Source: Nitrospirota bacterium (GTDB lineage Bacteria; Nitrospirota; Thermodesulfovibrionia; Thermodesulfovibrionales; UBA6898). From it: DNA of 42,216 bases. Positions 1 to 42,216 of this stretch are shown here, piece after piece (position 1 is the stretch's first letter; each line of letters starts with the position of its first letter). Where the stretch lies: assembly GCA_016235245.1 (NCBI GenBank), contig JACRLO010000023.1:1-42216 (forward strand). The letters are read 5' to 3'. A program made the translations under genes and the position numbers. The notes beneath the pieces are model-generated. The model did no database searches and was not told the DNA's origin. It worked only from the letters and a program-made list of their open reading frames with translations.

Positions 1-111
1 CCAACTCGGTCTGCGTTGGCTCAAGCGCTGCGTGGCGACGGCGATGCAGCGGCTGCCTGTCTTCAACGCCTGCCTAACGCCAATTCGTTTAGCGCCTGTC
101 ATCAAGCGGCT
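1..111. other. left-edge sequence of unknown origin
   Basis: This edge stretch is open in one plus-strand frame that leads into the phosphatase remnant. The predicted peptide is Ala-rich and resembles no family I know. No start codon with a ribosome binding site is visible. It may be the end of a neighbouring element or a fusion junction. Confidence 0.3.
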
Positions 112-788
112 TTAATTAAATTGGTAAGGGAATCAGACTTCGGCATACAGAATCATTCAAGACTCTTGAAAATCGTCATGGAGTCCAAGGATATCCATTG
201 ACCGAGGTTGGGAAAAAAGACATTGAGAATATATCCAAGTTCATATTGGCGAATATCTGTAGTGCCGAGAAAAGAGCAGGAATCTATTCATCCAACGTTA
301 GACAGGTTTATGAGACAGCCGAGTTATTGTCGGGTGCTACCGGTCTTCCTTGGCATGTCGATGAAAATCTAAGAAATTTGCATGTGGGGGTTTTCGATGG
401 TTTGGCAGATGATGAGGTTAATTCCAAGTATCCCGATGCAGCTCGTCGTCTTGCGCTTTGGCGTCAGGGAAAATTGGATGTAAACGAAATCGGGATTCCG
501 GAAGCCGAGACAATGAGGGATTTCTTGGACAGAATTAGATTAGCGCTTCAGCCAATTCTTTGTTCTGATTTGGATGTTGCAGTTGTTGTTGTTTCGCGAT
601 CTGTTGGAATCGCAATAATCAATATTCTCTTGGAAAATACATATTTGAGAGATAAACCTTATACTAGGTATCGGCTTGATCCTGGCTCAATCACACTGCT
701 TGAAGTGAGCCAACCTCACGGAGCTAGGTTGACCTTTGACAATCGATCAGATTTTCTTAACCGTGCCATGAATTATCCGGACGATTAA
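112..788 (+). pseudogene. histidine phosphatase (phosphoglycerate mutase-like), damaged
   Basis: Histidine phosphatases transfer phosphate through a His in an RHG motif near the N-terminus. Here the first strand reads LVR-ESDFGIQN, which aligns with LVRHGESxxxxN only if His and Gly are missing just after position 129. The frame then breaks at 198: the codons for DIH and for LTEVGKK overlap by one base, as if one T of a TTT were lost. Downstream the family pattern is good: the LTEVG turn, the YSSNVRQVYETAE segment (the usual SxxxRaxqTAe), the GVFDGLADDEV region, and VVVVSRSVG, where the usual second catalytic His (SHG) is replaced by Ser-Arg-Ser. The downstream frame alone (198-788, TTG start) would be 196 residues without the phosphorylated His. 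I infer a dead gene or a pseudo-phosphatase with a sequencing indel. Confidence 0.65.
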
Positions 789-883
789 CACACCCTAGAA
801 TAAGGTGATATTAGTAATGACTTTAATGAACAAAGCCACGATGTAATGTAAACATCCCATCGTAATATTAAGGAAAAACAAGA

Positions 884-1525
884 ATGTCTGATCGAGGTTA
901 TCCTGTTCAACCGATACTAGGTGAGGTCATGAGACGCGCCACTTCACTTGGGGTCAGGAAAATTATTGTAGTCTCATCTGCTGGTCGCACTGCCAAAGAG
1001 TGTGCTCAGTATTTCAATCCTAACGAATTTGATATCATTGTAGTTACGGATCGAGCACACTCATGGTGGCCAATTGATCAAATCCCCGAAAGCTATAGAG
1101 ATACATTTCGCCAAGAATGGCCTTTTGAAGTCACAGAAAGTGATTATGCTTGCGGTATTGCACCGGATTCGGCGGTCGCACAAGAATTGTACAAGCTCGG
1201 AGTGAAAAGAATTGTTCAAGGTACAGAGGTTTTTAGAGGCATCCTATGGTCTTCTGGCTTAAATCTAAATCTTGTTGTTGCCGAAACCCTCAAGTTATTT
1301 GGGGATGGGGTCAAAGTCGCGATCGAGTGTGCGTTGATGGCATGTGATGCGGGTGCAGTAGAACCCGGAGAAACAATTATTTCAATAGCGTTGCCTCCGA
1401 TGAAATCCCATGCCGCGCTTGTCATCCAAGCAACTCCTAGCGATGAGTTATTTGGAGTCACTTGGCAAAGAAGAGCACATCCTGGGTTACGTGTCAGGGA
1501 GATTATTAGTAAAGGCTGGTATTAA
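884..1525 (+). CDS. stand-alone pyruvate kinase C-terminal (alpha/beta) domain protein
   Basis: The 213-residue protein matches the free-standing pyruvate kinase alpha/beta domain family. It begins with a Rossmann-like strand and a switch loop (IIVVSSAGRTAKECAQYF). In the C-terminal half it has the family signature GVKVAIECALMACDAG, followed by a P-GE-I-SI turn and the end motif VREIIS. It has none of the catalytic barrel of pyruvate kinase, so it is not a glycolytic enzyme; such proteins are thought to bind small ligands, and the role here is unknown. The ATG has an AAGGA ribosome binding site at 870-874. The gene sits alone between the damaged phosphatase and the radical SAM gene, all on the same strand. 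Confidence 0.7.
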   Translation: MSDRGYPVQPILGEVMRRATSLGVRKIIVVSSAGRTAKECAQYFNPNEFDIIVVTDRAHSWWPIDQIPESYRDTFRQEWPFEVTESDYACGIAPDSAVAQELYKLGVKRIVQGTEVFRGILWSSGLNLNLVVAETLKLFGDGVKVAIECALMACDAGAVEPGETIISIALPPMKSHAALVIQATPSDELFGVTWQRRAHPGLRVREIISKGWY

Positions 1526-1810
1526 GGATTGTTTTTCCTAGTTCGAGACGTCAATCTCCATTACATTAAAAACACATTGGCCAAGCGGATTGCCAAAATA
1601 AAAGCTCTGGTTGGGGCTGACTTGGAGCTGAACAGATTTTACATCCTTTCAGTTTTGAAAATTTATTCGGACTAACAGTATAATCAAAGCGTCTCGTTTT
1701 CAGTGCCAATTATTGATTCGCCTTTTGTTTTATGCAGTTTATGGTGAGTGACCAAAGGGAAGTGAGCGTATCCAATTTGTTCTGCCATAGTTCTGAAGAG
1801 GTCTAGTGTT

Positions 1811-2881
1811 ATGCCATATGACATTGTTGTGGTGTGGCGGGTTCTTGAGCATTGCAATCTAACATGTCCTTTCTGTGAATTCAGGAAGAATTTATCTTTT
1901 TCTCGAACTTCGTTTAGCACGGAAGAGATTTTACGATTTTCATTTTTGCTTGCAGAGTATTCTCGCCTGACAAACAAGAGGATCCTAGTGAGTTGGCTAG
2001 GTGGCGAGTCTCTTTTGTGGAAAGGCATATTCGATGTATCTCGGAGCCTGAAGAGTCATGGTTTATTGGTTTCTGCGACCACGAACGGTACCCTTTTGGG
2101 ATTACCAGACATAGCGGAACAAGTAGTCCGTGTGTTTGATGAGATAACAATCAGCATTGATGGATTTAATTCAGTACACGATCAGCTAAGGTGTCAGGAA
2201 GGATTGTTCGAAAAGCTTCTAGAGGCGATAAGTAGGATTGATAAACTTCGGGCAACGATTCCATCTGCGCTGAATACTATTAGGGTGAATTCTATTCTTT
2301 CGTCGGTTTCGATCAATGATTTCGAGAAACTTTGTCGTCGTTTGGGTTCAGCGGGAGTCAATCAGATCACCTTTAACCAACTTATTAGCGATAAAAAGAG
2401 CGAACTATATGCTTCGCTGGGATTAAGGCCTGAACATCTAGATTCTCTGGCGAAGATTCATCAACTTGGTCGTCCATTATTCGAAGAATTAAATGTCAAA
2501 CTTTTGGGGTCAGATCTTTATTTCGCTCGAATTCAGAAGTATATTTCCGATGAGCCAGTTTCAATTGCCAATTGTTATCCCGGGTCTCGTATTCTTTTCA
2601 TCGATCAATTTGGAAGGATCGGTCCGTGTAGTTTTATAACTGCTCAAACTGGGATCCAGACAAGTGATGTTCACTCTATTAACGATTTTAGCTTATTGCC
2701 GGATAGATTGCGCCAATCTATTTTAACGAACCATCCTTCGCAATGCGATAACTGCTTGGATCCGAACGTTTTTGGTAAATTTGATAATCCATCCGTTCTC
2801 TTTAATCTGTCTCAATCTCGAATATCAAATGGACAATGTCTGGTCGATGCCGCTGGAAATTGCGATGATAGATCAATATGA
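1811..2881 (+). CDS. radical SAM protein with SPASM/twitch-like Cys-rich C-terminus
   Basis: This is a 356-residue radical SAM enzyme. The CX3CX2C cluster motif is at residues 15-22 (C15, C19, C22; CNLTCPFC), followed by the SAM-binding WLGGES motif and the ATTNGT strand typical of PqqE/AlbA-like and KamA-like barrels. The C-terminal part carries further Cys residues in the pattern NCYPGS, GPCSF and QCDNC, like a twitch or SPASM domain holding a second Fe-S cluster. Such enzymes modify peptides or small molecules through a 5'-deoxyadenosyl radical. No precursor peptide gene is evident next to it, so the substrate is unknown. The start codon has an AAGAGG ribosome binding site about 9 bases upstream. 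Neighbouring plus-strand enzyme genes suggest a shared pathway. Confidence 0.8.
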   Translation: MPYDIVVVWRVLEHCNLTCPFCEFRKNLSFSRTSFSTEEILRFSFLLAEYSRLTNKRILVSWLGGESLLWKGIFDVSRSLKSHGLLVSATTNGTLLGLPDIAEQVVRVFDEITISIDGFNSVHDQLRCQEGLFEKLLEAISRIDKLRATIPSALNTIRVNSILSSVSINDFEKLCRRLGSAGVNQITFNQLISDKKSELYASLGLRPEHLDSLAKIHQLGRPLFEELNVKLLGSDLYFARIQKYISDEPVSIANCYPGSRILFIDQFGRIGPCSFITAQTGIQTSDVHSINDFSLLPDRLRQSILTNHPSQCDNCLDPNVFGKFDNPSVLFNLSQSRISNGQCLVDAAGNCDDRSI

Positions 2882-3026
2882 AAGTCTAATAGTATCGTAG
2901 CATTGTGAAAAGATCAATGCGGTCTCGAAGTGCTAATTACGGTAATTGCTAGTTCACAGTCTTTACAAAAGTAGCCGGCACGGTACACTGATGAGTGAAG
3001 CAACCAACTTCCTCAGGAGGTGTGCC

Positions 3027-3645
3027 ATGCGCAGCTTGACCGATTATATCACGGAATGTGCCTGGATTGACGTTTTCACCGTTTGGTTTGTCCTGGTCGA
3101 CGATACGTTCAATCTTCTGTATCAGCGATTGCGTGCCAGCGGACCGATGCCGACTTTCGCCGACAGCGAAGTCATCACGATTAGCCTGATTAGCGATACC
3201 TATTTTCATGGCAACGAAGAACTCGCACTGGCGTTTGTCCGCCAACATTATTTGACGCTCTTTCCCAACTTGTTGTCGAATAGTCGATTCAATCGCCGCC
3301 GGCGGTCCCTAAGTGTGTGTATCGAAGGCGTGCGTCGAGCGTTGAGTGCCGCCTTGATTGATCCCGAGGACGCGCTCCGCTTGACGGACAGTGCCCCCAT
3401 TCGTCTGCACCTATCAGCGGGACTACACCTGCCAAACTGTGTCGGGGGCTGTGTGTCTTTCTTATGTCCGAATGCAACAAATACCTGGGGAGCAGAAATA
3501 TCTGCCAATTATTTGCGACCAGAAGATGTCGCTGAAGTCGTCCACTTCGTACTGGGCGCAGATTCGAACAATGCAGTTGCCCAAGTTGTATTTCGTTCGC
3601 TACAATCATTGGATCCTTAATTCAGTAGAGGATCTACATCAATGA
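3027..3645 (+). pseudogene. IS982-like transposase remnant
   Basis: The frame beginning at ATG 3027 has a strong AGGAGGTG ribosome binding site. Its start resembles IS982-family DDE transposases: the ADSEVITISLIS segment, the helical HYLTLFPNLLSNSRFNRRRRSL region, and LTDSAPI around the first catalytic Asp. After about position 3405 the similarity moves to another frame (VCTYQRDY and onward to 3645). The 200-odd residues that normally hold the other acidic residues are absent. I see no clear terminal inverted repeats. It is a truncated, frameshifted remnant and evidence of past transposition here. Confidence 0.65.
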
Positions 3646-3881
3646 TTTGAACAACTGGCATACATTGTTTGTGCAAAACGTGTTTTGGCCGAGTCCGGAT
3701 TCATATTCGAATCTGAACGCTATAATCCCACCATACCTTATCAACGGTTGAAAGAGAATCACACTCTCTGTAGCGGACAAACATAGGATCCGGTTAGTTT
3801 GCCTTGGCCAACGTTATTCTGAAATGGTCTGAATGCTTCGAATATATGTTAACTATTGATTGTAAAGGAGCCGTGGAAAAA

Positions 3882-5073
3882 ATGTTCACTAAGACATCAT
3901 CTGATGCCACGCTAAATGGTTTTCATATTCGCGTTGTGGTTTCGGTAGGAATTGCATGGGCAACGCTTTCTCTTGGAATAATGCTTGCTGGTTTTGTAGT
4001 GCCTCTAGCTTTTACGCAAGGAATTACCAACTTATCACTCTCTGTATACATGATAGCAGGTCTAGGGTCTCTGTATATTGGAATGCCATTGTCAACAAAG
4101 TTTGCCACGCTTGTTGGGGAGAAAAATACAATCCTTATTGGCTTAGGTATTGTAGGACTCGCATCAATAATATCTATCATTTTTGATGACTTTTGGACAC
4201 TGACCATTGTCCGTTTTCTCGGTGGTTTCCGTCTCGCGCGCGAAGGCCATGTATGGTTTCGATCTTTTCTGGCCAGCGGGATATTTTCTTGGATGTGCAG
4301 GGGGAATTGGAATATTGTTCCTTGGCGGCAGCAATTCTGCGCTTCTGTTTTTCATGTGTGGACTACTTGCGTTAATATCTTTGGGAATAGTTGCTACTTT
4401 GCCATCCACTCCCGCAAGATTTGTAAAGCAGTATCAAACATCGGGGGATCTTACAGCTGATCTCATAGAGATAAACAGACCCGTTAGAGTATCGATCTCA
4501 CGGTCCAGGTCTTCGGCCAAGCAACTTGCGATCTTATCCTGGGTACTAATGAATATTCTTTACTACGCGATTTTTCTATGGGCTCCAACCCTATTATTTC
4601 AAGCATTCGTTTCCAATTCGATCTTGTTTGCTTTAGGTCTATTGCTTTTTGGAGGAGTGCAGTTACCGAGCCAGTTATTAGCAAATCAGGTAATGGAGCG
4701 AGCAATACCCTTCAAACTTTTTCTGGTCAGTGTGACCACCTCCGTATGTGCTTTGGTAATCATCCTTGCTTGCTATAACAGCGGCTTTTCCATAATTGGA
4801 TGGATAGCGCTGGCTGTGGCTACTATGTGGGCATGGGCTGCGCTATATCCATTAACAGATTTGCTTTCACAAACAGATAATAGCATAAGCGAAAATGCTC
4901 AACGATGGGGCAAACTATCTGCAGTTTTCGGTCCTCTGCTTGTTGCTTTAGTTTGGGACTGGTCTTCATCTCCAATCATCGCGCTGTTTTCTGTTGCTAT
5001 CGTTCTAGTAATATTGCTGGCGTTGATCTTCTGGATTGTAATGCGAGATGCAAACAGTGAATTTCCTGCATAG
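3882..5073 (+). pseudogene. MFS transporter, frameshifted with probable internal deletion
   Basis: The N-terminal part (3882 to about 4225) has three hydrophobic helices and the MFS pattern up to IVRFLGGF at the start of TM4. In another frame from about 4235, RAKAMYGFDLFWPAGYFLG resumes as the loop and TM5, then continues through the later helices to the stop at 5073. In intact MFS proteins some 20-30 residues lie between these points, so a small deletion as well as a frame change seems to have removed most of TM4. The start at 3882 follows an AAAGGAG site. The exporter is probably non-functional, unless programmed frameshifting or a sequence error explains it. Its end overlaps the start of the Nudix-HAD gene, which suggests an original operon. 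Confidence 0.7.
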
Positions 5074-6040
5074 CCACCGTTCCATTACTTATCCACATGA
5101 CTCGAGGAAGAAAAGGCAAAGACAATTGGGATTTAACTATTGTCCAGCTTGTGGGACGCCACTTACACAAGGATGGAGAGGGAAAGACTTGGCTGTTTGC
5201 GATGTATGTGGATATGTCATACACTTATCTCCCGCATCTGTGGTCTGTGCTTTGTTAATAAGAAAAGACAAGGTTTTGCTAGAAAAGCGGCGATATGACC
5301 CTAGTGCTGGTCTATGGTGTCTCCCAGGGGGCTTTGTCAAAATTGGCGAAAGCACCGAAGACGCCTTGAAACGCGAAGTCAAGGAAGAGCTTGGCGCGAA
5401 AGTGAACATCGGTGATCTTCTGGGGGTATATAATGACATTCAGTTAAAGACCGTGGTAACGGTCTATGCCTTTCCTAGGTTTAAAGGCCGTGTACTATCG
5501 AGAGAAGAGACCTTGGAGGCAAGTTGGTTTCAAATTAGCAAGATCCCATGGGACAGTCTAGCGTTTCCAAGTACTCATCAAGCACTTCGAGATTTGGCCG
5601 CGACTTATTTTACTTCACAGAAACGATGGAAATCCAACAGACTGGGGAAAGATCTTTTTGGAAAGAGTAATAATTTTTCTAGAACTATATGCATCGACTT
5701 TGATGGTGTAATAGCCGATATTTCCGGGGGGTATTACGGGGAAAGTGTCTTTGGTAAACCATTAAAAGGAACAAAAGGTGCTCTTAAGCTGCTACACAAT
5801 CTTGGTTGGCGAATAGTGATATACACAAGCCGCAGAAGAATTAACTCCATCAGAAAATACATGGAAGAAAATGATTTATATTTCGATGATATAAATAAGG
5901 AATCGCACGACCCGGATGCTATTTTTATCAAGCCTATAGCAGATATTTACTTGGATGATAAGGGTATGACTTTTAACGGAGACTGGTCATCCACGGTGCA
6001 CCAAATCAAGTCCTTCCTGCCTTGGTACGAATCACTATAG
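5048..6040 (+). CDS. zinc ribbon-Nudix hydrolase fused to a HAD-like domain
   Basis: A 330-residue two-enzyme fusion. Residues 30-56 form a zinc ribbon (C32, C35, C51, C54) as in NADH pyrophosphatase and YjhB-type Nudix proteins. Residues about 62-190 are a Nudix domain with an intact Nudix box starting at GGFVKIGE and ending REVKEELG. Residues about 212-330 look like a small HAD phosphatase: motif I is DFDGVIAD, IYTSRR is a plausible motif II, and YLDDKG a late acidic motif, as in BT0820-like phosphatases. Nudix cleavage of a nucleoside diphosphate derivative followed by HAD dephosphorylation would be a logical two-step reaction, but the substrate is not known. The ATG at 5048 overlaps the broken MFS gene by 26 bases; the true start could be slightly later. 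Confidence 0.8.
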   Translation: MQTVNFLHSHRSITYPHDSRKKRQRQLGFNYCPACGTPLTQGWRGKDLAVCDVCGYVIHLSPASVVCALLIRKDKVLLEKRRYDPSAGLWCLPGGFVKIGESTEDALKREVKEELGAKVNIGDLLGVYNDIQLKTVVTVYAFPRFKGRVLSREETLEASWFQISKIPWDSLAFPSTHQALRDLAATYFTSQKRWKSNRLGKDLFGKSNNFSRTICIDFDGVIADISGGYYGESVFGKPLKGTKGALKLLHNLGWRIVIYTSRRRINSIRKYMEENDLYFDDINKESHDPDAIFIKPIADIYLDDKGMTFNGDWSSTVHQIKSFLPWYESL

Positions 6041-6092
6041 GCAAGGTATCAATAATTTGTCACGTTAGGACCATTTTTTCTATGAGGTGGCA

Positions 6093-6485
6093 ATGAAAGA
6101 ACAAAAGTATTCGCCCCTGGGATTAAAAGGTATCGGCCATATCGAAATCCTTGTAAGGGATTTGCAAAGTTGTTGTGAATTCTACAAAGAGAAGATTGGA
6201 TGGGTGATATCTGAACGCACAGAAGATTTTGTAAACTTCGAAGTGTTAGGTGTTCCGTTCTCACTTCTAGCGGTGAAACCACTACCGACTGCCGTGTCAA
6301 TAGAAATGCCACAGAACTCAGTTATCCTTCTTTTTCTCGTGGATGACTGCGACGAAGTCGTCTCCGAGCTTATCGCCAAAGGAGTGCATTTCATATCTAT
6401 GCCGTCAGATAAACCCTGGGGCAGAGTCGCTGAATTCTGTGATCCCGAAGGCAACAAGTGGCAAGTAGTCAAGAAAAATGTTTGA
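6093..6485 (+). CDS. VOC (glyoxalase/bleomycin-resistance fold) family protein
   Basis: A 130-residue VOC protein with two beta-alpha-beta-beta-beta modules. GIGHIEILVRDLQSCCEFYKE opens the first module with the usual metal-ligand His. The second contains VDDCDEVVSELIAKGVHF, and FCDPEGNKWQVV is the classical last strand (DPxGN). VOC proteins include glyoxalases, dioxygenases, epimerases and binding proteins, so the reaction cannot be assigned. I chose ATG 6093 because GAGG at 6084-6087 lies five bases before it. It follows the Nudix-HAD gene by about 50 bases on the same strand and is probably co-transcribed. Confidence 0.8.
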   Translation: MKEQKYSPLGLKGIGHIEILVRDLQSCCEFYKEKIGWVISERTEDFVNFEVLGVPFSLLAVKPLPTAVSIEMPQNSVILLFLVDDCDEVVSELIAKGVHFISMPSDKPWGRVAEFCDPEGNKWQVVKKNV

Positions 6486-6635
6486 CTTTATGAAGAGAGG
6501 AGATATCTTATCTATATACGACGTGAATCCATGTCCCACTTTGTGAGTATGTTTAGTGTCGCCATCAAATCGTGCAACATGCCGAATTATTTTCGACCCC
6601 TGATTCGAATATGTCGTTGGATTACCGATTAGCTC

Positions 6636-6742
6636 TCAATAATCACGACATCGTGGACACTTTTTTCGTGTGGCAACGATCGTCAAGGGTCGTCTAAAGA
6701 TTTCCAAAGGCGGAAAATTGTCCACGATGTCGTGATTATTGA
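6636..6742. repeat. perfect 24-bp inverted repeat with 59-bp spacer
   Basis: The arm at 6636-6659 is an exact reverse complement of 6719-6742. Each arm itself contains a near-palindrome, CACGAcaTCGTG. The whole could be a small non-autonomous element (MITE-like), a cruciform, or a paired operator. No target-site duplication is obvious. Confidence 0.8.
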
Positions 6743-7200
6743 CAATTAGCTTTATGCGGTCGAATAGGTTTTCTTTCGATGCGATTGCCACAAGCCTCCA
6801 AGCGATATCCTGCCTGTTTGACTCTTTAGTGACATTGATCCTGCAATGAGATAGGACACGAATCCCAAGAAGCGATGGCATTCCTGAATTTGCTTTAGCG
6901 GATTTGAAAAGGAATTTAGTCAGAGATTGCCAATGGATAGTACCGAGAGGGGCAAGCTGGTATCAAAATAATTGAAAAGGCTCGGGGCGCAGAAGAATGT
7001 TGATGGATACCAGGTTCCCAAACCAAGGCCAAGTTTTGGTCGGCCAAGTAATTCAACAATTTTCTGATTTGGCTTATTTGCAAGCTTCGACTCCCTCGTG
7101 TATAATAAAAATGCGCAGTGTGGATCAATCTGCCCAAACCATTGGGTGATGCAGTACCGCCGCTTCAGTAAATTCCGAAACGAGTTGTCTCAAACCTATG

Positions 7201-7307
7201 ATACTGTTGGCGAATTCAGTTTTTCCTAGCGACTTACCGAGTTCTCCCAATTCAAGCGACCATTTCATGCGCTAATTTCCACACGACATAAGATTCGCCA
7301 ACAGTAT
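7201..7307. repeat. perfect 15-bp inverted repeat with 77-bp spacer
   Basis: ATACTGTTGGCGAAT at 7201-7215 is exactly repeated in inverse orientation at 7293-7307. It lies about 90 bases upstream of the SDR start codon. It could be a second small mobile element, a recombination site pair or a transcript hairpin. Its total length (107 bases) equals that of the other inverted repeat unit, but the arm sequences differ. Confidence 0.75.
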
Positions 7308-7395
7308 CCACTTATTGACACATTCCGTAGCCGAAATCGTAGAATATTCTACCCATGTTGGGGACAGTCTTGGAGTGTCCAAGGGAGAACAGAAG

Positions 7396-8067
7396 ATGGA
7401 AATGCAGCGTAGTGTTTATGTAATAACCGGTGCAAATAAGGGATTGGGTTTATCCTTCGTTAAGGAAGCAATCCAGAGAAATGGTACTGTCGAAGCAATC
7501 AGCAAATCGCCACAATCCTCCAGTCTGTCATTTGAATGTAATTTTGATTTTACCCAATTGGATTGTTCGGATGCGGTTGCAACAGGAGTATTCTGGGTAG
7601 CTCTAAGCCGGAAATGTCATTCAGATACAGATGTTATTCTCATCAACAACGCAGGCACCTATTACAAAGGTTTGCTCACGGAGACAGACCCGGCGACGTA
7701 TTTGCAGCTCATAAAAGACAACTACTTGTCTGCGGTCAACATGACCAAAGGATTTGTAACCAACTTTAAAAAGGGTACAATCGTTAATATCATTTCGACT
7801 GGTGCATTGAGGAACAAGGCAGGTGGATCAGGTTATGGTTCCGCAAAAGCTGCAGAAGCATCATTCTTCTCGGCATTACGAGACGAGTTCAAAAGCACTA
7901 ATTTTCGAATCATGAACATTTATGCCGGCTCTATCAACACTTGGTCCCCTAACCCAGAACCCGGCTGCATCAAACCAGATGAGCTAGCAAAATGGATTTT
8001 AGACACCGCAATAATGAAGGGCACTTTCGAGATAGCTGACTGTACTTTGTTGCCATTCAGCGAATAG
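7396..8067 (+). CDS. short-chain dehydrogenase/reductase (SDR)
   Basis: A 223-residue classical SDR that reduces or oxidises a carbonyl or alcohol with NAD(P). The cofactor loop TGANKGLG is at residues 11-18, NNAG at 84-87, the catalytic Ser in IISTGALR, and YGSAK (Tyr147, Lys151) follows, so the active site is complete. I chose ATG 7396 because AGGGAG stands a few bases upstream and the fold starts directly after it; an upstream TTG at 7315 would add 27 unrelated residues. The aldo/keto reductase gene follows within 45 bases, so two NAD(P)-dependent oxidoreductases are probably made together. Confidence 0.85.
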   Translation: MEMQRSVYVITGANKGLGLSFVKEAIQRNGTVEAISKSPQSSSLSFECNFDFTQLDCSDAVATGVFWVALSRKCHSDTDVILINNAGTYYKGLLTETDPATYLQLIKDNYLSAVNMTKGFVTNFKKGTIVNIISTGALRNKAGGSGYGSAKAAEASFFSALRDEFKSTNFRIMNIYAGSINTWSPNPEPGCIKPDELAKWILDTAIMKGTFEIADCTLLPFSE

Positions 8068-8111
8068 GATTGTCGAGCCTAACGAATAATGTCGAAATCA
8101 GGAGGTGTACA

Positions 8112-9032
8112 ATGCAGTATCGTAGCTTTGGGTCAATCGGATGGAACGTCTCCGCGATTAGCACAGGAACATATGCAATAGGTGGCAATTGGGGACCGAC
8201 TGACGACAAATCCTCTATCGCGGCTATCAGAAGAGCTTTTGACCTCGGTGTGAACTTTTTTGACACCGCAGACGTTTACGGATTGGGCAAAAGCGAAACA
8301 TTGCTATCAGAGGCCCTTGCAGGAATGCGCACCAAGTTCTATATAGCTACCAAAGGTGGACGTGATTTCTACTCTGCTCCACCTAAGATATCGAAAAACT
8401 TTGATGTCAAGTACCTCGCGGTGGCATTAGACAGAAGCCTCGGTCGACTGAAAACTGATAATGTTGACCTTTATCAACTGCATGGTCCCACCATAGATCA
8501 AATGAAACAAGGAGATATTTTCGAGTTTGTCGCTAGAGCCAAGCAACTTGGTAAGGTCCGTGCATGTGGGGTTTCGTTGAACACCCTGGACGAAGTGAGA
8601 ACAGCGCTTTCATCCAAGATAGTTGAGGCAATCCAGTATCCCTTTAGTATATTGAACCAGAACAACGGTCCCGAAGTGTTTGCTCTCTGCAAAAAGCAAG
8701 GCGTTGCATTAATTGTACGAGAGCCATTGGCTCAAGGGCTTTTGACCGGAAAATACACTTTGGACTCGAAATTTCCCGCTGACGATCATCGTTCGCGCGA
8801 GTGGACACGTGAGTTTTTGGAAAGCAACCTTCACAAACTCGGTCGTTTGCCCTTTCTTGCTACTGCAAACAGGTCTATGGTGCAAGCAGCTTTGCAATTT
8901 ATTCTTTCTTTTAATGAAGTTTCTACCGTGATTCCGGGCCCTAGGAACTCGAAACAGCTAGAAGAACATTTAGGGACATTCCGAGCTACTCTTCTTACAA
9001 AGGAGGAGATTTCTCAAATATTGCAGGTCTAG
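8112..9032 (+). CDS. aldo/keto reductase
   Basis: A 306-residue aldo/keto reductase of the YajO/YccK or voltage-gated K+ channel beta-like type. MQYRSFGSIGWNVSAIS is the standard opening strand. FFDTADVYGLGKSE carries the catalytic Asp and Tyr, IATKGG the Lys, and YQLHGP the His, so the tetrad is intact. The C-terminal VIPGPRNSKQLEE is the NADP-binding stretch. The ATG at 8112 has an excellent AGGAGGTG site. It reduces an unknown aldehyde or ketone. It is placed between the SDR and the flavoprotein on the same strand. Confidence 0.88.
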   Translation: MQYRSFGSIGWNVSAISTGTYAIGGNWGPTDDKSSIAAIRRAFDLGVNFFDTADVYGLGKSETLLSEALAGMRTKFYIATKGGRDFYSAPPKISKNFDVKYLAVALDRSLGRLKTDNVDLYQLHGPTIDQMKQGDIFEFVARAKQLGKVRACGVSLNTLDEVRTALSSKIVEAIQYPFSILNQNNGPEVFALCKKQGVALIVREPLAQGLLTGKYTLDSKFPADDHRSREWTREFLESNLHKLGRLPFLATANRSMVQAALQFILSFNEVSTVIPGPRNSKQLEEHLGTFRATLLTKEEISQILQV

Positions 9033-9439
9033 GGTCATAGAGTATTGGAATAGTAATGAAAAGGAATTCTATTTGAAGATAAGGACGAATAAGCGGACTC
9101 TTGCCTAGGTACTAACAGATCTTTGACTTTGTGAAACGTTACCGCTGTTGTTAGCGTTTGGTATTCAGAACCTAATCAACGGCATTCGGATTTATCAGAA
9201 TTCATCTGGAGATGTATGTAAGATGCTTTTGTCAGATTGAAAGCAGAGCTCAGGACGACTTGTTGTGGTCCACTTGCTCTGCTTTCTCATTTAATGGGAA
9301 CCGATGGTCTCGATATCTTTCTGTGAGCCATTTGATTCGAAAATCAGAATCAATGGTCAGTGACTTCGCAGTTACGCATCCCAAGAGTAAATTAGGAAGT
9401 CACTAACTCAAATCCAATTTGCGAAATACGGGGGGAAAA
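9033..9439. other. 406-base intergenic stretch with a 9-bp inverted repeat
   Basis: I see no gene. AGTGACTTC at 9359-9367 and GAAGTCACT at 9396-9404 form a 9-bp inverted repeat just before the next ribosome binding site. It could be a leader hairpin or a regulator site. A 64-residue frame at 9212-9406 has no family features and no ribosome binding site. Confidence 0.4.
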
Positions 9440-9904
9440 GTGAATCTCTACGACGAACTGAATGCGTACTTAAAATCCCAAATTCTTTTGACAGTTGCAA
9501 CACTCGGAAAGGAATATCCTTGGACTTGTAGTGTATATTTTGGGTATTCAGACGGCCGCTTCTATTTCACATCGAAGCGGGATACACAACATGCCAAAGA
9601 TATCGGAAATGGCGCGATTGTTGCTTTCGCAGTTGCAGACTCAGCACAAACACCATCTGCTGTTATCGTAGGAGTTCAGGGACGCGGATTTTGCCGTCCA
9701 GCCAGGTTGGACGATGCTACTAAAATAGTAGTAAATTACGGTCAGAAATTCAAAGAATTTCTGGCTGACTATGGTAGTCTTCCTAATCTCCTTGAAGTTA
9801 TGAAAGGGGGCACTGTTTACGTGATTGAGGCGCACAGCATAAAGTTTACTAACAAGAATTTATTCAAAGACGCCCAGATTCTCTCTTTTGATCTTCGAGC
9901 GTAA
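9440..9904 (+). CDS. PNPOx-like split-barrel flavoprotein
   Basis: A 154-residue member of the pyridoxamine 5'-phosphate oxidase-like split beta-barrel family. Typical elements are LLTVATLGKEYPWTCSVYFGY near the start, GRFYFTSKRDTQHAKDI, and GVQGRGFCRPA. These proteins bind FMN, F420 or haem; which one applies here cannot be read from the sequence. I chose GTG 9440 because a run of six G (GGGGGG) lies just upstream. Its stop TAA shares a base with the ATG of the next gene (TAATG), so translational coupling is likely. Confidence 0.75.
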   Translation: MNLYDELNAYLKSQILLTVATLGKEYPWTCSVYFGYSDGRFYFTSKRDTQHAKDIGNGAIVAFAVADSAQTPSAVIVGVQGRGFCRPARLDDATKIVVNYGQKFKEFLADYGSLPNLLEVMKGGTVYVIEAHSIKFTNKNLFKDAQILSFDLRA

Positions 9905-10791
9905 TGGCAAATGCCTACATTCCCATGATCTGGTTGATTGGGCCCATTGGCTGGGGGATCGATCTGTTAGTCGAGCACTATCCCACAGAAAACCAAGGCT
10001 GTTTTTGCAAAGGTTTTCAAAAGATGTTCATCTGGGATTGTGCGATGATCTCTCGGATGATAATGGATGGAAACAGAGTGCGACTGTTCGGGAATAATCT
10101 GGGCAACTCAATTGAAGCCCGAGACCTGCGAAAGAGATTAAATTCAGATGGTCATATCTTGGTCGAGATTGGCTCTGATCCTCCCAGCCCGCCAATGGAC
10201 TTAATTATTCAATCCAATAATGGAAGCCGCACGTGGATCTCAAACATAATTCCGCCGAAACTTGAGGAACTTGTCCTGACTTTGAAAAAATACAAAGCGG
10301 AAAGTCCTGACATAATTTACACAGATCATTGGCTAGACACCTGCGATATCAAGCCATACTTTGCCGAATTTGGAGTATTCTCCCCAAAGCTGCTTTACTG
10401 CAATGCTGGGGATTGTAATGAGCTGGGAGCAGTTAATCGACTAAGTGAGTATTTGAACGTTCCGGGAATAATTCAAGTATCTTTGAAGATTCAGGTAGAG
10501 ATGCAGGATCTGGCAAAACAAATCAAGCCACGTCGACAACATGCAATCGTGCTTACTAGAGACAGTAAGAATATTTTCATAATGTGGAACGACACTATAC
10601 ATGAAGTCCAAGTCGAGCCGTTATACGATATCAGAACAACCGGAGCTGGCGCAATTTTCTCTGCCAGGATCATTGATTACCTTGCTAAAAGAATCAGCGA
10701 CTGGCAGTCGTATATTCTTCAAGCAGTTTCTTATTCGACTGCACATACTATGCTCGCTCTCAAAAAAAACATACGACCGTACTATTTATAG
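9904..10791 (+). CDS. PfkB/ribokinase-like protein lacking the catalytic Asp
   Basis: A 295-residue protein with a weak but readable PfkB (ribokinase-like) layout. IIQSNNGSRTWISNI resembles the strand that follows the sugar-binding lid, LLYCNAGDCNELGAVNRL the middle region, and the C-terminal RTTGAGAIFSARIIDYLA corresponds to the anion-hole signature DTTGAGDxFxAGF. In that signature the catalytic base Asp is Ala here and the first Asp is Arg. The N-terminal GGxxxN segment is not preserved either. I infer a pseudo-kinase, a sugar- or nucleoside-binding protein, or a decaying gene. It overlaps the flavoprotein stop codon by one base. Confidence 0.55.
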   Translation: MANAYIPMIWLIGPIGWGIDLLVEHYPTENQGCFCKGFQKMFIWDCAMISRMIMDGNRVRLFGNNLGNSIEARDLRKRLNSDGHILVEIGSDPPSPPMDLIIQSNNGSRTWISNIIPPKLEELVLTLKKYKAESPDIIYTDHWLDTCDIKPYFAEFGVFSPKLLYCNAGDCNELGAVNRLSEYLNVPGIIQVSLKIQVEMQDLAKQIKPRRQHAIVLTRDSKNIFIMWNDTIHEVQVEPLYDIRTTGAGAIFSARIIDYLAKRISDWQSYILQAVSYSTAHTMLALKKNIRPYYL

Positions 10792-11100
10792 ATTGTACTT
10801 CGTAAAATTCTAAACACTTAACCTATCTTAAAAGTATCACTTGCCCATGGAGTAGCCATTGACGTTTTGGTGGTAAATGACCTTCCGGCGGAAGAGTCTG
10901 TCTGGCAAGGGTAGCCTGGTGTACGCGAACCAGTTTAAATGCAGTTTGATGTCGACAACAAGCAGCCAAGCGCGCTCGGGCAGCTTTGGGGAGAATTGCA
11001 TACCCAGTAGTCGCAATCTTCAACTATGAAGAAATCAACATCACGCTAGATTGGGAAATTGTTAACTTTTTATCTGTATTTTTGATTGGCGAGGTTTGAA
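10792..11100. other. 309-base gap upstream of the caspase unit
   Basis: No gene is supported. The block 10840-11023 is more GC-rich than its surroundings and contains a minus-strand frame of 66 residues that I do not recognise; it may be a relic of an inserted element. The AT-rich stretch 11040-11085 directly before the first gene is the likely promoter region, but no clear -35/-10 pair stands out. Confidence 0.35.
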
Positions 11101-12186
11101 GTGGATGCTGTTTTTGATCAGATGCGAACTCTAAAGGAAGATAACTGGAAAGCACTCAAGGAAATTCTATACCAGTTAGATGTTATCATAGGTAAGAACC
11201 CATCTAGCAGTATGCGACGCGTGCTAGAAAGCCGTGATTTTGTTCAATATCTTGGCTATTCTTTTAGTCCGAATGAACATCAGGCATTTCTTGATGTATT
11301 GAATTCGAGTTATGGCGAGCATATTGTAGAGACTTTCAAGCGTCGATCGATTCAATATATTTCAAGACTGTTGAGGCTCCTTGAGAGATTCCCGGACCCT
11401 ACGATCGATCAAATGACCAAAATGCGGTGGGAAACATCAATTAAGGGTCTTCTTAGAGATATGGGGGCGCTTGATGATTCCAATTCTACTTTGAAACAGG
11501 TAGAAGATTTCGCGAAATCGACCCTTGAGTTAACAAGATTTACTGCAACTTGGCATGATCCTGAGTTGGTAACTGCGTTGTATCTTCTTGAGATGAGCGA
11601 TAAAGAGGGTAGAGGTATAACACATACGGCGGAAGAATATTTACTTGGAATGGCTCGACGCGAATTGGAGGTACTAATCGATCCTTCAAGCAAAAACTTT
11701 TTCAGTTCACTGCTAGATGATGAGGCGAACATTTGGTGGGGATTACTCACGCTCCTAGACTGGAAGCGGGAAAATTTTGTCATATATCAGTATTCAGGAA
11801 TGGATGGATTTCTAAAAATAATTGACCGGCTATTATCAAGAAATAGCATAACTTATCCCAAGGGTAAGGTGGCTCGGAAAGAAATCACCTTTGAGATACA
11901 ATCAGAACAGAAGACCGTATTATTTATTGGTAGTGCTGCTTTTCAAATCGCAGATATTATCCAAGATAATGAAATTTCAGATTATCCGATGCGTATTCGC
12001 AACCAGGTTCTTGAATTCCAAAAACCGTTCTTGTTCGGGCAAAAAATGCGCCAACCTAGCCATTTGTACTTCAGATGTTTGGAATCTGAGGTCTGGGGAA
12101 GAATGCTTGCATGGAAAGATGGCAAAGGGATGCTTGATGAACGTGGCATTTCTTTACGGCCAGGTAGTTATGTGTTTCATCAATAA
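11101..12186 (+). CDS. stand-alone copy of the caspase-associated domain (unknown family)
   Basis: A protein of 361 residues with no recognised family, predicted mostly helical from its pattern. It is a full-length paralogue of the C-terminal half of the caspase-like protein encoded 2.4 kb downstream. Shared blocks include VEDFAKSTLxLTRF, LIDPSSKN-F, LDDE-N-WWG, VARKE--FEI--EQKT and FRCLE-EVWGR-L-W, in the same order and at similar spacing. I infer a partner that pairs with the protease, as sensor, adaptor or inhibitor. GTG 11101 is preferred over TTG 11086 because GAGG at 11091-11094 sits six bases before it. The next gene starts 64 bases after its stop, on the same strand. Confidence 0.7.
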   Translation: MDAVFDQMRTLKEDNWKALKEILYQLDVIIGKNPSSSMRRVLESRDFVQYLGYSFSPNEHQAFLDVLNSSYGEHIVETFKRRSIQYISRLLRLLERFPDPTIDQMTKMRWETSIKGLLRDMGALDDSNSTLKQVEDFAKSTLELTRFTATWHDPELVTALYLLEMSDKEGRGITHTAEEYLLGMARRELEVLIDPSSKNFFSSLLDDEANIWWGLLTLLDWKRENFVIYQYSGMDGFLKIIDRLLSRNSITYPKGKVARKEITFEIQSEQKTVLFIGSAAFQIADIIQDNEISDYPMRIRNQVLEFQKPFLFGQKMRQPSHLYFRCLESEVWGRMLAWKDGKGMLDERGISLRPGSYVFHQ

Positions 12187-12250
12187 CGTTTACTGAACAT
12201 AGAATTACCTTGAAGTAACCAGTTCGATTCACTAGAGAAGAGGTTGAGAA

Positions 12251-13315
12251 ATGCCTTTCCCGAACATCCCTTTTTGGAAGCAATCCGAACGCATGACTGT
12301 TGTATCCCTGCCCGGGGTCTCAGGACAAATGATTCGGGCAAACGGAGGGTACTGGCGAATACGATTGATTGAAATGCGCCTCTCACGTGACTGGGTGTTT
12401 ACAACAAGATTACATCCCTCGTTTCATTTGCAATACAGTTTCAATGGAGAATACGTTCAGACACTTGTTGGACCCCAACAATTGGGAGCGTTTCGCGGTG
12501 ACAAGCGTCTAGTACAAATGAGTCCGCAAGTAGTTACTCCACCTATTCCTCATACCGGAGCGCCTTTCGAGATCGGGTTGGCGTTAATTGCTGTTCCAGG
12601 CGAGGAATTGGCTGAGGGAATGCTCAACCTTTTGAGTGGGCTTTCCGGAGCTGTTGGACGTTTGGACGTTGTTGCAGCAGTTGGGATTGCGGATCTACTT
12701 CGGCGGGGAATAAATACCGTGTTGGGTCTAAATACCTGTGAGATGAGGTTGGGTTGGAGTGGGCAAATTGGACAGCATGAATTCTTAAATCAGACCCACA
12801 TCATTGTAGCGCCACCTGGTTTAAGTGATTGGACGCCACAGAACCTCAGCGTGATTGGCGGACAATTGCATATTAAGAATGGGGATATTTCGCGCGTCAG
12901 TTATTTGGTATTCTCCATTGAAGTTGCAGAACGTCGCGAAGACTGGTTTGAAATCCCAGATATAAAGAATGCCCTCAATGATTTCAATGTAGAGCTTAGC
13001 AGGTCTAGCATCCTTCGAGAGAAATATCTTGCATGTGTAGAAACACTGCTTACCGTTGTCCGAACATCACCATTTCTTATTTCGCCTCAGCGAGACGAAA
13101 TAATAGAGGGATTGATAGCGGCAAAGAAAAATGCTGAAGAGCAAAACTCGGTTTTGTTCCGTTCAGAATCTGGGACCGTTGCCGAGAAAGTTATTGATGA
13201 CACGCGTGAAAGAATGTTGCAGTTCTATTCGAGAAAATCCACAGATTTCATTGAAGATGACAGCGAAGGTGTACACCTCGATCGAACACTTAACATAGGC
13301 CCGATAGTTTCGTGA
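12251..13315 (+). CDS. unrecognised 354-residue protein, middle gene of the caspase unit
   Basis: I do not recognise this protein. The first 120 residues look beta-rich, with a Pro/Gly motif around VVTPPIPHTGAPFEIGLAL. A Gly-rich hydrophobic stretch follows (about residues 117-160; SGLSGAVGRLDVVAAVGIAD), then a further beta-rich part and a helical, charged C-terminus. There is no signal peptide, clear transmembrane helix, nucleotide-binding motif or zinc site. The ATG has a good AGAAGAGG ribosome binding site. Lying between the two paralogous partners on one strand, it is probably the sensor, regulator or substrate of the caspase-like protease. Confidence 0.6.
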   Translation: MPFPNIPFWKQSERMTVVSLPGVSGQMIRANGGYWRIRLIEMRLSRDWVFTTRLHPSFHLQYSFNGEYVQTLVGPQQLGAFRGDKRLVQMSPQVVTPPIPHTGAPFEIGLALIAVPGEELAEGMLNLLSGLSGAVGRLDVVAAVGIADLLRRGINTVLGLNTCEMRLGWSGQIGQHEFLNQTHIIVAPPGLSDWTPQNLSVIGGQLHIKNGDISRVSYLVFSIEVAERREDWFEIPDIKNALNDFNVELSRSSILREKYLACVETLLTVVRTSPFLISPQRDEIIEGLIAAKKNAEEQNSVLFRSESGTVAEKVIDDTRERMLQFYSRKSTDFIEDDSEGVHLDRTLNIGPIVS

Positions 13316-13418
13316 ATTGGCACCAGGGAGTCTTTTCTCGTTTGAGTATCCGTATCACGAGGCTTAAATGGACACAATCCATGATGTTTGGATCGTATAA
13401 GTACACACGGTTAAGAGT

Positions 13419-13440
13419 TCATCTGCTCAGAAGCAGATGA
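13419..13440 (+). promoter_or_regulatory. hairpin just before the caspase ribosome binding site
   Basis: TCATCTGCT (13419-13427) and AGCAGATGA (13432-13440) form a perfect 9-bp stem with a CAGA loop, ending a few bases before GAGGA (13448-13452) and the chosen ATG at 13461. There is no U-tract, so it is not a terminator. It may damp translation or protect the message. Confidence 0.5.
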
Positions 13441-13460
13441 CTTGTGGCGAGGAACAACGA

Positions 13461-15410
13461 ATGGAAAAAACATATCAGCCATTATATAGGAACTCATTCG
13501 CTCTGTGTATTGGCATTGACAACTACTTAAATCTAGGAAAACTTGAGACTTGCGTTGCTGGAGCCAAAGAAGTCGCAAGCCTTCTTGCACTTCAGAATTA
13601 CAAAGTCATGGGGATTTACAATAGCAAAGCCACAGCCTCAAGCATTCGAAAAGCGCTCGCTGAATTCGCGGAAAGTTCAGCAGAGGATGATCGGGTCTTC
13701 ATATATTTTGCAGGTCACGGTATGCGGAGAAAGAATGTTTCAAACGAAGAGGTAGGTTATTTGGGGCTATATGATACGGGCAAAAATTATAGCAAAGCTC
13801 TTTATTTTCAAGATATTATACGAGAATTTCAATTCATTAAAGCCAAACATATTTTTTTGGCACTTGATGCTTGCTTTAGCGGATTAGCTCTTGCTCGACA
13901 AGGTGACACTATGAGCGTGCCGTCTGACGACATTGGAACTATAGCCCAGAACCTAACTCGCAAGCGCGCGATAGAAATATTAACAGCAGGAGGAGCCAGG
14001 GATTTTGTGTATGATCGGCTCCCATACGGAGAAACAAACCTTTCGCCATTTACGTATTTCCTAACTCAGGGTATCCTGGGAAAAGCTGATTGGAATGGAA
14101 TAATTACTAGTTATAGTTTGGCAGGATACGTGCGCAATAACGTCCAACTTCACGCCTCGGGGCAGATACCACAATTTGGACCAATCCCTGGGAGTAGTAG
14201 CGAAGGAGCCTTCGTCTTTCGCTTTCCGCAGAGTGGATCGGATGAACCTAGATATTTGAAAAATAGCATCCACCTCGATAATAATGCTGTTTCTAGAAAA
14301 CAAGAGCCGGACTTTGATGATACCATTATTCAAATCCAATCTCAGTGGAATGACAATTGGGAATACATAAGGCACTTCATGAAACTATTGGATCAACTTG
14401 CGGAAAGCCATTCTGAAAGCGGTCTTCTACAGGCTCTAGGGAGTAGAGACATATTCTCATGCCTGGGTTTTCCGATGGATGCAACGGAGCATGAAGCATA
14501 TGTATCTCTTCTTCATTCAGCTTATTATGACATAGAGTTAGAAAGTTGCAAGCCAAGATTGAAGCTTTACTTCCGTAGACTTAAGAACCTTTTGGCTAGG
14601 TTTCCTGATGATAAAATACAACTCGAGACAAAAAACAGATGGCAGTCCATTGTTCAAGACATACTCAATACTATGGGGGATGAAGAAGATGCTGCACTAA
14701 CCCTCAAGCGTGTGGAGGATTTCGCAAAATCGACCTTGGCCTTAACAAGATTCACAAATACCGCACACGACCCAGAGCTTATGTCGGCTCTCTATCTAAT
14801 CAAAAAGCTCGACTATGCTGATCATGGTGGTTCCGCCAAAGTCGAACAATTTCTGCTCCAAAAAACCAAACATGAATTGGAGCAGTTGATTGATCCCAGT
14901 AGCAAGAATCTGTTTACTGAGATGCTGGATGATGAAAGTAATGTTTGGTGGGGGATCCTTGTGCTCCTTGACCATTCAATAGAGGACTTTCAAATACACG
15001 ATTATAGGGGGATTTCCGGCAGCATACGTCTCATGGAAAGATTGATTGCTCGAAATAAAATAGTATATCCTAATCATGAGGTAGCACGAAAAGAAGTGGC
15101 TTTCGAAATACATAATGAGCAAAAGACGATTTTGTGGATAAACAATTTGGGATTTCTCATTGCTCAGTTGTATGATCTGAACAAGGTTCAAGGAATTGGA
15201 GATTGTATTCGCAAATATGTATTACTGTTACAACATCCCTTTTTATATGGCGAGAAACCTCGTGTAACTGAAAGTCTCTTTTTCCGGTGTTTAGAGTTGG
15301 AAGTATGGGGACGGATTTTATCTTGGAACTCTGGTATCGCCAAAGATCATATAGGGCGCGAAATAAAACCCGGCGAATATAGGAAGGGCTATAGGTTATT
15401 TAGGGTCTGA
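13461..15410 (+). CDS. caspase-like (peptidase C14) protease with C-terminal paired domain
   Basis: A 649-residue two-domain protein. Residues about 10-257 form a caspase-hemoglobinase fold: FALCIGIDNY first strand, VFIYFAGHG with catalytic His86, and HIFLALDACFSG with catalytic Cys138, both in canonical context. A linker (about 258-287) joins it to a 350-residue helical domain that is paralogous to the protein at 11101. Metacaspase-like enzymes cleave after basic or acidic residues and in bacteria often act as toxic effectors in defence or programmed death. ATG 13461 has GAGGA upstream; an in-frame ATG at 13437 lies within the hairpin and lacks a site. The gap from the preceding gene is 145 bases. 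Confidence 0.85.
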   Translation: MEKTYQPLYRNSFALCIGIDNYLNLGKLETCVAGAKEVASLLALQNYKVMGIYNSKATASSIRKALAEFAESSAEDDRVFIYFAGHGMRRKNVSNEEVGYLGLYDTGKNYSKALYFQDIIREFQFIKAKHIFLALDACFSGLALARQGDTMSVPSDDIGTIAQNLTRKRAIEILTAGGARDFVYDRLPYGETNLSPFTYFLTQGILGKADWNGIITSYSLAGYVRNNVQLHASGQIPQFGPIPGSSSEGAFVFRFPQSGSDEPRYLKNSIHLDNNAVSRKQEPDFDDTIIQIQSQWNDNWEYIRHFMKLLDQLAESHSESGLLQALGSRDIFSCLGFPMDATEHEAYVSLLHSAYYDIELESCKPRLKLYFRRLKNLLARFPDDKIQLETKNRWQSIVQDILNTMGDEEDAALTLKRVEDFAKSTLALTRFTNTAHDPELMSALYLIKKLDYADHGGSAKVEQFLLQKTKHELEQLIDPSSKNLFTEMLDDESNVWWGILVLLDHSIEDFQIHDYRGISGSIRLMERLIARNKIVYPNHEVARKEVAFEIHNEQKTILWINNLGFLIAQLYDLNKVQGIGDCIRKYVLLLQHPFLYGEKPRVTESLFFRCLELEVWGRILSWNSGIAKDHIGREIKPGEYRKGYRLFRV

Positions 15411-15441
15411 ACGACTCGGTTTTCGAATGTTGCCAAGTCGT
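15411..15441 (+). terminator. imperfect hairpin right after the caspase gene
   Basis: ACGACTCGG (15411-15419) and CCAAGTCGT (15433-15441) pair with one mismatch directly after the stop codon. No run of T follows, so termination is only possible. It marks the probable end of the three-gene unit. Confidence 0.35.
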
Positions 15442-15921
15442 GTGGCATAAATCTTTGCAAGAAGAGGATATTGCAAAAGAAAGATTTTGCGTTACTGTTC
15501 ATATACTGATTGTAGAGTCGTGTTTGGTGTTGAATGTCGATTACGAAAAAAACTGCTTGCTTCGTTCCATGTTAGACAAGTTCGCTAACTCCATGCATAG
15601 AGCAGCGTGACCGCAACCAAAATCATTTCCCACGAATCTCGCTAATCTGCACTAATCTTTAATTTTGATTCGTGTGGATTCGTGTGATTAGCGGGAAAAA
15701 TCTTCGGGGTTGTGATAGTTTCTGCAGAGGAATACTATACAATGACCGAAGGAAACCCCTGCGCTTAAATCAACTAATATTTCAATATGCTATCACATTT
15801 CCAGTATTGTAGCATTTGAGTTCATACTTGAGCGGCAACAATAGTGCGGCGTACGGGCTTTCAGCCGAAGTCTCGTTTGTGATTTGTTACTACTACTGAG
15901 CTACAAATCCGAGGTGTTCTT
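15442..15921. other. 480-base gap with a REP-like dyad
   Basis: No gene is visible. The block 15631-15694 carries CGCTAATC (15640-15647) paired with GATTAGCG (15686-15693), and ACGAATC paired with two copies of GATTCGT (15667-15673 and 15677-15683). It looks like the dispersed intergenic palindromes found in many copies in some genomes. A copy search in this genome would settle it. Confidence 0.45.
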
Positions 15922-17322
15922 GTGGCGTATCCGAATCTTTCCGAGATTACTCTTTTAGAAGCTTCGATAGCTATCAAAGGAAAGCAGCTATCTCCAATTG
16001 AATTGGTTTCTGCATGTCTGGCTCGAATCGAAAAACTCAATCCTATCCTAAATGCCTATATTACGGTAGCACACGATGAGGCTTTGAGTAGTGCTCGGTC
16101 TGCCACAGAGGAAATTGCTCAAGGAAATGCATTGAAGCCTTTACACGGTATTCCCATGGGGATCAAGGACGTTTTTGATGTTGCCGGAATGCCAACCACC
16201 GCAGGAAGTTCCCATACTACATTTCCGTCAATCGATAGTACTATTGCCAGAAAGTTAAAGGATGCAGGGGCGATCTTGTTAGGGAAACACAATATGCACG
16301 AATGGGCCTGCGGAGCTACTAATCGTGAGTCACATTTTGGACCAGTTCATAATCCTTGGAATGTGGATTGCATCTCAGGAGGATCAAGTGGAGGTTCAGC
16401 TGCGGCAGTTGCCGCTGGACTGGATCTTGGATCAATCGGAAGTGATACAGCGGGGTCTATCAGAATACCTGCCGCGCTGTGTGGAGTGGTTGGATTAAAA
16501 CCAACTTTCGGCTCAGTAAGTAGAAACGGGATGGTCCCACTAAGTTGGTCATTAGATCATGTAGGGACTATAGCGCGAACAGTTGACGATGTTGAAACGC
16601 TTTTTAAAATAATAGCGCAGAAGCCAACAAACATTGTAGAGAGCAACGAGATCAGTGCTTCAATAGTGCAGGCTGATGGAATTCGGTGCTCAGACAACCT
16701 GGTTGGACTTAGGGTAGGCATACCCAAGACATACTTCTTTGATGGTTTGGATAAGGAAGTCCAGAATGCTCTCCACAAGGCCATAGAAGATATTACAAAC
16801 TTTGGAGCGATAGTAGACGAAGTATCGTTACCGGATGTCGCAGAAGCAGTCAACGCTCATGCAATCATCATGTATAGTGATGCGGCAGCATATCACGAGG
16901 AGTCGCTTGCATCAAATGCTTTGATTTTCAGCGATACCGTGATCGGAAGGCTAAGGCGAGGGCAAGAGTACAAAGCCACAGAGTACTCAAAAGCAAAGCA
17001 AATACAATCGAGTTGGACTAAATGTTTGGAGCACCTATTTCAAAAGATCGATGTTCTTATTACTCCAACAACGGCGGTGCCAGCCCCTCATATCATTAAA
17101 GTACCAAATAGCGAAAATCGTCCTTTGATACTGTTGACATGTTTGTTTAACCTTACAGGCAATCCGGCTATATCATTACCATGTGGGTTTACATCTCTTG
17201 GACTTCCAATTGGCATGCAGTTGGTGGCAAAAAAGTGGTACGAATCGACTCTTGTTGCAACAGCAAGATTCTATGAGCAATCTCATCCATGGTCGAAGCA
17301 ACGTCCTGGCATTCCAAGTTAA
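15922..17322 (+). CDS. amidase signature family hydrolase (GatA/AtzF-like)
   Basis: A 466-residue amidase signature enzyme that hydrolyses an amide bond. The Ser-cisSer-Lys triad is complete: Lys82 in GIPMGIKDVFD, Ser155 in ISGGSSGGSAAAVAAG, and nucleophile Ser179 in GSDTAGSIRIPA. Length and the C-terminal NLTGNPAISLPCGF block are typical. No gatB or gatC lies nearby, so it is more likely a catabolic or biosynthetic amidase than a tRNA amidotransferase subunit. GTG 15922 has GAGG at 15911-15914. It is followed by the small tautomerase-like gene, and the pair may belong to one pathway. Confidence 0.88.
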   Translation: MAYPNLSEITLLEASIAIKGKQLSPIELVSACLARIEKLNPILNAYITVAHDEALSSARSATEEIAQGNALKPLHGIPMGIKDVFDVAGMPTTAGSSHTTFPSIDSTIARKLKDAGAILLGKHNMHEWACGATNRESHFGPVHNPWNVDCISGGSSGGSAAAVAAGLDLGSIGSDTAGSIRIPAALCGVVGLKPTFGSVSRNGMVPLSWSLDHVGTIARTVDDVETLFKIIAQKPTNIVESNEISASIVQADGIRCSDNLVGLRVGIPKTYFFDGLDKEVQNALHKAIEDITNFGAIVDEVSLPDVAEAVNAHAIIMYSDAAAYHEESLASNALIFSDTVIGRLRRGQEYKATEYSKAKQIQSSWTKCLEHLFQKIDVLITPTTAVPAPHIIKVPNSENRPLILLTCLFNLTGNPAISLPCGFTSLGLPIGMQLVAKKWYESTLVATARFYEQSHPWSKQRPGIPS

Positions 17323-17486
17323 ACTTCTGTCGCACTGGACTGCATGCACTTTGGGAACAAGAGTGAAACGAGTTAAACATGGAATGCATGCATTATTATG
17401 AGCTTCCTCGTCATTTCAGTGAAAATCTTGAACTAAGAACCGAGATTATTCCGTGCCTCAAAATTTTGTTATTCGGGTAACCAAAA

Positions 17487-17852
17487 ATGCCGGTAGTTGA
17501 CATCAAGTTCAAAGAACGTGTTGTGGCAGGCCATCAATTATGTGGCATCGCAGAAGATGTTGCTCGGGTAGTGGCATGTCACCTTGACTCACTGCCGGAG
17601 CATGTGTCAGTGGAAATCATACCTCAAACACCTTGGATCTTGAATCGCAAGGACATCGATATCGAGGTGAGACTGCACCTGTCTTCTCGTAGTAACCAAC
17701 GTCCAGCGATTGCAGAGCTTGCAAGAGCACTTGTGAATTTGGCTGAAAGATATCTTGCAGAGCAAGATATCACATGCTCACTAAGTGCGACAATTCAAGT
17801 ATTTCAAGAGGGGGTATATGAGCATTCCGTGAAGAATGAAAACGGGAGCTAG
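17487..17852 (+). CDS. small tautomerase-like protein (tentative)
   Basis: A 121-residue protein starting Met-Pro-Val-Val, as in the 4-oxalocrotonate tautomerase superfamily where Pro2 becomes the catalytic N-terminal proline. The helix IAEDVARVVACHL and the following strand VSVEIIPQTPW would fit the family beta-alpha-beta layout. The remaining part is less typical, so the assignment is tentative. No strong ribosome binding site is seen. Its stop codon at 17850-17852 coincides with the point at which the minus-strand remnant of the HTH-protein family loses homology, which suggests that an insertion or deletion happened here. Confidence 0.45.
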   Translation: MPVVDIKFKERVVAGHQLCGIAEDVARVVACHLDSLPEHVSVEIIPQTPWILNRKDIDIEVRLHLSSRSNQRPAIAELARALVNLAERYLAEQDITCSLSATIQVFQEGVYEHSVKNENGS

Positions 17853-18161
17853 AGTTGAGTCGTATACCCCATGAGGCAATCGTCTCTGAGTTGGCCTCGT
17901 CCCCGGTGGGCTTGATCGCCGTGTCATTGAGTGGCTCGATTGGATTGGCATTGCCAAGATTCGTGCGAGCACTGAAAAAAATCTCATCAGCTCGCTCCAT
18001 AAACTCTTGATGCCATTGGGTCAACAACTCCTACTAATCTGATTCTGATTGCAAATGTTTTTTCGTCTTCGGGGATTTCGTAAATACTCGAGCACGACTC
18101 TCAACTTGAGATCGGGTGAGTATTGAGCATCATTCTCGACCTGAGTTTTTCGTATGGTCAT
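17853..18161 (-). pseudogene. broken third copy of the OrfA-HTH large protein (N-terminus)
   Basis: Reading left from ATG 18161, the peptide opens with QYSPDLKLRVVLEYLRNP, matching the N-terminus of the two intact large proteins (EYSPEFKLRVVLQYLQDP and HSPEFKLRAVLEYVRSP). The frame breaks after ICNQNQI and resumes in another frame as LLTQWHQEFMERADEIF, then SWGIRLN, where homology ends at about 17855. About 500 C-terminal codons are gone. It is therefore a frameshifted and truncated remnant of a third repeat unit. Confidence 0.75.
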
Positions 18162-18328
18162 GTCAACCCTCCCCCAGTATTATATCTGAAAAATTACTTT
18201 CTAACGTCAAGTGAATCGGCTTTTCCAAAATCGCGGAACGATGAAGAGAAAACTTACTCGACGATTGAGTGGGGTTCTACCAACCGAATGTACGCTATGC
18301 CATAATTGTTAATCTTATGACGCATTAA

Positions 18329-18362
18329 AAAAGTCCACGCCTTTTATCAAGCGTGGACTTTT
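18329..18362. terminator. strong intrinsic terminator, readable on both strands
   Basis: AAAAGTCCACGC (18329-18340) pairs perfectly with GCGTGGACTTTT (18351-18362) around a 10-base loop. A- and T-runs at the two ends make it usable in both directions. It would end the minus-strand array arriving from the right. Confidence 0.75.
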
Positions 18363-18666
18363 GATTCTTCAAGCCAACGTAACAGTAACAGGAATGGTAT
18401 TCACCTTAGCTGTGCAGTCCCCCATTCCAATAACCAGTCTCGCCATCAAAGTGATGGGTAAGGTGTTGTGTAATTGACTACTTGATGAACACAATGTTCT
18501 GGGACAAATGACCACTGAGCGAGTTCGCCAACCCAATCCCCATAATAGAAATGCACCGCTCGCGCTGCGACTGTACTACAATGCCACCAATGCTCGCGTC
18601 GTTCCCAACAGAGCGGCAAGGTGTAACGTATTCGACGCGAGACAGCACCTCCAAGCTAATACGGGT
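18363..18666 (-). other. unassigned stretch upstream of the terminator
   Basis: Two minus-strand frames are open here. One covers 18478-18693 (about 60-70 residues, with SVGNDASIGGIVVQSQRE) and one ends at 18372 with the hydrophobic tail NTIPVTVTLA, just before the terminator. They could be parts of one broken gene joined by a frameshift, but I recognise neither and no ribosome binding site supports them. Confidence 0.25.
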
Positions 18667-19080
18667 GTAAATAAATGGCGGTGCCGCAAGCACTGCCTTT
18701 TTTATTCCCAGGTCTTAGAGACCAAGCTCCTCTTTCCTTCCCGCCAACAATATTTCATCCCCGATCTCTGCTGGCAGTGTCTTGATCATTTCCCTCAACC
18801 GGTGCTGGTACAGGCTGAGAGTGAGATTGATAAGGAGGGTTTCGCGCCAAGACCCAGAATAATCCTTTAGGATAAGCAGACCTTCGATCACCTTGACCAT
18901 AGCAAGACCATTCCCGATTATGCGGTTGTAAGGTGTTTCAAAGTGAAAACCATTCGGAAAGGAGAACTGGGTTGTCGAAGAATTGGGATCTGGGTTTTTC
19001 CGAGTATTGTCGTCCATGGCAGAATTCTATCACACAAAGATGGAATGACAAACTGGGTCATATCCAACATCTTTGGATTA
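18667..19080. repeat. repeat unit copy A (companion gene plus flanks)
   Basis: This block is a close direct repeat of 21460-21870, similar from the hairpin (GGCGGTGCCGCAAGC) through the companion gene to the AACATCTTTGGATT motif beyond its start. It shows that the large-protein/companion unit was duplicated in tandem. Confidence 0.85.
18715..19017 (-). CDS. 100-residue companion protein, copy A
   Basis: A small protein of unknown family. It shares almost its entire length with the 99-residue protein at 21509-21808, including RIIxNGLAMVKVIEGLL, LKDYSGSWRETLLIN and LPAEIGDEILLAG. The first 20 residues are polar and variable, the rest amphipathic helix-like. No signal peptide or HTH is seen. 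Both copies lie directly downstream of a large OrfA-HTH protein gene on the minus strand, so the two are probably functionally linked. The ATG lacks a good ribosome binding site, yet the surrounding bases are conserved between copies. Confidence 0.7.
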   Translation of the reverse strand: MDDNTRKNPDPNSSTTQFSFPNGFHFETPYNRIIGNGLAMVKVIEGLLILKDYSGSWRETLLINLTLSLYQHRLREMIKTLPAEIGDEILLAGRKEELGL

Positions 19081-19586
19081 TTGCTGCTCACAACTTCAGT
19101 ATCAGCTTTGGGATTTTTGGCTCACTGTTTATGATTTTTTCCAGTCCTTGTAGGGCAGCCAATCCCTTCTTTGTCAGCGAGCATTTTTTGTTGTTCTTGG
19201 AGACGAATCCAGATTCCCCAGCGTCTTCAGGTGTTTAGAATTCCGATGTTTTCAATGAGATGTCAGAAAATTCAACACATCACTGTGGCAATCAAGAATA
19301 TTGCACATACGGCAGGAGTTGTCCCTGCCGTACATTTTTTGCTGTGCCTCTGTTGCCATAACGCCAATTCGCGCTCACCTAGACTCTTGCTGGAGAAAGC
19401 GTTCCTGATGAAGACAAAAATCGCGCTAATGCCGTAAGCACGCTCGTGTTTATGCACTGGAAGTTGTTACGAATGAAAGTTGTTGTCAGACGGCTTGGTT
19501 TTGTTACAACTTCTAGTGATCTGCCGCCACAATCGCCACATGAACCTCCACCTGGGTTTCCGTCATCTTTTTTGAGTGGAATTGCT
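19081..19586. other. 506-base gap with one hairpin
   Basis: It lies between large protein A and companion A. I see no supported gene; minus- and plus-strand frames of 60-90 residues overlap here without family features. The hairpin at 19308-19332 is listed separately. Confidence 0.4.
19308..19332 (+). terminator. terminator-like hairpin
   Basis: TACGGCAGG (19308-19316) and CCTGCCGTA (19324-19332) form a perfect 9-bp stem followed by CATTTTTTG on the plus strand. No plus-strand gene is evident upstream, so its role is unclear. It may block antisense reading into large protein A. Confidence 0.55.
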
Positions 19587-21386
19587 TTACTCCATTTCTT
19601 TCGGAGCTTTTAGTTTTTTCTTTCCGCGCATTGTCTCATGGTCGTGATCTCCAAGCCACTGCTCACTTTCCCCTCGCACGTTTGCAGGAACACAGATCGA
19701 TCGTGCGCGTCTCTCATGCAGGACAGCCAAAAGATCATCGTCACTCATGGAGTCTACCTGTATCCCAAATCGCTCACGAAATCCATTGACATCCAACGCA
19801 TATGCGAGGGTTTCGAGCATTGCCCAATTCGTCATATGCTCCACGCGACTGCCTGCCTTCTTCCAAGGATGCTCTAGATCCTCTAGTTCTCCTAGCCACG
19901 TGATGTAGCCAGTTTCAACTTCTTCGATCCCATATCGCGCTCGCATCACCTTTCCGACTTTGTATAGTTGGTGAATCCCGCTGTGATCCCAAAGCTGGCG
20001 CGTTAGTTGCTTGGCAGTCTTTTCATCGTCCTGGGTAGTGGTTGAATAAATCAGATATCCACCATCTGAAATTCCAAAGCGCTTCTCGACCTCAATTTGT
20101 TTTGGGTCTAACTGCAGGCGACCAGTAATCCCTGCAACCGATGGGAACTTTTCGTCGTAGCGATACAATTTTCCAAAAGACATCTCCCAGGTCTTGAAGC
20201 TGTCCGGTGCGTGTTCTAATTCAATGACGGCGCGATATGTAATTCGCGCAGGTTCTAGCGCGCTCGGATCAATACGATACGGCGTTAGGTCCATCCTGGG
20301 TCTGATTGCCGTTTCGTCCTTCGACAATTCAATCTTTTGTTTGGCATCTTCGTTCTTTTTCTGGATCGCCATCAGCTCTTGTTCCGTCCATGCCAGGACT
20401 TCTCCCAACCGGATAAAGTACGGACTGTAGCGCTTGAATTCATTGGGCTCTTCAATGCAACTCTGCCAAAACCACCCATTTGACTCCGCGACCACGGTAC
20501 CACGGTTAGGAGGCAAATCGCAGACCCAGGTTTCAGACGAATCGTCTCGCACCCAAGACAACGGTCGGGTAGAGAGATCAATATCTTTGGCGGAACCTTC
20601 GCGTGCGCCGGACAAGAGTAAATGGATGAGTGTCTTCCAGAATTGCTCCTGCTCCTTGGCGTCCTCTTCCGCCATTTGTTGCAATATCGATTCATGTTCG
20701 GCTAAGAAAGCCAGAAACTCTGGTGCTGCTTGCGGACTCAGTCGCATGCGTTCAACTTCAGCATGCGGGCGATCTGATACTACCTTCTCCTCTTTTGCTT
20801 TCGCATTGGATTTCTTTGCTGGACGCTTTAGTTCGGGCGCTGCCGGCATGGGTGAAGATGGTATGCGTTGAATGATGGGGATTCCTTCGGTTCGCCACTC
20901 CGTTGTTTTGCCAAATGTCTCTACCAGTTCCAACGCTTGTTTCGCCGAAATGACTTCAAGCTTTTGAGGGGGATTATCCCAGATGACAACCCCACGCTTG
21001 GACTTCCACTTTTCACGCTCCACTGGACCCAGCCACGCCGGTGGTTCATTGGAACTGGAGGCAGACTTGTATGAGCCGTACTTTTCATAGTTGATCCGTA
21101 GGCCCCAGGAAGGGACGACCTTCTCGACTTGTCCTGTGTATCTTGGTCCGCCATTTGAACTATTTACTGCACTCGCTACCTGCGCTGGCGAAGAAAAACC
21201 AAAAATCTGATTGGCGCGCGCAATAAACTCCTGATGCCAAAAGGTCAGTAGCTCTTCTCCGATTTGATTCTCAACACAAATCTGCTTGGCTTGTTGCGGG
21301 TCTTGCAAATATTGAAGCACGACCCGCAACTTGAACTCGGGCGAGTATTCTACCGTTACCTGTGGTTTCGCTTTTCGCTTGGGCAT
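19587..21386 (-). CDS. large protein with IS3-OrfA-type HTH and novel C-terminal region, copy A
   Basis: A 599-residue protein. Residues about 12-58 are a helix-turn-helix of the IS3/IS911 OrfA type (SPEFKLRVVLQYL, then QICVENQIGEELLTFWHQEF). The remaining 530 residues are not transposase-like. A Lys/Ala-rich linker is followed by conserved blocks shared with copy B: RGV-IWD, TWVCD-PPNRGTVV, DLTPYRIDP, EMSFGKL-RYDE, ARYGIEEVET and LAYALDV-GFRER. There is no DDE triad. I infer a DNA-binding protein with a recruited or domesticated OrfA head. The ATG has a GGAGG site. Companion B lies upstream, and companion A downstream in transcription direction. Confidence 0.7.
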   Translation of the reverse strand: MPKRKAKPQVTVEYSPEFKLRVVLQYLQDPQQAKQICVENQIGEELLTFWHQEFIARANQIFGFSSPAQVASAVNSSNGGPRYTGQVEKVVPSWGLRINYEKYGSYKSASSSNEPPAWLGPVEREKWKSKRGVVIWDNPPQKLEVISAKQALELVETFGKTTEWRTEGIPIIQRIPSSPMPAAPELKRPAKKSNAKAKEEKVVSDRPHAEVERMRLSPQAAPEFLAFLAEHESILQQMAEEDAKEQEQFWKTLIHLLLSGAREGSAKDIDLSTRPLSWVRDDSSETWVCDLPPNRGTVVAESNGWFWQSCIEEPNEFKRYSPYFIRLGEVLAWTEQELMAIQKKNEDAKQKIELSKDETAIRPRMDLTPYRIDPSALEPARITYRAVIELEHAPDSFKTWEMSFGKLYRYDEKFPSVAGITGRLQLDPKQIEVEKRFGISDGGYLIYSTTTQDDEKTAKQLTRQLWDHSGIHQLYKVGKVMRARYGIEEVETGYITWLGELEDLEHPWKKAGSRVEHMTNWAMLETLAYALDVNGFRERFGIQVDSMSDDDLLAVLHERRARSICVPANVRGESEQWLGDHDHETMRGKKKLKAPKEME

Positions 21387-21425
21387 CCTAACCTCCGGTC
21401 ACCGCCCCACTTGGCATGTAGAAAT

Positions 21426-21453
21426 TTGACACCAGAAAGAAAAAACATATAAT
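21426..21453 (+). promoter_or_regulatory. perfect-consensus sigma70 promoter inside the array
   Basis: TTGACA (21426-21431) and TATAAT (21448-21453) are separated by 16 bases. It points right, antisense to the companion gene, and transcription would begin near 21460, directly before the terminator hairpin at 21471-21497. In copy A the matching place (about 18631-18660) holds only a degraded version. Confidence 0.7.
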
Positions 21454-21470
21454 GCAGGCGTAAACAAATG

Positions 21471-21497
21471 GCGGAGCCGCAAGCCCCGCCGTTTTTT
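21471..21497 (+). terminator. terminator hairpin immediately after the consensus promoter
   Basis: GGCGG and CCGCC, extended by GC/GC around a CGCAA loop, are followed on the plus strand by six T. In copy A the hairpin is kept with a pairing change (T-A in place of A-C), so the fold appears to be under selection. With the promoter at 21426 it would define an RNA of only about 40 bases. Confidence 0.6.
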
Positions 21498-21508
21498 ATT
21501 CCCAGGTC

Positions 21509-21808
21509 CTAGAGACCAAGCTCCTCTTTCTTTCCCGCTAGCAGTATTTCATCCCCGATCTCAGCTGGCAATATCTTGATCACTTGCCTCAACCGGTGTT
21601 GGTACAGGCTGAGAGTGAGATTGATCAGGAGGGTTTCGCGCCAAGACCCAGAATAATCTTTCAAGACAAGCAGGCCTTCAATCACCTTGACCATAGCAAG
21701 TCCGTTTTCGATTATGCGGTTGTAAGGTGTTTCCAAGTGAAACCCATTTGGAATGGAGAATTGGATCGAAGAATTGGAGTCTGGGTTTGTCTGAGTATTT
21801 TCGTCCAT
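21509..21808 (-). CDS. 99-residue companion protein, copy B
   Basis: Unknown family, near-identical in its core to the protein at 18715-19017. The core NGLAMVKVIEGLLVLKDY and RETLLINLTLSLYQHRLR look helical and could pack as a small adaptor or antitoxin-like fold, though nothing in the sequence proves this. It lies between large protein B (upstream) and large protein A (downstream), 128 bases from the first. It ends eleven bases from the hairpin that carries the plus-strand U-tract. Confidence 0.7.
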   Translation of the reverse strand: MDENTQTNPDSNSSIQFSIPNGFHLETPYNRIIENGLAMVKVIEGLLVLKDYSGSWRETLLINLTLSLYQHRLRQVIKILPAEIGDEILLAGKKEELGL

Positions 21809-21936
21809 AACAGAATTCTACCACACAAACATGGACCGACAAATTTTGTCACATGCAACATCTTTGGATTTTTGACTCTTTTCCAAAAGTAAAGTCACTC
21901 AATCTGGGAACCTACTGCTCGCTGCAAGGGTCAACC

Positions 21937-23715
21937 CTATTCTGAATGCCGTTTGATCCATTGCTCGCTTTCCGTTCGCGCCGCCACAGGAATGTGTTTA
22001 GATTGCGCACGCCTATGGTGTAAAATATCCAGTATCTTGTCATCGGTAATGAGATTAGGCGATAGGTGCAGTCGTTCCCTGAATCCATCCACATCTAGCG
22101 CATAGGCCAGAGTTTGTTCCAGTGCCCAATCTGCCATGTGTTGCTCTCTGGTTCGCGGTGACCGCCAGGGTTGTTCAGGGTCTTCCAATCCTCCTAACCA
22201 TGTGCAGTATTGAGTTTCAACTTCCTCAATTCCATAACGTGCCTGCGTGATCTTACCCTCTTTGTATAGACGTTGAATTCCACTTGCATCCCACAGATGT
22301 TGTGCTTGCGTCGTGGCGATTTGTGCTTGGTAGTAGATTGCGGTCGAATGAATGAGATTGTACCCGTAATTCGGACCTGCCGGTTGCTCAATCGTTGCGA
22401 CAATGTCACTGATTCCCAATTCACCAGCGACCCGCATCGGACCAGGAAATTCTTCATCGTATCGCCAGAGCTTGCCAAATGACATCTCCATCGTCTTGAA
22501 GTGTTCCGGCTGATGCGTCAAGTCGATCAACACCCGATACGTAACCTGCTCCGGCTCAAGCACACCAGGATCGATGCGGTAAGGTGTGAGATCAATCCTG
22601 GATTTGTTAGACACCGTCACCATCTCAGTCTTTGCCAACGTTTGTTTTTCAGTGGCTTCGGTCCCCTCGTTCTGGATCGTCAATAGTTCTTGTTCGGTCC
22701 ACCGCAGCGCTTCTTCCAAATCTGGAAAGAACGGACTATCGTGCTTGAAACGATTGGGACGCTCAATAAAACTGGACCAACACAAATTCGATTTGTCGAG
22801 AACGACCGTTCCGCGATTCGGAGGCATATCGCAGACCCAGGTGTGTGATTCAGCGCGACGCAACCACGGCAATGTCCGTTTCGCCAGATCAATCTTGTTC
22901 TCTTCATCTGTCTGTACCCAACCCAGGATCATTGTATAAACCTGACCTAAGACCTTTCGTCGATGTTTGTCGTCTTCCTCCGCCATTTCCCTCAGAAGAG
23001 CTTCGTGTTTCTCCAAGAAAGCGAATACCTCATCGCCGACCTCCACTTTCAGGCGGAATCGTTCTTCCTCGACCAGTTCCGGCTTGGGCTGTTTCTGTTG
23101 AAGGGCTAGATCAGCCTCTGCCTTTTCTTTCTTGCCGGATCGTTTTTGCTTCGGATCTTCCGACACGTCGAGGAGCGTGACGAGTCTTGTAATGGTGATA
23201 CCTTCTTTTCGCCACTCATCGTTCTTGCGCAATTTCGCCAATAACCTTAGCGCTTCACCAGCAGAAAGATCTTCGAGCTTCCGCATGTGTTCATCCCAAA
23301 TCAGGACGCCGCGCTCATTGATCCACTCCTCCTGATAAGATTTAGGAAGCCAAGACGGTGGTTTGGTTGAACAAGACGGAGGGTGAAACGAGCCATACGT
23401 ACCCTTATTGAGTCGAATGCCCCAAGATAGCTCAGTGGGTGAAACCCTGGAATCGACTTTTAGAGAATCGGTTGCGCCAATCTCTTGACTTGCCGATTGG
23501 GATTGCGCAGGAGAATTCATAGAACCCGAGAAAATCTGGCTTGCTCCGGCAAGGAACTCTTGATGCCATTGTACAAGTAACTCTTCGCCGATTCTATATT
23601 CCTGACAAATTTGGTTTTTCCTTTTGGGACTGCGAACGTATTCCAGCACTGCTCTTAGTTTGAATTCGGGCGAATGGTTTTCTTCGGCATTTGACATACT
23701 TTGGGGTTTGGGCAT
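21937..23715 (-). CDS. large protein with IS3-OrfA-type HTH and novel C-terminal region, copy B
   Basis: A 592-residue paralogue of the protein at 19587-21386, similar along its whole length. The N-terminal OrfA-like HTH (residues about 13-58) has HSPEFKLRAVLEYV and GEELLVQWHQEF. The shared blocks TWVCDMPPNRGTVV, DLTPYRIDPG, EMSFGKLWRYDEEFP, ARYGIEEVET and LAYALDVDGFRER follow. There are no catalytic DDE residues and no terminal inverted repeats around the gene. The ATG has GGAGG at 23721-23725 and a TATAAT -10 at 23733-23738, so it probably heads the minus-strand array, with a very short leader. Function unknown; DNA binding inferred from the head domain. Confidence 0.72.
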   Translation of the reverse strand: MPKPQSMSNAEENHSPEFKLRAVLEYVRSPKRKNQICQEYRIGEELLVQWHQEFLAGASQIFSGSMNSPAQSQSASQEIGATDSLKVDSRVSPTELSWGIRLNKGTYGSFHPPSCSTKPPSWLPKSYQEEWINERGVLIWDEHMRKLEDLSAGEALRLLAKLRKNDEWRKEGITITRLVTLLDVSEDPKQKRSGKKEKAEADLALQQKQPKPELVEEERFRLKVEVGDEVFAFLEKHEALLREMAEEDDKHRRKVLGQVYTMILGWVQTDEENKIDLAKRTLPWLRRAESHTWVCDMPPNRGTVVLDKSNLCWSSFIERPNRFKHDSPFFPDLEEALRWTEQELLTIQNEGTEATEKQTLAKTEMVTVSNKSRIDLTPYRIDPGVLEPEQVTYRVLIDLTHQPEHFKTMEMSFGKLWRYDEEFPGPMRVAGELGISDIVATIEQPAGPNYGYNLIHSTAIYYQAQIATTQAQHLWDASGIQRLYKEGKITQARYGIEEVETQYCTWLGGLEDPEQPWRSPRTREQHMADWALEQTLAYALDVDGFRERLHLSPNLITDDKILDILHHRRAQSKHIPVAARTESEQWIKRHSE

Positions 23716-23792
23716 TGTGACCTCCGGAGAGCATTATATCAGAGGTTGTTTGAATCACTTTCAAGGCGAACCTGGGCACTCGTAAGATGTTT

Positions 23793-23820
23793 TTGCTCAA
23801 AAGCGCAACTGGGCTATAAT
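23793..23820 (+). promoter_or_regulatory. promoter for the excisionase-like gene
   Basis: TTGCTC (23793-23798), 16 bases, TATAAT (23815-23820), about 40 bases before ATG 23862. It is divergent from the promoter of the large protein B gene, so both genes start from the same short intergenic region. Confidence 0.6.
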
Positions 23821-23861
23821 GTGCTCGTTCGCATACTCGCCAGTAGCGCAGAGATGGTGCA

Positions 23862-24107
23862 ATGAACCAAGCCGGGTCAGATTGGATTTCAGTCGTTGAG
23901 GCGTGCAAAATCCTCGGAGTTGCACGCAACACCCTTAAGAAACTTATCCGCGAGGGCACTCTTCCTGCGTACACAATCCAAGGTGTTGCAGGATATAGAC
24001 TCAAGCGCCAAGACGTAGAAGCTTTGCTCCAACCGGTGGTTGTCCATACTCCCAAGAAACAGAAACGGAATCGAAAGACAAGCCGAGGCAAGTCTAGCTC
24101 GCGCTAG
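23862..24107 (+). CDS. excisionase/MerR-like winged HTH DNA-binding protein
   Basis: An 81-residue protein of the excisionase-type (HTH_17) family. ISVVEACKILGVARNTLKKLIREG is the helix-turn-helix and LPAYTIQGVAGYRLKRQDVEALL the wing and closing helix. The tail is strongly basic (KKQKRNRKTSRGK). Such proteins act as recombination directionality factors or small regulators. No integrase is visible in this window. Its place between the divergent large-protein array and the comM joint makes a role in the mobility or control of this island plausible, but that is inference. Confidence 0.75.
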   Translation: MNQAGSDWISVVEACKILGVARNTLKKLIREGTLPAYTIQGVAGYRLKRQDVEALLQPVVVHTPKKQKRNRKTSRGKSSSR

Positions 24108-24136
24108 TCAAGTTGTCTGACATCGCAGGAACTCAG

Positions 24137-24155
24137 CTCAATTTATGCAATTGAG
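24137..24155 (+). other. small hairpin after the excisionase-like gene
   Basis: CTCAATT (24137-24143) and AATTGAG (24149-24155) form a 7-bp stem with a TATGC loop. There is no U-tract. It may be a weak terminator or part of the junction region; no attachment-site duplication can be checked because the other end is not in view. Confidence 0.3.
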
Positions 24156-24249
24156 TGCTCTTGTAGGACAGACTTGTTGCAGTCCAGACGTTCGCATGTA
24201 GCACTATTCCTCCCTCGAGGCTACATCGTATCTTGAATCGCACATTGTG

Positions 24250-24728
24250 TGTATCCCTGTCCATGTGGCTATTATGGTGATCCGGTCAAAGAATGCACCT
24301 GCTCGTTGACCAATGTGATGCGCTACCAAAAACGTCTTAGCGGTCCGCTCCTAGATCGCATCGATATTCACATCGAAGTGCCGCGCGTCGATTACGAAAA
24401 ATTGTCTGGCGACCGACTGGGCGAAACGTCGGAAAAGATCCGCGCGCGAGTGGAAGTGGCGCGCGAACGTCAGCACAAACGCTTTGGTGGGACGGGCTTG
24501 CAATGCAATGGCGATATGGGACCAGGTGAAGTTCGCAAATATTGCGTGGTCGACGACGCGGGGAAAAATTTGTTGCGCGCGGCGATGCAGCAAATGCAAA
24601 TGAGTGCGCGCGCATACCATCGCATTTTGAAATTGGCGCGCACGATTGCGGACTTGGCGGGCTGTGACCACATCGAGACGCCGCATCTCGCCGAAGCGAT
24701 TCAGTATCGACCCAGGAAGCAGAACTGA
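24250..24728 (+). pseudogene. comM: comM/yifB-type Mg chelatase-family ATPase, C-terminal third only
   Basis: The peptide begins abruptly in the Cys-rich PCPCGYYGDP-KECTC motif of ComM/YifB ATPases and continues with RYQKRLSGPLLDRIDIHIEV (the conserved sensor segment), then SARAYHRILKLARTIADL and the terminal HLAEAIQYRP. About 340 N-terminal residues, with the Walker A and B motifs, are absent. In intact homologues the preceding codon is Asn; here it is Tyr and the bases to the left show no relation. Residue similarity is high throughout, so the truncation looks recent. comM is a known insertion target of genomic islands in other bacteria (for example AbaR elements in Acinetobacter), which fits the shift in base composition here. 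Confidence 0.85.
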
Positions 24729-25115
24729 ATCGCTAGTGATGAGGGATGGGATTATTTTGAAAGCGTGGGAAGGTAAAACTTTTCGCGCTTTATTTATTTC
24801 CGTTTGCCTAATCACCGTCCGTTCCAAAAACGGATTCTTGTTTCCGAATGGTAGCGGTTGCCGATGTCGTCGCAACCGGTAATATCTCAAAGCAGATGCG
24901 ATATTTGCCCATATTCCCTCCGTTCGGTTTGCATTGTAGTATTTTTCTGACAACTGAACTTGCTAATTTATTACACAAACCTCGTTTCACACCCTATATG
25001 TCGTCAAGGAACCTAAGCGTAGAATGAGTGCCAACTGGATCGTGCGAAATTTTAATATTGGGACGATTGTTCAGGTTAAGGACCGAAATTGGATTGTTGA
25101 TGGAATGATATCATT
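24729..25115. other. 387-base gap before the cyanophycin operon
   Basis: No gene is seen. A 7-bp hairpin CGGTTGC/GCAACCG lies at 24855-24878. The promoter of the cyanophycin operon should be here, but no convincing -35/-10 pair stands out. Confidence 0.4.
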
Positions 25116-26000
25116 GTGCCTAAACGCGTATCCAAGCGAAGCGTATCGCGTCTAGTTCGACAGTTGGCCAAAGCGCGCGGCTCACTCATGATTATCGGCG
25201 GAGCGGAAGACCGCTCTGGTGAGCGGCGAGTCCTGCGCGCCTTTGTCGAATTGGCAGGTGGACGCGACGCGCGCATTGTTATCATTGCCGTTGCATCCGC
25301 CACGCCCACCGTCGTCGGTTCGACGTATGTTCAAATCATCAAAGAACTTGGAACCAAGCAGGCGACTTTATTAGATCTCGCGACGCGCGAAGATGTGGTC
25401 GCGCCGCGCGCTTTGGAAACGATTCATAAAGCCACCGGCGTTTTTTTTACCGGCGGCGATCAAGTGCGCATTTCGCAATTGATCGGCGGCACGGCGCTGG
25501 ATCGATTGCTCATTACGCGCCACCGCGAGGGTCTCGTCGTGGGCGGAACCAGTGCGGGCGCAGCCATCATGTCGTCGATCATGATTGTCGGCGGGCTGGG
25601 ATATGGTTCGCTGCGCATGGACAACGTCGAACTGGGATCGGGCATGGAATTTTTGCCGGGCGCGATCATCGATCAGCACTTTCAACAACGATGGCGCTTT
25701 CGGCGATTGTTGGCGGCGGTGGCGCAGTATCCTTTTGAATTAGGCATCGGCATCGACGAAGACACGGCGATCATCGTCCAAAATGGAATGTTTCAGGTGA
25801 TTGGTTCTGGCGGAGTGACGGTGATCGACGGTAAGCGCATCACGCATGTGAGTCGGCCGGAAGCGAGTGACGATGGGATTTTGGCTTTGTGCGGTCTAAC
25901 CGTTCACGTGTTGACCGAGAATATGGGATACGATCTAAAAAGTCGCAAGCCAATTGTCGATTGGAGGCAATCAAATGAAACTCGAAGCTCCGCGCGGTAG
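25116..26000 (+). CDS. cphB: cyanophycinase, first paralogue
   Basis: A 294-residue serine peptidase of family S51 that cleaves cyanophycin into beta-Asp-Arg dipeptides in the cytoplasm. The nucleophile motif is GGTSAGAA (Ser146), preceded by FFTGGDQ and followed by GSGMEFLPGAIIDQHFQQR, all hallmarks of the family. About 20 basic residues precede the fold start (GSLMIIGGAEDRSG), so the true start may be later than GTG 25116. It overlaps the second cyanophycinase gene by 26 bases, so they are co-transcribed. Confidence 0.92.
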   Translation: MPKRVSKRSVSRLVRQLAKARGSLMIIGGAEDRSGERRVLRAFVELAGGRDARIVIIAVASATPTVVGSTYVQIIKELGTKQATLLDLATREDVVAPRALETIHKATGVFFTGGDQVRISQLIGGTALDRLLITRHREGLVVGGTSAGAAIMSSIMIVGGLGYGSLRMDNVELGSGMEFLPGAIIDQHFQQRWRFRRLLAAVAQYPFELGIGIDEDTAIIVQNGMFQVIGSGGVTVIDGKRITHVSRPEASDDGILALCGLTVHVLTENMGYDLKSRKPIVDWRQSNETRSSAR

Positions 26001-26871
26001 ACTGCTTGCCATCGGTGGACATGAAGATAAAGGAGCCAAGTGCGAGATCTTGAAAGAATTCGTGCGTCTGGCAAAAGGCAAAGCCAGCTTGGTCGTCATG
26101 ACCATCGCCGCTAAAAATGCAAAAGAACTGGGTAAAGAATATGCACGCGTATTTAGAAATTTTGGTGTAAAGGATATAACCGTGGTCGATATTAGCACGC
26201 GGGAAGATACCCACACCAAAAAATCGGTGCTGGCAATTGAGAAGGCGACCGGCGTATTCTTTACCGGCGGCGATGCCTTGGATGTCACGGGTTTGCTCGG
26301 CGGTACAGAAATCGATCGCTTACTGCACAAACGATATGAAGAAGGCATGATCTTGGGGGGAACTAGCGCAGGTGCGGCGATGATGTCTCATGCGATTATT
26401 ATCGACGGTGAAAGCGATGCCAATCCTCGCTTGAGCGATGTGCAAATCGCGCCGGGCGAAGAATTTATCATGGGCGCAATTATCGATACGCATTTTTCAC
26501 AGCGCGGGCGTCATGGTCGCCTGATTTCGGCGGTCGCTCAGCATCCGCACGATTTAGGCATTGGCATCGATGAAAATACGGCGATCTTGCTCGAAGACCA
26601 TCAATTCCGCGTCCTAGGTGAGGGCGCGGTAACCGTGATTGACGTTGGTTCGGCAAAATATACGAACGTGCCGGACGCGAAAGAAGGCGAGAGTTTGGCG
26701 TTGTATGATGTCAAAATGCATATTCTGCCAGCGGGGCATGGCTTTGATTTGGAAGCGCATCAACCTCTGATGAAGCGTGAGGCAGAAAAACAAAAAGAAG
26801 AACGGAAAAAATCAACCCAGAAACGTGACCACAGTAAAAAGTCGAAAAGCAAGAATCAGAGGACGAAATGA
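25975..26871 (+). CDS. cphB: cyanophycinase, second paralogue
   Basis: A 298-residue S51-family cyanophycinase with intact nucleophile Ser131 (LGGTSAGAAMMS), FFTGGDALDV and FIMGAIIDTHFSQRGR. It differs from the first paralogue along most of its length, so this is not a recent duplication. It ends in a strongly charged Lys/Glu/Arg tail of about 35 residues, absent from the first copy, that may bind the polymer or nucleic acid. ATG 25975 is chosen because GGAGG stands eight bases upstream. Its stop overlaps the start of cyanophycin synthetase by four bases (ATGA). Confidence 0.92.
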   Translation: MKLEAPRGRLLAIGGHEDKGAKCEILKEFVRLAKGKASLVVMTIAAKNAKELGKEYARVFRNFGVKDITVVDISTREDTHTKKSVLAIEKATGVFFTGGDALDVTGLLGGTEIDRLLHKRYEEGMILGGTSAGAAMMSHAIIIDGESDANPRLSDVQIAPGEEFIMGAIIDTHFSQRGRHGRLISAVAQHPHDLGIGIDENTAILLEDHQFRVLGEGAVTVIDVGSAKYTNVPDAKEGESLALYDVKMHILPAGHGFDLEAHQPLMKREAEKQKEERKKSTQKRDHSKKSKSKNQRTK

Positions 26872-29543
26872 GAATCGGTGGATTCAAAAGTATTCCGGGT
26901 CCCAATATCTATAGTTACGATCCGGTGCTGGTGATGAAACTTTATTTGGACGATCTGGTGAACACGTCGAGCGCACAGCTTCCCAGTTTTACGGATCGGT
27001 TGCTCGCGCAGTCACCGGGCTTGCGGGAACATCGATGCTCCGAAGGACAACCCGGTGGATTCGTCATGCGGATGCGTGAGGGGACGTATTGCGGACATAT
27101 TGTCGAACATGTCGCGTTGGAATTATCGGGCGCAGTCGGAATTCCCGTCGGCTTTGGCAAGACGCGTTATGCGGGTGAATCAACCGCATACAATGTGATC
27201 GTCGAGTGTCCCAATGAAGCGGGGATGCGTTCTTTATTGGAAATCTCCGTCGCGTTAGTCGAAGCGTTAATCAAAGGTGAATCGTTTCCACTTGAAGAAC
27301 GATTGCGTGCCGTGCGCCGCCTGGTCGACGACACCGAACTGGGACCCAGCACGCGCGAAATCGTCAAGGCCGCGCAGCGCCGAGGGATTCCGTGGTTGCG
27401 TTTGAACCAAGGAAGTCTCGTGCAACTTGGCTATGGCAAGCATCGCAAATTAATCGAGGCGGCGATGGCAGATACGACGTCGGCAGTAGCGGTTGAAGTG
27501 GTGAGCGACAAACAACTGACCAAGGCATTGCTGGAGCGCGCCTTTATTCCGGTTCCACGGGGAGAGACAGTCAAGAATGAAGAGGAGGCGGTCGCAGCGT
27601 GGCAGCGGCTTGGCGAACCGGTCGTGGTCAAGCCGCTCAATGGTTCGCAAGGGCAAGGTGTCTCGCTCAATCTGAATAGCGAAGAAGAGATTCGACGCGC
27701 GTTCAAATTCGCGCATGAACTTGCGCCTAATGTGTTGATCGAGGAATTGTATCGCGGAAAAAATTATCGCGTCTTGGTGGTGAATGGTAAAATGATTGCC
27801 GCGAGCGAGCGACTGCCCACGATGGTGGTCGGCGATGGCGTGCATACGATTGCCGAGTTGGTGGACATGGTCAACCAAGACCCACGTCGCGGCGAAGAGC
27901 ATACGAAACCGCTCACGCGCATTGTGTTGGACAAGATCGTGATGGAGCGACTGACGAAATATGGTATGACGCCTGAGCAGATTCCGGCAAAAGACGAGCA
28001 AGTGATTTTGCGCGAAAGCGCCAATCTTTCGACGGGTGGCACCGCCATCGATGTGACCGACCGGGTGCATCCGGAGACGATTAAAATTTGCGAACGAGCA
28101 GCGCGCATCATGGGGCTCGATCTTTGCGGGGTGGACTTGGTCGCCGACGATATCTCGCAACTGCTTGAATCGCATAATGGCATTTTGGAACTCAACGCGT
28201 CGCCGGGGTTGCGGATGCACGTTTTTCCAAGTGAGGGTCAATCCCGTCCCGTCGGTGATGCAATTATCAACTTGTTATTTCCACGCGGAAAACCTACACG
28301 CATTCCCATTGTGTCGATTACGGGCACGAACGGCAAGACGACGGTCACGCGCATGATCGGACATATCTTGAGTGAAGCAGGGCATGTCGTAGGCATGACT
28401 TCAACCCATGGCGTGTCGATCAATTGCGAAATGGTCACGCACGGTGACGATACCGGTCCGCGTTCGGCGCAGATTGTGCTTTGCGATCCGCTCGTCGAAA
28501 TTGCCGTATTGGAAACTGCGCGCGGCGGCATTGCGCGTTCGGGCTTGGGATACGATTGGTCGGATGTAGGCGTCATCACCAATATTCAAGCCGATCATAT
28601 CGGACAAGATGGCATCGAGAGTATCGACGATTTAATTTATATCAAATCCCTGGTGGCAGAACGCGTCAAGGAACATGGGACGCTCATTCTAAACGCCGAT
28701 GACGAAAATGTGAGGTCGATTGTCGATGCACCTCGCGTGCAAAAAATCAAACGACAGATCGTTTACCTGGCGCAATCATCCGACAATCCGTACCTCGAGC
28801 GTCATCGTCTGCAAGACAAGACTGTTTTCTTTGAACAAAGAGGCTGGATTGTCGAAGCGCACAGCTATGCCGAATATCGAATAGTGCAAGTGGCCCAAAT
28901 TCCTGTCACGCTGGGCGGGCAGGCGCACTTTAATATTATGAATGCAATTGCGGCTGTGGCAGCTTGTCGCGCCTTGGGCGTTTCGCGCGAACGCGTCGCG
29001 AGTGGCATTGTAAAATTCCTGGGATTGACGCACAACGAAGGGCGTGCCAATTTGTATCGCGTTGCAAGCGGCTATGTGCTGCTCGATTATGGACACAACG
29101 CGCACGCATTTCAAGCCATCGCGCAAATGGCAGCCGAACAACAGAAACGACGGGTGACCGGAGTGATAACGGTCCCCGGCGACCGGGCGGACCGGGTGTT
29201 GGAGCAAGCGGGGCAAGCAGCAGCGCGTGGCTTTGATCGAATCATTGTGCGCGAGGATCATGATTTGCGCGGTCGCCAACCCGGTGAAATCGCGAGACTG
29301 TTGCAGCAAGCGATTCAAAACGAAAATCCCAAATGTGATTGCACGGTCGTTTTGGATGAAGAGCAATCGTTCGCGCAAGCGTTGCAAGAGATGCAAGCGG
29401 GTGAACTGGTCGTCATGTTTTACGATAGTTTTGAAAAAGCGCAGCGCGTGTTAGAACATTTCGGCGCAGTGCCGGTCGACGATGCCAAGGAGTATGCGCT
29501 GGCATTCGCGCCGAAGCTTGAAATGGTGGGCGACGCGCTGTGA
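26868..29543 (+). CDS. cphA: cyanophycin synthetase
   Basis: An 891-residue synthetase that adds Asp to the backbone and Arg to the side chain of cyanophycin, using two ATP-dependent active sites. The N-terminal domain (about 1-160) is typical. An ATP-grasp domain follows (VVVKPLNGSQGQGVSLNL, then LCGVDLVADD and LELNASPGLRMH). The Mur-ligase-like domain begins at the Walker A motif TGTNGKTT (residues 485-492). Length matches the family. It is the last gene of the operon, followed by a strong terminator. Synthesis and breakdown enzymes being co-expressed suggests rapid turnover of a nitrogen and carbon reserve. Confidence 0.95.
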   Translation: MRIGGFKSIPGPNIYSYDPVLVMKLYLDDLVNTSSAQLPSFTDRLLAQSPGLREHRCSEGQPGGFVMRMREGTYCGHIVEHVALELSGAVGIPVGFGKTRYAGESTAYNVIVECPNEAGMRSLLEISVALVEALIKGESFPLEERLRAVRRLVDDTELGPSTREIVKAAQRRGIPWLRLNQGSLVQLGYGKHRKLIEAAMADTTSAVAVEVVSDKQLTKALLERAFIPVPRGETVKNEEEAVAAWQRLGEPVVVKPLNGSQGQGVSLNLNSEEEIRRAFKFAHELAPNVLIEELYRGKNYRVLVVNGKMIAASERLPTMVVGDGVHTIAELVDMVNQDPRRGEEHTKPLTRIVLDKIVMERLTKYGMTPEQIPAKDEQVILRESANLSTGGTAIDVTDRVHPETIKICERAARIMGLDLCGVDLVADDISQLLESHNGILELNASPGLRMHVFPSEGQSRPVGDAIINLLFPRGKPTRIPIVSITGTNGKTTVTRMIGHILSEAGHVVGMTSTHGVSINCEMVTHGDDTGPRSAQIVLCDPLVEIAVLETARGGIARSGLGYDWSDVGVITNIQADHIGQDGIESIDDLIYIKSLVAERVKEHGTLILNADDENVRSIVDAPRVQKIKRQIVYLAQSSDNPYLERHRLQDKTVFFEQRGWIVEAHSYAEYRIVQVAQIPVTLGGQAHFNIMNAIAAVAACRALGVSRERVASGIVKFLGLTHNEGRANLYRVASGYVLLDYGHNAHAFQAIAQMAAEQQKRRVTGVITVPGDRADRVLEQAGQAAARGFDRIIVREDHDLRGRQPGEIARLLQQAIQNENPKCDCTVVLDEEQSFAQALQEMQAGELVVMFYDSFEKAQRVLEHFGAVPVDDAKEYALAFAPKLEMVGDAL

Positions 29544-29585
29544 CCGAGAAAATGGGATGCTCCGCCTGTGATGGAAAATAGAGCC

Positions 29586-29620
29586 AGACCTTCCAGAAGA
29601 TTACGAACTCTGGAAGGTCT
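29586..29620 (+). terminator. terminator of the cyanophycin operon
   Basis: AGACCTTCCAGA (29586-29597) pairs perfectly with TCTGGAAGGTCT (29609-29620), followed by CTTTAT. It begins about 40 bases after the cphA stop. Confidence 0.75.
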
Positions 29621-29659
29621 CTTTATCTCCAATGAATGAGCAGCGCACGTTGATCAATT

Positions 29660-29688
29660 TTGACGGCTTGCGCTCAGTATGGTACACT
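29660..29688 (+). promoter_or_regulatory. sigma70-like promoter of the REC-GGDEF gene
   Basis: TTGACG (29660-29665), 17 bases, TACACT (29683-29688). Transcription would start near 29695, which excludes a translation start as early as 29660 and supports ATG 29756. Confidence 0.65.
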
Positions 29689-29755
29689 AGCTGCATCTTA
29701 TTTTATCCGCGACGTTGCGGAAAAATTTGTGATACCTCGAAAGGCACAAGAGCGA

Positions 29756-30658
29756 ATGAAGATACTCGCGGTCGATGATTCCGACGTTCAGCTAAGAATT
29801 CTGCGCATGGTTTTAAAAAGCGCTGGGCATGAAGTGGTCGAAGCAATTAATGGCCAAGTCGCTTGGGAGTTGCTTCAGAAAGAACATATTCGTTTGGTCA
29901 TTACCGATTGGATGATGCCCACACTCACCGGTCCAGAATTGATTCGGCGGATTCGCGCGGCAAATTGGGCCTCTTATACGTATATCATTCTCTTAACCTC
30001 GCAAGATACCAAAGACCAAGTGGTGGCGGGGCTTAACGCCGGCGCGGATGATTATGTGACCAAGCCGTTTGATCCCGCCGAATTGGTGGCGCGTTTGGGA
30101 ATCGCGCAGCGGATTCTTGATCTCGAAGCGCGATTGGCGGCGATGGCGCGCCAAGACCTGTTGACCGGGTTGTTCAATCGCCGCGCGCTCTACGAAACAC
30201 TGCAAGCTGCGGTGAGCCAGGCGACGCGGGAAGCAAGCCCGCTTAGCTTGATTTTGGTCGATCTCGATCATTTTAAGTTGGTCAACGATCAATACGGACA
30301 TCCGATGGGCGATCAAGTGTTGCAGCGGGTTGCTGAAATATTGCGCACAAACAAACGTGCGTACGACTCGGTGGGGCGCTGGGGTGGCGAGGAATTCTTG
30401 ATGGTCTTGCCCAACACCAATTTGGATCAAGCCGTGGTCGTCGCCGAACGTTTGCGCGCGCTGTTGGCTTCGATTCAGCTCCCGGTCAACGACCAAACGA
30501 AGATCACGTTGAGCGCAAGTCTGGGAATCACATCGACGCAAAATAACCTGCCGCCATTTCTGATCGATAGCTTGTTGAAACAAGCCGACGAGGCGCTGTA
30601 TCAAGCCAAAGGCAAGGGGCGGAATTGTGTCTGTGTGTTCACTTCGCCGTCGATTTGA
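29756..30658 (+). CDS. response regulator with GGDEF diguanylate cyclase output
   Basis: A 300-residue REC-GGDEF protein that makes cyclic di-GMP from two GTP when phosphorylated. In the receiver domain, the acidic pair is Asp7-Asp8, the phospho-acceptor Asp51 is in ITDWMMP, and Lys103 is in VTKPF. The GGDEF domain has the active GGEEF motif at residues 210-214 and an inhibitory RxxD site (Arg201-Asp204) five residues before it, so product feedback control is likely. No histidine kinase is adjacent. It lies in its own transcription unit between the cphA terminator and the next promoter. Confidence 0.92.
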   Translation: MKILAVDDSDVQLRILRMVLKSAGHEVVEAINGQVAWELLQKEHIRLVITDWMMPTLTGPELIRRIRAANWASYTYIILLTSQDTKDQVVAGLNAGADDYVTKPFDPAELVARLGIAQRILDLEARLAAMARQDLLTGLFNRRALYETLQAAVSQATREASPLSLILVDLDHFKLVNDQYGHPMGDQVLQRVAEILRTNKRAYDSVGRWGGEEFLMVLPNTNLDQAVVVAERLRALLASIQLPVNDQTKITLSASLGITSTQNNLPPFLIDSLLKQADEALYQAKGKGRNCVCVFTSPSI

Positions 30659-30661
30659 GAA

Positions 30662-30690
30662 TTTACCGCTGGAACATTTCGGAGTATAAT
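30662..30690 (+). promoter_or_regulatory. promoter of the 72-residue protein gene
   Basis: TTTACC (30662-30667), 17 bases, TATAAT (30685-30690), with the gene starting at 30748. The -10 is perfect, the -35 only four of six. Confidence 0.55.
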
Positions 30691-30747
30691 TAAAGCGAGG
30701 AAGTGAGGCAGCTAAATCGATCATTCGGTTCGAAAGGAGAACAAACA

Positions 30748-30966
30748 ATGATCAAATTAGAGTTGACTCACGATGAGGCGGAATTGCTTCACAAAGTCCT
30801 GGATTGCTATCTCGGCGAACTCGCGATCGAGATGGCGGCGAACGGGATCGAGGATTTTACCGGTATCTTGCAAAAAGAAGACAAGTCGGTTCAAACAATG
30901 CTTCGGCATTTGAAAGAACAAGGCATTGGCATTCTCACTGAAGATCAGGTGGGAGAGTACGAGTAA
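30748..30966 (+). CDS. small conserved-looking protein, 72 residues, unknown function
   Basis: An acidic, helical-looking soluble protein: MIKLELTHDEAELLHKVLDC and LAIEMAANGIEDFTGILQKED suggest two amphipathic helices. It has a strong AAGGAG ribosome binding site and its own promoter, so it is very likely expressed. I do not recognise a named family. A long terminator hairpin follows directly. Confidence 0.65.
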   Translation: MIKLELTHDEAELLHKVLDCYLGELAIEMAANGIEDFTGILQKEDKSVQTMLRHLKEQGIGILTEDQVGEYE

Positions 30967-30973
30967 AGCAGGT

Positions 30974-31070
30974 AAGACCCTTAAGGTTTCTTTGTCTGGT
31001 CAATCTACTGGTGACGAGAGTTGCATTGGCTAACAAAGGTACTGGTTAACAAAGAAACCTTTGGGGTCTT
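30974..31070 (+). terminator. long intrinsic terminator with 22-base arms
   Basis: Arms 30974-30995 and 31049-31070 pair at 20 of 22 positions, ending GGGGTCTT-GTTTT. The 53-base apical part contains a second copy of the CTAACAAAGG/GTTAACAAAG motif. The next gene starts only eight bases after the arm, so it may also act as an attenuator. Confidence 0.7.
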
Positions 31071-31077
31071 GTTTTAA

Positions 31078-31314
31078 ATGATGACAAAAAAATCCGAAAA
31101 CTCTTTCAACTCACGCAAGTACCAAGGTCAGGTAGAACGCGAACTTATTTTCGGCGGAGTCTTGGTTGGGCTAGCCGTCGGCGGCGGTTTGATTGCGCTG
31201 TTCTGGGGAATCCCAGGGCTCTTTACCGCCCTGCTTTTCTTTTTGGGATTTTGGCTGATGGTGGGTTTGATCTGGGGATTTCTAAAACTGCTGGAGATTT
31301 TCACGCGCGACTGA
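31078..31314 (+). CDS. small two-helix membrane protein, 78 residues
   Basis: After about 22 polar residues come two hydrophobic helices (about 25-45 and 48-70: GGVLVGLAVGGGLIALFW and LFTALLFFLGFWLMVGLIW) joined by a short Gly-Pro turn, and a short charged tail. It has no recognised family name. The start follows the terminator hairpin by eight bases with no clear ribosome binding site, so translation might depend on readthrough or re-initiation. Confidence 0.6.
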   Translation: MMTKKSENSFNSRKYQGQVERELIFGGVLVGLAVGGGLIALFWGIPGLFTALLFFLGFWLMVGLIWGFLKLLEIFTRD

Positions 31315-31321
31315 ACGAGAT

Positions 31322-31356
31322 GAGCACCCGGGTTTCTTCACGAAACCCGGGTGCTC
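31322..31356. terminator. bidirectional terminator between converging genes
   Basis: A perfect 15-bp stem, GAGCACCCGGGTTTC (31322-31336) with its complement at 31342-31356, and a TTCAC loop, followed by TTAATTT. It lies exactly between the ends of the small membrane protein gene and the rel gene. Confidence 0.85.
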
Positions 31357-33498
31357 TTAATTTCTACTCGTAACGCGCCGCGCTTCGATGACATTCGGCA
31401 ACCGGTCGATCTTGTTCAAGATGCGCGTGAGTTGGTCTGCGCTCGCGATTTCTAGCGTCGCCGTGATGATGGCGATGTGATCTTTGCGACCGCCTTGCGC
31501 ATTCGCCGAAATCATGTTGACGTGTTCGGCAGTGACGATGCCGGAAATATCGTGGACGAGTCCGGCGCGATCAAATGCTTTGACCTGGACGAACACGGGG
31601 TACGCTTTTTGGTCCGTCTGGCTCCAATCGATGGCGATCAAGCGTTCGCGTTCGCCGTCGTCCACGTTGAGCATATTGCGGCAGTCGCGCCGATGGATGG
31701 TGACGCCGCGCCCGCGCGTAATAAAGCCAACGACATGATCGCCGGGGAGTGGGTTGCAGCAATTGGCGACGCGCACGAGTAAGTTGCCCATGCCTTCGAC
31801 GGTGGCAGCGGCTTCAGGCGATTTAGGTGTTGGCGCAACCGGCGCTTGTTCTTCCGGTTTCGTGCCTTCGCTTTCCAATAACTTGATGCCGAGCGTCTGA
31901 ATGCTGAGGTCTTCGTGTCCGATGGCTTCGAACAAGTCGTCGGCATTTTTGTAATTAAAAAGCTTGGCCAGTTCTTCAAAGTTGCGCGGGTCCATACCGA
32001 GTCGATGCAACTCTTTTTCAAGCAAGGTGCGCCCCTCGGCGATGGCTTGCGTCCGTTCTTGATGTTTGAAGAAATAGCGAATCTTTTCTTTGGCGCGCGC
32101 GGTGCGAACGAGATTCAACCCAGGATTCAACCAATCGCGGCTGGGTCCGCCTTTTTTCGCCGTGAGAATTTCAACGCGCTCGCCGGTCTTGAGTCGATAA
32201 TCGAGCGGAACGATTTTACCGTTGACCTTGGCCCCACGGCAACGATTGCCAACTTCAGTATGCACATGGTACGCAAAATCGATGGGCGTGGCACCGGCGG
32301 CCATTTCGATAATCGCGCCTTTCGGCGTAAAGACGTACACTTGGTCTTGGAAAATATCCGTCTTGAGCGAATCGACAAAAACGCGCGCATCGGCAATGTC
32401 TTTGCGCCATTCCATCAACTGCCGCAGCCAATTGATTTTTGTTTCGAGCACCGGATCGTGTTTCGCCCCAGGTTCTTTATAGCGCCAGTGCGCTGCGATA
32501 CCAAACTCAGCAATCTCGTGCATCTCGACTGTGCGAATCTGAATTTCGACCGGTTTGCCCGCGGGGCCAATCACTGCCGTGTGGAGCGATTGATACAAAT
32601 TCTCTTTCGGCTTGGCGATGTAATCGTCGAATTCGCCGGGGATAGGCGTCCACACAGAATGCACCGTGCCTAGTACGACGTAGCAATCGCGAATCGAATC
32701 GACAATGACGCGAATCGCGCGAATGTCGTAAATCTGATCAAAGTCGCGACCTTTGCGGATCATTTTGTTGTAGATACTGTAAATGTGTTTGGGGCGTCCG
32801 CTGATTTCGCGCGGCGTAATGCCTTCTTGCGCGAGGCGTTCGGTGAGGATGGTGATCGCTTGTTGAATGTATGCTTGCTGATCGTCTTTATCGTCCGCCA
32901 ACAACGTTTCGATATAGTCGTACTTGTCGGGTTCGAGGTACCGTAACGCCAAGTCTTCCAACTCGCGGCGGATGTTGTACATGCCCAAGCGATTCGCGAG
33001 CGGCGCGTAAATCTCCATCGTCTCGCGCGCGATCTTTTTTTGTTTGTCCGGCGGGCGTGCGTAGAGCGTGCGCATATTGTGCAAGCGGTCGGCGAGCTTG
33101 ATGAGCACGACGCGAATCTCTTCCGCCATCGCCATGAACATTTTGCGGAGCGATTCCGCTTGCGTTTGCTCCATGCCAAAGCGCAGACCGGACAGCTTGG
33201 TGACACCATCGACAAGCGTTGCGACTTGGACGCCAAATTCTTTTTGGATTTTTTCGAGGGGAACGTCGGTATCTTCGGGGACATCGTGGAGGAGCGCGGC
33301 AACGATCGTATCTTCGTCGAGGCAGAGGTCGGCAAGGATATTCGCAGTCTCGACGCAGTGGGAGATGTAGGGATCGCCCGTCGAGCGCATAATGCCTTCG
33401 TGTGCACGATACGCCAGATCATAGGCGCGCTGAATGCGCTCAAAGTTCGCGTTGGGGTTGTAGGATTTGATTTTGGCGAGCAGTTCTTGAATATCCAT
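31357..33498 (-). CDS. rel: bifunctional (p)ppGpp synthetase/hydrolase (Rel)
   Basis: A 713-residue RelA/SpoT homologue controlling the stringent response. The HD hydrolase domain (about 1-170) has HCVETA and ALLHDVPEDTD with the metal-binding His-Asp and Glu-Asp residues kept. The synthetase domain (about 210-330) has RPKHIYSIYNKM and FDQIYDIRAIRV. A TGS domain (about 385-450; VYVFTPKGAIIEM) and a C-terminal ACT domain (about 640-713) follow, with a zinc-finger-like CCNPLPGD and HRRDC between them. Both catalytic sites look intact, as expected for a sole Rel in a non-proteobacterium. It is transcribed alone and ends at a shared bidirectional terminator. Confidence 0.95.
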   Translation of the reverse strand: MDIQELLAKIKSYNPNANFERIQRAYDLAYRAHEGIMRSTGDPYISHCVETANILADLCLDEDTIVAALLHDVPEDTDVPLEKIQKEFGVQVATLVDGVTKLSGLRFGMEQTQAESLRKMFMAMAEEIRVVLIKLADRLHNMRTLYARPPDKQKKIARETMEIYAPLANRLGMYNIRRELEDLALRYLEPDKYDYIETLLADDKDDQQAYIQQAITILTERLAQEGITPREISGRPKHIYSIYNKMIRKGRDFDQIYDIRAIRVIVDSIRDCYVVLGTVHSVWTPIPGEFDDYIAKPKENLYQSLHTAVIGPAGKPVEIQIRTVEMHEIAEFGIAAHWRYKEPGAKHDPVLETKINWLRQLMEWRKDIADARVFVDSLKTDIFQDQVYVFTPKGAIIEMAAGATPIDFAYHVHTEVGNRCRGAKVNGKIVPLDYRLKTGERVEILTAKKGGPSRDWLNPGLNLVRTARAKEKIRYFFKHQERTQAIAEGRTLLEKELHRLGMDPRNFEELAKLFNYKNADDLFEAIGHEDLSIQTLGIKLLESEGTKPEEQAPVAPTPKSPEAAATVEGMGNLLVRVANCCNPLPGDHVVGFITRGRGVTIHRRDCRNMLNVDDGERERLIAIDWSQTDQKAYPVFVQVKAFDRAGLVHDISGIVTAEHVNMISANAQGGRKDHIAIITATLEIASADQLTRILNKIDRLPNVIEARRVTSRN

Positions 33499-33555
33499 CG
33501 CAATTCCTTGCGATGATTTTACTCAAACGATGGGGTTTTGGCAATAGTCGAAAAA

Positions 33556-33590
33556 ACTTGCGCGACGGACGAAAAGTCTGTCGCGCAAGT
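33556..33590 (-). terminator. terminator of the decaheme cytochrome gene
   Basis: 15-base arms 33556-33570 and 33576-33590 pair with one mismatch around GAAAA. On the minus strand six T follow. It lies between the cytochrome stop (33623) and the rel start (33498), so the two are separate units. Confidence 0.85.
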
Positions 33591-33622
33591 CGCCTAAGAG
33601 CTATGCCACATTGGCTGTGATT

Positions 33623-36313
33623 TTATGGTTCGCGTGCGTACGGCGGTTTGTATGGACTGGAGAGGTTGTGGACCTTGTCCGGCGAGAATTCCTTGCCCGC
33701 GCCATGACATATCGAACAGGTCTCTACTCGCCGACTATCGTACGGGTCGGCGGGATTGGGGTTCTTGACCATCATATCCATATGCGAAATCGCTTTGTCA
33801 TTATCATGGCAGGATGAACACGCCAAGCGGCTCGCATTCGTCTTCCATGTCCCACTGGTTTCTTTGGTATGGCATTTTTCGCAGTTGCGTACATCCTGCG
33901 GGAAGATGATCTCGGCGAAGGCATTGGGATTGCCAGCATAGCCGTACTCCGGATGCTCGAGGTATCTTCCAAAGTGAATGTTGTGCACACGAGCAGAAGT
34001 CGGTTTAGCACCAAAGCCGGCCCAGCCGCTCGTCGAGTTACCACCTGTTCGGGGGAAGAGATCGCCAGTGCCAGACCATCGCTGGTAGTCATGACACGCT
34101 ACGCAATAGTCGGCATCGAACGGTTGAGGATGAATCGGTCCCTCATCGAGATGCCAGATGGTATCGGCATGGCAGCTCGCGCAGCCAGACGCCACTTTCT
34201 TTTCTGGCGTTTCCGTACCAACTTGGAAGGTCAGGAAACCAATGGCTGTACGGCTAACGTTCAACGCTTTCGCCGCAGCATTAGGCGCGCCTGCGGGTCC
34301 AGGTTTGTCTAGCGTGCCTGCCACGACGCCATTCGGGATCACGTAGGAGTAGATCATGTAGGTTCCAGGTTTCAATCCCTTGACGTCATCGAGTTGGTAG
34401 GTAACTTTGTCCGCACTACGAATGACCAGCGGATCGGTAAAGTTCAACGGATCACTGCGGGGTCGCAAGTCATTGGCTGGGATAGACGCGTTCGCCATGA
34501 CCACGTATGGCTCCATGGTAGTGCCAGCCGTCATGCCACCCTTGGCGAGCGGTAAAGGACCGGGCTTCCATCCCATCTTGGTTGTGACCGGGCTGTTGTA
34601 AATTTCAAAGCGCGAAGTGGGCGCGCCGAGGACAGTGCTCGCGATAGTGACGCTGCCCGCCGTGTTGTTGGAGGTGATGGTGACTTCGCCTTTGAGGTTC
34701 GCCTTGAGCCAGTCACGAACTTGGTCAGGCGTTTGCAACCCAGCAGGTGCAGCAAGCACCTGCACGGGTCCACCATTGACGGCAATCTTGAACGTATCAC
34801 CCTCGGCGAAGGTCCAGCCTTTGGTCGGCGTACCCGCCGCTGCGATACTGCTCGAAGCCGAAGCACGTGCTTTGCTGTCGGCGTTTTTGGCGACATTGGT
34901 CAGCACCGGCACAGGAAGGGCACGCGGACCGTAAACGAAAAAGCTGGCGGTCGAGAAGGATGTCTCATCGATCTTGGTGTGATCGATGGGTTTGCCGTTA
35001 TCGTCGCGGATGACGATGGTGAGCATCGGCTTGTCGCCCTCGGTGTAGAATTTGCCATTCTTGGGAGGCGTCAAGCTAAAGTCGATCTTGTTCAGGGTAG
35101 CGCCGGTCAATGAGGCGGAGGGAGTGACCTTGTGCGCGTTAGCAACCGACATGGCTCCGCCCGTGTCCGGTGGGTGACAGCCTGCGCAAGTGGAGTCATT
35201 CGCTTGCGGTCCGCCTTTGTGCGCGACACTGGTCTTGGGCATACTCGCCGTGTCGCCGAACCAGACATTGTCATGGCATGTGTTGCATAATTCGCGTGAA
35301 ACCGCCGTCTTCCAGCGATCATCGACGTGGCATGTGTTGCAGTTCTTTATGTTGGCGGGGAAAACAACACCAGTGTAATTTCTGAAAACGCCGGTCTTGG
35401 GATCGGTGTTGATGGGATTCTTGAGTTCTTCGCCCTTGTGCACGCCATGTGCCCGCACGACGATAGGATCGGGCACCGGTTTGCCATCGACGGTATAAGC
35501 GGCATAGCCATCGTTGTTATGACAAGCTTTACAGGTGCGCACAGGAACAGAATCAATCGATGGACTGCCATACGGCGTTCGACCCGGATCGACGTGATGC
35601 AGGTAGAACTGACCATTCGATGTGCCCAAGTGACATGCCGCGCATTTATCTTTATCGACAATTTGTTTTTCGGCGGTGGCTGTGCCGAGTTGAAAATCGA
35701 CTAGGGTAAACGCTTGATTGACGGGCGGGTCGCCTTTTTTGACCGCCCAGATCGAAACGGTATACGTCCCCGGTGCTTCATTGCTAACGGCTTGGAACGT
35801 ATATTTCAAATTGTTGCCGTCGATTTGAATGTTGGTGTCTTTGAGGAGGTCGATGTAGTGGTGTGGAGTTTTTGAACGATCGGTGTTGGCGTTGAGCAGT
35901 TTTGAAACGGTAACCGTCTTGCTCGTTTCTTGCGGTCCATACGCATAGAGGTTAAGTGTTGCGAAATCGTCTTTGGTGAGCGAGCCGCCAAACTTGTCCT
36001 TGAGCGTCACCGTCAGTGCGGGTTTTTCGCCCGCGACGTAATGAGTGCCGTTTGCGGGCTTGGACAGCGCCGCGCTGACATCCATTCCCGTGTCAGTGCC
36101 TGGTGCAAGCGGTGCCGCTTTTGCTTGAGGACCGGCAGGACCGGCAGGACCTTGTGCCCCCTGAGGTCCCTGCGGACCTTGCGAACCGACAGGACCGGCT
36201 GGACCTGCAGGTCCGGTTGTAGTTGTAACGGGTGCAGCCGTGCATCCGGCGACCAGCGCGATTCCCAGCACCACCGCAGCCAGCATCAGCATGCAGATTG
36301 CTTTTCGTAGCAT
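33623..36313 (-). CDS. OmcA/MtrC-type decaheme c-type cytochrome lipoprotein with collagen-like stalk
   Basis: An 896-residue surface electron-transfer protein. It has exactly ten CXXCH haem sites: CAACH, CKACH, CNTCH, CNTCH and CAGCH in the first half, CASCH, CVACH, CEKCH, CSSCH and CSICH in the second. These are two pentahaem halves, each preceded by a beta-rich domain, as in OmcA/MtrC. The N-terminus is a lipoprotein signal with lipobox VAGC (Cys24), followed by Gly-Pro-rich collagen-like repeats at about residues 34-64. Probable role: passing electrons to minerals or partner cells. No porin partner (mtrB-like) gene is adjacent. The start has GAAGGAG upstream. Confidence 0.92.
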   Translation of the reverse strand: MLRKAICMLMLAAVVLGIALVAGCTAAPVTTTTGPAGPAGPVGSQGPQGPQGAQGPAGPAGPQAKAAPLAPGTDTGMDVSAALSKPANGTHYVAGEKPALTVTLKDKFGGSLTKDDFATLNLYAYGPQETSKTVTVSKLLNANTDRSKTPHHYIDLLKDTNIQIDGNNLKYTFQAVSNEAPGTYTVSIWAVKKGDPPVNQAFTLVDFQLGTATAEKQIVDKDKCAACHLGTSNGQFYLHHVDPGRTPYGSPSIDSVPVRTCKACHNNDGYAAYTVDGKPVPDPIVVRAHGVHKGEELKNPINTDPKTGVFRNYTGVVFPANIKNCNTCHVDDRWKTAVSRELCNTCHDNVWFGDTASMPKTSVAHKGGPQANDSTCAGCHPPDTGGAMSVANAHKVTPSASLTGATLNKIDFSLTPPKNGKFYTEGDKPMLTIVIRDDNGKPIDHTKIDETSFSTASFFVYGPRALPVPVLTNVAKNADSKARASASSSIAAAGTPTKGWTFAEGDTFKIAVNGGPVQVLAAPAGLQTPDQVRDWLKANLKGEVTITSNNTAGSVTIASTVLGAPTSRFEIYNSPVTTKMGWKPGPLPLAKGGMTAGTTMEPYVVMANASIPANDLRPRSDPLNFTDPLVIRSADKVTYQLDDVKGLKPGTYMIYSYVIPNGVVAGTLDKPGPAGAPNAAAKALNVSRTAIGFLTFQVGTETPEKKVASGCASCHADTIWHLDEGPIHPQPFDADYCVACHDYQRWSGTGDLFPRTGGNSTSGWAGFGAKPTSARVHNIHFGRYLEHPEYGYAGNPNAFAEIIFPQDVRNCEKCHTKETSGTWKTNASRLACSSCHDNDKAISHMDMMVKNPNPADPYDSRRVETCSICHGAGKEFSPDKVHNLSSPYKPPYAREP

Positions 36314-36540
36314 ACCATACTCCTTCGTTGGAGAAATGTTGAATAAAGCTAGAGGACAACGGTCAATTTTTATTCGATACCCACCTCGCTTTCTCCGGTT
36401 TTCGGAAAATAAAAATGCCTCCGCACACGCGCCGATGCGCGCACGAAGGCATTCGCCACCTTCGGCGAGTTGTTTTACGATACCATCCTCAGTATCGCCA
36501 TAAAGTTACAATCGAATCATAACACAAATTCGAGTATCTA
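36314..36540 (-). promoter_or_regulatory. structured leader of the cytochrome gene with a terminator
   Basis: On the minus strand the region folds as three successive hairpins: CGATAC/GTATCG at 36478-36497, TCGCC/GGCGA at 36453-36468, and an AATGCCT/AGGCATT-based GC-rich stem at 36414-36453 followed by TTTTTATTTT. The last is an intrinsic terminator about 100 bases before the cytochrome start. Either it ends the upstream Nudix transcript, or the series is a riboswitch or attenuator controlling the cytochrome. I could not match it to a known riboswitch consensus. Confidence 0.5.
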
Positions 36541-36707
36541 AAGTATCAATTTAGAGTACAAATGTCACTATTTGGTGGGTGATAGACTTGGGATCGGCTA
36601 AACACAAAAATCTGCAACTTCCCTCTAAAATCCAAGTAATTTAGAGACTATAGAGATTTGACCGGGTCACGTTTCTCTAAAATTACCCATCCCCCAGATT
36701 GCCGCTA
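36541..36707. other. AT-rich intergenic stretch
   Basis: It contains repeated TCTAAA/TTTAGA words (36537, 36551, 36624, 36641 and 36674 regions) but no gene. A minus-strand TATGAT near 36525 may be the -10 of the cytochrome leader, without a good -35. Confidence 0.35.
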
Positions 36708-37136
36708 TCATCCCCAACCAAACTCGCTGAAAGGAATCCGGTCTCGATAGTTTTCCCACCCTTTGCGAACATACGGAATCAAATTGCCTGGCAAAGCGCT
36801 CAAAGGATGCCATTGCAAATCATCGCATTTGTTCGGTTCGTTATTGACGATTTCGCCTGTCCAACTTTTCACGACAAGAAAAAAATCGATTCGTTCTTCT
36901 TCGGATTTGCGATTCATGACATGGACGACTTGAAGCTCTTGTCGCTTCAAATCGACACCGACTTCTTCGCGCGCTTCTCGAATGGCTGCTTGAGTGACCG
37001 TCTCGCCAATCTCGACATGTCCGGCAGGCACGCTATAGTTTCCATCTTCCCAACCGGTATTGAAACGGCGCAACAACAAAATGTGATCGTCACGGAAGAA
37101 AAACAAATGAATGGCGACAGGAAACTGACTACGCAT
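36708..37136 (-). CDS. Nudix hydrolase
   Basis: A 142-residue single-domain Nudix protein. The Nudix box is complete: GHVEIGE, then REAREEVGVD, at about residues 39-61, with the NYSVPAGHVE strand before it. The late segment WHPLSALPGNLIPYVR is typical of MutT-like or nucleoside diphosphate-cleaving members. It hydrolyses a nucleoside diphosphate linked to some group X; the exact substrate cannot be told. The ATG has GAGG a few bases upstream. It lies alone between an unknown membrane protein gene and the cytochrome leader, on the same strand. Confidence 0.9.
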   Translation of the reverse strand: MRSQFPVAIHLFFFRDDHILLLRRFNTGWEDGNYSVPAGHVEIGETVTQAAIREAREEVGVDLKRQELQVVHVMNRKSEEERIDFFLVVKSWTGEIVNNEPNKCDDLQWHPLSALPGNLIPYVRKGWENYRDRIPFSEFGWG

Positions 37137-37296
37137 AATGCCTCATGTGTTTTAGATTCTAGAATTGCAACGATCCATGCTCGCTAATAATCAACACCTG
37201 CTGTCAGACGCGCACAGGCGCAACTAACAACAGGTGCAAATTGCCCAAATATCGAACAGCAAATATTCTCCGCGAGGAGTTTTTGTTCTGCTTGCT

Positions 37297-38505
37297 TTAG
37301 CCGACCTCAGCTCTGGCTTCGCCTTCCACGCCGGAACCCTTGCGCCTGCGCAATTGCTTGCGCAACGCCTTAACCGCTTTTTCGGCGACGACCTCGGGAT
37401 TGCCCACCCAGTTTTTCAAATCGAATGCAAATTCGCCATTGGGCGACATGGTCAACATGCGATGCCAATTTCTGATGTACTCGCTGCTCGCGTAGGTCAC
37501 TTGAATGCTGTCGCCGCTCGACAAAACGAGACTGAATGTCGGCGCGTTCTCCAACACCATTTTGAAAAAACTCAAATCGACTTTGCGAAATTGCTGGCGC
37601 GTAGACAGTGCAACCACATCGTTGTAATACAGTTCGGCGGTATGTTCGTTGTAAATTCGGCCGCTGATAAAATCCCAAAAGCAGCCATAATTGCCCAACA
37701 CTTCTTCCGCGACGATGATGAACTCGACGTAGTAGACGCCGTACAAATCGACAAAGCGATCGTTGCTGATAAAGTCCAACCTGGATGCGGCGAGATGTTT
37801 GTTGCGATCCACTTCGCGCGGGTCAAGCAGTAATTCGGGAATTGCTTTATTGCGTTGGAGATAACCGGGTCCAATGATGCATATCGGATTGGGCGTCTGA
37901 TCGTCCAACATCACACGTTTGTTTTCCAACCCCGTCTGTGCGAGCGCGTGCTTGGTGAGCCAATCGATGTCTTCTTCGAGCCATTGCCGCATCTGCTCGA
38001 CCGTTGTGGGTTCGGGGACTTGGCGCTGCAAATAAACGATCTGCTTTTGCAGCATTGCGACTTGCTCATTCGAGTTTCGGATAGCTTTGGAAATCTTGCT
38101 ATTGGTCTGTTGCCAGACGACATAGATTCCTAATAGATCCAGAAGTACAAGTGCGATTACACCGAATGCGATTTGTTCGAAACCGAATCGATAAGTAAGG
38201 GCGGCGGCAGCAGCGAGAACTCCGGCTGCGATGCCGAGAACTCTGATCTGCTGTCCCATCTTCGTCCGAAGGGCGGTTATTTGCTTGTCCTTCTCGCGCG
38301 TTACAGAATCGATTGCTTGCTTTTGGGGTTTACCCACGTCGGCAGACCGGATGTGGAAAAAGTAATCCCAAATCTGGAGGCGTTTTTCGAGTTTGGGATT
38401 TTTCATTGCCTGGTCGCGCAACTCGTCGCGGTCGCGACGCGAGGGCAGATATGGCATATCGCTGAGGTAATCCCAGACATCATTTGAAAAAACGGTTGAA
38501 GGCAT
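37297..38505 (-). CDS. two-TM membrane protein with coiled coil, unknown function
   Basis: A 402-residue protein that I do not recognise. Residues 1-85 are soluble and charged, two transmembrane helices follow at about 88-104 and 111-131 with a short loop, then a probable coiled coil at about 133-163 (KISKAIRNSNEQVAMLQKQI). The C-terminal 230 residues are soluble with beta-strand-rich stretches (YGVYYVEFIIVAEE, YYNDVVALSTRQQF), suggesting a PH-like or PAS-like cytoplasmic domain; that is a guess. The GC-rich C-terminal tail is basic. It is followed by the Nudix gene after 160 bases. Confidence 0.65.
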   Translation of the reverse strand: MPSTVFSNDVWDYLSDMPYLPSRRDRDELRDQAMKNPKLEKRLQIWDYFFHIRSADVGKPQKQAIDSVTREKDKQITALRTKMGQQIRVLGIAAGVLAAAAALTYRFGFEQIAFGVIALVLLDLLGIYVVWQQTNSKISKAIRNSNEQVAMLQKQIVYLQRQVPEPTTVEQMRQWLEEDIDWLTKHALAQTGLENKRVMLDDQTPNPICIIGPGYLQRNKAIPELLLDPREVDRNKHLAASRLDFISNDRFVDLYGVYYVEFIIVAEEVLGNYGCFWDFISGRIYNEHTAELYYNDVVALSTRQQFRKVDLSFFKMVLENAPTFSLVLSSGDSIQVTYASSEYIRNWHRMLTMSPNGEFAFDLKNWVGNPEVVAEKAVKALRKQLRRRKGSGVEGEARAEVG

Positions 38506-38595
38506 TCCCTATCTCAGTGTGAGGCGAAATCAATTGCTGAATCCAAAATTTGAATCATCGGAACCAATTATACAAGCGTCGAGTAATTTCCGCAA

Positions 38596-40002
38596 TTATG
38601 GCAACGCATACGTTCCGCGCTTTAAATATTCGCCTTGCCCGCGCTTGCCGAGGAATTGATCGTCCTCAAAAATTTTTCGCCCACGCGCTATCACCAGCGA
38701 CGGCGAGCCAGCAACCGTCATGCCTTCGTACGGATTGTAATCGACGTGCATGTAATGCGTCGCCGCGCTGATCGTGTACGGCCGATGGGGATTCCACAAC
38801 ACCACGTCTGCATCGCTGCCGACGGCAATCGTTCCTTTGCGCGGGAACAATCCGAAAATTTTGGCTGGCGCGGTGCTAGTGACTTGCACAAATCGATTCA
38901 TGCTCCAGCCGCGTTCGATCACGCCGCCTTGATAAACGACGTGCAGTCGATTCTCGACACCTGGGACGCCGTTTGGAATCTTGGCAAAATTTCCGATGCC
39001 GAGTTCCTTTTGCTTGGGCAAGCCTTTGTAACCTTCGTGCATACAAAATGGGCAATGATCGGTTGCGACGGCTTGCAAATCGTCGGCGGCGAGCGCGCGC
39101 CACAACGGTTCTTGGTTGGCGCGTTCGCGAATCGGCGGTGAGCACACAAAGCGCGCGCCGTCGAAGCTGCCGTCGGCATATTGTTCGTACGCGAGCGCGA
39201 GATATTGCGGGCACGTTTCGCCATATGCGGGCAACCCGCGATCCCGTGCCGCGCGAATCGCTTCCATGGCGCGATGCGATGAGACGTGAACGATGTACAC
39301 CGGCACACCGGCGAGTTCGGCGAGCAAAATCACGCGCTGGGTCGCATCGGCTTCGGCTTGATGCGGGCGCGAAAGCAAATGATAATTCGGCGTCGTTTTG
39401 CCGTCCGCAATAAATTTCTGCACGAGATAATCGATCACGCTGCCGTTCTCGGCGTGCATCATGATGAATCCGCCGTTTTCGCCGGTGCGCTGCATCGCTT
39501 TGAAAATTGTGCCATCGTCAAGCTGTAATCGATCTGGGTACGCCGTGAATAGCTTGAATGACGTAACGCCTTCGCGCACGAGCGCGTCCATCTCGGTCAA
39601 GAGGTTATCGGGCAAGTACGACACGATCATGTGCAAGCCAAAATCGATCACGGCTTTGGGTTCTGATTTCGCAAGCCATTCATCAAGCGCAGCATGCATC
39701 GTGCCGCCGCGTTGCTGCGTTGCAAAATCGATGATGGTGGTTGTGCCGCCATGCGCCGCTGCAATCGTGCCGGTTTCAAAATCATCGGAAGAGACGGCAG
39801 CGCCGACGTTGAGTTCCATGTGAGTGTGACAATCCACGCCGCCGGGAATCACATATTGCCCAGTCGCGTCGATGACGGAATCGGCTTGCAGCGGCAAGTC
39901 TCGTCCGATCAATTCGATCTTGTCGCCGTCGATCAATACATCCGCGATATAATCATCCGTCGCGGTGATGACGCGCCCGCCGCGAATTAGTGTAGTGCTC
40001 AT
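38596..40002 (-). CDS. hydA: dihydropyrimidinase (D-hydantoinase)
   Basis: A 468-residue cyclic amidohydrolase that opens dihydropyrimidine or hydantoin rings. Metal ligands are visible: DCHTHMEL (His59, His61), the carbamylated Lys in TSFKLF, VHVSSHRAM with a His, and TDHCPF with the catalytic Asp. Length and the N-terminal LIRGGRVIT strand fit the family. It lies 57 bases after the LLM oxidoreductase gene on the same strand, separated by a REP-like palindrome, and may share a transcript. Pyrimidine or hydantoin breakdown is the likely role. Confidence 0.92.
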   Translation of the reverse strand: MSTTLIRGGRVITATDDYIADVLIDGDKIELIGRDLPLQADSVIDATGQYVIPGGVDCHTHMELNVGAAVSSDDFETGTIAAAHGGTTTIIDFATQQRGGTMHAALDEWLAKSEPKAVIDFGLHMIVSYLPDNLLTEMDALVREGVTSFKLFTAYPDRLQLDDGTIFKAMQRTGENGGFIMMHAENGSVIDYLVQKFIADGKTTPNYHLLSRPHQAEADATQRVILLAELAGVPVYIVHVSSHRAMEAIRAARDRGLPAYGETCPQYLALAYEQYADGSFDGARFVCSPPIRERANQEPLWRALAADDLQAVATDHCPFCMHEGYKGLPKQKELGIGNFAKIPNGVPGVENRLHVVYQGGVIERGWSMNRFVQVTSTAPAKIFGLFPRKGTIAVGSDADVVLWNPHRPYTISAATHYMHVDYNPYEGMTVAGSPSLVIARGRKIFEDDQFLGKRGQGEYLKRGTYALP

Positions 40003-40020
40003 TTAGAATCCTACTGGGAA

Positions 40021-40051
40021 TTGTCATTCTGAGCGGAGCGAAGAATGACAA
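40021..40051. repeat. REP-like palindrome
   Basis: TTGTCATTCT (40021-40030) and AGAATGACAA (40042-40051) form a perfect 10-bp stem around GAGCGGAGCGA. It resembles the short intergenic palindromes repeated in many genomes. It could also stabilise or attenuate the transcript. Confidence 0.6.
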
Positions 40052-40059
40052 CCATAATA

Positions 40060-40944
40060 TTACCCGAATTCCGGCGCAATGTCTTTCATGAATCGTTCCA
40101 TTTGCGCCAGTCCAATCGACACATCGTTCATCGGAAACCACAGCGCGGCGTGTTCCAATCCGGCTTGCGCGTATTGGCGTAATGTTTGCCGAATATCGTC
40201 ATCCGTTCCACTCAAGCGGCGACGCGGCGCACCGCGATATTCGTACGTAGGCGGCGTTGCTGGATTCAGGTCGATGTTGAGGCGCGCGGAGATGGTCAAG
40301 CGCTTCGACGGATTGAGTTCTGCGATGCGCGTGACGGCTTTCGCAACAACCTCAGGCATTGCGCCGGTCGCGTGCCATGCATCGCCAAACCGTGCCGCGC
40401 GGCGAAAAGCTGGCTCTTCGTTGCCGCCGATCCAAATCGGAATATTTTTCTTGGGCGGAAGCGGCGCAAACACGGCGTGATCGAGGTTGGTGTACTTGCC
40501 GTGAAACGTCGCGTCCTCATTCGACCAGAGCGTGCGCAAAAGCGTAATGTCCTCGTCGAGTCGCTTGCCGCGATTTTTGAAATTTGCTCCCAGGTTTTTG
40601 TATTCCGTTTCGTTCCAGCCAACGCCCAGCCCAACGATCATGCGTCCGCCCGACGCGACATCAATCGTGGCGATTTGTTTTGCGGCGAGGATTGGATTGC
40701 GCTGGGGCAGCACCAAGATCGACGTGCCGAGTTTGATGCGCTGGGTGATGGGCGCGACCATTGCCAGCGTCACAATCGATTCCATGATATGTCCGTATGG
40801 CTCGATATTTTCTTGCGGCACGATGACGTGATCGGTCGTCCACACGGAATCGTAACCCAGTTGTTCTGCGGCTTGCGCCACGCGCCGAATATCGTCAAAC
40901 GTTTTGCCCTTGCCGTAATTTGGCAAACCTGCACCGAATATCAT
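40060..40944 (-). CDS. LLM class (F420-dependent) oxidoreductase
   Basis: A 294-residue luciferase-like monooxygenase barrel of the F420-dependent type. The family motifs are present: MIFGAGLPNYG at the start, SVWTTDHVIVPQE, KLGTSILVLPQRNPI with the usual cis-peptide-type turn, MIVGLGVGWNETEYKNLG, and IPIWIGGNEEPAFRRAARFGDAW. The cofactor (F420 or FMN) is inferred from the family only. The ATG has GGAGG upstream. The hydantoinase gene follows, so a shared catabolic pathway is plausible. Confidence 0.88.
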   Translation of the reverse strand: MIFGAGLPNYGKGKTFDDIRRVAQAAEQLGYDSVWTTDHVIVPQENIEPYGHIMESIVTLAMVAPITQRIKLGTSILVLPQRNPILAAKQIATIDVASGGRMIVGLGVGWNETEYKNLGANFKNRGKRLDEDITLLRTLWSNEDATFHGKYTNLDHAVFAPLPPKKNIPIWIGGNEEPAFRRAARFGDAWHATGAMPEVVAKAVTRIAELNPSKRLTISARLNIDLNPATPPTYEYRGAPRRRLSGTDDDIRQTLRQYAQAGLEHAALWFPMNDVSIGLAQMERFMKDIAPEFG

Positions 40945-40961
40945 TCTGCCTCCAAGTTAAT

Positions 40962-41015
40962 TCGTTGGTTCGTTCGTTGCATCGTTGAACGATGTAACGA
41001 TCCAACGATCCAACG
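40962..41015. repeat. imperfect palindrome built from CGTT/AACG words
   Basis: The left half (40962-40986) and right half (40988-41015) pair over about 25 bases with a small gap, and the right half repeats GATCCAACG twice. It lies directly after the K+ channel gene in the minus direction and could end its transcript or be a dispersed repeat. Confidence 0.55.
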
Positions 41016-41017
41016 AG

Positions 41018-42061
41018 TCAACGATTCTCCTGAACCAAATGATTGATTTCCTTCGGTCCGCCGAGAATGGCGAGCGTGTCTCCCTCGCACAATTGGATGT
41101 CGGCTGCTGGATGCATATCGCGCTGGCTATCGTGGACCAATTGCACAACGCTAATATTATAGTGCTGTTCCGCATCGCCGACGGACATGCCGACCAATTT
41201 TGATTTCGGCGTAACGTCCAAGCGCGCCAGACTCAACGATTCGCCATCGACCGTGATCGGGTTGGAAATGTCCATGCCCGCTGCGGTTGCGGCGAATGCA
41301 GGCGCTGCCATGCTCGTCGCACTCAGCGCGCTAAAGCCGAATTGTTTTTCGAGCGCTTGCGCAAAATCGTCGTCAAAGATTCTCATCACGACGCGAATAT
41401 CGGGATTGAGACTGCGCGCCTTGACCGCGATTTGCATGTTCAAGTTATCGTTCTGCGTGCAGAGTACCAAGACTTGTGCGCGTTTAATGCCGGCTGCATC
41501 GAGCATGGCTTCGCGCGTGGCATCGCCCGCCAAGATCGGCACATCCAATTTTTGCAAGTCGACGATGAGATCATCGCGCGGATGCAGATCGACCACGACC
41601 ACTTCTTGATTCATCTCGCGCAGTTGCCGCACGACGCGATGACCCAGATGCCCCAAACCAATCAGCACGATATGATTACCAAAAGTCGATGCGACTGCCA
41701 TTTGCCACTCCTTGCTGCGCGACCGGCGATTGAAAAATACCAAGGCGAATTCTGTCAATCCTTGAGCGATAATGACGATACCCAAAAGCGGCATCGCAAA
41801 ATAGAAAATTTGTAGATACCAAGTGCTGGGAAAGTCGCCGTTGGTCTGCAAGAAAACCATCGTCAACGCGAGATAGATGGCTTCGATAGGACTGCCCAGT
41901 TGCTCGCCCGCTTGTTCCGCCGCATAAAAATGAAGCAGACCGCCGCCGACGATGAGCAGCAAAAAGAGCGCCAACGGCGTGCGAAAATCGCGCAGCAATA
42001 ATGACGTATCGCGCCACGCTGCGCGCCAACGCCGGAAAAGTGAACGAATCTTGTTTTTCAT
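41018..42061 (-). CDS. potassium channel family protein with RCK (TrkA-N/TrkA-C) domains
   Basis: A 347-residue membrane protein: TM1 at about 28-48 (TPLALFLLLIVGGGLLHFY), a pore helix region at about 60-80, TM2 at about 84-106 (IFYFAMPLLGIVIIAQGL), then an RCK domain with the nucleotide-binding GLGHLGHRVVRQL (about 134-146) and Asp at the strand end VVVVDLHP. A C-terminal TrkA-C domain begins near 260 (LARLDVTPKSKLVG). The pore segment reads LTMVFLQTNGDFP, where K+ channels have TVGYGD, so the selectivity filter is unusual. The ligand, NAD or a nucleotide, is inferred from the family. Confidence 0.82.
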   Translation of the reverse strand: MKNKIRSLFRRWRAAWRDTSLLLRDFRTPLALFLLLIVGGGLLHFYAAEQAGEQLGSPIEAIYLALTMVFLQTNGDFPSTWYLQIFYFAMPLLGIVIIAQGLTEFALVFFNRRSRSKEWQMAVASTFGNHIVLIGLGHLGHRVVRQLREMNQEVVVVDLHPRDDLIVDLQKLDVPILAGDATREAMLDAAGIKRAQVLVLCTQNDNLNMQIAVKARSLNPDIRVVMRIFDDDFAQALEKQFGFSALSATSMAAPAFAATAAGMDISNPITVDGESLSLARLDVTPKSKLVGMSVGDAEQHYNISVVQLVHDSQRDMHPAADIQLCEGDTLAILGGPKEINHLVQENR

Positions 42062-42121
42062 TTTATTGCATTATCTTTAAAACAGTAACCGCAAAATTCC
42101 ACCTACACGCCTCTGATGCGG

Positions 42122-42127
42122 TATAAT
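42122..42127 (+). promoter_or_regulatory. -10 element of the right-edge gene
   Basis: TATAAT at 42122-42127 with no good -35 at 16-18 bases upstream. It precedes ATG 42164 and diverges from the potassium channel gene. Confidence 0.45.
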
Positions 42128-42163
42128 GGGTTCTCAAGAACCCTACGACGCAAAGGTGTGTGG

Positions 42164-42216
42164 ATGAGACGAGCCAAAGACAATTCCGAAGTTCCCAAGC
42201 GTTACTATCGGCCAGA
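42164..42216 (+). CDS. start of an unknown gene, cut by the window edge
   Basis: An ATG with AAAGG upstream opens a frame of 17 codons (MRRAKDNSEVPKRYYRP) that runs off the end. The peptide is basic and too short to identify. Together with the -10 at 42122 it is probably a real gene on the plus strand. Confidence 0.5.
   Translation, partial: MRRAKDNSEVPKRYYRP

Follow-up and report, generated by a model that had tools for sequence, protein, structure and literature searches.

Among the closest described systems are the insertion sequences of the IS3 family, such as IS911, whose OrfA product regulates transposition itself and carries a helix-turn-helix (HTH) that serves as its specific DNA-binding domain (PMC2909936). 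In the window, by which we mean the whole stretch of 42,216 nucleotides that was analysed (contig 23 of its assembly, positions 1-42216), two large proteins, here called L1 and L2, share with IS911 OrfA an N-terminal HTH of about 50 residues that is matched by the same profile, PF01527. Unlike the IS3-family proteins, they are encoded without a downstream OrfB/DDE frame and without element ends that could be found, and they carry an extension of 500 residues that is unrelated to OrfB by all profiles used. A second point of comparison is the TnpA protein of IS66-type elements (NF047595, NF038385), models of which match the same HTH segment (residues 12-68, E 0.005). However, these matches reach 16-17 bits against cut-offs of 74-150 and are not full-length, the L protein has 599 residues compared with 113-190, and no TnpB or TnpC adjoins the array, its neighbours being the small genes S1 and S2, the remnant psiL3, an amidase gene, an HTH_17 protein and a yifB fragment.

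Residues ~12-60 are the sole part of L that matches known families, and what they match is the HTH of IS3/IS66-type transposases. PF01527 (HTH_Tnp_1) finds the heads of L1 and L2 at E 0.0011 and 0.011, scores that lie under the gathering score of 24.1 bits and thus limit how far a regulatory role can be read into them; the IS66 TnpA and IS3 models match weakly as well, and a PHROG transposase match was obtained for L2 at E 5e-5. Between L1 and L2, the recognition-helix segment GEELLxxWHQEF is kept, and columns 41-60 of the HTH alignment are identical at 14 of 20 positions, equal to any block of L. The architecture described in the earlier note, namely an IS3-OrfA-like HTH joined to a region of ~500 residues, is therefore upheld, with an HTH that is real but weak and a region that is unannotated. 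A literature search brought up no relevant work on OrfA-type HTH fusions that were domesticated in bacteria.

The large proteins and their unannotated region

L1 (599 aa; 19587-21386, minus strand) and L2 (592 aa; 21937-23715, minus strand) were delineated from the list of open reading frames, paralogue alignment and profile searches; in L2, the OrfA-type head (~residues 12-65) is followed by a region of ~500 aa without a known family. Both frames are intact, as had been claimed, and align end to end with 46% identity (tblastn E ~1e-160); the blocks TWVCD-PPNRGTVV, DLTPYRIDP and ARYGIEEVET, singled out beforehand as strongly conserved, are exact in both proteins, and conserved blocks reach the C-terminus. 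Synonymous sites between the two genes are saturated, and the excess of pS (0.78) over pN (0.35), which holds over most of the length, indicates that both frames have been under selection at the protein level.

For the region of ~500 aa, searched both whole and in segments, no usable match came from Pfam, NCBIfam, PHROGs, PADLOC or the PDB sequences, and L had no matches on plasmids, phages or viral contigs. No DDE or integrase-core profile matched L1, L2 or their segments, or the adjacent proteins that were scanned. This agrees with the earlier statement that the region is not a DDE nuclease, in the sense of missing profile matches only, because structure prediction of L failed: an AlphaFold2 model of L1 from a two-sequence alignment reached a pLDDT of 40, and for that reason fold matches to it were not used. 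Among these, a phage SAM lyase-like fold at residues 375-507 (Z 7.6, rmsd 5.5) lay within the background range, and ferredoxin-like matches were likewise set aside.

Within the assembly, L is present as two intact copies and one remnant at one locus, with none found elsewhere in it, the true host probably being represented there by fragments only. A search of 27 genomes of the family, 230 of the class and 396 of the phylum, a phylum that is probably not the contig's own, returned nothing outside the assembly except OrfA-like heads; in the phylum scan these head-only matches fell in OrfA-like frames of 85-120 aa with 22-39% identity. Scans of genome contigs with exact octapeptides, and then with HTH patterns only, found nothing, although distant relatives could escape such scans. 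The copy-number check proposed in the earlier note thus yielded a single locus in this assembly, while its comparative half produced no homologue of L in the other genomes searched beyond those heads. Of the two findings that the earlier note named as refuting it, a C-terminal match to a known transposase accessory protein and homologues confined to one insertion sequence, neither turned up in these searches, which yielded no homologue of the C-terminal region. By these sequence searches, which covered the likely host phylum only in part, the C-terminal region of L appears to match no known family, and distant homology is possible.

Small genes, transcription signals and the history of the array

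On the minus strand, the order of the array is L2, S2, L1, S1 and psiL3, such that it is wider than the interval 19587-23715, outside which S1 and psiL3 fall. Each large gene is followed by a small one, and the claim that the two small genes are near-identical is borne out by the alignment: S2 (99 aa; 21509-21808, minus strand) and S1 (100 aa; 18715-19017, minus strand), both taken from the list of open reading frames, are 87% identical, with dS 0.35, dN 0.059 and dN/dS 0.17. Judging from these substitution patterns, the S proteins, like the L proteins, are subject to purifying selection. The model of S predicts a helical core of three helices (pLDDT 75), for which Foldseek found no match at E <= 0.001 in the PDB or BFVD, and profile and sequence searches, Pfam, NCBIfam and PADLOC included, matched nothing to S. 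The remnant of a third large gene, psiL3 (17809-18161, minus strand), was recognised by alignment to L1; its degenerate head aligns with L1 residues 1-42 and 45-116, comprising the HTH and the SWG motif, and is interrupted by a frame break and stops, the remainder of the gene being gone.

A motif scan placed a promoter-like site, TTGTCA-16-TAGAAT, immediately upstream of S1 (19024-19051, minus strand), ending 7 nt before the ATG, and a second one, TTGTCG-16-TAGAAT, in the same register upstream of S2 (21815-21842, minus strand); elsewhere in the window, no further sites matched TGTGNTAGAATTCTG at up to two mismatches. A -10 box at such a position has been taken to indicate a leaderless gene (PMC3160421), and the two S sites would be of this leaderless type. 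Stable hairpins lie 3' of both genes, at 18677-18697 for S1, where the sequence is terminator-like on the plus strand, and at 21470-21490 for S2 (z about -3.5 to -3.9), where the T-run that follows is strong on the plus strand and weaker on the minus strand. Taken at face value, these conserved promoter-like and terminator-like signals suggest that each S gene is separately transcribed. CCGGAGG Shine-Dalgarno sequences precede L1 and L2. Reading by eye, with the spacing also counted by eye, we noted TTGAAA-20-TATAAT upstream of L2 (23733-23764, minus strand; unscored by the scan) and, in the same register, TTGACG-20-TATAAT upstream of psiL3 (18179-18210, minus strand). A perfect 12/12 sigma-70 consensus, TTGACA-16-TATAAT, is present at 21426-21453 on the plus strand, opposite to all genes of the array and with the S2 hairpin following after ~20 nt; a very short RNA might start from it, or its occurrence may be due to chance.

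With these data in hand, the notion that the array is no more than functionless leftovers, that is, decaying genes in which an OrfA HTH was fused by accident, seems very improbable to us. It would account for the dead psiL3 and for the gene fragments that abound around the array, but it sits badly with two stop-free frames of 590-600 aa, conserved to the C-terminus and with pN well below pS, as well as with the dN/dS of 0.17 in S and the retention of promoter-like and Shine-Dalgarno signals.

The ages of the two gene pairs differ. Since dS is 0.35 for S and saturated for L, the S copies must have split, or have last been homogenised, long after the L copies, and hence the earlier proposal that the large and small genes were amplified in tandem as a pair is not the simple history; a recent amplification of the whole L-S unit is rejected on the same contrast. 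One history in which the unit was duplicated as a single block and the S copies were later homogenised by gene conversion is possible, if somewhat short of probable. It would explain the order L-S-L-S and the presence of an S block of ~390 bp that is 84-89% identical, including the promoter, ~65 bp of upstream sequence and the downstream hairpin, beside L proteins of 46% identity. However, the data are explained equally if just the S block was duplicated at a later time, and a single genome cannot separate the two; block duplication with conversion is compatible with any function of the array.

Genomic neighbourhood and origin of the contig

Beside L2 and divergent from it lies an excisionase-type HTH_17 gene (23862-24104, plus strand; TIGR01764, E 1.6e-12), which adjoins a yifB/comM fragment (24249-24728) that starts at PCPCG and is missing its 5' two-thirds. 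GC rises across this point, and the break might mark where DNA was inserted or deleted, or else a join made during assembly. These surroundings bear on the possibility that the L proteins serve a mobile element not yet described, as accessories or in transposition itself, with catalysis carried out by the C-terminal region or by a part located elsewhere. The OrfA-type HTH, the lower-GC region next to the truncated yifB at 24249, the excisionase-type gene alongside, the IS982-type remnant at 2946 and the decay of the third copy, as is often seen with transposon genes, would all fit such an element. Nevertheless, no terminal inverted repeats stood out in 17300-24300, no further copies were found in the assembly (in which the true host is probably represented by fragments only), on plasmids, in phages or in viral contigs, and no nuclease domain was matched, and we consider a mobile element unlikely. 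The search for terminal repeats gave no convincing pair, although short repeats could escape it and there is no second copy by which ends might be defined. Neither a tRNA nor an Rfam match was found at which an integration might have been anchored, and in an empty-site comparison with congeners the flanks of the array had no counterpart there.

Towards the other side of the array, ~4 kb from S1, lies a caspase gene of the type associated with EACC1 (13437-15410; 57.5 bits against an NCBIfam cut-off of 140). It is preceded by a partial paralogue (11086-12186), which consists of the C-terminal half only and is 44% identical to it. Conflict systems of this type favour multicellular bacteria (PMC7159879). 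A conflict system for defence, against invaders or of the toxin-immunity kind, in which a large variable L would be paired with a constant small S, might be suspected from the tandem paralogues with diverged L and constant S and from the nearby caspase gene with its truncated tandem paralogue. We regard this as quite unlikely, given that L1, L2, S1 and S2 had no PADLOC match at E up to 1, that L and S lack matches to EACC1, caspase or effector domains, that S has transcription signals of its own, and that an amidase gene separates the caspase gene from the array. The earlier suggestion of an unknown mobile or conflict element was accordingly not borne out in either form, there being no other copies in the assembly, no defined ends and no nuclease or toxin domain.

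Further away in the window are a fragmentary IS982-type transposase (2946-3620), two tandem cyanophycinase-like genes (25116-26871 and 26868-29543, 42% identical) with a cyanophycin synthetase after them, and a multihaem cytochrome (33623-36313, minus strand) with MtrC/MtrF-like domains and a stretch of collagen-like repeats near its N-terminus.

The contig itself is probably misbinned and appears compositionally foreign to its Nitrospirota bin. In tetranucleotide usage, segments of the window correlate with the other contigs of the assembly at 0.30-0.58, compared with 0.76-0.94 for those contigs among themselves. The RelA encoded in the window shares 41% identity with the RelA on contig 6, which is the assembly's own; a RelA match was found in 277 of 296 phylum genomes, with one copy each where listed and at most 48% identity among the matches listed, and this assembly is the only one of the 296 with two copies. 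It also carries a full yifB besides the fragment in the window. That the phylum of the bin is Nitrospirota is suggested by the occurrence of the sequence of Ntspa712, which we take to be a Nitrospirota 16S probe, in the 16S genes of two members of the phylum. Contigs 36 and 40 share the composition of the window, and contig 40 carries an IS256 transposase whose closest match among plasmids comes from Herpetosiphon (Chloroflexota; 60%), the next other genus being at 37%. The true host may therefore belong to Chloroflexota, which is a guess, and transposases move. Given the misbinning, the absence of the family from the genus, family and class of the bin says little on its rarity, and, more generally, an orphan status judged against the taxonomic relatives of a bin that contains foreign contigs would mislead.

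A possible role for the L and S proteins

We tentatively propose that L is a domesticated DNA-binding regulator with an OrfA-type HTH, representing a small, lineage-restricted family, a proposal to which we would give slightly less than an even chance. An IS3-OrfA-type HTH would have become fused to an unrelated region of ~500 aa, and at least three tandem copies would once have stood at one chromosomal locus, of which one has since died. The HTH might hold L at a DNA site, and the C-terminal region might dimerise or bind a ligand or partner, with L acting as a local transcriptional regulator; the small helical S, presumably transcribed separately, could be a common partner or target of L. Domestication is consistent with the single-locus copy number, the lack of an OrfB/DDE partner and the lack of terminal repeats, in a host genome that is present as fragments only. 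In the earlier note, a domesticated transposase-derived regulator had been suggested, and it is the domestication that these features fit, regulation being what we infer. An extra region of 500 aa is also large for a simple regulator and may be an enzyme.

Beyond the proposed regulator, we speculate that the region of ~500 aa might be a new domain family without described members, which acquired a transposase HTH and functions together with the constant S as a new kind of DNA-targeting regulator or conflict module, a reading that we judge to be improbable as a whole. Should the C-terminal region turn out to be a new domain, the array would clearly exemplify how the DNA-binding head of a transposase can be taken over by an unrelated protein, and S would be a second, conserved small protein and its possible partner.
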